A stretch of 64,000 nucleotides of DNA, from assembly GCF_907163125.1 (NCBI RefSeq), contig NZ_OU015319.1, positions 744,001-808,000 on the forward strand, read 5' to 3'. This document shows, piece by piece, positions 1-64,000 of this stretch (its first letter is position 1; every line of letters starts with the position of its first letter). The notes under the pieces are model-generated. The model saw nothing but the letters and a program-made list of their open reading frames with translations, did not search any database and was not told where the DNA came from. The position numbers were made by a program, and so were the translations under genes. The stretch comes from Cloacibacterium caeni (lineage in GTDB: Bacteria; Bacteroidota; Bacteroidia; Flavobacteriales; Weeksellaceae).

Positions 1-2
1 CG

Positions 3-617
3 CTCGCAATTGGTGGATTGGCTTTGGTTTTAGCGAATGTAGACTTCCCGAATGTAACCAATGATAATATTCTAGTGGCAGTATTTGGTGGTTTCTTTTT
101 AGGAGCAGGAATCGGTTTGTCTATTAGAGGAGGTGCTGTAATTGACGGAACTGAAGTTTTAGCATTATATTTAAGTAAAAAATTAGGGACGACTATTGGA
201 GACGTTATCATCATTATCAATGTGATGATTTTCTCTGCTGCAGCGTACTTTTTAGGCGTAGAAATCGCGTTGTATTCCATGATTACGTATTTATCGGCTT
301 CTAAAACACTCGATTTTATTGTAGAAGGAATTGAAGAATACATCGGAGTAACCATTGTTTCTTCAAAATGTGATGAGATTAAAGAAATGATTTACAATAA
401 ACTAGGAAGAGGAGTTACCGTTTATAATGGTAAAAAAGGCTTCGGAAAACGAGGAATGAAAGAAGATAGCGACATTATTTTTACCGTGATTACCCGTTTA
501 GAAGTGAGCAAACTGACCACGGAATTAGAGAAAATTGCGCCAACTGCTTTCGTGGTGATGCACACGGTAAAAGATACCAAAGGTGGAATGATTAAGAAAA
601 GACCATTGAAACATTAA
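3..617 (+). CDS. YitT-family membrane protein, C-terminal part
   Basis: The reading frame is open from the first bases of the window, so this is the C-terminal part of a larger protein; the TTG near base 18 is not a credible start. The visible part has hydrophobic helices rich in Gly (FGGFFLGAGIGLSIRGGA, then a VIIIINVMIFSAAAYFLG helix), followed by a soluble tail of about 100 residues with a DUF2179-like fold. This order is that of the YitT/DUF161 family of multipass membrane proteins, whose substrate is unknown. The spacer to trxB is about 145 bp, so the two are probably separate transcription units. Confidence 0.8.
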   Translation, partial: LAIGGLALVLANVDFPNVTNDNILVAVFGGFFLGAGIGLSIRGGAVIDGTEVLALYLSKKLGTTIGDVIIIINVMIFSAAAYFLGVEIALYSMITYLSASKTLDFIVEGIEEYIGVTIVSSKCDEIKEMIYNKLGRGVTVYNGKKGFGKRGMKEDSDIIFTVITRLEVSKLTTELEKIAPTAFVVMHTVKDTKGGMIKKRPLKH

Positions 618-763
618 TTTCAACTTTTCATCATATAAAAATTTTCAAAATTGTAAAGTCAAATCAAAAATTGCTTTCATTGAAAAAATTCATCGGAGAA
701 TCATTATCAAAACAATGAAATTCACGAAATTTGCAACTCAAAAAATAACAACCCTTATATTCT

Positions 764-1705
764 ATGGAAAATAATATATTAGATTGCGTGATTGTAGGTT
801 CTGGACCATCTGGTTATACTGCTGCTATATATGCAGCCAGAGCAGATTTAAAACCTGAATTATACACTGGTTTAGAGCCAGGAGGTCAGTTGACGACTAC
901 CACCGAAGTAGAAAACTTCCCAGGTTATCCAAACGGAATTACAGGTCCTGAAATGATGATGGATTTGCAAAAACAAGCCGAAAGATTCGAAACCAAAGTA
1001 CACTATGAAATGATTACGAAAGTAGAATTTTCTAAAGAAGTAGGGGGTGTTCATAAACTTTGGGCAGGCGAAAAAGAAATTCTGGCAAAAACAGTGATTA
1101 TTTCTACAGGAGCTACTGCAAAATATTTAGGTCTAGAAGACGAGAAAAAATATTCTGGAGGTGGAGTTTCTGCTTGTGCTACTTGTGACGGATTTTTCTA
1201 CAGAGGCAAAGACGTAATCGTAGTTGGAGCAGGAGATACTGCAGCAGAAGAGGCTACTTATCTTTCTAAATTGTGTAACAAAGTGACCATGTTGGTGAGA
1301 AAGGACCATTTCAGAGCTTCTAAAGCAATGATTCATAAGGTAAACAATACACCAAATATCGAAGTGAAATTCAATCATGAATTAATTGCTATCGAAGGCG
1401 AAAATAGCTTAGTAGAAAGAGCAGTGGTCATCAATAACCAAACGCAAGAAACTTCTAAGATTGATGTTCATGGTATTTTCATCGCGATTGGTCACAAACC
1501 GAATACTGATGTTTTTGCAGGTCAAATTACCTTAGACGAAAACGGTTATATCATCACCGAAGGAAAATCTTCTAAAACCAATTTACCGGGTGTTTTCGCA
1601 GCAGGAGATGTACAAGACCACATCTACAGACAAGCGATTACAGCAGCAGGTTCTGGTTGTATGGCAGCAATAGATGCTGAACGTTATTTATCAGAATTAG
1701 AATAA
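764..1705 (+). CDS. trxB: thioredoxin-disulfide reductase
   Basis: The 313-residue product is the usual length for the low-Mr NADPH-thioredoxin reductase, a cytosolic FAD enzyme that keeps thioredoxin reduced. The N-terminus has the FAD dinucleotide motif GSGPSGYTAAIYAARA. The redox pair is CATC (Cys138 and Cys141) and the NADPH motif is VVGAGDTAAEEA. A C-terminal FAD segment, GVFAAGDVQD, is also present. The ATG at 764 puts the FAD motif about ten residues in, as expected. crcB follows after 4 bp, so the two may be cotranscribed. Confidence 0.97.
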   Translation: MENNILDCVIVGSGPSGYTAAIYAARADLKPELYTGLEPGGQLTTTTEVENFPGYPNGITGPEMMMDLQKQAERFETKVHYEMITKVEFSKEVGGVHKLWAGEKEILAKTVIISTGATAKYLGLEDEKKYSGGGVSACATCDGFFYRGKDVIVVGAGDTAAEEATYLSKLCNKVTMLVRKDHFRASKAMIHKVNNTPNIEVKFNHELIAIEGENSLVERAVVINNQTQETSKIDVHGIFIAIGHKPNTDVFAGQITLDENGYIITEGKSSKTNLPGVFAAGDVQDHIYRQAITAAGSGCMAAIDAERYLSELE

Positions 1706-1709
1706 ATCA

Positions 1710-2075
1710 TTGAAAACCTTAGTTTACATATTTTTAGGAGGCGGATTAGGGAGTGTAATGCGGTATTTGGTATCGTTTTACACTTCCAAATTCCTTTCTA
1801 TTGGGAGTTTTCCTCTCGGAACATTCTTGGTAAACCTCATCGGATGCTTTTTAATAGGACTTTTTTCGTCTTATTTTATTAAAGTAGACAATTCCCTTAA
1901 ATTTCTATTGATTACAGGTTTTTGTGGTGGTTTTACCACGTTTTCTACTTTCGCGGCAGAAAACTATTCTTTATTACAAAATCAAAATTATATCGTGCTT
2001 ATTTCTTATGTTTTATTGAGCATAATCTTAGGGATTATAGCAGTAATATTGGGTTTTCAGGCAGCAAATAATTAA
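1710..2075 (+). CDS. crcB: CrcB/Fluc fluoride channel
   Basis: A 121-residue hydrophobic protein with four predicted helices. The family signatures are GGGLGSVMRYLVS near the N-terminus, GTFLVNLIGCFLIG in helix 2, and the TGFCGGFTTFSTFA segment that lines the pore. Fluc channels are dual-topology dimers that export fluoride. The start is a TTG 4 bp after the trxB stop; no ATG precedes the conserved GGGLGS segment. I see no fluoride riboswitch, and the tight spacing suggests transcription with trxB. Confidence 0.92.
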   Translation: MKTLVYIFLGGGLGSVMRYLVSFYTSKFLSIGSFPLGTFLVNLIGCFLIGLFSSYFIKVDNSLKFLLITGFCGGFTTFSTFAAENYSLLQNQNYIVLISYVLLSIILGIIAVILGFQAANN

Positions 2076-2133
2076 TTTTTGATGTTGAAAATTAATGCGT
2101 TATAAAAAATGTAAAAAAATGTAAAAAAATAAT

Positions 2134-2164
2134 TTTGTCAGAATTTAAAAAGGTTCTATATTTG
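2134..2164 (+). promoter_or_regulatory. Bacteroidota-type promoter for tRNA-Ser
   Basis: TTTG at 2134-2137, exactly 19 bp, then TATATTTG at 2157-2164. This is a full match to the Bacteroidota primary sigma consensus TTTG-N19-TAnnTTTG. It lies 28 bp before the tRNA 5' end. Confidence 0.8.
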
Positions 2165-2192
2165 CACCACTGAAAACGAGATAATCGTTTCT

Positions 2193-2277
2193 GGAGAAAT
2201 GGCAGAGTGGTCGATTGCGGCAGTCTTGAAAACTGTTGACTGTAACAGGTCCGGGGGTTCGAATCCCTCTTTCTCCG
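2193..2277 (+). tRNA. tRNA-Ser (anticodon UGA)
   Basis: The acceptor stem GGAGAAA (2193-2199) pairs with TTTCTCC (2270-2276), with discriminator G2277. The anticodon loop CTTGAAA carries TGA, and there is a long variable arm as in serine tRNAs. The T arm contains GGTTCGAATCC. CCA is not encoded. A tyrosine-recombinase gene starts 260 bp downstream, so the 3' end of this tRNA is a candidate integration target. Confidence 0.96.
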
Positions 2278-2300
2278 CAAGTTGAAAAACAAAATCAAAC

Positions 2301-2336
2301 AAAACCCACTAAACTTCAATGTTTAGTGGGTTTTTT
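2301..2336 (+). terminator. rho-independent terminator after tRNA-Ser
   Basis: AAAACCCACTAAAC, loop TTCAAT, GTTTAGTGGG and six T. The stem is about 13 bp and the loop is short, 24 bp after the tRNA. Confidence 0.85.
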
Positions 2337-2392
2337 ATTTTCTGTGGTATTCAATTTTTTCAATAATTCTTAAAATTTAGGTGTCTTAAAAG

Positions 2393-2423
2393 GTGTCACT
2401 TATTTTAGTCTACCAAGTGACTC
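2393..2423. repeat. inverted repeat upstream of the integrase gene
   Basis: GTGTCACTT (2393-2401) and AAGTGACTC (2415-2423) form an 8-of-9 inverted repeat with a 13-bp spacer. It lies between the tRNA and the integrase gene, where arm-type or core recombinase sites would be expected. The function is inferred from position only. Confidence 0.4.
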
Positions 2424-2538
2424 CTCGAAATTTAGAAACTCCATTTAAAAGACAGTTTAGAGAGTGTTTCAATTTTTGTACATCTTGATTTTATAGGAAT
2501 TTAAAATTAAATTGTTTAACAAATAAAATCACCACATT

Positions 2539-3774
2539 ATGAATTCTACAGTATCTGTTCTTTTCTACATTAAGAGAGCAAAAGTTAATAAGGATGGCAT
2601 TTGTCCAATCTATGTTAGAGTAACGGTTAATTCCAAAAGATTTGAATTTAGTTCTAATAAATTTGTTGCTCCAGATAAATGGTCAGCAGAAGCTTCTAAA
2701 ATTAAAGGCAACAATGAAGAAGCTAGACTTATTAATAAACATCTTGAACTACTCAAATTTCAAATTTTAGAAGCTGAGAATAAATTAATTATAAAAAATG
2801 TACCAATTAGTGCAGACAGTCTAAGAGAAGAAATATTGGGAGTAAACACCACAAATAGAATGTTAATTCCCATATTTAGAGATCATAATGAAAAAATTAA
2901 AGTGCTCGTTGGTACGGATTATTCTCCAGGAACTCTAGAGAGATATAATACATCATTAAAACATACCCAAGATTTTCTTATGTGGAAGTTCCAAAAAGGG
3001 GATATTGACATTGTTGATATTGACCATGCTTTTATTACCGATTACGAATTTTGGTTAAGAAGTGTAAGAAAATGCGCAAATAATACTGCAGTTAAATATA
3101 TTAAAAATTTCAAAAAAATTATCAGAATTTGTATGGCAAATGGGTGGTTAGATAAAGACCCATTTATCAATTATAAGTCTAAAGTTAAAGTTGTCGAAAG
3201 AGTTTTTTTAACCCATACTGAAATCCAAACTCTACTAAATAAAAGTTTTGTTTCAGAAAGACTAGAATTGGTAAGAGACATTTTTATTTTCAGCTGCTTC
3301 ACTGGGCTGGCTTATGTGGATGTGAAAAAATTGACCAAAGAAAATCTAAATATTGGCATTGATGGCAATAAGTGGATTTTTACCCATAGACAAAAAACTG
3401 ACACTCCTTCAAGAATTCCTATTCTTCCAACGGCTGAGGGTATTCTTGAAAAATACAAAGATCATCCTCAATGTATTAATTCTAATATCTTACTCCCTAT
3501 TCTAAGCAATCAAAAAATGAATGCTTACCTCAAAGAAATTGCAGATGTTTGCGAGATTAATAAAGAGCTTACTTTCCATATTGCTAGACATACTTTTGCT
3601 ACTACTGTCACTCTCTCAAATGGTGTTCCGATAGAGAGTGTAAGTAAGATGCTTGGTCACACGAATATAAAGACTACACAGCATTATGCTAAAATTTTAG
3701 ATCAAAAAATTTCCACAGATATGCAGGTTTTAAAAGACAGATTAAAAGATTTGGAAATTTCTAAAATATCATAA
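2539..3774 (+). CDS. tyrosine recombinase (IntDOT-like integrase)
   Basis: A 411-residue integrase with the Bacteroidota layout: arm-binding N-terminus (SVLFYIKRAKVNKDGICPIYVRV), SAM-like core-binding domain (about 105-220), and C-terminal catalytic domain. Catalytic residues seen are HIARH (His347, Arg350), LGHTN, and nucleophile Tyr383 in THHY-like context (TTQHYAKI). The first catalytic Arg of the family is replaced in TGLAYVDVKKL, as in IntDOT-type enzymes. It lies next to tRNA-Ser and ahead of RteC and an excisionase-like gene, which fits an integrative element. A strong terminator follows at 3863. Confidence 0.93.
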   Translation: MNSTVSVLFYIKRAKVNKDGICPIYVRVTVNSKRFEFSSNKFVAPDKWSAEASKIKGNNEEARLINKHLELLKFQILEAENKLIIKNVPISADSLREEILGVNTTNRMLIPIFRDHNEKIKVLVGTDYSPGTLERYNTSLKHTQDFLMWKFQKGDIDIVDIDHAFITDYEFWLRSVRKCANNTAVKYIKNFKKIIRICMANGWLDKDPFINYKSKVKVVERVFLTHTEIQTLLNKSFVSERLELVRDIFIFSCFTGLAYVDVKKLTKENLNIGIDGNKWIFTHRQKTDTPSRIPILPTAEGILEKYKDHPQCINSNILLPILSNQKMNAYLKEIADVCEINKELTFHIARHTFATTVTLSNGVPIESVSKMLGHTNIKTTQHYAKILDQKISTDMQVLKDRLKDLEISKIS

Positions 3775-3862
3775 CATCATAAGTGTGTTATGTAAAATAG
3801 TTGTAATTTATTTGTTGCATAATTTTTATGTTCTAAAATTTTCAAGAAATAAATATTTTAGG

Positions 3863-3892
3863 AGCGTATTTTTGAAATACGCTTTTTTTTTT
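3863..3892 (+). terminator. terminator after the integrase gene
   Basis: AGCGTATTT, loop TTG, AAATACGCT and about ten T. A 9-bp perfect stem placed between the integrase stop and the RteC start; it separates the two transcription units. Confidence 0.85.
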
Positions 3893-3906
3893 ATAAACTA
3901 AATAAC

Positions 3907-4752
3907 TTGGAATCGAAATCAATTAAACTACTAACGGAATTGAATAGACAAATTCAGTTCTTAGAATCGGAATTTGAAGATGAAATTATTAAAACAGAAA
4001 AAAACATTGAACTTATTTACTTATCAATTGAAAAATTAAAGAATGTTGTTTCTAATTACAACTTTAAAACTTGTATTGAGGAAATAAAATTCTTTAAGGA
4101 AATAAAACCAAAATTCACTTCTAAGTTAATTTACAATAACAATATTCTTAGAATTGAAACCAATAAGCCTATTGGCAGTAATCAGATAGTTATTAATTAC
4201 TACCAGAAAGAACAGAAGAAAATTAAATATTTTTTTGAAGATAATTTAGAATTCTACAAGTACTATCGTACCAATTCAAATTATCTTGATGAAAAATATT
4301 TCACTAGAAATAATCATGATTTTAAATTGAATCTGGAAACCTGTTATGTTTCCATAGATAAAACATTTTCTACTTCCCATGATTTGAAATTAGCCAAACT
4401 CATTGCTAATGATTTGCTCTCAATATACTTAGAGAATAAGATCATTCAGCAAGAAAACTTAAAGCTCAAACATACCCAACGCAACCTCAACTCAAAACTT
4501 ACTTGGACAGGTTCAAAAATAGCACTCACAGAACTAATTTATGCCCTTCAAACGGAAGGTGTTTTCAATAATGGGACTGCTAGCTTGAAAGATATTGCCG
4601 AAACTTTCGAAGAATTATTTGGAATAGATTTAGGTCAGTACAGACGTAACTTCTTAGAAATCAGAACTAGAAGAGAAGATAGAACAAGGTTTTTAAATTC
4701 TTTAAAGAGCAATCTAATCAGAAGAATGGATGATTCTGATGAATTTTATTAA
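3907..4752 (+). CDS. RteC-domain protein
   Basis: A 281-residue protein matching the RteC family of Bacteroidota conjugative and mobilizable elements. In CTnDOT, RteC is the activator of excision genes. Visible family segments are FFKEIKPKFTSKLIY (about residue 62), the STSHDLKLAKLIANDLL block (about 157), and the C-terminal LTWTGSKIALTELIYAL and FGIDLGQYRRNFLEIR blocks. The start is a TTG; no in-frame ATG lies before the conserved region. The position between the integrase and an excisionase-like HTH protein supports a role in element control. Confidence 0.85.
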   Translation: MESKSIKLLTELNRQIQFLESEFEDEIIKTEKNIELIYLSIEKLKNVVSNYNFKTCIEEIKFFKEIKPKFTSKLIYNNNILRIETNKPIGSNQIVINYYQKEQKKIKYFFEDNLEFYKYYRTNSNYLDEKYFTRNNHDFKLNLETCYVSIDKTFSTSHDLKLAKLIANDLLSIYLENKIIQQENLKLKHTQRNLNSKLTWTGSKIALTELIYALQTEGVFNNGTASLKDIAETFEELFGIDLGQYRRNFLEIRTRREDRTRFLNSLKSNLIRRMDDSDEFY

Positions 4753-4834
4753 TTTTTTTATACCCAACGCAGTCTCCGTTGTGAATGAATTATCATCAAA
4801 TCTTACAAATTTGCCTTAATTAAATTTTATAATT

Positions 4835-5095
4835 ATGGCAGTTAACATTTTAACAAAAGAAGACCTACAGGATTTTAAAGCAGATTTACTTGTAGAGATT
4901 ACAAAATTACTTCAACCGAAAAATAAAGAACATAAGCAATGGCTTCGTTCTTCAGAAGTAAAAACGATTCTCAAAATTTCTTCAGGTACCTTGCAAACGT
5001 TGCGTATTAATGGCACCCTCCGTTTCTCAAAAATCGGGGGTACCCTTTACTACAGTTATGATGATATTGAAAAATTGCTGCAGTCCAATAATTAA
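4835..5095 (+). CDS. excisionase-like helix-turn-helix protein
   Basis: An 86-residue protein. The first half is a coiled stretch (KEDLQDFKADLLVEITKLL). The second half is a MerR/HTH_17-type winged helix: WLRSSEVKTILKISSGTLQ, then LRINGTLRFSKIGGTLYYS and an acidic end, DDIEKLL. Such proteins sit beside integrases and RteC genes in Bacteroidota elements and act as excisionase or regulator. No DNA target can be named from the sequence. A palindrome follows at 5134. Confidence 0.75.
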   Translation: MAVNILTKEDLQDFKADLLVEITKLLQPKNKEHKQWLRSSEVKTILKISSGTLQTLRINGTLRFSKIGGTLYYSYDDIEKLLQSNN

Positions 5096-5133
5096 ATTCT
5101 AAACTAAAATCCTACTTCCTCCCTCAGCTTTTT

Positions 5134-5181
5134 AGTGTAGAAATTTCTCCCTTTAGATAAGGGGGAAACAATTTCTACACT
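5134..5181. repeat. long hairpin downstream of the HTH gene
   Basis: AGTGTAGAAATT (5134-5145) and AATTTCTACACT (5170-5181) are perfect 12-bp inverted repeats around a 24-base centre that contains TCTCCCTTTAG and GGGGGAAAC. There is no T tract, so it is not a clear terminator. A related palindrome with the same centre lies at 17013-17056. Confidence 0.6.
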
Positions 5182-5233
5182 TTAGGGTTGGGAATACCAT
5201 CTATTTTCTATCAACAAAATCCATCTTTTAAGA

Positions 5234-6136
5234 ATGAATTATATTAAACACCTTACCGGTTTTTTTGAAAAAGTTGCACAGGATAGAAATCTCAATGCAA
5301 CTCATGTGAGCCTTTATGTTGCTCTGTTTCAATTCTGGAATTTTAACCGTTTCAAAAATCCAATAAGCATATCCAGAGACGAAGTAATGAGAATCAGCAA
5401 AATAAGTTCAAAAGCTACATATCACAAATGCCTAAAAAACCTCCATGCTTTAGGATATTTTGACTATCAGCCTTCTTACAATCCATTCAAAGGAAGCCAG
5501 ATAGTCATGTTTGATTTTTCCGAGGATTTAAAGCCTCTGTCTAAAAACGCTAAGACATCATCTGAACAAGTTATTGAAATAGTTGATAAACAAGCTCTAA
5601 TCAACAAAAGAACAACTTCTAAGGTAGGTATTAAACAAGCTTTAGTACCTATTATAAACAATATAAACATTACAAAAGAATCAAACGAAAATAAAGAGGG
5701 AGCACCCATTCCCAAAATCAATTATCAATTTTTTAATAATTCAAATTCACTGAACCAAAATTTAGCTTATCAGTATACAATTCCTGAAAACAGTTTTTTA
5801 AAAAAAGAAAAAAGTTGCGCCAAAAAAGAAAAAGAACAATGGAACGATACTACCGAAAATTTGAATGTTGAAAATATCATTCCACCACCATTTGAAGAGC
5901 TGATTAATTTTTTCAAAGAATTAAATGCCCCATTAATTGAAGCTCAGAAATTTTTTAATCATTATGAGTCAAACGGCTGGTTAGTAGCTGGAAAATCTAA
6001 AATGAAAAACTGGAAAGCTTCTGTAGAAAATTGGTTAGAAAAATCAAATAGATTTAATTCTATTTCTCCAAATCATATACCATCCCCTAAAAATCTCCAA
6101 GCCACCACCAACAAAAGCTACAAAGAACCACTCTAA
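5234..6136 (+). CDS. phage-type replication initiator-like protein
   Basis: A 300-residue protein. The N-terminal 100 residues look like a winged helix (HVSLYVALFQFWNFNRF, then SISRDEVMRISKISSKATYH). A Lys- and Asn-rich middle is poorly conserved. The C-terminus (EAQKFFNHYESNGWLVAG, then MKNWKASVENWLEKS) resembles the end of phage replisome organizers of the DnaD/DnaT type. It is followed after 11 bp by a DnaC-like ATPase. Initiator plus loader is a common replication pair on phages and mobile elements. The role is inferred from the two ends and the pairing; the family name is uncertain. Confidence 0.6.
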   Translation: MNYIKHLTGFFEKVAQDRNLNATHVSLYVALFQFWNFNRFKNPISISRDEVMRISKISSKATYHKCLKNLHALGYFDYQPSYNPFKGSQIVMFDFSEDLKPLSKNAKTSSEQVIEIVDKQALINKRTTSKVGIKQALVPIINNINITKESNENKEGAPIPKINYQFFNNSNSLNQNLAYQYTIPENSFLKKEKSCAKKEKEQWNDTTENLNVENIIPPPFEELINFFKELNAPLIEAQKFFNHYESNGWLVAGKSKMKNWKASVENWLEKSNRFNSISPNHIPSPKNLQATTNKSYKEPL

Positions 6137-6147
6137 AAACTTAACCT

Positions 6148-6792
6148 ATGACTTTCCCTACCACACTGATAGAAACCCGATACGATTATTACAAAATCAT
6201 TCCACAGTTCAAAAAATTCGCTTCCGAATTTGTTGGCAAAAAATATCTCATTCCAGATGAAGAAAAACCCATAGTCTTTGCCGTCCTCGCATGGATGCTA
6301 CAGGACGATTTAGTAGCCAAAGAAATGGACTTCGACCTTCAGAAAGGAATTCTCCTTTCTGGTCCTATTGGTTGCGGAAAAACCACCTTATTTAAGCTCA
6401 TGCAAAAATTCACCAGTTCTACTCAAAACAAATTTGGTATTGTTTCCACTCGCCAAATCGTTTCAGAGTTCATGCAGTCTGGCTATCAAGTTTTAGAAAA
6501 TTATTCCAAAGGCAATTTTTCCCACGATGCCCGAAAACCAAAAATCTATTGCTTTGACGATTTAGGCATTGAAACCTCATCAAAATACTACGGAAATGAT
6601 TGCAATGTCATGGCAGAAATCCTCCTCACTCGATATGACTTATTCAAAGATAGAGGGCTAATCACACACCTCACCACCAATTTATCAGCTGCAGAAATAG
6701 AATCCATTTATGGGAATAGGCTCCGTTCCCGAATGAGAGAAATGTTCAATCTTTTTGGCTATGACCAAAGCTCCAACGATAAAAGGAAGTGA
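6148..6792 (+). CDS. DnaC/IstB-like AAA+ ATPase
   Basis: A 214-residue P-loop ATPase. The Walker A motif is GPIGCGKTT (72-80) and Walker B is YCFDDLG (134-140). A sensor-1-like THLTTN is at 173-178, and an arginine-rich YGNRLRSRMREMF lies near residue 188. Size and motifs fit helicase loaders of the DnaC type. With the preceding gene it would load the host replicative helicase onto the element. An IstB-like transposition helper is less likely because no IS21 transposase is nearby. Confidence 0.75.
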   Translation: MTFPTTLIETRYDYYKIIPQFKKFASEFVGKKYLIPDEEKPIVFAVLAWMLQDDLVAKEMDFDLQKGILLSGPIGCGKTTLFKLMQKFTSSTQNKFGIVSTRQIVSEFMQSGYQVLENYSKGNFSHDARKPKIYCFDDLGIETSSKYYGNDCNVMAEILLTRYDLFKDRGLITHLTTNLSAAEIESIYGNRLRSRMREMFNLFGYDQSSNDKRK

Positions 6793-6948
6793 TTGTATTA
6801 AAATGTAAATTTTATTTTTCTAAATTAGCGACTTAAATAAAACTAATAATGAGCAAATTAATTAAGAAGATAAATTTACTAGAATTTACTTTATACCATC
6901 TGACTAGTCCTAAAAAACCGATACAGATTATAGGACAAAAATAAATAA

Positions 6949-7800
6949 TTAAACCAAAGTAAAAACGTTTTTGCTTTGGTTTTTGTTTTTATAGGTTTTG
7001 ATTTTTAATTTTTCTTGTTTGTGCATTTGGTTCGGAGTAAGATAATGATTAGAAAAATGAGGCCTTAATTCATTATAAATTTTAATTGATTCGTCTACTA
7101 TTTTTCTTTTGATTTTTGTTTCAACATCAAATTTATCAATATCAAATTCTTGTTTTAAAATTCCATTTATTCTCTCTGCCACCGCATTTTCATAAGGGTC
7201 AGAGTTTTGAGTCATGCTACATTTAATATTGTTTTTTTCTAAGATTCTTTGATATTCATCACTACAGTATTGTAATCCTCTGTCTGAGTGATGAATTATT
7301 GATTTTAGAACAGGTTCCTGATTTTTTATCGCTTTATTTAATGCCAATAGACTTCCTTCTGTTGTTAAGTTTTCGGCAACATGATGCCCCACAATTTTCT
7401 TGGAATACGCATCAGTTATTAAACTTAAATAACTTGGGTTTTTTCTATTTCCAATGTAGGTAATATCTGCTACCCAAACTTGGTTGGGTTTTGTAACTTG
7501 ATAATCTGACACTAAATTTTTATGCTTTCTAAAGCGATGATGGGAGTTCGTGGTAACGTGGTAACTCCTTTTGGGTATTATTAATAAATGGTTGGCCCGT
7601 AAAATATTAAAAAATTTATCCCTTCCAATTTTTAGCTCTTTTAAAGGTTCGCTTAATAAAAAATACAGTTTCCTTCCGCCAAGTTTTGGCATCTTTATTC
7701 GGATATCTTCCACTAAATCCACCACTTGTTCTGCTTTATTCCTACAGGCTTTACTACGCTTTGTACTTCTATAATAGACTTGTCTATTCCAACCAAACAA
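6949..7800 (-). CDS. IS3-family transposase OrfB (DDE integrase domain)
   Basis: The frame from 7800 gives 283 residues with an rve-type catalytic core: VWVADITYIG (first Asp), IIHHSDRGLQY (second Asp) and NAVAERINGILKQEF (Glu), spaced as in IS3 transposases. The TTG at 7800 is probably not the real start. The frame is open upstream into the end of orfA in the -1 register, so OrfB is expected as an OrfAB fusion made by -1 frameshifting on the A-rich run complementary to 7821-7832. Confidence 0.9.
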   Translation of the reverse strand: MFGWNRQVYYRSTKRSKACRNKAEQVVDLVEDIRIKMPKLGGRKLYFLLSEPLKELKIGRDKFFNILRANHLLIIPKRSYHVTTNSHHRFRKHKNLVSDYQVTKPNQVWVADITYIGNRKNPSYLSLITDAYSKKIVGHHVAENLTTEGSLLALNKAIKNQEPVLKSIIHHSDRGLQYCSDEYQRILEKNNIKCSMTQNSDPYENAVAERINGILKQEFDIDKFDVETKIKRKIVDESIKIYNELRPHFSNHYLTPNQMHKQEKLKIKTYKNKNQSKNVFTLV

Positions 7801-7814
7801 TCCACAGGTAAAAA

Positions 7815-8249
7815 TTAGGGTTTCTTTTTCTTCTCTGCGGAAGTCATTGATTGTTCGGGTGGTAAGTTTTTTCTGATATCAATTTGATACTCTTTTTCTG
7901 CAAGGTTTATCATCATATCAAAAATGATGGCCTTTTTATCTGCAACATAAGCCTGTTTTTCTAAAAATGCTTTCTGTTTTTGAAGCAGTTTTACTTCAGC
8001 TTCTAACTCCATGATGCGTTGTTCTGGTGTTTTAGACATATTGGTTGGTGTTTGGTTTTCCCAATCAAAGTTACCATATTTTCTTAACCAACTCACTACT
8101 GTAGAGCGTGATTGGATACCGTACTTTTTCTTGCAAGCGGTAATTCCTAGTTTTCCTTCTTCGATATCTTTCACGATTTGAAGTTTTAAACTTAAACTGT
8201 AATCTTTCTGTGTTCGCTTTAAATAAAGCATTTCTTGTTGTTCTTGCAT
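7815..8249 (-). CDS. IS3-family transposase OrfA
   Basis: A 144-residue protein with an N-terminal HTH for binding the terminal repeats (SLSLKLQIVKDIEEGK, then KKKYGIQSRSTVVSWLRKYG). A leucine-zipper stretch for multimer formation follows (RIMELEAEVKLLQKQKAFLE). It ends in a Lys-rich tail encoded by the run where ribosomes can slip into orfB. Length and layout are typical of IS3 OrfA. Confidence 0.88.
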   Translation of the reverse strand: MQEQQEMLYLKRTQKDYSLSLKLQIVKDIEEGKLGITACKKKYGIQSRSTVVSWLRKYGNFDWENQTPTNMSKTPEQRIMELEAEVKLLQKQKAFLEKQAYVADKKAIIFDMMINLAEKEYQIDIRKNLPPEQSMTSAEKKKKP

Positions 8250-8814
8250 AACGATGTTTTTTTGTGTATCGCTATTTCAGGACTAGACAATCCTTTCAAA
8301 AAAAAATCTCATATACAGATTATTGATGATATTTTTAGTTATTCATTAGATAATCTAAATACCGGTAAATCTACAATAGTTAAATTTGAAAAATTTGATT
8401 CAAATGATATGATTGAGCTTATAAAAAACTTAAATAAATTAGATTTAAAAAACTGGAAAAAAAATTATGTATCGTATAAAATTCCAAATTCAATCGAATG
8501 GAATTTAATTTTGCTGTACAATGATAATAAGACTGTTTTTGAATATTATGGTTCAAATGAATTCCCAATCCCTCATAAAATATCTTCACCTTTTCATCCA
8601 TTATCTTCTACTTCTTATACTCCCGAATTTATTTTATTACTCAAAAGTTTAAATAAATTTATGGGGAAAAGAACTTTTTTTAAATAAAATTTAATTCGTT
8701 TTATCGTCTTTTATTCCAAATTTTAAGGTTTTCCTTATTTTAAGATAGATAGCTTTTTTGTATATTTACGGTTTTAGAACTATACAAACATTATAAACTC
8801 ATATTTTATATTTT

Positions 8815-11800
8815 ATGCTAATTGATAACCATTCTTCTGATAAAAAAGTTTATAGTTGGATTGAAAAATATATTGCAGAAGGTGACTTCTCATTAGTGAC
8901 AGGTTATTTCACTATCGGTGCACTTGTTTTCTTTTCTAATTTGGCACAGAAAAAGATAAATAACTATCGTTTTATTTTAGGAGATATAACACAGCGTGAT
9001 TCTGGTATAGTTAAATCATTAGATTTACTGAATGCTGATTTAAGTATAGAAAAGGCACTATCTCTAAAAAAGATTGCTTTGAATGCTGTTGAATTTTTGA
9101 AACTTGACGAAGTTTCTGTTAGAACTTTAGAACCTAATTTCTGCCACGCAAAATTGTATTTATTTAATAGTAAAGACAATGATCCTAAAAATCACTTTTA
9201 TATTACAGGTAGTTCTAATCTTACAGAAGCGGGGATTGGTCTTAAAGAATCACATAACATTGAACTTAATGTTGCAGACTTTGGAGGGAGTTCCCAGTAT
9301 AAAGATCTTCAGGACTGGTTTGAAAATTTATGGAATCATGAAAAGGCATTTAATGAAAAAATCATTGTTGATGATAAAGGAACAGAAAGGACAGTCAAAT
9401 TTAAGCAATATCTCATTGATGAAATTAGTAAATTGTTCCAAGATTATTTACCTAAAGATATCTATTATAAAATACTGTTCGAATTATTCTCACAGGACAT
9501 ATTTATTGATATAGATAATCCAGATTTTGCAAAAAAAATTGGAAGATTAGAAAATTCTGAAATATATAATGCTCTATATGAATTTCAAAAGAAAGGGGTG
9601 ATAAGTCTTATAAAGAGAATTGAAAAATATGATGGAGCAATACTGGCTGACGCTGTAGGTTTAGGTAAAACTTGGTCAGCTTTGGCGGTAATGAAGTATT
9701 TTCAAAATCAAGGCCGAGACATCGTAATGTTTTGTCCCAAAAAATTGGAGCAAAACTGGCTGAAATTCAGAAAAGGGCAAGATTCACGCTTTGAAAAAGA
9801 TGGTCTTGAATATGCGATAAGATATCATACAGATTTGGTAGAATCTTTAATGTCGAAAAATGAGTATGTAAAAGAAAGAGCAGATTTCAACTTTACAAAT
9901 AAAAAACCAAAGCTTTTTGTTATTGACGAAAGTCACAACCTCAGAAATGATAAATCTAGCAGATTTAATTACTTACTGGAAAAAATAATTCAAGAAAATG
10001 AAGATGTTAAAATTCTTCTATTGTCTGCTACGCCTATCAATAATTCATTTAAAGATGTAAGAAATCAAATAAAATTGATTACTGCAGGTAATGATGAGGC
10101 ATACGATGAAAAATTGGATATTAAGAATCTCTATAATTTATTTATAAATACCTCAAAACATTTTAATGAATGGCAATCTAAAATGGGCAGTCCAATTTCT
10201 GATTTAGTGAAAAACCTTGATGATTCTTTTTTTAGATTAACTGATGCTTTGATTGTTGCTAGAACTCGTAAAATGATTGTAGGTCAGCAAGAGGGCCTAG
10301 TATTTCCTATAAAGCAAAAACCTATAAATAAATATATCACTCCTAAGGTGATGGAAAATATTGATACATTAGATGAATTGATAAGTTTATTTCCTCCTTC
10401 TTTATCAGGCTACCAACCAAAATATTATACGCTTACCAAGAAAGAAAAAGAGATTAGAACAAAACAAATAATTGCAGGCACTTATGATAGAGATGTTCTC
10501 GAAGATGATATTCAGAGAGATTTTTTCCTTGTCAAAATGATATATATATTATTATTAAAACGGTTAGAATCTTCATGGTACTCTTTTGAATCTACTGCAA
10601 AGAAAATTTTAGACCATCATAACAATGCATTGAACAAAGTACTGAGGTACAAAGATTCTAAAAGCAAAACTGAATCAGATGATTTTTCTTTAGAGGATTT
10701 CGAAGATTTCGAAGATTTCGAAGATTTAACACTTGGTAAAAGAGAAATTAAAATTGATGACATTGCTAAATCTGGCAATCTGGATGTTTTTGAAAAAGCA
10801 CTTAATAAAGACATCCGCAAACTAGAAAAACTAATTTTTGGAATGAATGAGTTTTCTGAAACGATAAAAGCAGAAACTGAAAAACAGAATAACCTTAGTA
10901 GTGCAGACACTAAATTACAGGAGTTGATTAAAGTGATCAATGAGAAAAGAGAAGCTGGTAATAATTCTAAAAATCAAAAAATTCTAATTTTTACAACCTA
11001 TACAGATACAGCTGAATATCTGTTTAATCAGTTGATGGCTCGTGGGTTTACAAAAATAGCGATGGTCAGTGGGGCAGGTGCTAGAACAGATGATAATCTA
11101 GAGTTGCAAAAGCATTTCGAACCTGTTTTAGAACGTTTTGCTCCATATACCAAACTCTTTGTAGAAAAGAAATGGGAAAATTTTCATTCTGAATCCAAAA
11201 GTCACAATAAAAAATATAAAGATTGGAAAAAATGGGTTTCAGAAATAGATCCAAAAGTTACAGCAAAACTAAATAACCCAATCGATATATTAATAGCTAC
11301 AGACACTTTAAGTGAAGGGCAAAATCTTCAGGACTGTGATATGGTAATCAATTATGACATTCACTGGAATCCTGTTAGAACTATACAACGTGTTGGTCGT
11401 GTGGACCGTCTTGGTTCACCCAACAATGAGGTTTTCACTGTAAATTTCTGGCCAGCAGATAATATCAATGAATACTTGAATCTTCAGGGGAGAATTGAAA
11501 GAAGAATGGCAGCCATGAAAATTATTGGTTCCGAAGATATTAAAGATTTTACAGAACATTATTCAGACATTGCCACAGATCCAGAATTGGATAACAAACA
11601 TACAGATAGAATGCTCGAACAAATGCAGAATAGTATTGATGAACTAGATGCTGAAAAGTCATTCGGTTTTGATGATCTTTCGCTGGAAACTTTTAGACAG
11701 GATTTAGCCGTAGAGTTAAATGAAAGAAGGCAGTATTATGAAAACCTTCCAAATGCCATTTTTTCTGGTGTAAAACATACGAAATCAAAGAATGTCGATA

Positions 11801-12240
11801 GTGGTAAAGGACTCATTGCATTATTAGGATCACCACCAAAGAAGCCACACGAAAAGAAAAATTATCAAACAATGCGTCTGGTATACCTTAATAATAATGG
11901 TGAAGAAATTCTTTTGAATGATAAAGATATTTTGCAATACCTTAATGAAGTAAAAGAGCAGGAGCGTTTTGGTTGTGAAAAACTAGATGTAGGAGAAACT
12001 GCTGAAGTAAATAAATATTCAAACGCAATAGAAAAATGGTTTATATCACAGCAGAAAGAAATTTCACAAGATAAAAATGGTAATGAGATTGTTACAGCAG
12101 GGAAAGAAAGTATTTCCTTTTTGAATAACTTCATGAAAGGTAAAAATAAAGAAATAAAAGAAGCCAAAAAAGGAGAGAAAATTTCTAAAAAATACAACAA
12201 AGAGAATTGGGATTTAATCGCTTGGATAACAATTAATTAA
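8815..12240 (+). CDS. PLD-nuclease / SNF2-family helicase fusion
   Basis: 1141 residues. The N-terminal domain (about 1-180) is phospholipase-D-like: FCHAKLYLF gives His111 and Lys113 of an HxK motif, followed by GSSNLTEAG at 132-140 and a conserved Glu. The rest is an SF2 helicase of the SNF2/HepA type: motif I ADAVGLGKT (ends 286), motif II DESH (371-374), motif III SATP (404-407), and motif VI QRVGRVDRLGS near residue 860. A methylase gene starts 10 bp later, so they form an operon. PLD nucleases act in some restriction enzymes (BfiI) and in DISARM (DrmC). I infer a restriction or anti-phage translocase, but the exact system is not one I can name. Confidence 0.8.
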   Translation: MLIDNHSSDKKVYSWIEKYIAEGDFSLVTGYFTIGALVFFSNLAQKKINNYRFILGDITQRDSGIVKSLDLLNADLSIEKALSLKKIALNAVEFLKLDEVSVRTLEPNFCHAKLYLFNSKDNDPKNHFYITGSSNLTEAGIGLKESHNIELNVADFGGSSQYKDLQDWFENLWNHEKAFNEKIIVDDKGTERTVKFKQYLIDEISKLFQDYLPKDIYYKILFELFSQDIFIDIDNPDFAKKIGRLENSEIYNALYEFQKKGVISLIKRIEKYDGAILADAVGLGKTWSALAVMKYFQNQGRDIVMFCPKKLEQNWLKFRKGQDSRFEKDGLEYAIRYHTDLVESLMSKNEYVKERADFNFTNKKPKLFVIDESHNLRNDKSSRFNYLLEKIIQENEDVKILLLSATPINNSFKDVRNQIKLITAGNDEAYDEKLDIKNLYNLFINTSKHFNEWQSKMGSPISDLVKNLDDSFFRLTDALIVARTRKMIVGQQEGLVFPIKQKPINKYITPKVMENIDTLDELISLFPPSLSGYQPKYYTLTKKEKEIRTKQIIAGTYDRDVLEDDIQRDFFLVKMIYILLLKRLESSWYSFESTAKKILDHHNNALNKVLRYKDSKSKTESDDFSLEDFEDFEDFEDLTLGKREIKIDDIAKSGNLDVFEKALNKDIRKLEKLIFGMNEFSETIKAETEKQNNLSSADTKLQELIKVINEKREAGNNSKNQKILIFTTYTDTAEYLFNQLMARGFTKIAMVSGAGARTDDNLELQKHFEPVLERFAPYTKLFVEKKWENFHSESKSHNKKYKDWKKWVSEIDPKVTAKLNNPIDILIATDTLSEGQNLQDCDMVINYDIHWNPVRTIQRVGRVDRLGSPNNEVFTVNFWPADNINEYLNLQGRIERRMAAMKIIGSEDIKDFTEHYSDIATDPELDNKHTDRMLEQMQNSIDELDAEKSFGFDDLSLETFRQDLAVELNERRQYYENLPNAIFSGVKHTKSKNVDSGKGLIALLGSPPKKPHEKKNYQTMRLVYLNNNGEEILLNDKDILQYLNEVKEQERFGCEKLDVGETAEVNKYSNAIEKWFISQQKEISQDKNGNEIVTAGKESISFLNNFMKGKNKEIKEAKKGEKISKKYNKENWDLIAWITIN
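10695..10728 (+). repeat. 9-bp tandem repeat inside the helicase gene
   Basis: About three and a half copies of GATTTCGAA encode a repeated Glu-Asp-Phe unit (residues about 627-639), in an acidic linker between the two helicase halves. Nine bases keep the frame, so copy-number change would alter linker length and not inactivate the gene. Confidence 0.75.
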
Positions 12241-12250
12241 ACTAATAACA

Positions 12251-15200
12251 ATGAACTTAGATTATTTTAATACTAAAACTCTTTTTGAAGCAGGAACAAA
12301 ATTTTTTGAAGACTTAAATATTCCAATCAACACATTTGAAGATTCAGCATTTAAACCTGAAGATGTACTCCATGAAAAGTACAACCCAAAGAATCTGTCA
12401 CATCAACTTATTGAAAAAATTTACGTTTTGGGTATTGTTGATGATTCAGCATTTAAAGGTAAAACCAATTTTGATTCATATACTGAAGTACAAAAACTAG
12501 GTGGTGATTATTCAGGTCTTGTGATATTAGCAGTTGAATTGAAAACTCATAATCCTTTAAGATCTCAGCTGTCAGAGATTACAAGGGTTTTAAACCGTTC
12601 TTTTATAGCAACGCCTGTTACAGTTATTTATAAATATGGGAATTGTATAGCTCTTGCCAATAGTGAAAGAATACCTTATGCAGTTAGATTTAAAGAAGGT
12701 GAAAAAGTAGGTAAAGTAATTCTCTTGAGAGACATTAATCTTTTAAATGTTCATTCTGGTCATTTACGAATTTTAAAAAACCTTGAAATAGAAAGAAGTG
12801 GTAAAAATTCTGTAATTGATTTCAAATCACTTTATAAATATTGGCAAGATGTTTTAAGTGTCTCTATCTTAAATAAAGTTTTTTATAAAGAATTATCAAA
12901 TTGGTATTTCTGGGCAATTAACGAAGTTAGATTTCCTAATGAGCCTAACCAATTAGAACTTGGGGTAGATAATAAGAAGTTTGATGAAGTTTTGAAAGAA
13001 CACAGAGGGAAAAATGTAATTCGGCTATTGACACGTTTGTTATTTATTTGGTTTATCAAAGAAAAAGGATTAATTCCAGAAGAAATATTTGATGAAAAAG
13101 AAATAGCAAAACACTTTATTGATGGATTTACTCCAGAAAAACCAAAAGGAATGTTCGCTAATGGTAAATACAGCAGTAAATACTACAGAGCGATTTTGCA
13201 GAATCTTTTTTTTGCAACCTTGAACCAGCCTCGTGGTGAACGCCAATTCAGAACAGATGGTAAGCATATGAATGCCACGCAATTAATGCGATACAAATCT
13301 TATTTAAAGGAACCCGATTATTTCATAGAATTAATGGAAGGTAAAGTTCCTTTTATGAATGGAGGCCTTTTTGAATGTTTAGATAAACCACACCCTACAT
13401 TAAAAAGTTCACACGGTGGAGATAAAATAATATATGTAGACGGTTTTTCAGATAGAGAAGATAATGATTTGATAGTTCCAGATTTCTTATTCTTTGATAC
13501 CGACGAAGAGTTAGATTTAAGTAAGGAATATGGGAATGCTAAATCTAAAAAAGAAAAAACACGTGGATTATTTAATATTTTAAAATCATATAAATTTACG
13601 ATAACAGAAAATACTCCAATTGATGAAGAGGTTGCACTAGACCCAGAATTACTTGGGAAAGTTTTTGAAAACCTATTGGCTTCTTACAATCCTGAAACTA
13701 AAACTACAGCTCGAAAGCAAACAGGTTCTTTCTATACACCACGTGAAATTGTAAATTATATGGTGGAAGAAAGTTTAATTGCTTATTTAAAAAATGAATT
13801 ATTAAATGAGGAGCCAGGCGTTGTTGAATTGGGGAAAGATCAAATAGCGTTATTTGGTAATGAGACTAAAAAAGGACAATTAACTTTAGAAACTAAAATA
13901 GATGAAAGTCCATTTAAAGGAAATGAAGTAGAATTAGAAAAAAAGTTACATCAATTAGTTTCTTTTTCTAATGTAAATCCTTTTGACAATATGCCAGAGG
14001 TACAAAAGAAAATTATTAAGGCTTTGGACACCTGTAAAATCCTTGATCCAGCTTGTGGCTCAGGAGCGTATCCAATGGGTATTTTACAAAAAATGGTGCA
14101 CATTTTACATAAAATAGATCCAAATAATACCGAATGGAAGCAACGTCAAATAGACCGCGTAAATGAAGCAATTGATCGCCTAGAGTATGTAGAAGATGCT
14201 GAGACTAAAAACAAGGCAATAAAAGAACTAAAAGCACAAATTGCAGATATTGAAGCTGCTTTTAATAACAATGAACTCGATTATGGGCGTAAACTTTTTT
14301 TAATAGAAAATTGTATTTATGGCGTAGATATACAACCTATCGCTACACAAATTTCTAAATTACGTTTCTTTATTTCTTTAGTAGTAGATCAAAAGGTTGA
14401 CCCAAATAAAGAAAATTTTGGAGTAAGGCCATTGCCTAACTTAGAAACTAAGTTTGTAGCAGCAAATACATTAATTGGTTTGCCAAAGCAAATAATGGGT
14501 AGTTTATTTGACAAAAGAGAAGTTAAAAAGTTGGAAGATGAACTCAAAAAAGTACGCCATAAATTATTTAGCGTTAAAACCCCAAGCATTAAAAGAGAAT
14601 TAAGGGCAAAAGATAAAGAGCTAAGAGAGGAAATGCAATTGGCTTTAGCTGAACAATTAGGAAATGAAACAGCACAACTTTTAGCACAATGGGATCCTTA
14701 TGATCAAAATACTTCCTCTCCTTTCTTTGATAAAGAATGGATGTTTGATATTTCAGATGGTTTTGATATTGTCATCGGTAATCCTCCATATGGGGTTTCA
14801 ATCAAGGATAAGTATAGAAAAGATGTTCTTAAACATTTAGGAAAAGTTCCTGATTTTGAGATTTATTATTACTTTATAGAAATATCAAAAAAATTATTAA
14901 AAGAAAATGGTGTTAAATCTTTTATAATTCCTAATACTTTTCTTTTCAATGTTTTTGCAAGTGATTATAGAATTAAATTGCTTAATAATTGGGATATAAA
15001 AATTATAGATTGTACATCCTTTAAAATTTTTGAAGGGGCTACAGTCTTTAATGCTATAACAATATTTATTAACTCAAAAAATAATGATTATATAGAGTAT
15101 AAAATAACTAAAAACGTTAATAATTTTGAGGAATTAGTTAACAATCAAAATGAAAGAGTAACAAAAGAAAATATTATTAAAAATAATCAGAATTGGTGTT

Positions 15201-15949
15201 TAATATTTAAACTTGAAAAAACAGTATTATCCTTGGTCTTAAAAATTAAAGAAAATTGTAAAAAACTTGCAGAATTATGTCCAGAAATCAGTCAGGGTTT
15301 AATTGCTTATGATAAATATAAAGGGCAAGATGAATATACGATCAAAAATAGAATTTTTCATTATAATTCGTTTGCGGATAGCAAATTAAAAAAATGGTTA
15401 TGGGGCAGTGATGTTAATAGGTATATTATAAAATGGAACGAACAGGAATGGTTAGATTATTGTCCACAAATTGCAAATCCAAGAGATCCAAAATACTTTA
15501 AAGGAGAAAGATTATTGATTCGAGAAATAACAAATCCTTCTGTTTACTGCGGTTATACAGAAGAAGAGCTTTATCATGATCCAGCTAATATTGTAATATT
15601 AAAAAGTGATAAATTCAATATTAAAGTACTAATGGCAATTCTAAATTCTAAACTTACTACTTTTTATCATTTCAACTCTTCACCAAAAGCAACCAAAGGA
15701 TCGTTTCCAAAAATTTTGGTTGAAGATATTAAAAATTTCCCTTTGCCAAGCATTGATAAAATTGTTGATACTGATATGTCAATAAAAGTTGATCAAATTC
15801 TCGAAGGAAAAAAAATCGGAGTAGATACTTCTGAACTAGAACATCAAATTGATGTTATGGTGTATCATCTATATAACCTATCCTATGAAGAGGCTTGTGT
15901 GATTGATGAGTCTTTAACTAAGGAAGATTTTAATAAGTATAGCATATAA
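12251..15949 (+). CDS. Eco57I-type adenine DNA methyltransferase
   Basis: 1232 residues. A long N-terminal region is of unknown fold, with a GGDYSGLVILAVELKTHNP stretch that could be a relic or active PD-(D/E)XK site. The SAM-binding motif LDPACGSGAYPMG is near residue 598 and the catalytic motif IGNPPYG is near 842-848. The last 300 residues (with SQGLIAYDKYKGQDEYTIKN and WLWGSDVNR) look like a target-recognition domain. This is the COG1002 layout seen in type IIG, BREX PglX and DISARM DrmMI enzymes, which make N6-methyladenine. It is cotranscribed with the PLD-helicase. Confidence 0.88.
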   Translation: MNLDYFNTKTLFEAGTKFFEDLNIPINTFEDSAFKPEDVLHEKYNPKNLSHQLIEKIYVLGIVDDSAFKGKTNFDSYTEVQKLGGDYSGLVILAVELKTHNPLRSQLSEITRVLNRSFIATPVTVIYKYGNCIALANSERIPYAVRFKEGEKVGKVILLRDINLLNVHSGHLRILKNLEIERSGKNSVIDFKSLYKYWQDVLSVSILNKVFYKELSNWYFWAINEVRFPNEPNQLELGVDNKKFDEVLKEHRGKNVIRLLTRLLFIWFIKEKGLIPEEIFDEKEIAKHFIDGFTPEKPKGMFANGKYSSKYYRAILQNLFFATLNQPRGERQFRTDGKHMNATQLMRYKSYLKEPDYFIELMEGKVPFMNGGLFECLDKPHPTLKSSHGGDKIIYVDGFSDREDNDLIVPDFLFFDTDEELDLSKEYGNAKSKKEKTRGLFNILKSYKFTITENTPIDEEVALDPELLGKVFENLLASYNPETKTTARKQTGSFYTPREIVNYMVEESLIAYLKNELLNEEPGVVELGKDQIALFGNETKKGQLTLETKIDESPFKGNEVELEKKLHQLVSFSNVNPFDNMPEVQKKIIKALDTCKILDPACGSGAYPMGILQKMVHILHKIDPNNTEWKQRQIDRVNEAIDRLEYVEDAETKNKAIKELKAQIADIEAAFNNNELDYGRKLFLIENCIYGVDIQPIATQISKLRFFISLVVDQKVDPNKENFGVRPLPNLETKFVAANTLIGLPKQIMGSLFDKREVKKLEDELKKVRHKLFSVKTPSIKRELRAKDKELREEMQLALAEQLGNETAQLLAQWDPYDQNTSSPFFDKEWMFDISDGFDIVIGNPPYGVSIKDKYRKDVLKHLGKVPDFEIYYYFIEISKKLLKENGVKSFIIPNTFLFNVFASDYRIKLLNNWDIKIIDCTSFKIFEGATVFNAITIFINSKNNDYIEYKITKNVNNFEELVNNQNERVTKENIIKNNQNWCLIFKLEKTVLSLVLKIKENCKKLAELCPEISQGLIAYDKYKGQDEYTIKNRIFHYNSFADSKLKKWLWGSDVNRYIIKWNEQEWLDYCPQIANPRDPKYFKGERLLIREITNPSVYCGYTEEELYHDPANIVILKSDKFNIKVLMAILNSKLTTFYHFNSSPKATKGSFPKILVEDIKNFPLPSIDKIVDTDMSIKVDQILEGKKIGVDTSELEHQIDVMVYHLYNLSYEEACVIDESLTKEDFNKYSI

Positions 15950-15958
15950 TTAAGTTTT

Positions 15959-16129
15959 ATGTCAAAGTTAAATGAAATTGCTGAGCAAGTTTGGCAGCAC
16001 CGTAAATTGGAAGTTCAGGACTATGTAACCAATAGAGCTGTTGCATTATACAATGTAATTATTAAAGGTAAAGAAGAAAAATACTGGCTACATAATAGTG
16101 AAATATCCCTGCTCTCCGAAGTCTCCTGA
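15959..16129 (+). CDS. short ORF behind the methylase, probably truncated
   Basis: The ATG lies 9 bp after the methylase stop and opens a 56-residue frame (MSKLNEIAEQVWQHRKLEVQ...). Spacing and composition suggest a third gene of the operon. The frame ends inside a perfect palindrome at 16114-16137, so the original 3' part may have been lost there. I do not recognise the family. Confidence 0.5.
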   Translation: MSKLNEIAEQVWQHRKLEVQDYVTNRAVALYNVIIKGKEEKYWLHNSEISLLSEVS

Positions 16130-16137
16130 CTTCGGAG
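16114..16137. repeat. perfect 10-bp hairpin, possible terminator
   Basis: CTCCGAAGTC, loop TCCT, GACTTCGGAG. It could end the restriction-like operon, but there is no T run after it. The arm sequence GAAGTCGGAAG-type recurs as a dispersed repeat elsewhere (for example around 56313-56394). Confidence 0.55.
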
Positions 16138-16158
16138 CTTGTAAATAGGCAAATCCTA

Positions 16159-16518
16159 TCAAAACCGCACCCCCTTAGCAATCAATAAATCCACTTGCAG
16201 CTTCACAAATTCTTTTGTAGGAGCTTCCAATTTTGCTATTTCATAAGCACTTTTCAAATATTCAAAAACCTCATCATCATAAAGCGCAGAAAGAAAAACA
16301 TACAAATTTTTCCTATCCCTGTTCTCAAAATAATCCTCATCAAAGTCCACGATGGTATCCGCACTATCTTCCCAACGCTCCTGAAAATAACCATCAAACT
16401 CTATTCCTTTCTCCTGGGCAAATCCATGCAATAAATCCATGCAATCATTCAAGTAAGATGATACATTCCGAGGCTCATTCGCCAAATACTCTACAAAAAG
16501 TGCATTTATATCATTCAT
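16159..16518 (-). CDS. conserved-looking small acidic protein, unknown
   Basis: A 119-residue protein with balanced composition and an acidic middle (DTIVDFDEDYFENRDRKN). A possible helical repeat region follows (YVFLSALYDDEVFEYLKSAYE). No signal peptide and no motif I recognise. It lies on the opposite strand to its neighbours. Codon use is like the rest of the window, and no plus-strand frame across it is credible. Confidence 0.55.
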   Translation of the reverse strand: MNDINALFVEYLANEPRNVSSYLNDCMDLLHGFAQEKGIEFDGYFQERWEDSADTIVDFDEDYFENRDRKNLYVFLSALYDDEVFEYLKSAYEIAKLEAPTKEFVKLQVDLLIAKGVRF

Positions 16519-16623
16519 AATAGTTGAAGTTTCATATCACTAATTTACATTTTTAAATTATTCTTATTCCCCAAAATTTTTTTATAAAATAAACTCTACA
16601 AATATTAGTTGTACTTTTGTAAT

Positions 16624-16857
16624 ATGAAATATAAAGTTTCAATTCAAGAATCCAGTCTTACGGAAGATTTTGATATTTTTATCGAAATATCAGAACCATT
16701 TAATGTATCGATAAAAAGAAAATGTAAAGACCAAGAATTATTAGAAATGTATAAGGAAAATCCTCAAGACATAGAAAAAATTTTTGAAAGTGAAATTCAA
16801 GACTCAATAAATTCAATTCTTGTACAAATAGCAAAAATCCAAAACAAATTCAACTAG
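16624..16857 (+). CDS. small protein of unknown function
   Basis: The ATG at 16624 gives a 77-residue acidic protein (MKYKVSIQESSLTEDFDIFI...). A start 15 bp earlier is possible, but AT-rich bases just before 16624 look like a promoter -7 region, so the later start is preferred. No domain recognised. Confidence 0.5.
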   Translation: MKYKVSIQESSLTEDFDIFIEISEPFNVSIKRKCKDQELLEMYKENPQDIEKIFESEIQDSINSILVQIAKIQNKFN

Positions 16858-17515
16858 GAATCCTTGATTTCTCTTCCTCACAATGTGAATTTAGCATCTT
16901 GTGCTTTTCCGAAATCATTATCTCATTCAGCTGCACAAAAACCGTCTCTAGTCCAAGTATTCCTATAGCCAGTTATTTGTTTGCTTCATTTCGCTAATCT
17001 TAACGATGAGGTAAACAATTTTCCTCCCTTTAGGGATGGGGAAAAGAAAATTGTTTCCACCTACGATGACTAAGCTTGCAGTATTAAATAATTCGTTCTT
17101 TAAGACATCACTCTTTAATGACATAGGGAACGGAGGTGTAAAAACTCAAAATAAAATTTAAGTAACGTATTTTAATTGTCCTAGGAAACCGCAAGCGTTA
17201 AGAAAATGAATAGACTTTTCGTTAAAAAAGTCTGCTGTTTAAGCTCGGCATTCTGTCGAGTGAGTTTCAGAGTTTTTAGAAAAGAATATTCATTTTTAGC
17301 TGAGGATTTCCAGACTTGAAACCTAGCGAAGCGGTTCGCCGATTCCTTTGAAAATAATAAAATGATTGAGGCAACTTTTCGTTCTTTTGCATCAAGGCAA
17401 ACCTAACGAAGTGGTTCGACGACTTTATGGAGTCAAAAGGACATAAAAGACATAGATAAACCAAAACTTTTCCACACCCCCTAATTCATTTTGCTTTATT
17501 TTATACCTTTGAAAA
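16858..17515. other. 658-bp gene-free region with nested hairpins before umuDC
   Basis: No credible gene. It holds an 11-bp inverted repeat AAACAATTTTC/GAAAATTGTTT (17013-17023, 17046-17056) around a TCCC-TTTA-GGGA core, and a perfect 8-bp hairpin AGACTTTT/AAAAGTCT (17212-17233). A CTCG/CGAG loop lies at 17244-17260. Two related copies of a 20-base unit, CTAGCGAAGCGGTTCGCCGA and CTAACGAAGTGGTTCGACGA, lie at about 17323-17342 and 17402-17421. The density of structure suggests an RNA element or decayed mobile DNA. A TACCTTTG promoter element for umuD is at 17504-17511. Confidence 0.5.
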
Positions 17516-17983
17516 ATGAAATCCAAAATAGAACTTTTCAAACTCGAAAGCGATGAAAACATTGCTATCTCAGTCCTTCCTGCCAAAGTAAAAGCGGGTG
17601 GTTATGGCAGTTTTGAAAGTCCTGCTTTAGACTTCCCCGAAGACACCATAGACCTTTTAAAGCTCTTAATCAAAGACAAAGAAACCACTTTCTTTGCAAA
17701 GGTAACAGGAGATTCTCTTATTGGGATTGGGGTATACAATGAAGATATTCTTATCGTTCAGAAAGGACTATTCCCAAGAGAAAATGACATTGTAGTCGTA
17801 TTCTATCAAGGCGAATTTTATGTAAAAAGGTACAAACCGAAATACAAAGAAAACTCCCTAAAAATTGAAAGCATAAAACTTAAATCCGAGAACCCCAATT
17901 ACTCAGATATGGACATCAACGAAGATACAGACTTCGAGCTTTGGGGCGTGGCAACTTGGAACCTACACAAACTAAGAAAATAA
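17516..17983 (+). CDS. umuD: UmuD/LexA-type S24 peptidase
   Basis: 155 residues, the usual UmuD length. The self-cleavage site is VKA-GGYGSF (Ala27-Gly28). The catalytic Ser67 is in VTGDSLIG and the catalytic Lys104 is in GEFYVKRYK. There is no N-terminal DNA-binding domain, which separates it from LexA. In the SOS response UmuD trims itself and joins UmuC as DNA polymerase V. The stop overlaps the umuC start (TAATG), so translation is coupled. Confidence 0.93.
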   Translation: MKSKIELFKLESDENIAISVLPAKVKAGGYGSFESPALDFPEDTIDLLKLLIKDKETTFFAKVTGDSLIGIGVYNEDILIVQKGLFPRENDIVVVFYQGEFYVKRYKPKYKENSLKIESIKLKSENPNYSDMDINEDTDFELWGVATWNLHKLRK

Positions 17984-19248
17984 TGTACGGCTTAATCGAT
18001 GGCAATAACTTCTATGCAAGTTGCGAAAGGGTATTCCGCCCAGACTTGCGAAACAAACCCGTTGTGGTATTATCCAACAACGATGGGTGCGCCATTGCTC
18101 GTTCTAATGAAGCCAAAGCCTTGGGAATAAAAATGGGTCAACCATACTTCCAAATCCAACACCTAGAAAAAGAAGCTGGGCTAAATGTTTTCTCTGCCAA
18201 CTTCGTTTTGTATGGCGACATTTCAAACCGTGTGGTCAATATCTGCCGTAGATATTGCAAAGACATTGAAGTGTACAGCATAGACGAATCCTTCTTAGAT
18301 TTTCACGGCTATGAACATATAGACCTACAAAAACATTGTCTCGAGCTTAGAGAAAAAGTTCTCAAAGGTTTAGACCTTCCCACCAGTATCGGATTAGCAC
18401 CCACCAAAACCTTGGCAAAGTTGGCCAATAAAATCGCGAAAAAGTTTCCAGAAAAAACAAACGGCGTGTACAGCATAGACACCCCTCAAAAAATTGAGAA
18501 AGCCATCAAATGGTTCCCCCTAGAAGATATTTGGGGCATCGGAAGAAGATACTTCGAAAGATTTTCGGCAAGAGGCATCAAAACCGCTTGGGACTTTACC
18601 CAACTCCCAGAAGCTTTCGTCCAAAAAGAAATGGGAATCCTCGGACTAAGAATGCACCGCGAATTACGAGGAATACCACAATACGACCTTACCATTCCAA
18701 AACCCAAGAAAGGAATCGCCACCACCAGAACATTCGACAAAAGAACAGACGATTTAGAAACCTTGAAAGAAAGAGTTTCTACCTTCGCCTATAAATGCTC
18801 CGAGAAACTAAGAGCTCAAAAATCTTGCTGCAGATACGTGACCGTTTTCATTATGACCGACCGTTTCAAACAGGACTTAAAACAATACAGCAACTCCATC
18901 ACCATCACCTTAACCAATCCCTCCAATTCAGCGATTGAAATTTCCAAAGCAGCATTACAAGGACTGGAGAGAATCTACCTGCCATTTTTCCAATACAAAA
19001 AAGCAGGGGTAATGGTCACAGAATTCGTCCCCGAAACCGAGAGAATGACCTCATTATTTGATGAAGACCTCCACGCCAAACACCGCCCAATCATGCAAGT
19101 AATAGACGTGATGAACAAAAGACTAGGAGCAGATAAAGTCAAACTCGGCTCCATGGATGTCCAAAGAACTTGGAAGATGAACCAAAAGAACCTCTCCCCA
19201 CGCTACACCACAGACCTCCACCAAATCATCAATGTCAAAGCAAAATAA
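17983..19248 (+). CDS. umuC: Y-family DNA polymerase (Pol V catalytic subunit)
   Basis: The ATG at 17983 shares its A with the umuD stop codon and puts the polymerase motif YGLIDGNNFYASCERVF at the very N-terminus. An upstream TTG in the same frame is rejected because it would lie inside umuD. The product has 421 residues. The second catalytic motif SIDESFLDF, helix-hairpin-helix segments (DIWGIGRRYFERF) and a little-finger domain are present. The product performs translesion synthesis. Pol V operons are often carried on mobile DNA, consistent with this island. Confidence 0.95.
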   Translation: MYGLIDGNNFYASCERVFRPDLRNKPVVVLSNNDGCAIARSNEAKALGIKMGQPYFQIQHLEKEAGLNVFSANFVLYGDISNRVVNICRRYCKDIEVYSIDESFLDFHGYEHIDLQKHCLELREKVLKGLDLPTSIGLAPTKTLAKLANKIAKKFPEKTNGVYSIDTPQKIEKAIKWFPLEDIWGIGRRYFERFSARGIKTAWDFTQLPEAFVQKEMGILGLRMHRELRGIPQYDLTIPKPKKGIATTRTFDKRTDDLETLKERVSTFAYKCSEKLRAQKSCCRYVTVFIMTDRFKQDLKQYSNSITITLTNPSNSAIEISKAALQGLERIYLPFFQYKKAGVMVTEFVPETERMTSLFDEDLHAKHRPIMQVIDVMNKRLGADKVKLGSMDVQRTWKMNQKNLSPRYTTDLHQIINVKAK

Positions 19249-19728
19249 CACACTATCAGTTCCCCTCTTCTAGAGAACTGGCATTCCGAGAATCGGAATG
19301 ACGGGGTGTTTAATTCATGATACTTAAAGTTCCCCTCTTCTAGAGAACTGGCATCCCAACTGTTCAAAAAACGCAATACTTAAAGTTCCCCTCTTTTAGA
19401 GGGGTGGCATTCCGAGAATCGGAATGACGGGGTGTCTACTTCCAAAACTTCATAATAATTTTCCTCCCCGGTGGCTGAGCTTGTCGAAGTCAACCTGCCA
19501 AAGCCTGGTGGCAGAGCTTGTCGAAGCCCTATCCAAAAAATTAAGGTTTTCCGTAATTACATTTCATTCATTTTGTATAAATTTGTTAGAAACAAATATG
19601 TATAAACTCAAAATTACATCCAATCAAATAAAATTACTTGCAAACTAATATCTTATTTAATCAATATAATAGTTTCTAATAGTGTTAAAATATGACTTAG
19701 TAGAAATTTTAAAAAGTTAAACAATAAT
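19249..19728. repeat. repeat-filled spacer behind umuC
   Basis: No gene. Three copies of a unit beginning AGTTCCCCTCTTCTAGAG start at about 19259, 19327 and 19384. Two of them carry the small palindrome TTCCGAGAATCGGAA and the tail TGACGGGGTGT. At 19470-19526 two copies of GTGGCTGAGCTTGTCGAAG-type sequence follow, a repeat common between flavobacterial genes. The short frame from 19424 is built of these repeats and is not a gene. Confidence 0.75.
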
Positions 19729-20037
19729 ATGAAAAACATAGAATTAAATAGTGAAACATTTTGGGTTAAAATAGTTGATTTTCTTCAACAAAATTGGGCA
19801 TTAATTGAAATGATAGATGATAAAGTAATTGTTTATTTTATACAAGATGCATCTATGGTTTTTGACAAAATTGAATTTAAAACAATTGAGGACGCAGAAA
19901 AAGGACTTCTCAAAAACGGTTTTAAATTATATCTTGATAATAATGAAAATTTTCAAGATTTTATAGTTCCACCAAAAAAACCATATGGTGAATCCCCAAG
20001 ACCAATTTATTCATCTGGTCAATATTGGAAATTTTGA
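19729..20037 (+). CDS. small protein of unknown function
   Basis: 102 residues with good coding composition: SETFWVKIVDFLQQNWALIE, then VYFIQDASMVFDKIEF and a Pro-rich end (VPPKKPYGESPRPIYSSG). No signal peptide or recognised domain; the overall look is of small cytosolic proteins found near defence and mobile genes. ATG start preceded by an A-rich stretch. Confidence 0.6.
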   Translation: MKNIELNSETFWVKIVDFLQQNWALIEMIDDKVIVYFIQDASMVFDKIEFKTIEDAEKGLLKNGFKLYLDNNENFQDFIVPPKKPYGESPRPIYSSGQYWKF

Positions 20038-20175
20038 AAGTAGATGATTGATTTTAAAGAACTTACAAAACCCACATTTAATTAAACCGACAAAATCTGT
20101 CGTAAAACATCTATCTTAAAATCTCACATTCCCGATAATCAAAAAATCCCTACTTTTGATTAAACCAAAATCACC

Positions 20176-20820
20176 ATGTGCAACTACGTTAGAATAAAAT
20201 CCACCCCTAAAGAACTAGAACAAGCCTACCAAGCAGAATACAAAGGAGACGATTACGCCAGAGACGACAAAATCAACGGTTTTGCCAATCCTAAACTACC
20301 AGTGATTTTAGACCATGACACAGACCATATCGTTGCAGCGCAGTGGGGTTTCCTCCCAACTTGGGCTAAGGATAGCGAATTCGCTAAGAAAACCCTCAAT
20401 GCAAGAATGGAAGAAGTACACCAGAAGCCAACCTATAAAAACTACACCAATAACCGTTGCCTTATTTTAGTCAATGCTTTCCACGAATGGAAATGGTTGG
20501 ACGACAAAGGAAAAAGAAAAGACAACTACCTCATCAAAATCAAAGACCAGGAAATCTTTGCTATTGGTGGACTGTACAACATCTGGGTAAACCCAGCTAC
20601 AGATGAAGAAATACTTACCTGCACCATAGGAACCACGGAAGCCAACCCATTGATGGCAGAAATCCACAACACCAAACACAGAATGCCAATTCTATTAAAC
20701 AACCAAATCGAATACCGTTGGTTAGATGATATCCCAGTAGAAGACTTTCTATACCCAAACTACAATCCAGAACTCACAGCTCAAAATCTTACCAATTTAG
20801 AAAGCCAGTCATTATTTTAA
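20176..20820 (+). CDS. yedK: SRAP/HMCES-family abasic-site crosslinking protein
   Basis: 214 residues. Cys2 follows the initiator Met (MCNYVRI) and becomes the catalytic N-terminal Cys that binds abasic sites in single-stranded DNA. Other family blocks are QWGFLPTWAKD, LNARMEEVHQKPTYKN, CLILVNAFHEWKW and TKHRMPILL. The family shields abasic sites during replication and is often SOS-linked, so its place 1 kb after umuDC is fitting. A TACTTTTG promoter element lies at 20151-20158. Confidence 0.93.
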   Translation: MCNYVRIKSTPKELEQAYQAEYKGDDYARDDKINGFANPKLPVILDHDTDHIVAAQWGFLPTWAKDSEFAKKTLNARMEEVHQKPTYKNYTNNRCLILVNAFHEWKWLDDKGKRKDNYLIKIKDQEIFAIGGLYNIWVNPATDEEILTCTIGTTEANPLMAEIHNTKHRMPILLNNQIEYRWLDDIPVEDFLYPNYNPELTAQNLTNLESQSLF

Positions 20821-20852
20821 TTTCAATTAAAGTAAATATCAAATAAACATTT

Positions 20853-20886
20853 GAGCCGAAAATGTAAAGTATTCGGCTCTTTTTGT
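20853..20886 (+). terminator. terminator after yedK
   Basis: GAGCCGAA, 11-base loop, TTCGGCTC and five T, 33 bp after the stop. Confidence 0.8.
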
Positions 20887-20987
20887 TTGAATTAGAAAAG
20901 AATTTCAAATGTAAATATCACTTTTTTAATCCCAACTGTCACCCCTCCTTTAGGAGGGGCTGGGGGAGGCCAAAAGTCATCGCTTCA

Positions 20988-21275
20988 TTCTAATTAATTC
21001 TATTCTGAGAACTTTATTTGAGTGATTTTAAGTATCTGATAAAGTAGCTTCTCAGGAACTTTCATAGAATTACATTGATTAGATTTTTTTGTTCTTTTAG
21101 CTTTTCGGTTTCCGCTTTTCTTGTTATTAGTTTTTACCTCATCTCTTTCGGTATTACAAATATGAAGTCATAATTCAACTTTTTCAAGAAAAGTCTGCCG
21201 AAATTGATAAAAAACGAGATAATTTCGTTCGTTTTAAGTTCTGAAACAATGTAGTTAATTCTGAGCTCATTTAAT
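20988..21275. repeat. repeat copy 1 with remnant of an AraC-type gene
   Basis: About 240 bp (20988-21228) recur nearly unchanged at 22621-22860. Read on the minus strand, 21228-21275 encodes LNELRINYIVSELKTNE with small changes, a block also present in the AraC-type gene at 23026-24733. This copy is therefore a decayed, rearranged fragment of a paralogous regulator gene. 20821-20987 also contains CCCCTCCTTTAGGAGGGG, a perfect palindrome at about 20942. Confidence 0.75.
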
Positions 21276-21357
21276 CTGATAAAATTTGGATTTTGATATT
21301 TGAGCCATCTACATATTTAATCTGTTACAATATCACTATTAGCGAATATAATTAAGA

Positions 21358-22389
21358 TCATTTAATTTTAATAAGTCCTTTTTTTATGATTTCTTCATCA
21401 TTTTCACTTTGAAAATTATATCCTTCTATTGTTTTACTAAAAAAAATATAATCTTTATTGTCTAAATAAAAAATATTTTTTTTAACATCATCTTCGACCA
21501 GAGGCAATGCTAATGATTTTCTTTTATTGTTAATGAATTGAATTTTATCATTTACAATACTATTTCTATTTTCAGGCAAATAACTTTTGGCAATGTAGCA
21601 ACAGTCGGTGTTACCATTATTTTTTACAAACATTATAATTGGAAAAAATGAGTAATCATTAGTTCCATTATTTAAATCCAATAAAAAACCAGCAATGTCT
21701 GGTCTTATTTTGCCAGAATTTAATGCTTTATTAATTTCGATTGAAAAGTTAACTTTCTGGCTACTTATATTATTGCTCGCTAACTGATGCCAGATTATAA
21801 AATAAAAATTATGGAAAAATGTTTCATTATCAGAACTTATACCAATATTATATTCGTTTGGAAAACCTTTTTCTTGTATAATTTTATATAAATTATTAGA
21901 AGTAATACTATCAGTTCGTGTCAATTCATTTTTATAAATCCCATAATTACCTTTTGAAAGTTTTCTATAGTATTGATCTATATTGTATAATGAGTCTAAT
22001 TTTTTTTTATAATTATAATCTATTACATTCTTACAGGGTAATAATTTAGAATAATTATTTTTTTTTAAATTTTCGTTAAAAAAAAATTCATCAAAATTTT
22101 TACCTAAACATTTTAATGTTTGATAATTATTAAAAGCCAAGGGCATATTATTTGTTTTTAATGCAACTTTCATACTATTGAATAAATCTTTAGCATGGGG
22201 GTATTTGAAAACTTTAAATGCTTCAACATATAGTTTATCTGCTTCAATAAGGCTGTCGTTAATTATCTTTTTTTCTGCTTCATTTATCAATTTATAGTAT
22301 TTAATTAGAGTTTTGTCTTTTAGTTCATAATTTTGAGCATGATATGAAAAAAAAATAAACATAAAAGTAAAAGAAATAATATGTTTCAT
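21358..22389 (-). CDS. exported protein of unknown function
   Basis: 343 residues. A typical signal peptide (MKHIISFTFMFIFFSYHAQN, cleavage near Ala-Gln) is followed by a helical, Lys- and Asn-rich region that may hold TPR-like pairs (EAEKKIINDSLIEADKLYVEAFKVF). The C-terminal half (DIAGFLLDLNNGTND, FFPIIMFVKNNGNTDCCYIA) is not recognised. The gene sits alone between two direct repeats of about 240 bp, as if acquired by or amplified with them. Codon use is very AT-rich. Confidence 0.65.
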   Translation of the reverse strand: MKHIISFTFMFIFFSYHAQNYELKDKTLIKYYKLINEAEKKIINDSLIEADKLYVEAFKVFKYPHAKDLFNSMKVALKTNNMPLAFNNYQTLKCLGKNFDEFFFNENLKKNNYSKLLPCKNVIDYNYKKKLDSLYNIDQYYRKLSKGNYGIYKNELTRTDSITSNNLYKIIQEKGFPNEYNIGISSDNETFFHNFYFIIWHQLASNNISSQKVNFSIEINKALNSGKIRPDIAGFLLDLNNGTNDYSFFPIIMFVKNNGNTDCCYIAKSYLPENRNSIVNDKIQFINNKRKSLALPLVEDDVKKNIFYLDNKDYIFFSKTIEGYNFQSENDEEIIKKGLIKIK

Positions 22390-23025
22390 AATAATAAAAA
22401 ATAAGAGAATGGTACAAATTCCTTTTACGTTTTCAATGTAAAATAGACATTTATCAATTAATCCTTAAGGAGAATTTCAGCTTATAAACTTAGTAATTTT
22501 GTTGAAAATACTACATTCTTCAATTTCAGATGAAATCAGATTTTACTTGTCTTCTTTTTCCAAAATTTGTTCAGATCTTCCGGAATAAACATCCGATGGG
22601 GGAGGTCTAAAGTCAGTGAATCATTCTAATTAATTTTATTCTGAGAAATTTAATTTAGTGATTTTACGTATCTGATAAAGTTGCTTCTCAGGAACTTTCA
22701 TAGAATTACATTGATTAGATTTTTTTGTTCTTTTAGCTTTTCGGTTTCCGCTTTTCTTGTTATTAGTTTTTACCTCATCTCTTTCGGTATTACAAATATG
22801 AAATCATTATCTAAGTTTTTCAAGAAAAGCCTGCCGAAATTGATAAAAAACGAGATAAAATAGAGGGGGTATTGGGTGTGTTTTGAAATTTAAAATTCTG
22901 GTAATGAAGTAAATAACTGCTGGTATTTTTTGTTTTTAGTGCAATGAATTATTTTTCATCACCTCATCACTTCATCACTTCATCACCATATCACCACATC
23001 CACATCCACAACCATTTCAGAAATT
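22390..23025. repeat. gene-free stretch with repeat copy 2
   Basis: 22621-22860 repeats 20988-21228. Inside, a tiny frame at 22798-22863 starts ATGAAATCATTATC and encodes a 21-residue cationic amphipathic peptide (KSLSKFFKKSLPKLIKNEIK); in copy 1 this frame stops after three codons, so coding is doubtful. 22955-23010 is a low-complexity run of CATCACTT-type units. Nothing else is seen. Confidence 0.65.
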
Positions 23026-24733
23026 CTAATTTTCTTCATTTAAAAGTTTAATGTAATAAGAAGGCAATGTTCCTGTAATCTTTTTAAAAGCATTGGTGAA
23101 AGTTTCAGAATTATTGAACCCAATTTCCTCAGAGATAGCAGCTATGGTATACTTTCTCATTTTTTCGTTCGTTTTAAGCTCTGAAACAATGTAGTTTATT
23201 CTGAGTTCATTCAAGTATTGAGTGAAATTTTTTCCTTTTAATTCATTGATTAACTTAGACAGATAATCTCTGTTCGTATCAAACTCTTTAGAAAGTGAAT
23301 CTAATGTGATGTTTTTTCTTAAAAAAGAATGATTTTTTTCGAAAATTTCTATTTTTTGGATGATATTTTGGAATTTAGGATGAGAGGATATATGGTTTTT
23401 GTTCTCCTCTTCATCTTTTTTAGGCGCATTGAAGGGTTCATTTTCTGTGGTCAATTTTTTCAAGCAAGTCCTTTGCATGCTTCTCATATCTTTTGATTTT
23501 TTTTCTATTTTCAAAGATGATATAGATAAAAAGACCTGAGCAGATGATTAAAAATAAAATGAACCATATATAAATTGAATTTCGGTTATTCAGAGTTTTT
23601 ATGAGTCCTTCTTTTTCCTTTATCAGCAAAGCAGTATCATACTTTTTGAAAATTTCTTTGGAAAGATTTTTTTGTGTCTTTGCAATAGCGCTGTCTGCAT
23701 AGATAAGTTGATTAATATATTTTAATTGATTTTTGATATCTCCTTTTTTCTTATAATAATCGATAATAATTTCATATCCATCTCTGCTTACAGGATTGTA
23801 ATCTTGTATGGCATAAGAGATTGAATCAGATTGAATAAGATAACGGATGGCCTCCTCTTCCAGATGAGATTCATGTTTCACTTTACCAATAAAATAGTAT
23901 AAAATGGAGAGATTAGAGTAATCTTTATTTTTTCTTAATAATCTTTCAGCAGATTGTAAGTAGCGTAATGACAAAGGCAAGTTTTTTAAATAGTAATTAT
24001 TAATGCCTTTCAGCATGATGAGGTAATTGTATTGGGAGTAGATTTTGTACTTTTTACATTCCTTTATTCCTAATGCTATAAGTTCATTGCTTTTTCCATA
24101 TTGCTCACATTTAGCATAAATATTGGCGAGTGAAAAAATAGAACCGATGTATGCTCCTTTATCTTCATGGCGAGTGCCTATTTTAGCTTTCTGATACTCA
24201 TAGTATTCTTTGAAAAGGGGTAAAGCTTCTTTATATTCTTCAGTTGCAGTTTTCAGTATGCCTATTAGTAATTTTATACGGTAGAAAAATTCTTGATCGT
24301 CTTTTGGACTGTATTTTAAAGCTATTGAATATTGATCTAAAGCGTCCTTATACTTCCCCTCATTGTTGTATAAAATCCCTTTAATAATGTATGCATTAGA
24401 AGGATAATTTTTATACGTTTTATTTTTTACCAGGGCAATGAGTGAGTCTGCATAGGGATGTCCGTTTTCTCCCTTTAGATTTTTTATTCTGGCAATTTTA
24501 TAATACCCATCATAGAGCAAATCTTTATTGTTGTCTTTTTTTCCTTTGGAGAGAATTACATTCGCATAGAATTCAGCTTGTTCATTATCTATTTGATATG
24601 CATCACGATAAGCATTGTATATATACTGAGTACTTTTATTCTTTAATGAATCGGGTATTTTAAATCCTTTTTTACTTTGAGAGAATAATAAAAAAGGACA
24701 GAGAAAAATTAAAATGAAATGAATTCTTTTCAT
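23026..24733 (-). pseudogene. TPR sensor / AraC-type regulator, frameshifted
   Basis: Two frames form one gene. From 24733: a signal peptide, about 350 residues of TPR-like helices, a membrane helix (SIYIWFILFLIICSGLFIYI) and a coiled linker. From the second frame: an AraC-type HTH domain (LDSLSKEFDTNRDYLSKLIN, then AISEEIGFNNSETFTNAFKK). They join if the run of six A (complement of T 23455-23460) is shortened by one, giving 568 residues. This layout is common in flavobacteria as a membrane-bound one-component regulator. The frameshift may be a true mutation, programmed slippage, or a sequencing error. Confidence 0.85.
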
Positions 24734-24932
24734 ACACGGTTATATCCTACAAAAATAGATATTTTATCAGTATTACAAATTCTTATTCAGTGATTTGAAG
24801 AGATAAATACAATGATGTAGTAAGACAAAAATATAGAAATTGATAAATTTCGGTAGGTATATTTTTTTATTTTGCTTAAATCAATTGACTTTTGTCTTAC
24901 TAATATTAAAAAATGATTTTATATTATAATGC

Positions 24933-25192
24933 CGATGGCGCGGATTTCTAATCCGTGACTTTCCACAAATCATATTATTTACTTTAATTAAATTTGTTAA
25001 GAACTAATAAACAAAAACTCAAATAACGAACTAAAAATTACAATTATTAGATGATAAGAATTTTACAATTATTTTTTGGCTATTTGAGTGATGTGGCAAA
25101 AGGAGCAGAGCGGATTTTGCCACATCGGTTCGGCGGATTATATCCGCAGATGTTGCTCGTCGCTACACGAACTTCGCACATCCGTCGAAACG
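24933..25192 (+). other. spacer with dispersed block and gene-less attC-like unit
   Basis: 24933-25089 is one copy of a dispersed block: a REP-like palindrome (GCGCGGATTTCTAATCCGTG), then ACTCAAATA and its complement TATTTGAGT about 70 bp later. It is followed by GATGTGGCAAAA (25090-25101) and its perfect complement TTTTGCCACATC (25115-25126). Then come arms GGTTCGGCGGAT (25127-25138) and ATCCGTCGAAAC (25180-25191), which pair at 10 of 12. The unit ends at G25192, and the next cassette starts TTATATGTC. This order matches R', R'', L'', L' of an integron attC site. Confidence 0.6.
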
Positions 25193-25236
25193 TTATATGT
25201 CATTTAAAAAAAATAACTTTAAACAAAGAATAAATA

Positions 25237-25782
25237 ATGAAAAAAATTTTCGCTATTGTAATCATTACAATTACAAATCTATGTTTTGCACAAAATGTTA
25301 AAAACAATGAATTAACAAATTTTGGACGTATTAATTTAGGGTTGCACGGACTTGATGCCTCTTATGAAATGCTAATTTCAAAAAAAATAGTTTGGGAAAA
25401 CAGTATTGGTATGGGTATGGGTAGTAGTGTATATGGAAGTTCTGTTGAATATCTATTCGACTTTACCAAACCTACACCTTATATTAAATCAGAATTAAAA
25501 TACATTTATAATACTGAAAGGAGAATTTCAAAACAAAAAAGTATTCTGAATAATTCAGGAAATTATATTGGATTACAAACAAAATATAGTTTTGGAAATA
25601 ATAATCATTACAAGTTAAACCAAACATTATTGACAGAGATTCATTGGGGAATTCAAAGAAATTTAGGAAAAAAATTCTTATTCAACACTCACATTGGACT
25701 TGGATATATTACAGATTTTGATTCGAAAGATGGACATATAACACCTACAGTTGGATTAAGATTTGGTTATAAAATGTTCTAA
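25237..25782 (+). CDS. small outer-membrane beta-barrel-like protein
   Basis: 181 residues. Signal peptide MKKIFAIVIITITNLCFAQN, then alternating amphipathic strands (GRINLGLHGLDASYEM, FLFNTHIGLGYITDFD) and an aromatic C-terminal end (GLRFGYKMF) typical of barrels inserted by the BAM complex. Function unknown. It is the first gene of the cassette-like array: the unit begins TTATATGTC at 25193, and GACAGATAAC follows the stop at 25788-25797, its near-complement. Confidence 0.65.
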   Translation: MKKIFAIVIITITNLCFAQNVKNNELTNFGRINLGLHGLDASYEMLISKKIVWENSIGMGMGSSVYGSSVEYLFDFTKPTPYIKSELKYIYNTERRISKQKSILNNSGNYIGLQTKYSFGNNNHYKLNQTLLTEIHWGIQRNLGKKFLFNTHIGLGYITDFDSKDGHITPTVGLRFGYKMF

Positions 25783-25787
25783 AAAGC

Positions 25788-26169
25788 GACAGATAACATA
25801 TTCTATGACAAAACACAAATAAAAAATCCGATGACACAGATTTCTATTCTGTGACCTTCCACAAATCATATCATTTACTTTAATTAGATTTGTTAAGAAC
25901 GAATAAACAAAAACTCAAATAACGAACAAAATAAATACTTACAATCATTTACAAACGAATATTTCCTTGATTATAAGAATTTTACAATTGTACTTCGTCT
26001 ATTTGAGTGTTGTGGCGAAATCCGCTCCGCTCCTTTCGCCACAACGTTCGCGCGGATTACATCCGCTTGTTGTGCCGCCGCTTCGCGGACTTCGCACAAC
26101 AAGCGGATTTGTAAAATTCTCAAATCTCGAACAAGTTCGGATTTGGAACTTCACAAATCCGCGCGAACG
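25788..26169 (+). other. attC-like spacer with a second gene-less unit
   Basis: GACAGATAAC (25788-25797) is the R''-like box of the preceding gene. A dispersed block follows (25829-26008), ending TATTTGAGT. Then comes a gene-less unit: GTTGTGGCGAAA (26009-26020) and its perfect complement TTTCGCCACAAC (26034-26045). Outer arms GTTCGCGCGGATT (26046-26058) and AATCCGCGCGAAC (26156-26168) pair perfectly over 13 bp and enclose inner hairpins. The boundary to the next cassette is G26169|TTATCGG. Short open frames across these palindromes are not genes. Confidence 0.65.
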
Positions 26170-26208
26170 TTATCGGTAATCTCTAAAAAACTATTAACAT
26201 AACAGAGA

Positions 26209-27225
26209 ATGAAAATTAAAATTATAATATTTTTTTTACTAATTATTAACCTTTCTTTTAGTCAGCAGAAAAAAATAATTAATAATGAATCTACGACTTT
26301 CCAATTAACAAGTAGAGATGAAAATATAGATTTTATAGTTTTTGATACAAAACTTGAAACTAAAAAGCCTATTTTTCTTTGGTGTCAAGGTTCACTTCCT
26401 TATCCACTTTATGTAAATTCGAAGGAAGGAATCTGGTTAATTGGCGGTGGAATTACAAATTTTGATATTGAGAAGATTACAAAGAATTATTATCTAGTAA
26501 TCGTCTCTATGCCTAAAACGCCATTAGTTGCAGAGGAAAGCCAAATAAATGATTCCTATTGGTATTTTGGCCACTCAAAGGACAAAAACATTCCAACAGA
26601 AGAATTTCAAAAAGCAGATTTTTTAGAAAACTATACAAACCGAGCAATAAAAGTTTTAAAGTTTTTGCACAAGCAAAAATGGGTTGACAACTCAAAACTA
26701 ATAATTGCAGGTCATTCACAAGGTTCAAAAGTTGCCACAAAAATTGCGAAAAATTATAAGGCAGTAACAAAACTTGGATTATTTGGAGCAAATCCATTCG
26801 GAAGAATTGATCAAAACATAAGAGAATCAAGAAAAGACGCAGAAAATAAAAAAATAACTTGGGAAAAAGCAAATAAAGAAATTGAGGAAGAATATGAAAT
26901 TTATCGTAATGCGAATAATCCGCAAAAAGTAAAAGCAAATGTCAATTTAATTGCATGGAGATCTTTTTCCGAACCTTTAATAGACGATTGGTTAGAAATT
27001 AATAAGCCAATTTATTTAGCGTACGGTACATACGATATCGCAAGTGATTTATGCGATTTGGTTCCTTTATACTTCATAAGAAATCATAAAACTAATCTGA
27101 CTTATAAAAGATATCTAAACCTTGAACATAATTTTTTTGAAGTCGGTGAAGATGGAAGAGCAAACCACGATAAACCACATTGGAAAGAAGTTATGAATAA
27201 TTTTGTTGAATGGACTTTGAAATGA
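26209..27225 (+). CDS. exported alpha/beta hydrolase
   Basis: 338 residues with a signal peptide ending LSFSQQ. The nucleophile elbow GHSQGS places the catalytic Ser at 170, preceded by the strand LIIAG. A late His in the LEHNFFE region could complete the triad. Substrate unknown; the fold also covers esterases and peptidases. The cassette begins TTATCGGTAATCTC (26170), and GAGACTACCGATAAC follows the stop (27233-27247), an inverted match at 13 of 14. Confidence 0.75.
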   Translation: MKIKIIIFFLLIINLSFSQQKKIINNESTTFQLTSRDENIDFIVFDTKLETKKPIFLWCQGSLPYPLYVNSKEGIWLIGGGITNFDIEKITKNYYLVIVSMPKTPLVAEESQINDSYWYFGHSKDKNIPTEEFQKADFLENYTNRAIKVLKFLHKQKWVDNSKLIIAGHSQGSKVATKIAKNYKAVTKLGLFGANPFGRIDQNIRESRKDAENKKITWEKANKEIEEEYEIYRNANNPQKVKANVNLIAWRSFSEPLIDDWLEINKPIYLAYGTYDIASDLCDLVPLYFIRNHKTNLTYKRYLNLEHNFFEVGEDGRANHDKPHWKEVMNNFVEWTLK

Positions 27226-27251
27226 AAATAAAGAGACTACCGATAACAGCG

Positions 27252-28984
27252 GTAGCTGTTGCACAACTCCTTTTTTTAGAAAATAGTTTTCAAAAACATA
27301 AAATTTTGACCTCTTTAGAAGCAATTTTAGAGAGGTTTATTTTTTAATTAAGATTCAAAATCATAAAATTTGGGGTGCTTAAAATTGAGTTATTGATGCT
27401 TGGGAAGACTGATTTTATAAAAGCAAAGTTCTTCCCTTGTTTTAGAGATAGAACTTGGGCTAAAACACTCGGTTTTTTGGTGATAAAGCGTAAGTATTTT
27501 TTCAAGTTGTAGGTTAAACTTGCCATTAATACGTGTTTGTTTGCGTTTTTGATGCCTCGTGTATTGACTCTCTTCATGTTCGTAAAGTTGACCAACGTTC
27601 CTATCACGGGTTCTACTGTTTTACTTCGCACTTTTACCATTTTCTTGGCATATTTCTCGTTTTGGGTGAGTTTTTGGTGCATGCGGTCGTAATGTTCTTT
27701 GTGGATGCTGTCGTCTAATTTTTTGAACTTGGTGCTTTTGCCACAGCATTGTTCTCTTAGTGGACAGTTTTTGCAATCTGTTTCGCTACTTCGGTACGTT
27801 CGTTTGGTGTAGCCTTTACTATCCCTTTTTTCGCCTTTGAAAAGCAGTTTCGCTTGGTTGCCTTCGGGTTTTGTGCATTGGTAATAATTTTCTTCTTTGT
27901 TGAAGGTAAAACCTTCTCGCTCGGGTTTGTATTGTCCGAAGTTTGGGATGTAAGCGTTGATGTTTTTTTCATGTAAATACGCCAATGCTTCACCACTGCT
28001 GTAACCACCATCGGCTAAGAGTTCTTCGAGTTCGATTCCGTTTTCTTTTAAGTTTTCTTCGGTAAGTTCTACAATTTGTTCTAAACATTGACTGTCGCGT
28101 TTATCAGCAAAATCAGAACACGCTCCTGTAATGACATGGTGCGCATCGTCTACTGCGATTTGTCCAAAATAATTTAATTGTCTCGCTTTGCCAGGTTTTA
28201 CGCTTACTCTGGCATCTGTATCTGTGGGAGAATAATGGGTGTGATTAGACAAGTATTTGGGACGGATGAGATTGCCGTTTTCGTCGGTTTGATTGCTGTT
28301 GCTATTTGCTGGCATTCCTTTATACGCTTCTGCTTTCCAATCGTGGTGGCGTTCTACCAGTTTCTTGCGGGTGGAAGTTACTTTGTATTCGCTGTTTTCT
28401 TCTAATTCGTTTACAAAAGCACTGGCATCTTCCAAAACTTCCTTCTCTACCAAACTATCCATACTGGCGTTGGCTTTGATGAAAACGCTGTCCACCGCTT
28501 GTCGTTTACCACGAACCATGCCTTTAGAAACGCACATTCTCAAGACTTCTTTAAACAAGTTTAAAAACACTTCTTCGCCATATAAATTGCGAGTTCGGCT
28601 AATGGTACTGTGCCAAGGAAGCTGCTCATGTACATCATAACCTAAAAACAATCGTATCGACAAGCTATCACTACAAAAAGCAATTAATTGTCGATCACTA
28701 TTGATGTTATTCAAATATCCCACCAACAATATCTTAAAGAAAACTACAGGATCTATACTCTCTTGGCCTTCTTTGCCATAATACTTTTGAGTAGCTTTGT
28801 AAATGAAATGTAAATTGAGTTCGGTTTGCAATTTTCTGTAAAAATTATCCTCTGGAACCAAATCCAACAAATTAACCGAAACAAATAATTGGGGCGTAAA
28901 ACTCTTCTTTCCTTGCATATTTAAATTTACGAAATATCCAATTTTTATACAAATTTTTGTATATTTGAGTTGTGCAACAAGCAC
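27252..28984 (-). mobile_element. IS1182-family insertion sequence, copy 1
   Basis: 1733 bp. Imperfect terminal inverted repeats are GTAGCTGTTGCACAACTC at the left and GTGCTTGTTGCACAACTC (reading inward) at the right. The flanking duplication is AGCG (27248-27251 and 28985-28988); the exact boundary is uncertain by one or two bases. The second copy at 43375-45107 has the same length, and the encoded proteins are identical, so one jumped recently. It sits inside the stem of an attC-like site. Confidence 0.93.
27344..28918 (-). CDS. IS1182-family transposase
   Basis: 524 residues from the ATG at 28918 (MQGKKSFTPQLF); longer frames run out of the element and are rejected. Layout: N-terminal DUF772-like domain (FVSVNLLDLVPEDNFYRKL), then DDE transposase core with KRQAVDSVFIKANAS, IAVDDAHHVITGA and ELLADGGYSSGEAL. 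A Cys cluster (DCKNCPLREQCCGKSTKF) follows, then the C-terminal EPVIGTLVNFTNMKR. Intact. Confidence 0.92.
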   Translation of the reverse strand: MQGKKSFTPQLFVSVNLLDLVPEDNFYRKLQTELNLHFIYKATQKYYGKEGQESIDPVVFFKILLVGYLNNINSDRQLIAFCSDSLSIRLFLGYDVHEQLPWHSTISRTRNLYGEEVFLNLFKEVLRMCVSKGMVRGKRQAVDSVFIKANASMDSLVEKEVLEDASAFVNELEENSEYKVTSTRKKLVERHHDWKAEAYKGMPANSNSNQTDENGNLIRPKYLSNHTHYSPTDTDARVSVKPGKARQLNYFGQIAVDDAHHVITGACSDFADKRDSQCLEQIVELTEENLKENGIELEELLADGGYSSGEALAYLHEKNINAYIPNFGQYKPEREGFTFNKEENYYQCTKPEGNQAKLLFKGEKRDSKGYTKRTYRSSETDCKNCPLREQCCGKSTKFKKLDDSIHKEHYDRMHQKLTQNEKYAKKMVKVRSKTVEPVIGTLVNFTNMKRVNTRGIKNANKHVLMASLTYNLKKYLRFITKKPSVLAQVLSLKQGKNFAFIKSVFPSINNSILSTPNFMILNLN

Positions 28985-29279
28985 AGCGGTTTTGCAAGAT
29001 GCGGGGTTGAAGGAATCCTTAGAAAGACTTGTAAAAAATACCCGCAAAAAACTTTTCCATTTTTATATTTTTTTGTAATTTTAAAAAATGGAAAAAGTTT
29101 TTGCTAGCGTTCAGTTTCCCTTACAACTCTCGGTTGCAGTAACCCGCACCTCGCAAAGCCCCTTTCCGTTGTAGGATATTTAAAAGCAATAACTGTTATG
29201 AAAAAATAAACAAAATTGATAATCAAACAGAAAAAAAACAGTATTATTTCAAGCCGTATCTAAAAAAAATTGTTCAATA

Positions 29280-29990
29280 ATGAATAAATTAAAATTATGC
29301 ATAGTAATAATTACTGCTATGCTTTTTTCAGAATCGTATTCTCAGGAAAATAATAAGTTTTCATTAGGGTATGTTATTTCGAAACCAGAAAAAAGCCAAG
29401 GTGATTTTTTATTAAATGGATTAGAGTTTGAATACAGTAGATTCTTAAACAAATCATTATCATTATCTGCAAATATTGAGTTTGACAGACATAATAATTT
29501 TCCAAAATTTGTTAATGGGGGTATGAATACTGGATTAAATCCTAACCCTGAATTATTAAAGTATATTTATACTAATGTTCGTTCAGCAGGAGGATTATGG
29601 ACAAAAGTTAATCAAAGTATTTATTCTATAAATCTCAATTATTTCCCCATAAACAAGAAACATCATAATCTATACATTACAGGTGGTTTTGGCATTAATA
29701 TCCAAGACGCTTTAGAATATGGTATTGAAAGTGCTAAAATAAAATATTATGAAAATGGCACTACTGAATTAGTAAATTACACTGACTTTTATTCTCAAAG
29801 AAGTTCAAACACCATTATTTGTCAAACAGGTGTTGGATATGATTATCTTTTCTTAAACAGCAATTGGTTTATTGGAACCAATTTGAGATTACAATTTCCT
29901 ATAAAAAGAGATGATTTCTTTTTTAAACATGGTGGCTTTAGCTTTGATGAAACCTTAAGATTAGGTATAAAGATTGGAAAAAAATTTTAA
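29280..29990 (+). CDS. outer-membrane beta-barrel-like protein
   Basis: 236 residues with a signal peptide (MLFSESYSQ end) and repeated amphipathic strands (LEFEYSRFLNKSLSLSANIE, LYITGGFGINIQD, IGTNLRLQFPIK), ending LRLGIKIGKKF. Function unknown. Cassette geometry: TTGTAGGAT at 29169 and ATCCTACAAC at 29997-30006 are exact complements flanking the gene. Confidence 0.65.
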   Translation: MNKLKLCIVIITAMLFSESYSQENNKFSLGYVISKPEKSQGDFLLNGLEFEYSRFLNKSLSLSANIEFDRHNNFPKFVNGGMNTGLNPNPELLKYIYTNVRSAGGLWTKVNQSIYSINLNYFPINKKHHNLYITGGFGINIQDALEYGIESAKIKYYENGTTELVNYTDFYSQRSSNTIICQTGVGYDYLFLNSNWFIGTNLRLQFPIKRDDFFFKHGGFSFDETLRLGIKIGKKF

Positions 29991-29996
29991 AAAAAC

Positions 29997-30275
29997 ATCC
30001 TACAACATATTCTATGTCAAAAAACAAGAAAAATTTTAAATATTTTCAATTGGCAAATTGATGGGTTTTTACATAGGGCGTTTCTCGTTTGATGTCTGCA
30101 AAAATGCGGCTTACCCGATGGCGCGGATTTCTAATTCGTGACTTAACATAAATCATATCATTTACTTTAATTAAATTTGTTAAGAACTAATAAACAAAAA
30201 CTCAAATACTGTAACAGAAATTTACGATTATTTAGATGAAAAGAATTTTATAATTACACTTCGTCTATTTGACCG
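29997..30275 (+). other. attC-like spacer
   Basis: It opens with the R''-like ATCCTACAAC followed by ATATTCTATG, also seen after the first cassette gene. A REP-like palindrome (30117-30142) follows, then ACTCAAATA and the TCGTCTATTTGA end of the dispersed block. The boundary is G30275|TTATATG. Confidence 0.55.
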
Positions 30276-30308
30276 TTATATGAAATAATGCATAAAATCG
30301 CATAGAAT

Positions 30309-30695
30309 ATGAAAAATTTATTTAAATCAACATTATTTTTACTTATTTCGGTAATTTTAATTTCTTGCCTTCCTATGTCAGGAACTCCAATGACAGCATT
30401 TATTGTGAAAAATACTTCTGAAAAGCCTATAAGTTTTTCTGCAAGCGTTATAAAAATGTCGCAAACGTTCGGACCTCAAGAAGTAACAAATTCATTTACG
30501 GTTAAAGCAAAAGACAGCATTATTGTAAGACAAACTTATTTCAAAAAAGATGGCGAAAATCCACAAAAATGGTTTTCTAAATTTGATATCTTTCCAGTAG
30601 ATGGTATTGAAATGAATAATCCAAACCTTGCTGAAAATTGGAAAAAAACATCTAATGACAATGTTCCAACCTATACATTTACCATAAACAAATGA
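30309..30695 (+). CDS. small lipoprotein of unknown function
   Basis: 128 residues. Lipobox LISC (Cys20) after a hydrophobic signal, then a beta-rich domain (TAFIVKNTSEKPISFSASVI...). Its stop overlaps the start of the next gene (ATGA), so the pair is translated together. No family recognised. Confidence 0.65.
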   Translation: MKNLFKSTLFLLISVILISCLPMSGTPMTAFIVKNTSEKPISFSASVIKMSQTFGPQEVTNSFTVKAKDSIIVRQTYFKKDGENPQKWFSKFDIFPVDGIEMNNPNLAENWKKTSNDNVPTYTFTINK

Positions 30696-31576
30696 AATCT
30701 CTAAAATTAATCTTACTTTTTACTTCGGTTTTTGCATATTCGCAATCCAATATTTTTGATAGACTTTCTGTATTAGACAACAATGGGAAAACTTGGTATA
30801 ATATTGATGGTTACAGCGTAACAAGTGAAGTTTTTAACAATTCTTTTGACGAAAAAGGGTTAAAGAAAATTTTTAAAAAGCATAATATTACTGAAACCGA
30901 TTTAAAAATTAGAGATGAAAAAATTGATTTCAATAATTATTTCATCACAAAAAAACAGAATATCGCTGGAAACATTTTTCAAACTAACAATTACTATTTT
31001 GTGGAGAATCCTAACAATACTACTACTGTTGTTTGGTTTGTAAAAAATGGAATCACAGATAGAGAGACCGAGGAAGAATTAGTTAATAGAATAATTAAGA
31101 ACCAAATTCCTAGAGAAAATTTTGTTCAGTTGCAAATCCAGTCAATTGATTTTGTAGGAAGAAAAATAGAACTTGGGAATAGTTGCTATTGGTCATATTT
31201 AAATACGGTGCAATGTCCTTACTTTGGAGAAATGAATTGGTCTATCCATAAAACTTTGGAAGACGCAAAACAATCTATTGAAAATCAATTTAATATAACA
31301 AAAACAAGGAAAAATATAAAAATTGCAAGTGAAAATATCGTTGATGTCGAATTTGAAGGCGTTCCAACCAAAGCAAAAAAAGTTATCGTAGAATTTACTG
31401 GAGTGACTTCTGCTTTAGCGGGAATGTCAGGAGGTAAATCATTGACCGTTTATTACATTGCAGAAAATGTGAGAAACAAGAATATAAGTTGTGTAATGAG
31501 TTTTTGGAATAATGATCTAATTAATTCTGACACGAAATTACCTCCATTATTAGAAAAAGTAATGAATGTAAAATAA
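30692..31576 (+). CDS. exported protein of unknown function
   Basis: 294 residues with a signal peptide ending FAYSQSN. Alpha/beta composition; conserved-looking segments are DFVGRKIELGNSCYWSYLNT and FTGVTSALAGMSGGKSLTVYY. It is cotranscribed with the lipoprotein gene before it, so the two probably act together in the envelope. This would be a two-gene cassette. No R''-like box complementary to TTATATGAAAT is evident after its stop. Confidence 0.6.
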   Translation: MKSLKLILLFTSVFAYSQSNIFDRLSVLDNNGKTWYNIDGYSVTSEVFNNSFDEKGLKKIFKKHNITETDLKIRDEKIDFNNYFITKKQNIAGNIFQTNNYYFVENPNNTTTVVWFVKNGITDRETEEELVNRIIKNQIPRENFVQLQIQSIDFVGRKIELGNSCYWSYLNTVQCPYFGEMNWSIHKTLEDAKQSIENQFNITKTRKNIKIASENIVDVEFEGVPTKAKKVIVEFTGVTSALAGMSGGKSLTVYYIAENVRNKNISCVMSFWNNDLINSDTKLPPLLEKVMNVK

Positions 31577-31889
31577 CCCGATACCTCAGCTTTCGAACCG
31601 TGACTACAAAACAGAACCGTGTCATTCTGAACGAAGCGAAGCGTAGTGAAGAATCTCTTCAAAAGGCAAAATATTTCAACTTCGCAACTTTACAAATTCA
31701 CGATTTTACAAATTCACGACTTTACAACTCTGTGACTTTCCATACTCATATCATTTACTTTAATTAAATGTCTTATAAACGAATAAACAAGAACTCAAAT
31801 ACCGAACTAAACAAATGCTAATAATAATTTACAAACTGATATTGATTCGATTTTAAGTGTTTTACAACAATACTTCGTCTATTTGAGTC
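31577..31889. repeat. spacer with dispersed repeats
   Basis: No gene. 31620-31660 holds the GTCATTCTGAACGAAGCG repeat. 31680-31730 repeats TTTACAAATTCACGA-type units. 31770-31889 is a copy of the block with ACTCAAATACCGAAC and TCGTCTATTTGAGT, ending where the next cassette starts with TTATGTGTAAT. Confidence 0.65.
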
Positions 31890-31917
31890 TTATGTGTAAT
31901 ATTAACCAAAATATAAA

Positions 31918-32508
31918 ATGAAAATAAAAAAAATAATAATTAGCATATTAACTGCTCTTGTTTTAATGATATCAATATTCCTATTTATGAATAAGGATAA
32001 GTTTGTCTATGTAGGTTCAGTAGATATTATTGAAGTCGATTGCAGCAAAAAACGACAAATCTTGAGCGAAGTTTTAGAAAGTGACCAAAGGATCAGAAAA
32101 TCAAATGACTTCATCAAATACGCTAAAGAAGATCATAGGAATCAAGAATTAGTGATTAGTATTATTGAAAAGTGTGGTATGCCAACATTGAAGGAGGTAG
32201 GTCATAGACAAATGGACGCAATCTGGTTGGGACTGCAACATAGTACTAAAGAAATTAGAAGAAAGTATTTTCCACAAATAGAGAAAGCGGTTAAAAATGG
32301 AGACTTATCTAAACAACAATATGCACTGATGAAAGATAGGATTTTAATGGACGAAGGAAAACCCCAAATATATGGTTCACAAATAGAAAATGGTAAATTG
32401 TATAAATTAGAAAATCCTGAAACTGTGAATGAAAGAAGAAAAGAAATGGGAATGGAACCAATAGAGGATTATTTAAAAAATTTCAATATTAAATTTAATC
32501 CGAATTAA
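31918..32508 (+). CDS. DUF6624-family protein with membrane anchor
   Basis: 196 residues. An N-terminal membrane helix (IIISILTALVLMISIFLFM) is followed by the DUF6624 pattern: DAIWLGLQHSTKEIRRKYFP, DRILMDEGKPQIYGSQI, and the end ERRKEMGMEPIEDYL. The family function is unknown. Cassette geometry: TTATGTGTAATATT (31890) and ACTACACATAAC (32512-32523) are inverted partners with one mismatch. Confidence 0.75.
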   Translation: MKIKKIIISILTALVLMISIFLFMNKDKFVYVGSVDIIEVDCSKKRQILSEVLESDQRIRKSNDFIKYAKEDHRNQELVISIIEKCGMPTLKEVGHRQMDAIWLGLQHSTKEIRRKYFPQIEKAVKNGDLSKQQYALMKDRILMDEGKPQIYGSQIENGKLYKLENPETVNERRKEMGMEPIEDYLKNFNIKFNPN

Positions 32509-32924
32509 AATACTACACATAACATTGGAATTGACAAAATGCGGGCTTGAAGTTGGTGCTGAAATTGTGAATTTTTTATTCTATCCCGATAGCGCGGGTT
32601 TTAATCCGTGACTACAAAACAGAATCCTGCCATTCTGAACGATGCGAAGCATAGTGAAGAATCTCTTCAAAAGGCAAAATATTTCAACTTCACAACTTTA
32701 CAAATTCACGATTTTACAAATTCACGACTTTACAACTCCCGATAGCGTAGATTTCTAACCGTGACTTTTCATACTCATATCATTTACTTTAATTAAATGT
32801 GTTATAAACGAATAAATAAGAACTCAAATACTGAACTAATTACAATTATTAGATGATAAGAATTTTACAATCATTCTTTGTCTATTTTGTGTGTTAGCCG
32901 GAATCTCTAAAAAACTACTACATA
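32509..32924. repeat. attC-like spacer with two REP-like palindromes
   Basis: R''-like CTACACATAAC starts it. REP-like copies are at 32586-32610 and 32740-32763, with the GTCATTCTGAACGA-type repeat between them. The ACTCAAATAC/TCTATTTTG block ends at G32893|TTAGCCGG. The short leader GAATCTCTAAAAAACTA then resembles the leader of the cassette at 26170. Confidence 0.6.
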
Positions 32925-33737
32925 ATGAAAATTCAATTTTTTCTTTTCCTATTGATCATAAATTACACATATTCTCAAGATAAACTTTTTTTATATGATT
33001 ATAAATTCATTTCTGATTCTACCAATAGAATGAATGTAAAAAATGAAATAATGATTTTGAATGTTCAGAAAGATAGAACAGAATTCTATAGTTACGAAAG
33101 ATATTCTTCTGATTCAATACAGTTATCTGAAAGTAAAAAAGGGAATATGGCTATGCCAAAAAATAAAGTTCTGATTAATGAAAGAATTATTAAATATCCT
33201 AATTCAAATCAAATTGATTATATAACTTTTATGTCTTGGGATAAGTATATTATTAAACAAGAAATAGATCTAAACTGGAAATTGAAAAATAGATTTTCAA
33301 AAATTTTAGGTTATGATGTGCAAGAAGCAACTACTGAATTCGGTGGAAGAAAGTGGGTTGCTTGGTTTGCAAAAGAATTACCAATTCCAGACGGACCTTA
33401 TAAATTCAAAAATCTTCCTGGTTTAATTTTAAAAATTGAAGACACTAGTAAAAGTCATATTTTTGAATTAAAGGGAATAAGAACAAATGATCATAATTTT
33501 TCTTATCCCAATTTGAACAACTATAAAGAATATAAATTGAATTTTGACCAATACGTGAAAAAGTTTAAAGAGTATCGTAAAAACCCAACAGCTGATTTAA
33601 TGGGTCAAATTCCTGACCAAAGAGATGCAGAAGGAAACTTCAAAACTTCCGCTCAAATAATAAAAGAATTAAATGATAAATGGTTAGAAAACTTTAAGAA
33701 AGATAATAACATCATAGAAATAAACTTGCTACACTAA
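32925..33737 (+). CDS. GLPGLI-family exported protein
   Basis: 270 residues. Signal peptide (MKIQFFLFLLIINYTYSQ), then the family pattern: an alternating beta domain with WDKYIIKQEIDLNWKL, and the signature PYKFKNLPGLILKIED (NLPGLI in place of GLPGLI). The family is found only in Bacteroidota and is thought to be periplasmic or outer-membrane; its role is unknown. No matching R''-like box was found after the stop. Confidence 0.85.
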   Translation: MKIQFFLFLLIINYTYSQDKLFLYDYKFISDSTNRMNVKNEIMILNVQKDRTEFYSYERYSSDSIQLSESKKGNMAMPKNKVLINERIIKYPNSNQIDYITFMSWDKYIIKQEIDLNWKLKNRFSKILGYDVQEATTEFGGRKWVAWFAKELPIPDGPYKFKNLPGLILKIEDTSKSHIFELKGIRTNDHNFSYPNLNNYKEYKLNFDQYVKKFKEYRKNPTADLMGQIPDQRDAEGNFKTSAQIIKELNDKWLENFKKDNNIIEINLLH

Positions 33738-33824
33738 AAAAAACGATGGTGCGGATTTTTAATCCGTGACTTCCTTTATTTCATAACTCATAACCCAATT
33801 CTTAAATTTTAATAACCTCCTGAA
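33738..33824. repeat. REP-like palindrome between genes
   Basis: GATGGTGCGGATTTTTAATC, then CGTGAC (33745-33769): one more copy of the dispersed palindrome. It is not followed by the ACTCAAATA block, so the cassette pattern breaks here. Confidence 0.7.
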
Positions 33825-34769
33825 ATGAAACTAATACCAATTTTATTTTTTATGATTACTTCATCATTTGCATTTGGTCAATTTAATAATAAAAAAGAAT
33901 TCAAAAAAGTGACAAGTGAAATCTTAGACATTATTAAAAGAAAATCAATGGTCAGAGATTCTATTGACTGGCCTACATTTACTCATGAAATTGAAAACGA
34001 TGTCAATGAAACAGAGATATCCCAAGCAAATTTTATAATTTATAAGATTATCAGAAAACTAAGAAGCTATGGAGATAATCATTCCATTTATCAAGACAAA
34101 ATTGAGACTGAGACCTATTATTCAAAAAAAGATTCAATTTCATACCCTACCTCTAAATTAATAAATGGAAATATAGGTCTTTTAATTTTACCATCTCATT
34201 TATCAATGAATCCAGAGGAAAATTTAAAATATGCTACTATTCTAAGAGAAGAAATTCAAAATTTGGATCAAAACCAGATTTCAGGTTGGATTGTAGATGT
34301 AAGAGAAAATGAGGGAGGTAATATGTGGCCAATGATTGCAGGACTCAATCCTTTAATTCAAGATGGAATTGTAGGATTTTTTGCAAGTAATAAAACCATT
34401 ACAAATTGGTATTCAAAATCAATAAAGCCAATTGGGGTTAAGAGAATGACAAATAATTATAAATGCAAGGATTTAAGCAAAAAAATTGCAGTTTTAATAA
34501 GTGACAAAACAGCAAGTAGTGGTGAAATGACAGCAATATCTCTTCTAGGTAGAGAAAATTCAAAAACATTTGGTAATAAAACTGCTGGATACACAACAGC
34601 TAATGCAATGTATAAACTGAGTAACGGGGCAACTCTTCTTTTAGCGGTGAGTTATTCTATGGATAAAAATAAAAAAAAATATACCGATGGAATTAATCCA
34701 GAGGTATGGATTGAAGAAAATGAGGATATATTAGGGAGTGCAGTAAAATGGCTAGAAAAATCAGAATAA
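33825..34769 (+). CDS. S41-family (C-terminal processing type) peptidase
   Basis: 314 residues with a signal peptide ending SFAFGQ. The S41 core is clear: GNIGLLILPSHLSM, SGWIVDVRENEGGNMWPMI, and the nucleophile segment DKTASSGEMTAISL (Ser231 or Ser232). The FGNKTAGYTTAN and DGINPEVWI blocks follow. No PDZ domain is present, as in short Bacteroidota S41 proteins. Probably an exported serine peptidase; substrate unknown. Confidence 0.85.
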   Translation: MKLIPILFFMITSSFAFGQFNNKKEFKKVTSEILDIIKRKSMVRDSIDWPTFTHEIENDVNETEISQANFIIYKIIRKLRSYGDNHSIYQDKIETETYYSKKDSISYPTSKLINGNIGLLILPSHLSMNPEENLKYATILREEIQNLDQNQISGWIVDVRENEGGNMWPMIAGLNPLIQDGIVGFFASNKTITNWYSKSIKPIGVKRMTNNYKCKDLSKKIAVLISDKTASSGEMTAISLLGRENSKTFGNKTAGYTTANAMYKLSNGATLLLAVSYSMDKNKKKYTDGINPEVWIEENEDILGSAVKWLEKSE

Positions 34770-34863
34770 ATAAACATCGATAGCATGGATTTCTAATCCG
34801 TGAAAACAAATCAGAAACCTATCACTCTGAACGAAGCACAACACAGTGAAGAATCTCTTTATA

Positions 34864-36228
34864 GGTAGTATTTCATTAACTGTGTAAGTTGAAAAGTTAT
34901 TCTGAAAAATTTTGAGCAATAAAAGCTCAAAAAATTTTTCGGAAATAACTTTTTACTATTTTATATATTTACATAGTTATGATTGACAAAGAAGACTTAT
35001 TAAACAACAAGGATTTCTACAAATCCTTTAAGAATGGAGAAGATTTAACCTCATTCTTTAAACAAATGCACAAACGAGCTGTAGAACACATGCTCGAAGC
35101 CGAACTTGATGCTCATCTCGACAACGAGAAACACGAAAAAACCACCACTGGAAACTATCGTAACGGACACGGAACCAAAAAGATAAAATCCTCATTTGGT
35201 GAATCTGAAATAAAAATTCCCAGAGATAGAGAAAGTAGTTTTGAACCAGCTCTAGTTCCTAAAAGACACAATATTATAGAAGGTTTAGAAAATATCATTA
35301 TCTCCTTTTATGCTAAAGGAATGAGCGTGAGCGATATTGAGGAGCAAATTCGTGAGATGTACGATTTTGAAGTCTCTACTTCTACCATTTCTAGGATTAC
35401 TGATGCAGTTGCAAGCGAAGTAGTGAGTTGGCAGAATAGACCATTAGAAGACCTTTATCTCATTGTTTGGATGGATGGAATTGTCTTTAAAGTTCGTGAA
35501 AACTCAAAAGTCATCAATAAAACCATCTATTTAGCGGTAGGTTTAAACCGTGATGGCAAGAAAGAAGTTCTCGGAATGTGGCTCGGAAAAAACGAAAGTT
35601 CTAGTTTTTGGATGACTGTTTTAACCGATTTAAAAGCTCATGGTGTAGAAGATATTTTAATTACAGCTACCGATAATTTGAATGGATTTACCCAGACTAT
35701 TCGCTCAATTTTTCCTGAATCTCAAACCCAAATCTGTGTAGTTCATCAAATTAGAAACGCCTGTAAATACGTGGTTTGGAAAGACAGAAAAGACTTTACT
35801 GCCGATATGAAGCACATCTATAATGCTCCAAATAAACAAGCGGCAGAAGCCGCTCTGAATGATTTTGCAGAAAAATGGGAATCCAAATATGCTTATGCGA
35901 TAAAATCGTGGAGAGATAATTGGGACGAACTGACTGTATTTTTTGACTTTCCTTTGGAAATCCGTAAAATTATTTACACTACTAATTTAATTGAAAATCT
36001 CAATGGAAAAATCAGAAAATATACCAAAAACAAAATGTCTTTCCCTACGGATGATGCAGTCTTGAAGTCGGTTTTTCTTGCTTTAAAGGAAGCTACCAAA
36101 AAATGGTCAATGCCAATCCAAAATTGGGGTATTGTTTTAAACCAATTTATGCTTATTTTTGACAAAAGGCTCAGATTATAAAATCCAAGCCTTAACTTTT
36201 TAACTTACACACTTTTTGGGATAGTGTC
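34864..36228 (+). mobile_element. IS256-family insertion sequence
   Basis: 1365 bp with long imperfect terminal repeats sharing TGTGTAAGTT and AAAAGTTA. An 8-bp duplication TCTTTATA lies at 34856-34863 and 36229-36236, the size expected for IS256. It landed inside the dispersed repeat GAAGAATCTCTTTATAATAG, which is seen uninterrupted at about 36604 and 36950. Confidence 0.88.
34979..36181 (+). CDS. IS256-family (mutator-type) transposase
   Basis: 400 residues, full length. Family blocks are [36 protein letters not shown] and [13 protein letters not shown] (first Asp). The second Asp lies in the [13 protein letters not shown] region, and [13 protein letters not shown] and [19 protein letters not shown] carry the distal Glu. 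Intact. Confidence 0.94.
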
Positions 36229-37237
36229 TCTTTATAATAGAATAGGTTCTTTTCTACCTACATAAACTGAAAAACCTGTGCACTTGCCAGAACATCTCTG
36301 ATGTTCCTCAGTGCTCTCGAAAACACAATCATTTCACCAATTCTCCGTGAACTTTGTAATAGAACTACTCGCACCTCGCATCTCGTATCTCGTATCTCAT
36401 CCCGCATCAATTTCCACCCCGCTTCAAAGCGAATGAATTTCGCCAACTTTGCCCCCCTTAAAAATATAAAGAAAATAAAGAAAATCTTTGCGTATAAAAA
36501 CAATTACCCAAGAAAACCCATCCCAAGAATCCCCATGTCTCGCATTTCTAATCCGTGACTACAAACCGTAACCCTGTCATTCTGAACGAAGCGTAGCAAA
36601 GTGAAGAATCTCTTTATAATAGAATAGGTTCTCTTCTACATACATAAACTGAAAAACTAGTGCGCTTCCCATAACATCTCCGTTGTTCCTTAGAGCCCTT
36701 AAAAACACAATCATTTCACCAATTCTCCGTGAACTTTGTGATAAAAAATAAGCTCATTTTCCACATCGCTTCAAAGCGAATGAATTTCACCAACTTTGCT
36801 CCCTTAAAAACATAATGAGAATAAAAAAATCTTTGCGTGTAAAACTATTTAGGTTAAAAACCCCATCCCAAGAATCCCCATGTCTCGCATTTCTAATCCG
36901 TGACTAAAAACCAGAACTCTGTCATTCTGAACGAAGCGTAGCAAAGTGAAGAATCTCTTTATAATAGAATAGGTTCTTTTCTACCTACATAAACTGAAAA
37001 ACCTGTGCACTTCCCAGAACATCTCCGATGTTCCTCAGTGCACTCAAAAACACAATCATTTCACCTATACTTGGTGAACTTTGTGATAGAAATACTCGCA
37101 TCTCGCACCTCGTATCTCGCATCTCGCATCTCATCCCATATCATTTTCCACCCCGCTTCAAAGCGAATGAATTTCGCCAACTTTGCCCCCCTTAAAAATA
37201 TAAAGAAAATAAAGAAAATCTTTGCGTATAAAAACAA
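36229..37237. repeat. three tandem repeats of about 350 bp
   Basis: Units start at about 36227, 36609 and 36954 with TCTCTTTATAATAGAATAGG. Each contains CACAATCATTTCACC and CGCTTCAAAGCGAATGAATT, and ends CCCATCCCAAGAAT. The last bases are the final codons (ILGMGFLG, minus strand) of the gene at 37238-37882, so the units are duplications that copied its 3' end. Copies 1 and 2 also carry the REP-like AATCCGTGAC and GTCATTCTGAACGAAGCG repeats. No gene is credible here. Confidence 0.8.
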
Positions 37238-37882
37238 TTACCCAAGAAACCCCATCCCAAGAATCTCCTCGCCATCATAAATAGCAACAAACTGCAAAGC
37301 TTCCTCCTCGTGGAAATAGGAATCAAAAGTGAAAATACCATTATCAACACTAACTTTTTGCTCTTGAATCTCAAAACGGTAACTTTCATAATTCGGTAAA
37401 ATAGAAACCAAATGCAGAGAGGGTAGAGGTTGTGGCATATTCAGCTGTACAGAAATCCCCTCATCATAACTTGTTTTTTTAATAAAATCCTTCGCCGAAG
37501 GAATTTTTCCAAAGACAAATGAAGAAAGCAATCTTTTCCCTTCTGTGGTTTTCAAACCTTGGTAAACAGTCCTTTTTCCACGTTCAGAAATGGTATCCAA
37601 ATCTTTAATCGCGGTCATCAATTTTGCAAATTTCTGATACAGATATCGGTCGCCACACTTTTTATAGTAAGGATAAATGGCATTTCTGAGCATTTTCCCC
37701 GTTTTAGAACAATGCCCAAACTCACTGCTGTTTTCTCTTACTCGAGCATAGTTTTCCTTGGTTTTAAAATCATCTCGATTAAAACCACTTTTCTTGCGCA
37801 CCACAGAAACCCCGTTTAGTTCATAAAAAACCAAACCATCTATAGATCCCTGAAATTGTAAAATGCTCTTGTATCTCGCCAT
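37238..37882 (-). CDS. conserved-type protein of unknown function
   Basis: 214 residues: MARYKSILQFQGSIDGLVFY, then RKKSGFNRDDFKTKENYARV and a Lys-rich middle, ending ALQFVAIYDGEEILGMG. I recognise the look of a protein often present in several copies in Chryseobacterium-type genomes, but know no function. No signal peptide. Its 3' end is duplicated in the tandem repeats that follow it. Confidence 0.6.
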   Translation of the reverse strand: MARYKSILQFQGSIDGLVFYELNGVSVVRKKSGFNRDDFKTKENYARVRENSSEFGHCSKTGKMLRNAIYPYYKKCGDRYLYQKFAKLMTAIKDLDTISERGKRTVYQGLKTTEGKRLLSSFVFGKIPSAKDFIKKTSYDEGISVQLNMPQPLPSLHLVSILPNYESYRFEIQEQKVSVDNGIFTFDSYFHEEEALQFVAIYDGEEILGMGFLG

Positions 37883-37940
37883 GGGTTAATCAAATGAATA
37901 TCAAAAGTAAGGAATAGTCATGACATGCACAACTTTAATA

Positions 37941-37997
37941 TATAGTTATAGTATAGTTATAGTATAGTTGATATATAAATAATTAATGTTATATTTG
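37941..37997 (+). promoter_or_regulatory. promoter with 11-bp tandem repeats
   Basis: About three copies of TATAGTTATAG (37941-37973) run into TTG at 37968-37970. Exactly 19 bp later is TATATTTG (37990-37997), a full -7 element. The repeats overlap the -33 region. It probably drives the NlpC/P60 gene at 38089. Confidence 0.6.
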
Positions 37998-38088
37998 TAT
38001 AAAAGTAGTAAACGAAGGGTGTTATAAGCGATGTATTCTAATAATGAATAAATCACTGTAATATCCTAAAAAGAGGGAAAACTGAATC

Positions 38089-38613
38089 ATGAATAAAAGA
38101 ATACTTTTTCTAGTCGTATTGATACTCACGGTAATTTCTTGTGGTTCCCGTAAAACGGTGTCTCACAAACCTAACACTTCCACAGAGAATCTTAGAAACC
38201 TAACCTCCAAATTTGAAGGTCAAAATTCTTATCAAGTCAAAAAAATCCTAAATGACGCAGAAGATTTCTTAGGAACACCATATAAGTTTGGCGGAACCAG
38301 CAAGTCTGGTCTAGATTGCAGCGGGTTGGTCATCAATGTTTACAATGAGAATAAGGTGAAAATGCCAAGACGTTCAATAGACCAAGCACAACAAGGAAAA
38401 AAAATAGAAATTTGGGAAGCAAAACCCGGAGATTTGTTGTTTTTTGCCACTAATGGGAATAGAGTGGTTTCTCATGTAGGTATCGTAAAAGAAATTAAAA
38501 ACAGAGGAGAAATTACCTTCATTCATGCTTCTACTTCTAAAGGAGTAATCGTATCTTCGCTGAACGAAAAATATTGGAACAAAGCTTTTCTCTTTGCCAA
38601 AAGAGTACTCTAA
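38089..38613 (+). CDS. NlpC/P60 (C40) cell-wall hydrolase lipoprotein
   Basis: 174 residues. Lipobox VISC (Cys18), a linker, then the NlpC/P60 domain: GTPYKFGGTSKSGLDCSGL with nucleophile Cys77, SHVGIV (His129) and FIHAST (His146). The family cleaves peptide cross-bridges of peptidoglycan, here probably from the periplasmic face of the outer membrane. The next gene starts 3 bp after the stop. Confidence 0.92.
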   Translation: MNKRILFLVVLILTVISCGSRKTVSHKPNTSTENLRNLTSKFEGQNSYQVKKILNDAEDFLGTPYKFGGTSKSGLDCSGLVINVYNENKVKMPRRSIDQAQQGKKIEIWEAKPGDLLFFATNGNRVVSHVGIVKEIKNRGEITFIHASTSKGVIVSSLNEKYWNKAFLFAKRVL

Positions 38614-38616
38614 ATA

Positions 38617-39081
38617 ATGAATTATATTATCCAAAAACTTAAAAATTTACCTTACCATACACATTTAGGTTCACTCTTAAAACCTATAGAAAGTGAACTG
38701 AAAGAGTATCAGTTTTTAATAACAGACTACCTTTTCCTCTCTCCTGAAAAAGACTTACCGATTCAGAATTTTTCCAGTAATTATGAAATCTTTGATGCTG
38801 AAAATTTTTTAGACTTAGCCCAAAAAGATATCAAGTTCAATTATGGATATTTTGCAGCAATCCCAAAGGATAAAGAGATTGTCTTAGACTTAGAAAATTT
38901 GCCTTATGTAGAAGGAAATCCGGAAATTTGGTATAATGATTTTTTAAGAGATGACGCCGAAATAGAGATTTATGCTTACGATGGCAGTTATAGTCTAATA
39001 AAATTTAAAAATTCAAAATTATCTAATACCTTTGCAAAGTATTTTCCAGAGGCTGAATTGCTGGAGAATTTTCAATTTTAA
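38617..39081 (+). CDS. protein of unknown function
   Basis: 154 residues, acidic, no signal peptide. Segments such as YGYFAAIPKDKEIVLDLENL and IEIYAYDGSYSLIKF suggest a compact alpha/beta fold, perhaps of the immunity-protein or SMI1 style, but I cannot support a name. Starts 3 bp after the NlpC/P60 gene, so it is cotranscribed; dapD follows 16 bp on. Confidence 0.6.
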   Translation: MNYIIQKLKNLPYHTHLGSLLKPIESELKEYQFLITDYLFLSPEKDLPIQNFSSNYEIFDAENFLDLAQKDIKFNYGYFAAIPKDKEIVLDLENLPYVEGNPEIWYNDFLRDDAEIEIYAYDGSYSLIKFKNSKLSNTFAKYFPEAELLENFQF

Positions 39082-39097
39082 CTAAAAAATTAAAATA

Positions 39098-39913
39098 ATG
39101 ATGTCTTTACAACAAACCATTGAAAACATTTGGGATAACAGAGATTTATTACAAAAAGAAGAGAGTAAAACTGCCATTAGAGAAGTGATTGCTCTTTTAG
39201 ATAAAGGCGAATTGCGTGTTGCTGAACCTACAGAAAACGGTTGGCAAGTAAACGAATGGGTGAAAAAAGCGGTAGTAATGTATTTCCCTATTCAGAAAAT
39301 GGAAACCATAGAAGTAGGTCCTTTTGAATTTCATGACAAAATTCCTTTGAAGAAAAATTATGCAGAAAAAGGAGTGAGAGTGGTTCCTCATGCTGTGGCT
39401 AGAGAAGGGGCTTATATTTCTCCAGGAGTTATTTTAATGCCTTCTTATGTAAACATCGGGGCGTATGTAGATTTCGGAACCATGGTAGACACTTGGGCAA
39501 CGGTAGGTTCTTGTGCTCAAATTGGTAAAAACGTTCACTTAAGCGGTGGAGTAGGAATTGGTGGAGTTCTCGAACCATTACAAGCAGCTCCAGTAATCAT
39601 TGAAGATGATTGTTTCGTGGGTTCTAGATGTATCGTAGTAGAAGGAGTTCATGTAGAAAAAGAAGCAGTTTTAGGCGCAAATGTAGTGCTTACAGCTTCT
39701 ACAAAAATTATAGACGTTACGGGTGATACTCCAGTAGAATTGAAAGGAAGAGTTCCTGCGCGTTCTGTGGTGATTCCGGGAAGTTATACGAAGCAATTTC
39801 CTGCAGGCGAATTCCAAGTTCCTTGTGCTTTAATTATCGGTAAAAGAAAAGAATCTACAGATAAGAAAACCTCTCTTAACGATGCTTTAAGAGAAAATAA
39901 TGTAGCAGTATAA
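39098..39913 (+). CDS. dapD: tetrahydrodipicolinate N-succinyltransferase
   Basis: 271 residues. It transfers succinyl from succinyl-CoA to tetrahydrodipicolinate in the lysine and meso-diaminopimelate pathway. After an N-terminal helical domain the left-handed beta-helix is seen as hexapeptide repeats (YISPGVILMPSYVNIGAYV, VGSCAQIGKNVHLSGGVGI). GDTPVELKGRVPARSVVIPG closes the fold. A second ATG directly follows the first; either may be used. The next gene starts with no spacer. Confidence 0.96.
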   Translation: MMSLQQTIENIWDNRDLLQKEESKTAIREVIALLDKGELRVAEPTENGWQVNEWVKKAVVMYFPIQKMETIEVGPFEFHDKIPLKKNYAEKGVRVVPHAVAREGAYISPGVILMPSYVNIGAYVDFGTMVDTWATVGSCAQIGKNVHLSGGVGIGGVLEPLQAAPVIIEDDCFVGSRCIVVEGVHVEKEAVLGANVVLTASTKIIDVTGDTPVELKGRVPARSVVIPGSYTKQFPAGEFQVPCALIIGKRKESTDKKTSLNDALRENNVAV

Positions 39914-40666
39914 ATGGAGAAAATTGTAGTTTACACTGCTATTTTTGGAGGGTATAATGAGCTTATTGAACAACCCCAATTTGAAAATGTAGATTACGTT
40001 TGTTTCACAGACCGTAATCTTTCATCTTCTACTTGGAAGGTGGTGGTAATTCCAGAACCGCCAGTTGGCAACGACAATACCCGAAACAACAGATACTACA
40101 AAATTTTACCGCATCTTCATTTGCAGGATTATCAATACAGCATTTATATTGATGGTAATTTTATTATTAAAAAAAATCCACAGTTATTGATTAAAAATTT
40201 CTTGAATGAAGAAGTTTCCATGGCCTGTTTTGATCATAATCAAACCATTATGGACCCTAGAAATTGCGTTTATCAAGAATATGAAGCCATCGTAGCATTA
40301 GCCGAAACTGAAAATAAGGTAAAAGACGATTTAGAAGTCATCAAAAAACATATTGATTTCCTAAAATCTGAAAACTATCCTGAAAACAATGGTCTTATTT
40401 CTGGCGGTGTTTTAGTGAGAAAACATTTTGACGAAAAGCTCATCAAAGTCATGGAAGAATGGTGGTATTTCGTGAAGAACTTTTCTAAAAGAGACCAATT
40501 GAGTTTCAATTATGTCGCTTGGAAACATCATTTTAAATACAATGTAATTCCAGGAGACATCAGAAAGAAGAATGATTACGTTTACCTTCTTGGGAAGCAT
40601 AAAAGCAATATTGCCAAAGACTTATGGAAATATAAAATCAAACGATTTTTAGGTCTTAACTCATAA
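39914..40666 (+). CDS. DUF616-type glycosyltransferase-like protein
   Basis: 250 residues. Family blocks are VVYTAIFGGYNELIEQPQ, VDYVCFTDRNL, NNRYYKILPHL, QYSIYIDGNFII (a DxN metal-site-like motif) and RDQLSFNYVAWKH. DUF616 proteins are GT-A-like and are thought to add sugars to surface glycans. The ATG abuts the dapD stop. Two GT2 genes follow on the other strand, which supports a surface polysaccharide role. Confidence 0.8.
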   Translation: MEKIVVYTAIFGGYNELIEQPQFENVDYVCFTDRNLSSSTWKVVVIPEPPVGNDNTRNNRYYKILPHLHLQDYQYSIYIDGNFIIKKNPQLLIKNFLNEEVSMACFDHNQTIMDPRNCVYQEYEAIVALAETENKVKDDLEVIKKHIDFLKSENYPENNGLISGGVLVRKHFDEKLIKVMEEWWYFVKNFSKRDQLSFNYVAWKHHFKYNVIPGDIRKKNDYVYLLGKHKSNIAKDLWKYKIKRFLGLNS

Positions 40667-40670
40667 AAAA

Positions 40671-40697
40671 AATCTACTCTTCACGAGTAGATTTTTT
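40671..40697 (+). terminator. terminator after the DUF616 gene
   Basis: AATCTACTC, loop TTCAC, GAGTAGATT and a run of T. Nine perfect pairs, 5 bp after the stop. The rest of the gap to 40891 holds no gene. Confidence 0.88.
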
Positions 40698-40891
40698 ATT
40701 TATAAATTGTTGTCTTTTATTCATAAAACACAAAGAATTTCAATTATTTACTTTATTTTTTTTCAATCTAAAACTCTTAGCTTCTTCAATTCGCTAGCGA
40801 ATTTTAACTTTGCTTTCTTGATTATTTTTGTTTTATGCAATTAATCTTTGCGTTTAAAAATAAATTAGATTTTTCTGATGACGATGGTTTA

Positions 40892-41710
40892 TTAATTTTC
40901 TTCTAATTTTTTCAATCCATTAAGCGTTACGTATCTTTTTAGCCTTTGATTTTCTTTCATAATGGCTTCATTCACACTTTGGTCGCTCCAATTTTCTTTG
41001 TGATAAAGGTGATATTGTACTGCAAAATTTCTAAGCGAATACAAGTGGTAACCCATTCCCTCAAAACGCCAAGTTAAGTCAATATCTTCACCAATTGCAG
41101 GCAAAACATAATCTTCATTAAACCCATTAATTTTTTCCAATGCTGATTTGTAACAAGAAAAATTACAACCTTTTATTTGGCTCATTTTTCTAAGGTAAGC
41201 AATGAAAGAAAAGATAGATTTTGGTGAAATGTAAATTCCTTCTTCATAGAATTTTGCACCATCTTTTTTGATGGATTTTATCTCGGGGAGAATCACTTTT
41301 GCAAATTCAGAAACCGTTTTTGCATTTCTTAATTGGTCAGAATAATTAGGGCCGAGCTTGATTCTTTTACCCGCTAAAATTCTATCTTCTCGAGCAAATT
41401 TTAAGTGATTTTCTATAAAATTTGGGTGTAAAACGCAATCACCATCTATAAAAATAAAATAATCAGCATCTATTGTTCTAATGGTATTGTTGAGCGCTTT
41501 ATTTTTTTGCCAACCTAGATCTTCTTGTGTTAAGTGAATTAAATCTAATTTACCACTGTAATTTTTTACAAAATCAGCCATTTCTGTACTGTTTCCATCC
41601 TCGGAAATCACAGTTATAAAGTCAGAAACACTTTGTTGCTCTACAGATTTTAAAACGACGGCTAAATCGGCAGTATTTTTATATACAGAAATGATAAGTG
41701 CTGTTTTCAT
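40892..41710 (-). CDS. family 2 glycosyltransferase
   Basis: 272 residues with a GT-A fold: MKTALIISVYKNTADLAVVL, then the metal-binding DYFIFIDGDCVLHPNFI and the acceptor-side GEDIDLTWRFEGMGYHL. The C-terminal part resembles the galactosyltransferase C-terminal domain (PF02709-like). It is paralogous to the next gene upstream; both probably work on lipopolysaccharide or capsule. Substrates are not readable from sequence. Confidence 0.85.
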   Translation of the reverse strand: MKTALIISVYKNTADLAVVLKSVEQQSVSDFITVISEDGNSTEMADFVKNYSGKLDLIHLTQEDLGWQKNKALNNTIRTIDADYFIFIDGDCVLHPNFIENHLKFAREDRILAGKRIKLGPNYSDQLRNAKTVSEFAKVILPEIKSIKKDGAKFYEEGIYISPKSIFSFIAYLRKMSQIKGCNFSCYKSALEKINGFNEDYVLPAIGEDIDLTWRFEGMGYHLYSLRNFAVQYHLYHKENWSDQSVNEAIMKENQRLKRYVTLNGLKKLEEN

Positions 41711-41798
41711 ATGTAGTTACTTATTGTTTTTTTAAGGTCATATGCAATCGCTGATTCTTCATTAGCGTTTGTGTTTTCTAATTATGGCGATTTCATGC

Positions 41799-42614
41799 TT
41801 ATAAATTGGTGGTGATTCCTTGTTCAGTCCAAGTCAGTTTTTGGTCTCTTGTGTTTTTTCTGATGGCATTGTTTTTTGCCCAAGTTTCAGGATTTACATA
41901 ACCTCTTGCATGGTCTAGATGCACGCAAATTGCGCTGTATCTTATTTGTTTTCCCTTAACTCCTAAATTTTCCAGCCTTTCTCCTAATTCTCGGTCTTGT
42001 CCACCATATTGCATCTCTTGGTTGAATCCATTGATTTTAACCAAATCTTTTTTCCAACCAGAAGCGTTATGACCATTCCAAGATGGTTTAGTAGGGGTTA
42101 AAAAATTGAGGAGTTTCGCTTTGAAAGCTTTAGCAGGCAGTTTATTGTTTTTGAAAGATTTTTTCAATCCATTTTGGGTTAACCAATTCACATCAAAACA
42201 CTTTTGTGAAAGCACATCTTCTTTGCTGATGAGTTTTGAAATATTCATGGGCAACATGAAATAGCCTCCCGATAAAAACCTTCCCGATTCTCTATTGTTA
42301 AGGTGAGTTTCTACAAAATCTTTTCTGGGAATACAGTCTCCATCAGTAAAAATCAAATAATCCGTAGTAGAAGCAAGGATGGCTTTATTTAGAATCTGCG
42401 ATTTCTGAAAACCATTGTCTTCTTGCCAAACATGAATAATAGGAATGTCGAGTTCAGTTTTGTATTTCTCAATCAAGTTTTTTGTGGCTTCTCTAGAACC
42501 ATCATCAGCAATAATAATTTCGAAATCTTTGGTAGTTTGTACGCTAAATCCCCAAATCACTTTTTCTAGCCATTCTTCCGAATTATAGGTACTAAAAATT
42601 ACCGATGCTTTCAT
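41799..42614 (-). CDS. family 2 glycosyltransferase
   Basis: 271 residues: MKASVIFSTYNSEEWLEKVI, EIIIADDGSREATK, DYLIFTDGDCIPRKDFVETH, and the C-terminal GGQDRELGERLENLGVKGKQ. Same two-part layout as its downstream neighbour, 88 bp away, and likely in the same operon. It is divergent from the his operon; the promoter regions share 42615-42740. Confidence 0.87.
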   Translation of the reverse strand: MKASVIFSTYNSEEWLEKVIWGFSVQTTKDFEIIIADDGSREATKNLIEKYKTELDIPIIHVWQEDNGFQKSQILNKAILASTTDYLIFTDGDCIPRKDFVETHLNNRESGRFLSGGYFMLPMNISKLISKEDVLSQKCFDVNWLTQNGLKKSFKNNKLPAKAFKAKLLNFLTPTKPSWNGHNASGWKKDLVKINGFNQEMQYGGQDRELGERLENLGVKGKQIRYSAICVHLDHARGYVNPETWAKNNAIRKNTRDQKLTWTEQGITTNL

Positions 42615-42729
42615 ATTTTTTATATTTCGTCACAAAGATACTTTTTTAGCCTAATATTCAAAAATTCCGCAGAACGATATTTGTTACGTTCAAAAATTTG
42701 AAAATAATTTCCATTTTCAAAAAAATCTC

Positions 42730-42737
42730 TATATTTG
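42730..42737 (+). promoter_or_regulatory. his operon promoter, -7 element
   Basis: TATATTTG, a full match to TAnnTTTG. It lies 20 bp before the leader ATG. The -33 region 19 bp upstream (ATTT) is only a weak match. Confidence 0.65.
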
Positions 42738-42756
42738 CAAAAGAATTAGACAAAAA

Positions 42757-42801
42757 ATGAAAAATTTAAACTTAATCCATCATCATCATCATCTCATCTA
42801 A
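42757..42801 (+). CDS. hisL: his operon leader peptide
   Basis: A 14-codon frame, MKNLNLIHHHHHLI, with five consecutive His codons (42778-42792). It follows the promoter element and is followed by a terminator at 42850. It senses charged tRNA-His by ribosome stalling. The six bases AAGGCG (42801-42806), at the stop codon, can pair with CGCCTT (42853-42858) of the terminator stem. Confidence 0.9.
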   Translation: MKNLNLIHHHHHLI

Positions 42802-42849
42802 AGGCGAGTTGATAATGTATCATGTATTATAGTTAATAAAATATTTACG

Positions 42850-42883
42850 ATCCGCCTTGAGTTTTTCAGGCGGATTTTTCTTT
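42850..42883 (+). terminator. his attenuator terminator
   Basis: ATCCGCCT (42850-42857) and AGGCGGAT (42868-42875) with a 10-base loop, then TTTTC and TTTTTC. It lies 44 bp before hisG and would stop transcription when histidine is plentiful. Confidence 0.88.
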
Positions 42884-43374
42884 TTCATTACTGCAGAACT
42901 CGAGGCTTAAAAAATAAAATCAAAAAATGAGTTCACTTAAAATTGCAGTTCAAAAAAGCGGAAGACTTTTCGAAGATTCTATTAAACTTCTCAAAGATTG
43001 CGGGATTTCTTATGATAATGGCAAAGACCAATTAAAAGTTCAAGTAGAAAATTTCCCTATCGAAATCTATTTTCTTAGAAATTCAGATATTCCTCAATAT
43101 GTAGAAGATGGAGTGGTAGATGTAGCCATCGTGGGCGAAAATTTACTCATCGAAAAGCAAAAAGACATCGAAATCGTTCAGAAATTAGGTTTTTCTAAAT
43201 GTAGAGTTTCTTTAGCCGTTCCAAAAGAGGTAGAAACTGATGATGTAACGTATTTCCAAGGCAAAAAAATAGCGACTTCTTATCCAAATACCGTTAAAAA
43301 TTTCTTATCCGAAAACAATATTGAAGCAGAAATTCACGTGATTTCTGGTTCCGTAGAAATTGCTCCAAACATGG

Positions 43375-45107
43375 GTAGCTGTTGCACAACTCCTTTTTTT
43401 AGAAAATAGTTTTCAAAAACATAAAATTTTGACCTCTTTAGAAGCAATTTTAGAGAGGTTTATTTTTTAATTAAGATTCAAAATCATAAAATTTGGGGTG
43501 CTTAAAATTGAGTTATTGATGCTTGGGAAGACTGATTTTATAAAAGCAAAGTTCTTCCCTTGTTTTAGAGATAGAACTTGGGCTAAAACACTCGGTTTTT
43601 TGGTGATAAAGCGTAAGTATTTTTTCAAGTTGTAGGTTAAACTTGCCATTAATACGTGTTTGTTTGCGTTTTTGATGCCTCGTGTATTGACTCTCTTCAT
43701 GTTCGTAAAGTTGACCAACGTTCCTATCACGGGTTCTACTGTTTTACTTCGCACTTTTACCATTTTCTTGGCATATTTCTCGTTTTGGGTGAGTTTTTGG
43801 TGCATGCGGTCGTAATGTTCTTTGTGGATGCTGTCGTCTAATTTTTTGAACTTGGTGCTTTTGCCACAGCATTGTTCTCTTAGTGGACAGTTTTTGCAAT
43901 CTGTTTCGCTACTTCGGTACGTTCGTTTGGTGTAGCCTTTACTATCCCTTTTTTCGCCTTTGAAAAGCAGTTTCGCTTGGTTGCCTTCGGGTTTTGTGCA
44001 TTGGTAATAATTTTCTTCTTTGTTGAAGGTAAAACCTTCTCGCTCGGGTTTGTATTGTCCGAAGTTTGGGATGTAAGCGTTGATGTTTTTTTCATGTAAA
44101 TACGCCAATGCTTCACCACTGCTGTAACCACCATCGGCTAAGAGTTCTTCGAGTTCGATTCCGTTTTCTTTTAAGTTTTCTTCGGTAAGTTCTACAATTT
44201 GTTCTAAACATTGACTGTCGCGTTTATCAGCAAAATCAGAACACGCTCCTGTAATGACATGGTGCGCATCGTCTACTGCGATTTGTCCAAAATAATTTAA
44301 TTGTCTCGCTTTGCCAGGTTTTACGCTTACTCTGGCATCTGTATCTGTGGGAGAATAATGGGTGTGATTAGACAAGTATTTGGGACGGATGAGATTGCCG
44401 TTTTCGTCGGTTTGATTGCTGTTGCTATTTGCTGGCATTCCTTTATACGCTTCTGCTTTCCAATCGTGGTGGCGTTCTACCAGTTTCTTGCGGGTGGAAG
44501 TTACTTTGTATTCGCTGTTTTCTTCTAATTCGTTTACAAAAGCACTGGCATCTTCCAAAACTTCCTTCTCTACCAAACTATCCATACTGGCGTTGGCTTT
44601 GATGAAAACGCTGTCCACCGCTTGTCGTTTACCACGAACCATGCCTTTAGAAACGCACATTCTCAAGACTTCTTTAAACAAGTTTAAAAACACTTCTTCG
44701 CCATATAAATTGCGAGTTCGGCTAATGGTACTGTGCCAAGGAAGCTGCTCATGTACATCATAACCTAAAAACAATCGTATCGACAAGCTATCACTACAAA
44801 AAGCAATTAATTGTCGATCACTATTGATGTTATTCAAATATCCCACCAACAATATCTTAAAGAAAACTACAGGATCTATACTCTCTTGGCCTTCTTTGCC
44901 ATAATACTTTTGAGTAGCTTTGTAAATGAAATGTAAATTGAGTTCGGTTTGCAATTTTCTGTAAAAATTATCCTCTGGAACCAAATCCAACAAATTAACC
45001 GAAACAAATAATTGGGGCGTAAAACTCTTCTTTCCTTGCATATTTAAATTTACGAAATATCCAATTTTTATACAAATTTTTGTATATTTGAGTTGTGCAA
45101 CAAGCAC
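43375..45107 (-). mobile_element. IS1182-family insertion sequence, copy 2
   Basis: 1733 bp, the same length as the copy at 27252-28984, with the same terminal repeats and an identical encoded protein. The flanking duplication is ATGG (43371-43374, 45108-45111), with an uncertainty of one or two bases. It lies opposite to hisG and so also blocks read-through into hisD unless transcripts pass or a new promoter arises. Confidence 0.95.
43467..45041 (-). CDS. IS1182-family transposase
   Basis: 524 residues from the ATG at 45041, identical in sequence to the transposase at 27344-28918. All catalytic blocks are present (VDSVFIKANAS, IAVDDAHHV, ELLADGGYSS). Confidence 0.93.
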   Translation of the reverse strand: MQGKKSFTPQLFVSVNLLDLVPEDNFYRKLQTELNLHFIYKATQKYYGKEGQESIDPVVFFKILLVGYLNNINSDRQLIAFCSDSLSIRLFLGYDVHEQLPWHSTISRTRNLYGEEVFLNLFKEVLRMCVSKGMVRGKRQAVDSVFIKANASMDSLVEKEVLEDASAFVNELEENSEYKVTSTRKKLVERHHDWKAEAYKGMPANSNSNQTDENGNLIRPKYLSNHTHYSPTDTDARVSVKPGKARQLNYFGQIAVDDAHHVITGACSDFADKRDSQCLEQIVELTEENLKENGIELEELLADGGYSSGEALAYLHEKNINAYIPNFGQYKPEREGFTFNKEENYYQCTKPEGNQAKLLFKGEKRDSKGYTKRTYRSSETDCKNCPLREQCCGKSTKFKKLDDSIHKEHYDRMHQKLTQNEKYAKKMVKVRSKTVEPVIGTLVNFTNMKRVNTRGIKNANKHVLMASLTYNLKKYLRFITKKPSVLAQVLSLKQGKNFAFIKSVFPSINNSILSTPNFMILNLN

Positions 45108-45566
45108 ATGGGATTAGCAGACGGAATTTGTGATATTGTAAGCTCAGGAAGTACACTTTTTAAAAATGGTCTTAGAGAAACTGTAACTATTCTAAAATCT
45201 GAGGCAGTTTTGGCAAAAAATAAAAATCTTTCTGCTGAAAAATTAGAAATTTTAGAGAGACTTTTATTCAGAATTCAGGCCGTTTTGAAATCTAAAAACA
45301 CCAAATATATCTTGATGAACGTTCCTAATGAAAAAATTCAAGAGGTTTCTAGCATTGTGCCAATGTTGAAAAGTCCTACCATCGTACCTTTGGTAGAAGA
45401 GGGTTGGAGCAGTTTGCACTCTGTGATTGAAGAAAAAAGATTTTGGGAAGTTATAGACCAACTCAAAAAAGCTGGTGCAGAAGGCATTCTTATTATTCCA
45501 ATCGAAAAGATGATTCTATAATTTACAACTCAACGACTGTACGACTTCACAACTTTACAATTAATT

Positions 45567-46859
45567 ATGAACATAATAGAATTTCCACCTAAAAATACAT
45601 TCAGCAGTCTTACCAAAAGACCTGTTTTTGAAAAAAATGACATCGAAAATCTTATCAAAGGAATTTTCGAAAAAGTAGAAAATGAAGGCGATAATGCTTT
45701 GAAATTTTACGCTGAAAAATTTGACAATCAAGTTTTAGATACCATTGAAGTTTCTGAGCAAGAAATTATAGAAGCCATCAGTTTGGTAGATGAAGAACTG
45801 AAAATTGCAATCAATACAGCAAAAAATAATATTGAAATATTTCACCAATCTCAAAAAGAAGTTCCCAAAAAAATAGAAACAACAGAAGGAGTAGTTTGTT
45901 GGCGAGAAAGCAGAGCGATTGATAAAGTTGGCTTGTACATTCCAGGAGGAACTGCGCCACTTTTTTCTACGGTTTTAATGTTAGCGGTTCCAGCACAAAT
46001 TGCGGGTTGTAAAGAGATTATTTTGTGTTCACCACCTCAGAAAAATGGAAAAATTAATCCTATTATTTTATATGTTGCCAACGTTTGCGGAGTTTCTAAA
46101 ATTTTTAAAGTGGGTGGAGCTCAAGCCATTGCTGCACTGAGTTTAGGTACGGAAACTGTTCCGAAAGTTTTTAAAATTTTCGGGCCAGGAAATCAATTTG
46201 TAACCGAAGCCAAGATTTTTGCTCAAAAATTAGGAATTGCGATTGATATGCCAGCTGGACCGAGTGAAGTTTTGGTCATCGCAGATGAAACCGCTAATCC
46301 AAGTTTTGTAGCAGCAGATTTACTTTCTCAGGCAGAACATGGAGTAGATTCTCAGGTGGTCTTCTTGACGACTTCTAAAGAAATTTTAGAAAAAGTAAAA
46401 CAGGAAACCGAAGCTCAATTACAAGATTTACCTAGAAAAGATATCGCAGAAAAAGCTCTAGAAAACAGTAGTTTTATCCTCTTAAATTCCATAGAAGTAT
46501 GTATTGAATTGAGCAATGAATATGCACCAGAACACTTAATTCTTTTCATTGAAAATCCTGAAAATATTTTATCAGAAATTACCAATGCAGGTTCTATTTT
46601 CATAGGGAATTATACGCCAGAAAGTGCAGGAGATTATGCCAGTGGAACCAATCACACTTTACCAACCAACGGAAATGCGAGAGCTTACAGTGGTGTTTCT
46701 TTAGATAGTTTTGTGAAGAAAATTACCATTCAAAAAATTTCTGAAAAAGGAATTCAGAATCTTGGGAAAACGATTGAAAAAATGGCAGCAGAAGAAGGAC
46801 TTTTTGCGCATAAAAATGCAGTTACATTACGCTTAAAAAAATTAGAAAATGGAATTTAA
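45567..46859 (+). CDS. hisD: histidinol dehydrogenase
   Basis: 430 residues, full length. It oxidises histidinol to histidine in two NAD-dependent steps, with a zinc ion. Blocks seen are KVGLYIPGGTAPLFSTVLML, GGAQAIAALSLGTETVPK, KIFGPGNQFVTEAK, DMPAGPSEVLVIADE and LLSQAEHGVDSQ, and the late ASGTNHTLPTNGNAR with a conserved His. It overlaps hisC by 11 bp. Confidence 0.97.
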   Translation: MNIIEFPPKNTFSSLTKRPVFEKNDIENLIKGIFEKVENEGDNALKFYAEKFDNQVLDTIEVSEQEIIEAISLVDEELKIAINTAKNNIEIFHQSQKEVPKKIETTEGVVCWRESRAIDKVGLYIPGGTAPLFSTVLMLAVPAQIAGCKEIILCSPPQKNGKINPIILYVANVCGVSKIFKVGGAQAIAALSLGTETVPKVFKIFGPGNQFVTEAKIFAQKLGIAIDMPAGPSEVLVIADETANPSFVAADLLSQAEHGVDSQVVFLTTSKEILEKVKQETEAQLQDLPRKDIAEKALENSSFILLNSIEVCIELSNEYAPEHLILFIENPENILSEITNAGSIFIGNYTPESAGDYASGTNHTLPTNGNARAYSGVSLDSFVKKITIQKISEKGIQNLGKTIEKMAAEEGLFAHKNAVTLRLKKLENGI

Positions 46860-47877
46860 ACTCGAAAATTTGATAAGAGAAAATCTTAAAAATCTAAAAC
46901 CTTATTCTACGCTTCGTGATAGTCTAGATTTTGATGCGCCTGTTTTTTTAGAAGCCAACGAAAATCCTTTCGGTGAATACAATCGTTATCCAGATTCTAC
47001 ACAAAAAAAACTAAAGGAAAAATTAAGTGGACTTAAAAATATCAACCCAAAGAATCTCTTCATCGGGAATGGAAGTGATGAATTGATAGACTTGATTATC
47101 AAAGCTTTTTGTGAACCCAAAAAAGATGAAATTTTGGTCATGAATCCATCATTTGTGATGTATTCTTTTTATGCTAAAATCAATGATAATAAAGTTAATG
47201 TTTTAGAATTAGATGAAAATTTTCAAATTGATAAAGAAGATTTTTTACAAAAAATTCAGAATGAAAATTTGAAGGTCTTATTTCTTTGTTCACCCAATAA
47301 TCCTACAGGAAATGAATTGGCAGATTTAGAGTTTTTCATTGAAAATTTCTCGGGAATTGTGGTTTTAGATGAGGCTTACATAGAATTTTCTTCTAGAAAA
47401 TCAGCAATTTCTTGGTTAGCGAAATATCCAAATCTTATAGTTCTGCAAACTCTTTCTAAAGCTCATGGAATGGCAGGTTTGAGAATTGGAATTGGCGCAG
47501 CTTCTACAGAAATCGCTACTTTGATGAATACCATAAAAGGTCCTTATAACGTGAATTCTTTAAGCCAAAAAATAGCTTTGAGACAACTTAATGATGAAAA
47601 AGTTTTTAAAGAAAATCTGGAACAAATTTTAGCAGAAAGAGAGTTTCTAAAAGTTCAACTGAATCAATTGGATTTTGTGAAAAAAATCTATCATACAGAA
47701 GCCAATTTTTTCTTAATCAAAGTAGAAAATCCAATAGAAATATATGAATTTTTGCTAGCTCAGAATATCTTGACCAGTCTGAGACATCCTCAAATTGAAA
47801 ATGCGTTGAGAATAAACGTAGGCTCAAAAGAAGAAAATCAAAAATTAATAGAAACCTTGAAAAATTATAAAAAGTAA
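46849..47877 (+). CDS. hisC: histidinol-phosphate aminotransferase
   Basis: 342 residues, a fold-type I PLP enzyme that converts imidazole-acetol phosphate to histidinol phosphate. [12 protein letters not shown] and [15 protein letters not shown] bind PLP phosphate. [11 protein letters not shown] and [10 protein letters not shown] lead to the Schiff-base Lys in [14 protein letters not shown]. The ATG lies inside the hisD end, so translation is coupled. Confidence 0.96.
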
Positions 47878-47878
47878 A

Positions 47879-48976
47879 ATGAAGAAAAAAGTATTATTCA
47901 TCGATAGAGACGGAACTTTAATTATAGAACCACCCATTGATTTTCAGGTTGATTCTTTAGAAAAACTGGAATTTTATCCAAGAGTTTTTCAGAATTTATC
48001 CAAAATTGCCAAAGAATTGGATTACGAATTGGTAATGGTGACCAATCAAGACGGTTTGGGAACTGAGAGCTTTCCGTATGAAGATTTTATTAAACCTCAA
48101 GAAAAAATGATGAAAGCTTTCGAAAATGAAGGAATTTTCTTCTCTGATGTTTTTATAGATGAAAGTTTCGAGCACGATAATTCTCCGAACAGAAAACCTA
48201 GAACAGGAATGCTTCAAAAATACATTTTCGGAAATTACGATTTAGAAAATTCTTTTGTGATTGGAGATAGAAAAACCGATGTAGAATTGGCGAAAAATCT
48301 TGGTTCAAAATCTATTTTTATTTCAGATGAAACCAATGATGAAGCTACTTTTTCTACAAAAAGTTGGGACGAAATCTATCAATATCTTAAACAAATTCCA
48401 AGAAAAGCGAAAGTAAAAAGAACAACCAAAGAAACTGATATTTCGGTAGAATTAAATCTTGATGGAAGCGGAAAATCTAGTATTGATACGGGTTTGAAGT
48501 TCTTTGATCATATGTTAGAACAAATTTCAAAACACGGAAATTTTGATTTATTTGTAAAAGTAAATGGCGATTTAGAAGTAGATGAACATCATACGATTGA
48601 AGATACTGCCATCGTTTTGGGAGATTGTTTTTTACAAGCTTTAGGAAGCAAAAAAGGCATTGAAAGATATGCTTTCGTTTTGCCAATGGATGATTGTTTG
48701 GCACAAGTGGCGATTGATTTCGGTGGAAGACCTTGGATTGTTTGGAATGCAGAATTTAAGCGTGAAAAAATTGGAGAACTGCCAACAGAAATGTTTTATC
48801 ATTTCTTCAAATCGTTTTCAGACAGTGCAAAATGTAACCTGAATATTTCTGTGGAAGGAGAAAATGAACACCACAAAATAGAAAGTATTTTCAAAGCTTT
48901 TGCGAAAGTTTTAAGAAATGCAGTAGCACAAACCGACCAAAATTTCAACCTTCCAAGTACAAAAGGAACTTTATAA
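47879..48976 (+). CDS. hisB: bifunctional histidinol-phosphatase / IGP dehydratase
   Basis: 365 residues, a fusion. The N-terminal HAD phosphatase has FIDRDGTLI (two catalytic Asp) and [17 protein letters not shown]. The IGP dehydratase from about residue 178 has two metal-binding His clusters: [13 protein letters not shown] and [15 protein letters not shown], then [18 protein letters not shown]. It starts 1 bp after the hisC stop. The fused form is usual in Bacteroidota and enterobacteria. Confidence 0.96.
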
Positions 48977-49080
48977 ATAGTTGATAGTTAATGGTTATCG
49001 GTTGATAGATTTAATTATTGTAAATAGAAATTTTTATCATCAACTAACAACCATCAACTGACAACCATCAACCAAAAATT

Positions 49081-49665
49081 ATGATAGCAATTATAGACTA
49101 CGATGCAGGAAATGTAAAATCCGTTCAAAATGCCTTGAAAAAATTAGGTTTTGAAGCGGTGATTACTTCTAATATCCAAACGATAAAAAACGCTGATAAA
49201 GTGATTTTTCCAGGAGTTGGAGAAGCTTCTTCGGCGATGAAAAAACTTCAGGAGAGAGGTTTAGATAAAGTTATTCCGAATTTAAAACAACCTGTTTTGG
49301 GAATTTGTCTTGGAATGCAACTGATGTGTAATGCTTCGGAAGAAGGCAATACAAAAGCATTGGGAATTTTTGATTGTGAGGTGAAATTGTTCCCGAATTC
49401 TGACATTGTTCCACATATGGGATGGAATAATGTTGCTGAAATAAAAGGAAAATTATTGGAAAATATATCAGAAATGGATAATTTTTACTTCGTTCACAGT
49501 TATTATGCAGAAGTTGGTGAAAGTACAACATCGGTTTGTGATTATATTACGCCTTTCAGTGCTACTTTGGAAAAAGACAATTTCTATGCAGCTCAATTTC
49601 ACCCAGAAAAATCTGGAGATGCTGGTTTTAAATTATTAGAAAACTTTTTAAATTTAAGATTTTAG
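49081..49665 (+). CDS. hisH: imidazole glycerol phosphate synthase, glutaminase subunit
   Basis: 194 residues, a class I glutamine amidotransferase that feeds ammonia to HisF. The nucleophile is in LGICLGMQLM, and the other catalytic residues in QFHPEKSGDAG; VIFPGVGEASSAM forms the oxyanion strand. The 104-bp gap after hisB is filled with GTTGATGGTTG-type repeats. Confidence 0.96.
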   Translation: MIAIIDYDAGNVKSVQNALKKLGFEAVITSNIQTIKNADKVIFPGVGEASSAMKKLQERGLDKVIPNLKQPVLGICLGMQLMCNASEEGNTKALGIFDCEVKLFPNSDIVPHMGWNNVAEIKGKLLENISEMDNFYFVHSYYAEVGESTTSVCDYITPFSATLEKDNFYAAQFHPEKSGDAGFKLLENFLNLRF

Positions 49666-49730
49666 ATTTACGATTTTAGATTAAAAAAATAAAATCGTGA
49701 TTCATAAATCGTACTTCGTAAATAAAAAAT

Positions 49731-50441
49731 ATGAAAATTATTCCTGCAATAGACATCATCGAAGGAAAGTGTGTAAGACTTTCTAAAGGTGATTATGATA
49801 CCAAAAAAATATACAACGAAAATCCAGTAGAAGTAGCCAAAGAATTTGAAGATTTCGGGATTCAATATTTGCATTTGGTGGACTTAGACGGTGCAAAAGC
49901 CAAGAAAATCATCAACCAAAAAGTGATTGAAAACATCGCTAAAAAGACCAATCTCATCATCGATTTTGGAGGTGGAATTCGTTCTGAAGAAGATTTGCAA
50001 AAAGCTTTTGATAGCGGTGCAAAAAAGGTAACTTTAGGAAGTATTGCTGTGGTAAATCCAGAGTTGTGTTTGGCTTGGTTAGAGCAATTTGGTGCTGAAA
50101 AATTGATTTTGGGAGCAGATTGTTTGGATCGAAAAATCAAAACTTCAGGTTGGCTAGAAAATTCTGAAACAGATGTGGTAGATTTCATTAAAGAATATCA
50201 GAAGAAAGGCTTCAGAGAAGTGGTTTGTACCGATATTTCAAAAGACGGAATGTTGCAAGGTCCGTCCACTGCATTGTATCAAGAAATTATAGAAAATTCA
50301 ACGATTGAATTGATTGCAAGTGGTGGAATCTCGAACATAGAAGATGTACAAAAAATGAAAGAAATAGGTTGTGCTGGAACCATCATTGGTAAAGCTATTT
50401 ATGAAGGAAGAATTTCATTAGAACAACTGTCAAAAATTTAA
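49731..50441 (+). CDS. hisA: ProFAR isomerase
   Basis: 236 residues, a (beta-alpha)8 barrel that isomerises ProFAR to [24 protein letters not shown] contains the catalytic Asp8. [13 protein letters not shown] and the C-terminal [15 protein letters not shown] with [13 protein letters not shown] form the phosphate sites and second Asp. hisF follows after 3 bp. Confidence 0.96.
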
Positions 50442-50444
50442 AAA

Positions 50445-51197
50445 ATGCTCAAAAAAAGAATCATTCCTTGTTTGGATATAAAAGACGGAAGAACCGTAAA
50501 AGGTGTTAATTTTGTTGGCTTGATAGATGCAGGAAATCCTGTGGAATTGACAAAAAGTTATGTAGATGAGGGTGCAGATGAACTGGTTTTTCTAGATATT
50601 ACCGCAACTCACGAAAATCGAAAAACTTTGGTTCAGTTGGTGGAGAAAATTGCTGAGGAAATCAATATTCCGTTTACTGTTGGAGGCGGAATTTCAGAAA
50701 TTTCTGATGTTGATAATCTTTTGAAAGCAGGCGCAGATAAAATCAGCATCAATTCTTCGGCGGTGAAAAATCCTGATTTAATTAAAACTTTTGCAGATAA
50801 ATTCGGGAGTCAATGCGTAGTGGTGGCGATAGATTCTAAACAATTTGGAGATGAAGATTACGTTTTTGTGAACGGTGGAAGAATAAAAACCGACTATAAA
50901 ACCCACGATTGGGCAAAAAAAGTAGAAGAATTAGGAGCTGGAGAAATTTTGTTGACTTCAATGGATTTTGATGGAACAAAACAAGGTTTCGATGTGAGAT
51001 TGCTCAATGAAATTTCTAATATTGTCAATATTCCCATTATCGCTTCTGGAGGCGCTGGAAAAATTGAAGATTTCACAGAAGTTTTTAACGAAACCAAAGC
51101 TACAGGAGCTTTAGCAGCAAGTATTTTCCACTTTGGAGAAATTAACATCAACGATTTAAAACAAGTTTTAAAACAACAAAATATTGCCATAAGATGA
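50445..51197 (+). CDS. hisF: imidazole glycerol phosphate synthase, cyclase subunit
   Basis: 250 residues, a barrel paralogous to HisA. Catalytic Asp11 lies in [19 protein letters not shown] and the second Asp in [31 protein letters not shown] and [12 protein letters not shown] bind phosphate. It works with HisH to make IGP and AICAR. The stop overlaps the hisIE start (ATGA). Confidence 0.97.
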
Positions 51198-51778
51198 ATT
51201 TAGATTACGAAAAATCAGGAGGTTTAATTCCTGCAATTATACAAGACGAAACCACATTACAAGTGTTAATGCTCGGTTTTATGAACGAAGAAGCTCTAAA
51301 ATTAACAGAGGAAACAGGAAAAGTTCACTTTTTTAGCAGAACCAAAGATAGAATTTGGTTAAAAGGAGAATCTTCTGAAAATTATTTATATGTAAAAAGC
51401 ATCGAAAAAGACTGTGATGATGATACTTTACTCATCAAAGTAAAACCAACAAATGTGGTTTGTCATACTGGTAATTTCAGTTGTTTCGGAGAAAAAGATA
51501 CCAAAGGTTTTTTGTATGAATTAGAATCGATTATCAACCAAAGAATTGATGAAAATGTAGAAGGTTCTTATACTTCAAAACTTTATCAAAGAGGCATCAA
51601 TAAAGTGGCTCAAAAAGTAGGAGAGGAAGCAGTAGAATTGGTAATTGAGGCAAAAGATAATAACGATGACTTGTTCAAAAATGAAGCAGCAGATTTATTG
51701 TATCACTTTTTAATTTTATTGAAAGCTAAAAATTTCAAATTAAAAGATATTGAAGAAGTTTTGAGAGGAAGACATTAA
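51194..51778 (+). CDS. hisIE: bifunctional PRA-CH / PRA-PH enzyme
   Basis: 194 residues, a fusion of PR-AMP cyclohydrolase and PR-ATP pyrophosphatase, steps 2 and 3 of the pathway. Cyclohydrolase: [48 protein letters not shown] and the zinc CHTGNFSCF. Pyrophosphatase: [32 protein letters not shown] and [13 protein letters not shown]. Last gene of the operon. Confidence 0.97.
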
Positions 51779-51781
51779 CAA

Positions 51782-51809
51782 AAAACAGAGCAATTTGCTC
51801 TGTTTTTTT
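51782..51809. terminator. bidirectional terminator between his and trp
   Basis: AAAACAGAGC, loop AATTT, GCTCTGTTTT. A runs and T runs on both sides serve hisIE (plus) and trpA (minus), whose stops are 29 bp apart. Confidence 0.88.
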
Positions 51810-52539
51810 ATTTGATAGATTTGATGAAAGCTTCCGCTTTTTCTTTCCAATCTTTATTTTCTAAAAGAATTTTCACAAATGCAGTTCCTATAATTCCGCC
51901 TTGTGATTTTTCGGTAACTTGTTCGAAATCAGTTTTGTTCTTAATTCCGAAACCAATCATTACAGGATTTTCAAGGTTGATGGAAGCCAATTTATTTAAG
52001 TATTCATCATTTTTCACTTCTTTATTTTCGTTTCCTGTGGTAGATGAACTAGAAACAGCGTATAAAAATCCTGAACTCAAAGAATCTAAACATTTGATGC
52101 GTTCTTCCGAAGTTTCTGGAGTCACCAAAAAGGTAAAATTCAATCCATATTTCTCTAAAATAGGTTGATAATTTTTTTCAAATTCAATCGGTGGTAAATC
52201 TGGAATAATTAATCCTGAAACTCCAGAATTGGCACATTCTTCGCAGAATTTTTCAAAACCGAAACTTAAAACAGGGTTAATGTAACCCATTAAAATCACA
52301 GGAATTTTGATTTCATCTTTCACCGATTTCAGTTGAGAAAAAAGTTGAGCGATGGTCATTCCGTTAGAAAGTGCTAATTCGTGTGCACCTTGAATAACTG
52401 GTCCATCAGCAACAGGATCAGAATAAGGCATCCCGATTTCCATCATATCTGCGCCAGAATTCTGGATGGTTTTCATAATTTCTGCAGTATCTTCTAAAGT
52501 AGGAATTCCGGCAGTGAAATATATATTTAATTTTTTCAT
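51808..52539 (-). CDS. trpA: tryptophan synthase alpha chain
   Basis: 243 residues, a barrel that splits indole-glycerol phosphate. FTAGIPTLEDTAEIM and MMEIGMPYSDPVADGPVIQ carry the catalytic Glu. GLIIPDLPPIEF holds the Asp, and GFGIKNKTDFEQV and GGIIGTAFVKIL bind phosphate. It sits 2 bp after trpB; the product forms the alpha-beta channel complex with TrpB. Confidence 0.96.
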   Translation of the reverse strand: MKKLNIYFTAGIPTLEDTAEIMKTIQNSGADMMEIGMPYSDPVADGPVIQGAHELALSNGMTIAQLFSQLKSVKDEIKIPVILMGYINPVLSFGFEKFCEECANSGVSGLIIPDLPPIEFEKNYQPILEKYGLNFTFLVTPETSEERIKCLDSLSSGFLYAVSSSSTTGNENKEVKNDEYLNKLASINLENPVMIGFGIKNKTDFEQVTEKSQGGIIGTAFVKILLENKDWKEKAEAFIKSIK

Positions 52540-52541
52540 TT

Positions 52542-53735
52542 TTAATTTTCAATTTTCAATTCTTTCAAATAAGTTTCCATGTCTTTATCTCCACGTCCAC
52601 TCAAACAAATCACCACCACATCGTCTTTTTGAAAATTTTTCTTTTTCAAAACTTGCAAAGCGTGAGAACTTTCTAAAGCAGGAATGATGCCTTCTAATTT
52701 GGTGAGTTCAAAAGCAGATTCTAGCGCTTCGTCATCATTAATGCTGAAAAATTCTGCACGATTATTTTTAAATAAATTCGCGTGAAAAGGCCCAATTCCT
52801 GGATAATCTAACCCTGCAGAAATAGAATGCGGCTCGATAACTTGTCCATCATTGGTTTGCATCACAATGCTTTTGCTACCGTGCAAAACGCCTGTTGTTC
52901 CCAAGAAAGTTGTGGCTGCAGATTTTCCAGAATTTACACCAAAACCACCAGCTTCCGCTGCAATAATTTTTACCGAAGGTTCATCTACAAAATGGTAGAA
53001 AGTTCCTGCTGCATTGCTGCCGCCACCAACACAAGCAATGACGTAATCTGGGTTTTCTCTTCCTATTTTCTCTTTCAATTGCCATTTAATTTCCTCAGAA
53101 ATCACACTCTGGAATCTCGCCACCAAATCAGGAAAAGGATGCGGACCAACTACGCTTCCGATGATGTAATGGGTAGTTGTAGCGTTGTTAATCCAGTCTC
53201 TTAAAGCTTCATTTACAGCGTCTTTCAGAGTTTTAGAACCCGAAGTTGCAGGAACAACTTTTGCACCGAGCATTTTCATTCTGGCAACATTTGGAGCTTG
53301 TCTCGCAATATCGATTTCGCCCATGTAAACGATGCATTCTAAATTCATCAAAGCACAAGCTGTAGCCGTTGCAACGCCATGTTGACCAGCGCCAGTTTCC
53401 GCGATAATTCTCTTTTTTCCTAGTTTTTTGGCGAGAAGAACTTGTCCGAGAGCGTTATTGATTTTATGCGCACCAGTGTGATTTAAATCTTCGCGTTTTA
53501 AGTAAACGTTTGTGGCATATTTTTCGCTTAAATTTTTGGCAAAATAAAGTGGAGTAGCCCTGCCAACATAATTTTTAAGCAAATCATTGAGTTCTTTTTT
53601 AAACTCTTCAGATTCTATAATTTCTATATAATTTTGTTGAAGTTCTTCCACGTTTGGATAGAGCATTTCTGGAACAAATGCGCCTCCAAATTCTCCGTAA
53701 TATCCGTTTTCGTCGGGGTTTCTATATGTTGTCAT
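52542..53735 (-). CDS. trpB: tryptophan synthase beta chain
   Basis: 397 residues, a PLP enzyme joining indole and serine. The Schiff-base Lys is in [15 protein letters not shown], and [14 protein letters not shown] and [15 protein letters not shown] bind cofactor. [14 protein letters not shown] and [13 protein letters not shown] end the domain. The ATG overlaps the trpF stop. Confidence 0.97.
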
Positions 53736-54352
53736 TTTAGTAATGATTTAAATATTTTTATTTTTTCTAGGTTTTTAATTCCGGATTCTGTCTCAAATTT
53801 TGAGTTGATATCTAAGACAATTGGTTGTTGGTTGATGGTTGATAGTTGATGGATGTTTTCCAAAGAAATTCCGCCACTCAAAAAATAAGGTTTTGGAATT
53901 TCTATTTCGTTGAGAATTTGCCAATCAAAGGTTTTTCCTGTTCCGCCAAAAGCTTTAGAATCGGTATCGAAAAGGAAATAGTATATTTGTTCCAAGTTCC
54001 AAGTTTCAAGTTTCAAGTTTTGGGTTCCAACTCTGAAAACTTTGATGATTTTTACATCTTTGCTTAACCTTTGGCTCAAACTTAAAATAAATTCTTCATC
54101 TTCATCTCCGTGCAATTGAATAAAATTGAGTTTTGCTTTTTCTGAAATTTCGGCAATTTTTTCAATCGTTTCATTCACAAAAACGCCTACTTTTCCTTGA
54201 TGATTGATTGCTAAAATTCCTTCTAAGCTTAAATGATTCAAAACAAATCTCGGGGATTTTTCATAAAATATAAAGCCTAAAAAATCGGTGTTCAAAGATA
54301 TTAATTCTTGAATTTGATCCATTTTTGTAAGTCCACAAACTTTCAGTTTCAT
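53732..54352 (-). CDS. trpF: phosphoribosylanthranilate isomerase
   Basis: The start at 54352 ([18 protein letters not shown]) matches the family N-terminus; an upstream in-frame ATG at 54376 adds eight atypical residues and is rejected. 206 residues, with catalytic Cys in LKVCGLT and Asp in [19 protein letters not shown]. Two segments, [10 protein letters not shown] and [11 protein letters not shown], are encoded by short repeats otherwise found between genes. Confidence 0.92.
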
Positions 54353-54464
54353 AATATAAGTTTTGGCTAAAGCCAATTTGTTTTTTTTAATTTTTAAAAC
54401 GGGCTAAAGCCCTTTCCTATTGATGAAAAATTAATAATCATAACAGTAACACATTACCAAATCA

Positions 54465-55241
54465 TCAAATTATCACATCAACAAATTCTTTGAATTTATT
54501 TCCCGGATTTTCGTTTTTCATAAAATATTCGCCCATCAAGAAAGCGTCAAATCCTTTTTCTTTTAGAAATTTAAAATCCTCTAAATTGTAAATTCCACTT
54601 TCTGCGACAGATAAAGTTCCTTTTGGGAGCAAGTTTTTTAAATTGACAGAATGTTGCAAATCAACCTTAAAATCTTTCAAATTTCGGTTGTTAATTCCAA
54701 CTAAATCAATGTCAGAATTGAAATGTTTCAGTTCTTCTTTGGTATGGATTTCCAATAAAACTTCTAAATTCAATTCGTGGGCTAAAGCTGTAAATTCTTG
54801 AACTTGATTAAGAGAAAGACACGCTGCAATCAATAAAACAACATCTGCACCGATAGATTTTGCTTCGTAAAATTGGTATTCATCTACCATAAAATCTTTC
54901 CTTAAAATCGGAATATTTACAGAACTTCTCACATTCAAAATATCTTCAAAACTACCTCCGAAAAAATCTTTATCCGTGAGAATTGAAATTCCACTTGCGC
55001 CGAATTCTTCATATTTCGTTACGATTTCTAATGGCGATACTTTGTCATTGATGATTCCTTTGCTTGGCGATTGTCTCTTGAATTCAGCAATAATTCCGTT
55101 TCTGGCTTTTACCGATTCTTTCAAAGAAAAAGTTTCTCTCCCGAAAAATTCTGAATTTTTAAGTTCATTAATAGAAATTTTACTTTTTGAGAAAGCAATT
55201 TCTTCCTTTTTTCGAGCTACTATTTTATCTAAAATATTCAT
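54465..55241 (-). CDS. trpC: indole-3-glycerol phosphate synthase
   Basis: 258 residues. Family blocks are MNILDKIVARKKEEIAFSK, IIAEFKRQSPSKGIIND (Lys and Glu), ISILTDKDFFGGSFED, PILRKDFMVDEYQFYEA, LVGINNRNLKDFKVD and VAESGIYNLEDF. It closes the indole ring. Not fused to TrpF, unlike in enteric bacteria. The 112-bp gap to trpF holds a TAAAGCCCTTTCC-type repeat. Confidence 0.96.
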   Translation of the reverse strand: MNILDKIVARKKEEIAFSKSKISINELKNSEFFGRETFSLKESVKARNGIIAEFKRQSPSKGIINDKVSPLEIVTKYEEFGASGISILTDKDFFGGSFEDILNVRSSVNIPILRKDFMVDEYQFYEAKSIGADVVLLIAACLSLNQVQEFTALAHELNLEVLLEIHTKEELKHFNSDIDLVGINNRNLKDFKVDLQHSVNLKNLLPKGTLSVAESGIYNLEDFKFLKEKGFDAFLMGEYFMKNENPGNKFKEFVDVII

Positions 55242-55315
55242 GTTTTTTTTTCTCTCGCTGATTTCACAGATTAAACAGATTTTTTTATCTACACAATCTG
55301 CATAATCCGCGAGAC

Positions 55316-56305
55316 TTATTTTATAATTAATTTATTCAAACATTCTAGCGCTTTTTCGCTTTCTAAACTCTCTTTTGCAGCAGCTAAACTTGCTTCATAA
55401 TTTTCGTATTTTCCTGTGTTTTGAAGTGCTTTTGCAGCATTGGAGAGAACTACAGCGTTTTGTTCATACGTTCCTTTTCCTTCTAAAATATTTCTGAAAA
55501 TTTTGGACGCTTCTTCTTTGGTATTTCCACCGAAAATGGTTTCTGCTTCTATATTTTTAAATCCAAGTTCTTCGGCTGAAAAAATTTCTTCACCGTTTTT
55601 GTTGAAAATTTTACTATCTCCTGTCAAAGAAATCTCGTCGTAACCGTCTAAAGCGTGAACCAACATAAAATCTTTGTTGTTTTTTTGCAAAATATATTGA
55701 TACAATCTCGCAATTTCTAAGCTGTAAACGCCAATCATAGAAAATTTTGGTTTTGCAGGATTTACCAATGGTCCTAAAAGATTAAAAAATGTTCTCAATC
55801 CCAAACCTTTTCTCAAAGGAGCCACCGTTTTTAATGCTGGGTGAAAAAGCGGAGCGTGAAGAAAACAGATGTTGGCTTTTTCCAAATCTTTCTTTAAATC
55901 TTCCTGATTATCTTTGAACTGATAGCCCAATTCTTCTAACACGTTAGAAGAACCAGAAATCGCAGAAACTCCGTAATTGCCGTGTTTCGCCACTTTTTGT
56001 CCTGTTCCGGCCACAATAAAACTTGCCAAAGTAGAAATGTTGAAGGTGTTTTTTCCATCGCCGCCAGTTCCTACAATATCTACTAAATCGTGCGTTCCTA
56101 AATCTACTTTCACCGCTAAATCTAGCAAAGCTTCACGGAAACCTTGCATTTCTTCTAGCGTAATGCTTCGCATCATAAAAACCGTTATAAACGCCGAAAC
56201 TTCTGTTTCATTGAATTTATTTTGAGCAATTTCAATCATAATAGCCTTTGCTTCGGCTTTTGTTAAAGTTTGATGATTGAAAAGGTATTGTAAAATTTGT
56301 TTCAT
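55316..56305 (-). CDS. trpD: anthranilate phosphoribosyltransferase
   Basis: 329 residues. Signature GTGGDGKNTFNISTLASF binds PRPP; KHGNYGVSAISGSSNVLEELG and the FNLLGPLVNPAKP segments follow. Third gene of the operon. The gap to trpG (52 bp) contains GAAGTCGG-type repeats. Confidence 0.96.
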   Translation of the reverse strand: MKQILQYLFNHQTLTKAEAKAIMIEIAQNKFNETEVSAFITVFMMRSITLEEMQGFREALLDLAVKVDLGTHDLVDIVGTGGDGKNTFNISTLASFIVAGTGQKVAKHGNYGVSAISGSSNVLEELGYQFKDNQEDLKKDLEKANICFLHAPLFHPALKTVAPLRKGLGLRTFFNLLGPLVNPAKPKFSMIGVYSLEIARLYQYILQKNNKDFMLVHALDGYDEISLTGDSKIFNKNGEEIFSAEELGFKNIEAETIFGGNTKEEASKIFRNILEGKGTYEQNAVVLSNAAKALQNTGKYENYEASLAAAKESLESEKALECLNKLIIK

Positions 56306-56357
56306 AATATGTAGTCCGAAGTCAGATGTCTGAAGTCGGAAGCTTTTAGGGTTATAC

Positions 56358-56951
56358 TTATTCTTCTGACTTCTGACTTCCGTCTTCCGACTTTAAGAAA
56401 TTCTCTAAAATCTTTCTTCCTTTTGGAGTTAAGATACTTTCAGGGTGATATTGAACCGCGTGAACATCGTATTCCTTGTGTTTTAGGCTCATAATCATTC
56501 CAGAATCATCTACAGAGGTAATTTCTAATTCCTCTGGGAAATCGTCAGGATTTACCGCCCAAGAATGATAACGTCCCACTTCTAAAAATTCGGGTAAATT
56601 TTCTAGAATTTTGTGAGGTTTTACTTGTTTAGCTTCGGTTGCAACACCGTGATAGATTTCTGAAAGATTGATGAGACTTCCGCCAAAAGCTTCGGCAATC
56701 GCTTGTTGCCCCAAACAAACTCCAAAAATAGATTTTGTAGGGGCATATTTTTTAATCACTTCAAGCAAAATTCCTGCTTCTTCTGGAATGCCAGGACCTG
56801 GAGAAAGGATGATTTTATCATATTGATTGATGTCTTCCAAAGGAATTTCGTCATTTCTGAAGACATCTACTTTTTCGCCCAAAATTTGTTCTACAATTTG
56901 AACGAGATTATAGGTGAAACTATCGTAATTATCGAAAACTAAAACTTTCAT
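56358..56951 (-). CDS. trpG: anthranilate synthase, glutaminase subunit
   Basis: 197 residues, class I amidotransferase. NYDSFTYNLVQ and SPGPGIPEEAGI precede the nucleophile in GVCLGQQAIAEAFGG; VQYHPESILTP carries the His and Glu. It supplies ammonia to TrpE. The start overlaps the trpE stop as ATGA. The last ten residues (SEDGSQKSEE) come from an intergenic-type repeat that extends into the gene. Confidence 0.96.
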   Translation of the reverse strand: MKVLVFDNYDSFTYNLVQIVEQILGEKVDVFRNDEIPLEDINQYDKIILSPGPGIPEEAGILLEVIKKYAPTKSIFGVCLGQQAIAEAFGGSLINLSEIYHGVATEAKQVKPHKILENLPEFLEVGRYHSWAVNPDDFPEELEITSVDDSGMIMSLKHKEYDVHAVQYHPESILTPKGRKILENFLKSEDGSQKSEE

Positions 56952-58381
56952 AATTTTTCTGCTTTTTTAACTGCCATTTTCAAGGCATTTAGTTTGTTAT
57001 TTACTTCTTGTAACTCATTTTCTGCGGAAGATTTGGCTACAATTCCAGCGCCAGCCTGATAGAAAAGCGTATTATTTTTGCTTAAAAATGTTCTAATCAT
57101 AATGGCTTGGTTGCAGCTTCCATCAAACCCTACAAAACCAATACAACCGCCATAATAACCGCGGGAAGTTTTTTCGTAAGCGTCAATAAGCTCCAGAGCT
57201 TTATATTTTGGAGCGCCACTCAATGTTCCTTGCGGAAAAGTAGTCGCAATCATTTCATAAGGATTGGTTTTTTCGTCTAATTCTGCGGTGACTTCTGAAA
57301 CCATGTGGATGACGTGAGAAAACAATTGAATTTCTTTCAGTTTAGAAACCGTTACGTTTTTTCCTAATTTGCTTAAATCGTTTCTGGCTAAATCTACCAA
57401 CATAGTATGTTCTGCGTTTTCTTTCGGGTCTTTTTTCAGGGTTTCTACCGATTGTAAGTCTTTTTTAGTATCACCAGTTCTGCGGAAAGTTCCTGCAATT
57501 GGGTGAATTATAGCTTTATGATTTTGAATAATCAACTGACTTTCAGGACTTGAGCCCATTAATTTGTAATCGCCATAATCAAAGAAAAATAGGTAAGGAG
57601 AAGGATTGATGTTTCGTAAAGCTCGGTAAACATTGAACTCATCACCTTTGAATTTTTGTTCAAATCTTCTGCTTAAAACCAACTGGAAAACATCTCCACG
57701 GAAACAGTGTTTCTTCGCCAATTCTACCAAATATCTATATTCATCATCACTTAAATTAGAGGTTTCTTCGTCTATTTTTTCGAAAGGGTAGAGCGCAACG
57801 TCTTTATTTTGAATGATACTTTCAATTTCTGAAAGTTCAGATTTTAGTCCATCAATTTTATTTTCGATGAGGAACATTTCATCATTAAAATGATTAATAG
57901 CAATCACATATTGATAAAATCTGTAACGTAAAATTGGGATTTCTACTTCCTTGCTTTGAGGTTTGAATTGGATGGTTTCAAAAAATTGTACGGCATCAAA
58001 ACTGGTATAACCAAATAAACCTTGAGCCATTTTTTCAACTGGATTTTTTACCTTTTCGCAATCAAAACTTTTGGAAAAATTTTCTAAATATTCAGTGATG
58101 TTGAAATTTTCTGGAATTTGATATTTTTCTGGAGCGGTTAATGGTAATTTCACTTCCATTTCCTGTAGATTTTTAATTTCTACTCCTGCAATTGCATTGA
58201 TAGCGATGTAAGAAAAACTGTTGTTATTTACATTGTGATCGGCACTTTCCAGTAGAATGGTATCTCTGAATTTATCTCTGAGTTTCAGATAAATTCCCAT
58301 CGCTGTATGAAGGTCTCCCATCAATGATTTAGAAGAGGTTTTTATTTTAGTTGTTGGTTGTTGGTTGTTGGTTGTCAGCAT
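56948..58381 (-). CDS. trpE: anthranilate synthase component I
   Basis: 477 residues, chorismate-utilising enzyme. C-terminal core: GDVFQLVLSRRFEQKF, LFFFDYGDYKLMGSSPE, HPIAGTFRRTGDTKKD, LVDLARNDLSKLGK, FPQGTLSGAPKYKALELID and GGCIGFVGFDGSCNQAIMIR. The first dozen residues (MLTTNNQQPTTKIK) derive from ACAACCAACAACC repeat units, so the real start could be later, near MGDLHTAMG at residue 21. Preceded by the attenuator. Confidence 0.95.
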   Translation of the reverse strand: MLTTNNQQPTTKIKTSSKSLMGDLHTAMGIYLKLRDKFRDTILLESADHNVNNNSFSYIAINAIAGVEIKNLQEMEVKLPLTAPEKYQIPENFNITEYLENFSKSFDCEKVKNPVEKMAQGLFGYTSFDAVQFFETIQFKPQSKEVEIPILRYRFYQYVIAINHFNDEMFLIENKIDGLKSELSEIESIIQNKDVALYPFEKIDEETSNLSDDEYRYLVELAKKHCFRGDVFQLVLSRRFEQKFKGDEFNVYRALRNINPSPYLFFFDYGDYKLMGSSPESQLIIQNHKAIIHPIAGTFRRTGDTKKDLQSVETLKKDPKENAEHTMLVDLARNDLSKLGKNVTVSKLKEIQLFSHVIHMVSEVTAELDEKTNPYEMIATTFPQGTLSGAPKYKALELIDAYEKTSRGYYGGCIGFVGFDGSCNQAIMIRTFLSKNNTLFYQAGAGIVAKSSAENELQEVNNKLNALKMAVKKAEKL

Positions 58382-58396
58382 AATTAAAGATTTAAA

Positions 58397-58433
58397 TAAA
58401 AAAAAGACTTCAACGGTATAATCGCTGAAGTCT
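58397..58433 (-). terminator. trp attenuator terminator
   Basis: On the minus strand AGACTTCAGCG, loop ATTATAC, CGTTGAAGTCT and eight T, 16 bp before the trpE ATG. The 5' arm can instead pair with CGCTGAGTCT at the end of the leader (58489-58498). Confidence 0.9.
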
Positions 58434-58481
58434 TCTCATGAAATGAATTTTATTTTATTATAGATTCAAAGCATAGCAGTA

Positions 58482-58544
58482 TTATCTTAGACTCAGCGTA
58501 GAGTATAAGTGCCACCACCAATTTTTGTTGCTATTCATTTTCAT
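58482..58544 (-). CDS. trpL: trp operon leader peptide
   Basis: A 20-codon frame beginning MKMNSNKN, then three consecutive Trp codons (residues 9-11), then HLYSTLSLR. It lies between a promoter and the attenuator terminator. Its last codons contain CGCTGAGTCT, the antiterminator strand. The first ATG is only about 6 bp after the -7 box, so the transcript may be leaderless, or start at the second ATG (58538). Confidence 0.9.
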   Translation of the reverse strand: MKMNSNKNWWWHLYSTLSLR

Positions 58545-58549
58545 TGGGG

Positions 58550-58557
58550 CAAATTTA
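58550..58557 (-). promoter_or_regulatory. trp operon promoter, -7 element
   Basis: TAAATTTG on the minus strand, a full match to TAnnTTTG. TTTT 19 bp upstream is a partial -33 match. Confidence 0.65.
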
Positions 58558-58570
58558 TAAAAGTTTTTGA

Positions 58571-58606
58571 AATAAAAAAATCCTAAACTAAAAAAGTTTA
58601 GGATTT
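58571..58606 (-). terminator. terminator after rplT
   Basis: AAATCCTAAAC, loop TTTTTTA, GTTTAGGATTT and a run of T on the minus strand, 27 bp after the rplT stop. It insulates the trp promoter from the ribosomal operon. Confidence 0.88.
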
Positions 58607-58632
58607 ATTATTGATAACAAATTTGTTTTACA

Positions 58633-58977
58633 TTATTTTACTTGATCTACAACAGCTTTGAAAGCTTCTGGATGATTCATTGCAAGGTCTGCAAGAACTT
58701 TTCTGTTTAGCTCGATGTTGTTCTTTTTAAGAGCTCCCATAAATTGAGAGTAAGACATTCCGTGTTCTCTAGTTCCAGCGTTAATTCTGGTAATCCAAAG
58801 TCCTCTGAAGCTTCTTTTTTTCTCTTTTCTACCGCGGTAAGCATATTGCATTGCTTTTTCTACGGCATTTTTAGCAACAGTCCAAACATTTTTTCTTCTA
58901 CCGAAAAAACCTTTAGCCTGCTTTAAAACTTTTTTTCTGCGCGCTCTAGACGCTACAGCGTTTACTGATCTTGGCAT
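58633..58977 (-). CDS. rplT: 50S ribosomal protein L20
   Basis: 114 residues, very basic: [49 protein letters not shown]-like block ([20 protein letters not shown]) and the C-terminal globular part. Binds 23S rRNA early in assembly and in some bacteria represses this operon. Last gene of thrS-infC-rpmI-rplT. Confidence 0.98.
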
Positions 58978-59106
58978 AATTTAAATTTTTTGTTTTTTTG
59001 AAAAGGGCGGAACTGCGTTTAAAGTTCTCTTATAGGCTCCGTTTCAGGGTTAACTTTTAATGAATTTTTTAGGAATTCTTATAAACCGAATATTGATTTA
59101 TAAAAA

Positions 59107-59304
59107 CTACTTAATTGCTAATTGGCGAAGAACGCTTTTCTCATCCACAGTAGCAACGTAAGAAGTTTGCGTAAGATTTCTCTTTTGCTTCGTTTCTTTT
59201 TTAGTTAAGATGTGGCTTTTGTAAGCATTTTTTCTTTTGATCTTACCTGTACCAGTAAGAGCAAAACGCTTTTTAGCACCTGATTTCGTTTTTAATTTTG
59301 GCAT
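59107..59304 (-). CDS. rpmI: 50S ribosomal protein L35
   Basis: 65 residues: [20 protein letters not shown], then [20 protein letters not shown]. Usual length. Lies between infC and rplT, the conserved order. Confidence 0.97.
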
Positions 59305-59434
59305 TGTTTTGCTTTTTATGTATTTGTTATCAATGAGTTTGCAAAATTATAAAAATTTATAATACTCTGCAATACTATAATCAAGAGATTTCAGAGGAGA
59401 AATCCCTTGATGTAAAATTATTTCTTTTGAAAGA

Positions 59435-60001
59435 TTATTTTGCTGCTTTTTTAGGGCTCATCATCATAATCATTCTCTTACCTTCTAGTTTAGGCATTTG
59501 GTCTACTTTTCCTACGTGTTCTAGCTCTTGAGCGAGTCTTAGAAGTAAGATTTCACCTTGGTCTTTGAAGATAATAGAACGTCCTTTGAAGAAAACATAC
59601 GTTTTCAATTTAGAGCCTTCTTCTAAAAATTTCTCGGCATGTTTTTTCTTGAACTCGAAATCATGATCGTCTGTTTGAGGTCCGAATCTGATTTCTTTAA
59701 CTACAACTTTTACTTGCTTAGCCTTGAGTTCCTTTTGTTTTTTCTTTTGTTCGTAAAGAAATTTTTTGTATTCAAGAACTCTACAGATATAAGGTTCTGC
59801 TTTATCTGAAATAACGACTAAATCAAGATCTTGTTCCTGAGCAATTGCAATAGCTCTTGCTAAAGGATACACTCCTGGTTCTACATTATCTCCTACTAAA
59901 CGAACTTCCTTTGCACGGATTTTTTCGTTAATTTGATGTAAGTCTTCTTGTACAGGGCGACGCATTGGTCCTCTTCCTCTGTGGTTAAATTTCTGTGCTA
60001 T
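59435..60001 (-). CDS. infC: translation initiation factor IF-3
   Basis: The first ATG (59965) gives 176 residues starting [16 protein letters not shown], but the frame is open upstream and encodes [12 protein letters not shown], which resembles the start of related IF-3 proteins. No ATG, GTG or TTG is there; the ATA at 59999-60001 is the best start, giving 188 residues. IF-3 genes are known for rare start codons that IF-3 itself discriminates against. Domains: N-terminal [19 protein letters not shown], linker [13 protein letters not shown]-terminal [20 protein letters not shown]. Confidence 0.93.
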
Positions 60002-60102
60002 AGTTGTATAATTTTAAAGTTAATTCTTTTTAAAAATTTTAAATTATAGATTTTGAATTTTAAATTAAAACAAAATTTTTCTATAATTAAATCTAAAATT
60101 TC

Positions 60103-62022
60103 TTAGATTTTTGCTGCTTCTTTGAAATAGGTTACGAAATCTTCTAATTTCATAGCTCCTAAATCACCTTCTCCACGTCTTCTTACAGAAATGGTGCCGT
60201 TCTGTTCTTCATTTTCTCCTACCACTAACATAAACGGAATTTTCTTCAATTCTGCATCACGAATTTTCTTACCTGTTTTTTCGTTTCTGTCGTCAATTAA
60301 TCCGCTAATATCGTGATTTTCTAATAATTGTGAAACTTTTTTAGCATAATCTACATATTTTTCAGAAATAGGCAGAATGATAAATTGGTCTGGACTTAGC
60401 CAAAGTGGGAAATCTCCTGCAGTGTTTTCTAATAGAATTGCAATAAAACGTTCCATAGAACCAAATGGTGCTCTGTGAATCATTACTGGTCTGTGTTTTT
60501 CATTGTCATTACCAGTGTACCAAAGGTCAAATCTCTCTGGTAAATTGTAATCTACCTGAATGGTTCCTAACTGCCAACTTCTGCCTAATGCATCTTTTAC
60601 CATAAAGTCTAATTTAGGACCGTAGAATGCAGCTTCGCCATATTCTACGATGGTTTTAAGACCTTTATTTTGTGCAGCAGTGATGATTGCATTTTCTGCT
60701 TTTTCCCAATTTTCTTCTGAACCGATATATTTTGATCTGTTTTCTTTGTCTCTAATTGAAACTTGAGTCACGAAATCTTCAAATCCTAAGCTTTTGAAAA
60801 CGTAAAGAACCAAGTCAATTACATCTTCAAACTCTTTTAATAATTGGTCTGGTGTACAGAATAAGTGTGCGTCATCTTGAGTGAAACCTCTTACTCTGGT
60901 TAAACCGTGTAATTCACCAGATTGCTCATATCTGTAAACTGTTCCGAATTCTGCATATCTCTTAGGTAAATCTTTATAAGACCATTGAGAAGTTTTATAA
61001 ATCTCGCAGTGATGCGGACAGTTCATTGGTTTTAAGAAAAATTCTTCTCCTTCGTTTGGAGTTTTAATCGATTGGAAAGAATCTGCTCCATATTTCTCAT
61101 AGTGACCAGAAGTTTTGTACAATTCAATATTCCCAATATGAGGAGTCATTACAAATTCATAACCACCTTTTTTCTGAGCTTCTGAAAGGAAATTTTCTAA
61201 TTTTTTTCTTAGTGCAGTTCCTTTTGGCAACCAAAGTGGTAAACCAGCACCTACTTTTTCAGAAAAAGCGAAAATCCCTAGTTCTTTTCCTAGTTTTCTG
61301 TGGTCTCTTCTTTTTGCTTCTTCTAATCTTTCTAGATATTCTGTCAATTCTTTTTGTTTAGGGAAAGAAATTCCATAAACTCTAGTCAATTGCTTGTTTT
61401 TTTCGTCTCCTCTCCAATATGCTCCTGCTGCATTAAGAATTTTTACTGCTTTTACGATTCCTGTACTTGGAATATGACCACCTCTACAAAGGTCTGTAAA
61501 GTTATCATGCGTACAGAAAGTGATTTCGCCGTCTTGTAAATTTTCTATTAATTCAGTTTTGTATGGATTGTCTGCATATTCTTTCAGTGCACCTGCTTTA
61601 GAAACCGAATAAAGATTGAAAGTCGCATCTTTTTTGGCGTTTTCGAGCATTTTTTTCTCTATTTTTTCAAAATCTTTTTCAGAAAGAGATTCATCACCGA
61701 AATCTACATCGTAATAAAACCCGTTTTCAATTGCAGGACCGATGGTTAATTTAGCATTTGGATAAAAATCTAAAATAGATTGAGCCAAAATGTGTGCTGA
61801 AGAATGCCAAAAAGCTTTCTTTCCTAAATCATCATTCCAGGTGAGCAATGTAAGCGTAGCATCTTCTGTAATTGGCGTCGTGACTTCTACTTGTTTGCCG
61901 TTTACAACAGCAGAAATAGTGTTTCTAGCCAAACCTTCAGAGATAGATTTTGCAACTTCTAGAGGTGTAACTACACCTTCAAACTCACGAATGCTTCCGT
62001 CTGGAAGAGTAATTTTAATCAT
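60103..62022 (-). CDS. thrS: threonyl-tRNA synthetase
   Basis: 639 residues. Order: TGS domain ([19 protein letters not shown]), editing domain ([18 protein letters not shown], then [14 protein letters not shown]), class II catalytic core ([50 protein letters not shown]), and anticodon-binding domain. Charges tRNA-Thr. First gene of the ribosomal operon. Confidence 0.98.
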
Positions 62023-62110
62023 TTTGGAATCCTAATTTTAATAATGTGCAAAAATAAGGATTTTTTTTGATGTTTCTTAAATTCAGAGCTAATATTAGAA
62101 CTTAAAATAG

Positions 62111-62138
62111 AAAACCGAAGAAATTACGCTTCGGTTTT
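62111..62138 (-). terminator. terminator at the end of the small Lys-rich gene
   Basis: AAAACCGAAG, loop CGTAATTT, CTTCGGTTTT on the minus strand. It overlaps the last codons of the 62124-62321 gene. Confidence 0.8.
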
Positions 62139-62321
62139 ATTTTGTTCTGTATTGTCTGTTCTGCCATCTTGGTGAAGTTTAGAAGTTTTTTTGACTTGTT
62201 TTTCTTCAATTTTAGAAGCGCCTTCTAATCTTGGAGTTTGAGGCAGATTAGGGAAATCTTGATTTTGTTTAGCGTTTTGCGCGTTATTTTCTGCGGTATT
62301 TTTTCTTTTATCTTTTTCCAT
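62124..62321 (-). CDS. small disordered hydrophilic protein
   Basis: 65 residues, rich in Lys, Gln, Asn and Glu (MEKDKRKNTAENNAQNAKQN..., PNLPQTPRLEGASKIEEKQV). No hydrophobic core, so probably disordered. Real gene likely because it has a terminator at its end and a clean spacer. Function unknown. Confidence 0.55.
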   Translation of the reverse strand: MEKDKRKNTAENNAQNAKQNQDFPNLPQTPRLEGASKIEEKQVKKTSKLHQDGRTDNTEQNKTEA

Positions 62322-62397
62322 GATTTTTGAATTTTTAAGTTATTCAAAATTCTGGAAAATTCTAAGGAAATATGTTATACAATATTGTGAAAAGTTT

Positions 62398-63009
62398 CTA
62401 GAATTTAGATAAATCAAAACTTTGCGTTTCGTCTATGATTTCATAATTCAATGCTTTCGCTAAAACGAAAATTTCATTCAGATTTGTCATTAATTGTTTT
62501 CTGCCTTCTGTTCTCAACTTATTTTGGTCAACGGTTTTTTCGGCATTTTTTCTAGCATTATTGGAAATTCTTTTGAAATCTTCTTCGGAAAAACGGTCGA
62601 AAAATGAATCGTCAAGCGAAGTGATTTCCGCATCTGTAAAAATCTTGATGTCAGCATTTGGGATTTCTTTGATAATCAGTTTTTTATCAGCAGAATCTAC
62701 CTCGATTTTCATTTTTTTTAAATCATAAGTTACTTGTGCTTTTGCTTTGGTAAAAATCACGATTTCTTTTTCACTAGAAGGTAAACCTTTGATTCCGAAA
62801 AGTTGATTGGTGATTTTGGTTTTTTGCAAGTTTGAAAAATCTTGTTCTATCACCACCATTTTATTCATTTTAGAAATTTGGTTGGTGAGCACATAGTAAT
62901 CTGTAGAAACTTGGTCGTCATTTTTGCCAATATTTCTAAAAAAATAAACGAGCAATAAAGTAAGGATTACACCTAAGGTAAAACCAATGATTTGTTTAAT
63001 GTAATTCAT
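62398..63009 (-). CDS. DUF4230-domain membrane-anchored protein
   Basis: 203 residues. One N-terminal membrane helix (IIGFTLGVILTLLLVYFF), then the DUF4230 domain: MVVIEQDFSNLQKTKITNQL, VIFTKAKAQVTYDLKKM, IPNADIKIFTDAEI and a helical end. Function unknown. Its ATG overlaps the stop of the thioredoxin-like gene (TAATG), so they are cotranslated. Confidence 0.82.
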   Translation of the reverse strand: MNYIKQIIGFTLGVILTLLLVYFFRNIGKNDDQVSTDYYVLTNQISKMNKMVVIEQDFSNLQKTKITNQLFGIKGLPSSEKEIVIFTKAKAQVTYDLKKMKIEVDSADKKLIIKEIPNADIKIFTDAEITSLDDSFFDRFSEEDFKRISNNARKNAEKTVDQNKLRTEGRKQLMTNLNEIFVLAKALNYEIIDETQSFDLSKF

Positions 63010-63533
63010 TATTTTTTGATAATGTTCAATAAATCTTTTTCAATAAAACCAGTTTCTGGTTCTTCGGTTATTCTACCAATTTCCTTGCCATATTTTTCTA
63101 CGATTATTGTAGGAACGTGCGTAATGTTATATTTTACTTCTTCACCATCTGGAGCTTGTTTCTGTCTGTTTACCCCAATGATTTGGAGTTTGCTTTCAGG
63201 GAATTTGGTTTCTTCTAGAATTTTCATCAGTCTAGGGAAATTTCTTTTGCTGTCTCCGCACCAAGTTCCTAGAAATACGATGATATTATATGAATTGATT
63301 TTTTCTTTCTTTAAGCCTTCTAGAGCGGTTTTGTCGATAGGATAGATGGTGTAATTTTCATCATACCAAGCTTTGTAAGGCTCTTTTTGAAATTGGTCTA
63401 AAGATTGGCTTCCTAGAAGCATTTTTCCGTATTCTGGAGTGTCAATTTCTCTATTGATGATTACTTTTTGAGCGCAAGAATTAAGTGCCATACCTAAAAT
63501 GATTAATGTGATTATTTTTTTCATTTTTTTCAA
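63009..63533 (-). CDS. thioredoxin-fold lipoprotein with WCGDS motif
   Basis: 174 residues. Lipobox LNSC (Cys20; the second Met at residue 4 is also a possible start), then a thioredoxin fold: NIIVFLGTWCGDSKRNFPRL and HVPTIIVEKYGKEIG (cis-Pro). The active site is WCGDS, so the second Cys of CxxC is Ser95 and it cannot act as a simple dithiol oxidoreductase. Envelope-located; role unknown. Confidence 0.82.
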   Translation of the reverse strand: MKKMKKIITLIILGMALNSCAQKVIINREIDTPEYGKMLLGSQSLDQFQKEPYKAWYDENYTIYPIDKTALEGLKKEKINSYNIIVFLGTWCGDSKRNFPRLMKILEETKFPESKLQIIGVNRQKQAPDGEEVKYNITHVPTIIVEKYGKEIGRITEEPETGFIEKDLLNIIKK

Positions 63534-63543
63534 AATTATGTGT

Positions 63544-64000
63544 TTATTTTTCTAATATACTTTTTAGATTTGCACTAGAATAGTACTTATTTTTTAAAAC
63601 TTTATTGTCTGAAACTCTGTATACATTATATTTATCTCCAGATTTTTCGTAATAAGCTTCTTCTCCTTTAGAAGTGTAAAATTCTACAGTTTCTTGGGCT
63701 TTTTCTTCTGTTTCACAAGCTTTTGACATGTTAGAACGCTGTACTTCATTAAACAAATCTACAAATTTTTCGCCTAAACCAAATTCAAGAACTGCGCCAG
63801 AAAGTACATATTGTAAATCACAAAGTGCATCTGCAATTTCTACGATGTCTTGGTCTTCAATGGCTTGTTTCAGTTCGTTTAATTCTTCCTGAAGTAAAGC
63901 TATTCTTAGGTTGCATCTTTCTGCAGAAGGAATCTGTGGATTTTCTAAAATAGGTGCGTTGAAAGTTCTGTGAAATTCTGCAACTTGGTTTAAACTGTCA
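63544..64000 (-). CDS. MazG-like NTP pyrophosphohydrolase, truncated by window end
   Basis: The frame is open to the edge of the window, so the N-terminus lies outside. The visible part has the all-alpha NTP-PPase metal motif: LLQEELNELKQAIEDQD and VEIADALCDLQYVLSGAVLE (EExxE and ExxD pattern). A C-terminal extension follows (EEAYYEKSGDKYNVYRVSDN). Resembles PRA-PH-like nucleotide pyrophosphohydrolases that cleave non-canonical or signalling nucleotides. The TTG at 63756 is internal and not a start. Confidence 0.85.
   Translation of the reverse strand, partial: DSLNQVAEFHRTFNAPILENPQIPSAERCNLRIALLQEELNELKQAIEDQDIVEIADALCDLQYVLSGAVLEFGLGEKFVDLFNEVQRSNMSKACETEEKAQETVEFYTSKGEEAYYEKSGDKYNVYRVSDNKVLKNKYYSSANLKSILEK

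What the first reader, a model, noticed from the sequence alone, without database searches (positions are those of the whole stretch)
8815..16129. PLD-SNF2 helicase plus Eco57I-type methylase: a compact restriction-like unit
A PLD nuclease domain (HxK at 111-113) fused to a SNF2-type helicase is followed after 10 bp by a 1232-residue COG1002 adenine methylase with its own target-recognition end. A third short frame starts 9 bp further. Known: class 1 DISARM pairs a SNF2 helicase (DrmD) with a PglX-like methylase but uses a separate PLD protein plus DrmA and DrmB, and type ISP enzymes put nuclease, motor and methylase on one chain. Here the parts are split into two proteins and the nuclease is on the motor. 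I infer a two-gene, ATP-driven restriction system with methylation protection, sitting in a mobile island.
Basis: partly seen in the sequence, partly recalled or inferred. Interest (0 to 1): 0.72.

Follow-up and report, generated by a model that had tools for sequence, protein, structure and literature searches.

The report
Two-gene restriction motor with swappable methylase
Two neighbouring genes in a mobile island most likely form an anti-virus system in which a DNA-cutting motor holds a DNA-marking enzyme through a small docking piece, so that the marking enzyme can be exchanged in evolution while the motor and its docking piece stay together.

Summary
In detail: an intact PLD(HKD)-SNF2 protein (8815-12240) and, 10 bp on, an intact Eco57I/TaqI-type adenine methylase (12251-15949). 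The third frame crosses a cassette edge (16112) and is no component.

The pair recurs outside DISARM and BREX: methylase downstream in 40 of 46 close-clade loci, the other 6 ending at a contig edge; 2 of 6 further loci lack it. In a same-genus genome the slot holds a Type I R-M.

New: the methylase is two modules. Residues 1-195 track the helicase (rho 0.89, 53 pairs); catalytic body (0.11) and recognition end (0.07) do not. The N-module is homologous to DUF4391 (hhalign 97%; score 76.7, shuffles at most 18.7), which lies directly downstream of a sister helicase in 29 of 29 plasmid records. Sister helicases, found with Type III Mod and mostly Res, have lost the PLD active site (HxK 0 of 22, against 53 of 53 in the fused form) but keep the motor motifs.

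Best reading: an ATP-driven R-M in which a DUF4391-type adaptor docks a motor onto exchangeable methylases; here the motor carries the nuclease, in the sister form Res does. Docking, cleavage and methylation are inferred. New variant of a known kind.

The parts
8815..12240 (+). HEL: HKD/PLD nuclease domain fused to a SNF2-type SF2 motor, 1141 aa
   Evidence: Pfam PLDc_2, SNF2-rel_dom, Helicase_C; PADLOC C3a139 'HKD+Snf2' E 1.9e-71; catalytic residues invariant in 13 rows
9145..9153 (+). HxK of the PLD active site (H111, K113)
   Evidence: at this column in 53 of 53 fused-form helicases and 0 of 22 separate-form ones
12251..15949 (+). MT: adenine methylase of Eco57I/TaqI type, 1232 aa
   Evidence: Pfam Eco57I and TaqI_C; motif I and NPPY-type motif in 53 of 53 relatives
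12251..12850 (+). MTN: N-terminal adaptor module of MT (about residues 1-200), DUF4391-like
   Evidence: co-varies with HEL, rho 0.889 for residues 1-195; hhalign to DUF4391 97%, score 76.7; AF2 of residues 1-220, pLDDT 88.4
14045..14065 (+). MTase motif I DPACGSG (residues 599-605)
   Evidence: alignment
14780..14791 (+). MTase motif IV NPPY (residues 844-847), adenine-N6 type
   Evidence: alignment
15392..15745 (+). TaqI_C target-recognition domain (residues 1048-1165); residues 831-1219 are 58% identical to a stand-alone type IIG-like enzyme (L085)
15959..16129 (+). junction ORF (56 aa), not a component
   Evidence: crosses the cassette edge at 16112; no homologue found
6795..16111 (.). cassette: in same-genus genome G005 this slot holds a Type I R-M
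   Evidence: Pfam HsdM_N, Methylase_S, HSDR_N on the G005 genes
6949..8249 (-). transposase pair at the left of the cassette (rve integrase core ORF plus helix-turn-helix ORF; IS3 type inferred)
   Evidence: HTH_28 just under its cut-off
2193..3774 (+). island end: tRNA-Ser (2193-2278) and tyrosine integrase (2539-3774)
   Evidence: same-genus G006 matches here only up to window 2341

Best explanation
An ATP-dependent restriction-modification system of two proteins. MT methylates adenine at its own target site and serves as the recognition subunit. Its N-terminal ~200 residues, a DUF4391-type adaptor, dock onto HEL. At unmodified sites on incoming DNA, MT loads HEL, which moves along DNA by ATP hydrolysis and cuts with its PLD domain; one HxK per chain implies that two HEL chains must meet to make an active site. 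Methylated host DNA is spared. The MTase body and recognition end can be exchanged while HEL and adaptor stay a matched pair, so specificity can change without rebuilding the motor. Shown by computation: anatomy, motifs, recurrent pairing, module boundary, homology to DUF4391, loss of the PLD site in the Type III branch, cassette slot. Inferred: docking, methylation, translocation, cleavage, defence.
For: Pairing: of 46 close-clade loci, 40 have MT downstream on the same strand; the other 6 end at a contig edge within 1.9 kb. Of 34 outer-clade loci, 25 have MT, 3 have DUF4391+Mod+Res, 6 end at a contig edge. Nuclease residues: HxK, GxxN and E150 are kept in 53 of 53 fused-form helicases, while in 22 separate-form helicases they are kept in 0, 3 and 2, although Walker lysine (22), DE (21) and motif VI Arg (22) are intact; there Res brings an endonuclease domain (2 of 2 scanned). 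So PLD catalysis is kept where no other nuclease is at hand. Methylase motifs: 53 of 53. Co-variation over 53 pairs: HEL versus MT 1-195 rho 0.889 (0 of 999 permutations as high), body 220-960 0.113, TRD 0.068; in the 35 close pairs 0.863, 0.128, -0.048. The body carries its own signal (segments correlate 0.74-0.84). Swaps: L120/L163 HEL 33%, MTN 23%, body 71%, TRD 73%; L120/L121 HEL 88%, MTN 79%, body 36%, TRD 18%. MTN-DUF4391: hhalign 97.0%, E 8.8e-11, score 76.7 against at most 18.7 in 100 column shuffles. DUF4391 lies directly downstream of the helicase in 29 of 29 plasmid records. TRD 58% identical to a type IIG-like enzyme. The slot holds a Type I R-M in G005.
Against: No methylome, restriction or binding data. 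Of 6 further close-clade loci found by helicase searches, 4 have MT (one truncated, one beside a fragmented helicase) and 2 do not: L032 (helicase lacks its last ~220 residues) and L241 (helicase split between contigs). HEL and MTN are neighbours, so co-inheritance may partly be linkage with recombination at the conserved start of the body; the correlation is alike with a gene inserted between them (0.85, 14 pairs) and without (0.87, 21 pairs), but linkage is not excluded. In 15 separate-gene loci DUF4391 tracks the helicase (0.52) no better than Mod does (0.59). In the 18 outer pairs alone MTN (0.38-0.45) and body (0.24-0.50) track it about equally. After culling to 18 close pairs the body rises to 0.37, MTN 0.85. 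The body correlation over all 53 is small but reached by only 18 of 999 permutations. A third helicase clade pairs with related bodies through N-termini without detectable homology to MTN (score 18.1 against shuffled maximum 18.0).
Confidence: 0.65

Rival explanations
1. MT is a self-contained type IIG restriction-modification enzyme with its own N-terminal nuclease, and HEL is an accessory.
For: Best PADLOC hits of MT are type IIG REase-MTases; body and TRD are shared with a type IIG-like enzyme, L085.
Against: The MT N-terminus is the DUF4391-like module; its conserved columns (R112, R140; near-invariant among others R104, N115, P122, K155, H168, H171) contain no PD-(D/E)xK set. The best-scoring stretches of the type IIG hits shown start at residue 439 or later (further stretches not shown). 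HEL carries the recognised nuclease domain, with its site kept in 53 of 53.
Confidence: 0.1
2. A stripped-down DISARM, BREX or BREX-related (BR) locus that needs other components encoded elsewhere.
For: HEL resembles DrmD and BrxHI; MT weakly resembles DrmMI and PglX. BR type 2 also uses an HKD-Swi2/Snf2 effector with an N6-MTase (PMC12839542, passages read).
Against: The window genome lacks PF09369 and DUF499. In 30 unit-bearing genomes PF09369 is in 5 and DUF499 in 1; PglZ is in 24, with frames of 474-653 aa (taken for housekeeping PorX, recalled) in all best hits but one of 854 aa. That genome (G937) also has the DUF499; both lie on other contigs than its unit (contig lengths). Scores are far below the NCBIfam cut-offs for DrmD (135 versus 610 bits) and BREX-1 PglX (70 versus 500).
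Confidence: 0.1
3. The methylase guides a suicide or host-damage response rather than classical restriction, HEL being triggered by phage proteins or DNA ends.
For: PbeABCD, with an HKD+SF2 helicase, was proposed to act without cleaving viral DNA, and suicide action has been suggested for such systems (PMC10853773, passages read).
Against: Recurrent pairing with a methylase bearing its own TRD fits self/non-self marking; Pfam shows no toxin domain in the unit.
Confidence: 0.12

Closest known systems
PADLOC candidate protein C3a139 'HKD+Snf2' (PDLC01075)
   Same: Same domain order; HEL matches at E 1.9e-71, the relatives L163 and L075 at 1.9e-133 and 4.3e-138.
   Different: The label names one candidate protein; I did not find its origin or an assigned system. 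It also matches L075, whose HxK is lost.
SNF2 helicase + DUF4391 + Type III Mod (mostly with Res) gene set (L075-L078, L232, L235, L237, L238 and others)
   Same: Same helicase superfamily (best plasmid hits about 28-31% identical to HEL); DUF4391 is homologous to the MT N-module.
   Different: Adaptor is a separate gene, the methylase is Type III Mod, Res carries an endonuclease domain, and the PLD site of the helicase is degenerate (0 of 22 with HxK).
BREX-related type 2 (BR type 2) systems
   Same: HKD endoDNase plus Swi2/Snf2 helicase effector with an N6-MTase (PMC12839542, passages).
   Different: Those have the DUF499 ATPase and DUF3780; the window genome has no DUF499.
CglI / NgoAVII
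   Same: ATP-dependent R-M with an endonuclease, a helicase-like ATPase and a methylase (starts of abstracts; PLD nature of the R protein recalled).
   Different: There nuclease and motor are separate proteins; the methylase is a 5mC enzyme (recalled).
Class 1 DISARM (DrmD + DrmMI)
   Same: SNF2 helicase and PglX-like adenine methylase (recalled; weak profile hits).
   Different: No PF09369 (DrmB) in the genome; nuclease fused to the motor; DrmD score far below the family cut-off.
Type IIG enzymes (L085 here; Eco57I, BpuSI recalled)
   Same: Methylase body and TRD; 58% identity over residues 831-1219 to L085, which matches a type IIG profile at E 2.3e-232.
   Different: A DUF4391-like adaptor stands at the N-terminus, where type IIG enzymes have their nuclease (recalled).

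Membership tests
Class 1 DISARM | DrmB (DUF1998/MZB, PF09369) beside the helicase | tested here: not met
   PF09369 absent from the window genome; present in 5 of 30 genomes carrying the unit. That PF09369 marks DrmB is recalled.
Class 1 DISARM | DrmD-grade helicase | tested here: not met
   NCBIfam DISARM_DrmD 135 bits against a cut-off of 610
BREX | PglZ beside the methylase | tested here: not met
   only PglZ match of the genome is a 514-aa frame about 0.89 Mb away
BREX-related (BR) type 2 | DUF499 ATPase | tested here: not met
   none in the window genome, 1 of 30 unit-bearing genomes
BREX-related (BR) type 2 | standalone DUF3780 | not tested
   only HEL, MT and 15 other window ORFs were scanned with Pfam
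PADLOC C3a139 HKD+Snf2 | near full-length match to the profile | tested here: met
   residues 86-1046 against profile 87-877 of 948, E 1.9e-71
ATP-dependent restriction-modification | motor, nuclease and methylase with TRD encoded together, motifs intact | tested here: met
ATP-dependent restriction-modification | methylation-sensitive, ATP-driven cleavage | not testable with these tools
   needs biochemistry
Type IIG | nuclease and methylase on one chain | tested here: inconclusive
   no Pfam nuclease domain in MT and no conserved PD-(D/E)xK set in MTN; residues 200-460 not examined structurally
DUF4391 (PF14335) | match over Pfam's gathering score | tested here: not met
   window MT gives no hit at E 0.1; outer MTs 21.9 and 16.1 bits against 29.9. 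The relation rests on profile-profile comparison

The most novel reading that the evidence does not exclude
DUF4391 and the N-terminal module of these methylases are one family of docking adaptors that couple one SNF2 restriction motor to unrelated methylases: Eco57I/TaqI-type by fusion, where the motor keeps its own PLD nuclease, and Type III Mod as a separate gene, where Res cuts and the PLD site has died. A plug-in restriction motor whose specificity changes by swapping whole methylase bodies; DUF4391 would get its first function.
Probability: 0.55. Interest if true: 0.72.

Novelty: new variant of a known kind. Interest (0 to 1): 0.6.

Why it matters
It explains how a restriction motor can acquire new target sites without remaking its contacts, proposes a function for a domain of unknown function, and unites gene sets that in the records seen are named only 'helicase-related protein', 'hypothetical protein', 'DUF4391' and 'site-specific DNA-methyltransferase'. 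The Type III branch, motor intact and nuclease site dead, is a natural experiment on which part cuts. It predicts chimeras that can be tested directly: moving residues 1-200 should move the partnership.

Tried and rejected
Third frame as a component: rejected (no homologue found; crosses the cassette edge).

First MTN-DUF4391 comparison with small alignments gave 0.3% probability; only with more, outer-clade sequences (60 and 11 rows) did it reach 97%. Pfam misses the link for the window protein.

Third helicase clade (about 25-28% identical): six of its MT N-termini (L039, L040, L042, L043, L047, L081) show no significant link to MTN. A first hit at 87% came from an alignment that included the shared start of the body and was dropped.

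Structure look-ups: MTN has no PDB match at E 0.001 and best Z 4.9; for DUF4391 the rows listed cover only the C-terminal helices. Neither shows that the fold is new.

Separate-gene loci as a second co-variation test: no extra signal for the adaptor.

Plasmid search with an outer MTN found 1 record only, so by this query the fused form is rare on plasmids of that collection.

Rechecking showed that their HxK is lost; mended. That result raised my confidence from 0.62 to 0.65 and the interest slightly, and lowered the type IIG rival.

Rows dropped: the 53-pair set excludes loci with helicase or methylase ORFs under 1000 aa and duplicates with identical helicases. In the tree the 16 separate-form rows include L216, where no DUF4391 was detected.

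Literature: 'DUF4391' occurs in 1 paper of the held library, not opened. The two-gene unit was sought: listings only, plus passages of PMC12839542, PMC10853773 and PMC3710099. None that I saw describes it. Subscription papers are not held.
Full report
WHAT IS THERE. The two ORFs lie at the stated coordinates, 10 bp apart. HEL (1141 aa) has PLDc_2, SNF2-rel_dom and Helicase_C domains; MT (1232 aa) has Eco57I and TaqI_C domains. H111/K113, GSSN, E150, Walker A, DESH, SAT and QRxGRxDR are invariant in 13 aligned helicases. Over 53 HEL-MT pairs, methylase motif I is present in 53 of 53 (49 by the first pattern, 4 as DPAVGSG) and an NPPY-type motif in 53 of 53. Both genes look functional.

THE THIRD FRAME. 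ORF 15959-16129 has no relative that I could find. In the same-genus genome G005 the DNA from window 16112 rightwards is present (87% identical) directly after a different gene, so the last codons of the frame belong to the flank. It is a truncated or accidental frame at a cassette edge, beside a perfect inverted repeat at 16114-16137.

SETTING. tRNA-Ser, a tyrosine integrase and an RteC gene open the island. The same-genus genome G006 matches at this place only up to window 2341, just past the tRNA. G005 has the left part at 96%. Between the points that match window 6794 and 16112 it carries a Type I R-M: HsdM_N/N6_Mtase, Methylase_S, a DUF3644 gene and HSDR_N/SWI2_SNF2 proteins. The slot therefore exchanges restriction cassettes.

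A RECURRENT UNIT. A first look in 199 relatives gave helicases at 52% and 48% identity besides the own one; methylase relatives were found in 16 of 395 genomes of the class at E 1e-60, the own genome included. A scan of the species collection with the helicase alignment kept the best 80 of 583 relatives. Of 46 loci in the close clade, 40 carry MT downstream on the same strand (25 within 200 bases, 14 with up to 3 kb between, 1 further); the other 6 end at a contig edge. Of 34 in the outer clade, 25 carry MT (24 downstream, one upstream), 3 carry DUF4391+Mod+Res, and 6 end at a contig edge. Of 6 more close-clade loci found by helicase searches, L031, L074, L240 and L242 have MT (truncated in L074, beside a fragmented helicase in L242); L032 and L241 do not. 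Some methylases are split, for example L107. Inserted genes include KilA-N, DUF1016/YhcG and Uma2 proteins. The nearest helicase is 77% identical, in Chryseobacterium sp. FP211-J200 (L103). Hosts include Bacteroidota, Cyanobacteriota, Nitrospirota, Pseudomonadota, Chloroflexota and others.

NOT DISARM OR BREX. In 30 genomes (own plus 29), PF09369 is in 5, DUF499 in 1; PglZ is in 24, with best-hit frames of 474-653 aa in all but one. The own genome has no PF09369 and no DUF499, and its only PglZ is about 0.89 Mb away. These are genome-wide counts; I did not scan every neighbour gene of every locus.

THE METHYLASE IS TWO MODULES. Pairwise distances over 53 pairs: HEL tracks MT residues 1-195 (rho 0.889, 0 of 999 permutations as high) but hardly the body 220-960 (0.113; 18 of 999 as high) or the TRD (0.068; 55 of 999). 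Within the close clade (35 pairs) the values are 0.863 (0 of 999), 0.128 (95) and -0.048 (737). A 60-residue sliding window over all pairs stays at 0.75-0.87 to residue 210, is 0.44 at 176-235 and 0.05 at 226-285; within the close clade it falls earlier, to 0.46 at 151-210. Segments of the body agree with each other at 0.74-0.84, so the body has its own history. Examples: L120 and L163 share body 71% and TRD 73% but MTN 23% and HEL 33%; L120 and L121 share HEL 88% and MTN 79% but body 36% and TRD 18%. Against this: in the outer clade alone (18 pairs) the contrast is weak (0.38-0.45 for MTN, 0.24-0.50 for the body). Culling the close clade at 70% helicase identity (18 pairs) raises the body to 0.37 with MTN at 0.85.

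THE N-MODULE IS DUF4391-LIKE. Plasmid relatives of the helicase are followed by DUF4391 and a methylase, often with a DEAD/DEAH helicase. Pfam confirms DUF4391 in 4 of 4 such proteins scanned, N6_N4_Mtase in 2 of 2 Mod proteins, and ResIII with an endonuclease domain in 2 of 2 Res proteins. In 16 separate-form loci Mod is found in 16, DUF4391 in 15 and Res in 13. Profile comparison of MTN (60 rows) with DUF4391 (11 rows): 97.0%, E 8.8e-11, score 76.7; 100 column-shuffled alignments reach at most 18.7, the reversed one 13.2. KilA-N and Mod controls stay under 1%. Pfam's own model finds the domain, under its cut-off, in MTs of L089 (E 1.9e-4) and L163 (0.011) at the matching place. AF2 models of MTN (pLDDT 88.4) and of a DUF4391 (85.3) share the core order helix, helix, long strand, short helix, strand, helix, three strands, two helices; DUF4391 has an extra strand and helix near its start and two long C-terminal helices, MTN an extra short helix. 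The models could not be superposed here. In 29 of 29 plasmid records with DUF4391 it lies directly downstream of a helicase of this superfamily: 24 by coordinates, 5 by annotation, of which 4 also match by tblastn and the fifth by profile (L236, E 2e-162). In the 8 of these 29 records whose neighbourhood I read, a 'site-specific DNA-methyltransferase' lies further downstream.

THE SISTER BRANCH HAS A DEAD NUCLEASE SITE. On one alignment of 75 helicases, HxK, GxxN and E150 are present in 35 of 35 close and 18 of 18 outer fused-form rows. In 22 separate-form rows HxK is present in 0, GxxN in 3 and E150 in 2, while the Walker lysine is present in 22, DE in 21 and the motif VI Arg in 22. In a helicase tree of 69 rows the separate-form helicases make one group (support 100) beside the outer fused ones (midpoint root, quick method). 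The PLD fold seems kept as a relic where Res can cut, and catalytic where no other nuclease is in the unit. This is the best evidence here that the PLD domain is the cutting part of the window's system.

HOW IT MOST LIKELY WORKS. MT reads and methylates its site; its adaptor holds HEL; unmodified foreign sites lead HEL to translocate and cut. The single HxK per chain implies dimerisation at the active site (general knowledge of PLD nucleases such as BfiI). The recognition end is shared with a stand-alone type IIG-like enzyme (58% identity to L085), so a defined m6A motif is expected. All functional steps are inference.

RELATION TO WHAT IS KNOWN. Swi2/Snf2-HKD effectors with N6-MTases are described for BREX-related type 2 systems together with DUF499 and DUF3780 (PMC12839542, passages), and HKD-SF2 helicases with ABC ATPases, DndE and methylases for PbeABCD/CxC systems (PMC10853773, passages). 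Five paper searches (listings) did not show the two-gene unit, and one found DUF4391 in a single paper, which I did not open. I therefore call it a new variant of a known kind; the modular adaptor, and the switch of the cutting part between branches, are the new elements.

Noticed in passing
L228 (G005:C11:397000-411500) versus window 6795-16111: The same island slot holds a Type I R-M cassette (with a DUF3644 gene) in a same-genus genome: a restriction-cassette exchange site.
   Followed up: partly
L075-L078, L232-L238, L033, L034, L152, L179, L182, L214-L218: SNF2 helicases with a PLD-like N-terminal region but no HxK (0 of 22), set with DUF4391 and Type III Mod, mostly with Res, on plasmids, viral contigs and chromosomes; in L233 and L234 an 'ATP-dependent endonuclease' and a DUF2130 gene sit inside the set.
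   Followed up: partly
window 17516-20820: S24 peptidase plus UmuC-type polymerase pair (17516-19248) and an SRAP protein (20176-20820) to the right of the cassette.
   Followed up: no
window 17177-17320 and 24932-25185: Short stretches found in several other places of this genome and of same-genus genomes.
   Followed up: no
window 8235-8687: 150-aa ORF between the transposase pair and HEL with no Pfam family over cut-off.
   Followed up: no
L079, L081, L089, L040, L043, L105, L112, L115, L145: An AAA_23/ABC-type ATPase of about 570-670 aa follows the methylase; such a gene is in 6 of 46 close and 5 of 34 outer loci.
   Followed up: partly
L039, L040, L042, L043, L047, L081: A third helicase clade pairs with related methylase bodies but an N-terminal module without detectable homology to MTN.
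   Followed up: partly
L032 and L241: Close-clade helicases without a methylase beside them; L032 lacks its last ~220 residues, L241 is split between contigs.
   Followed up: partly
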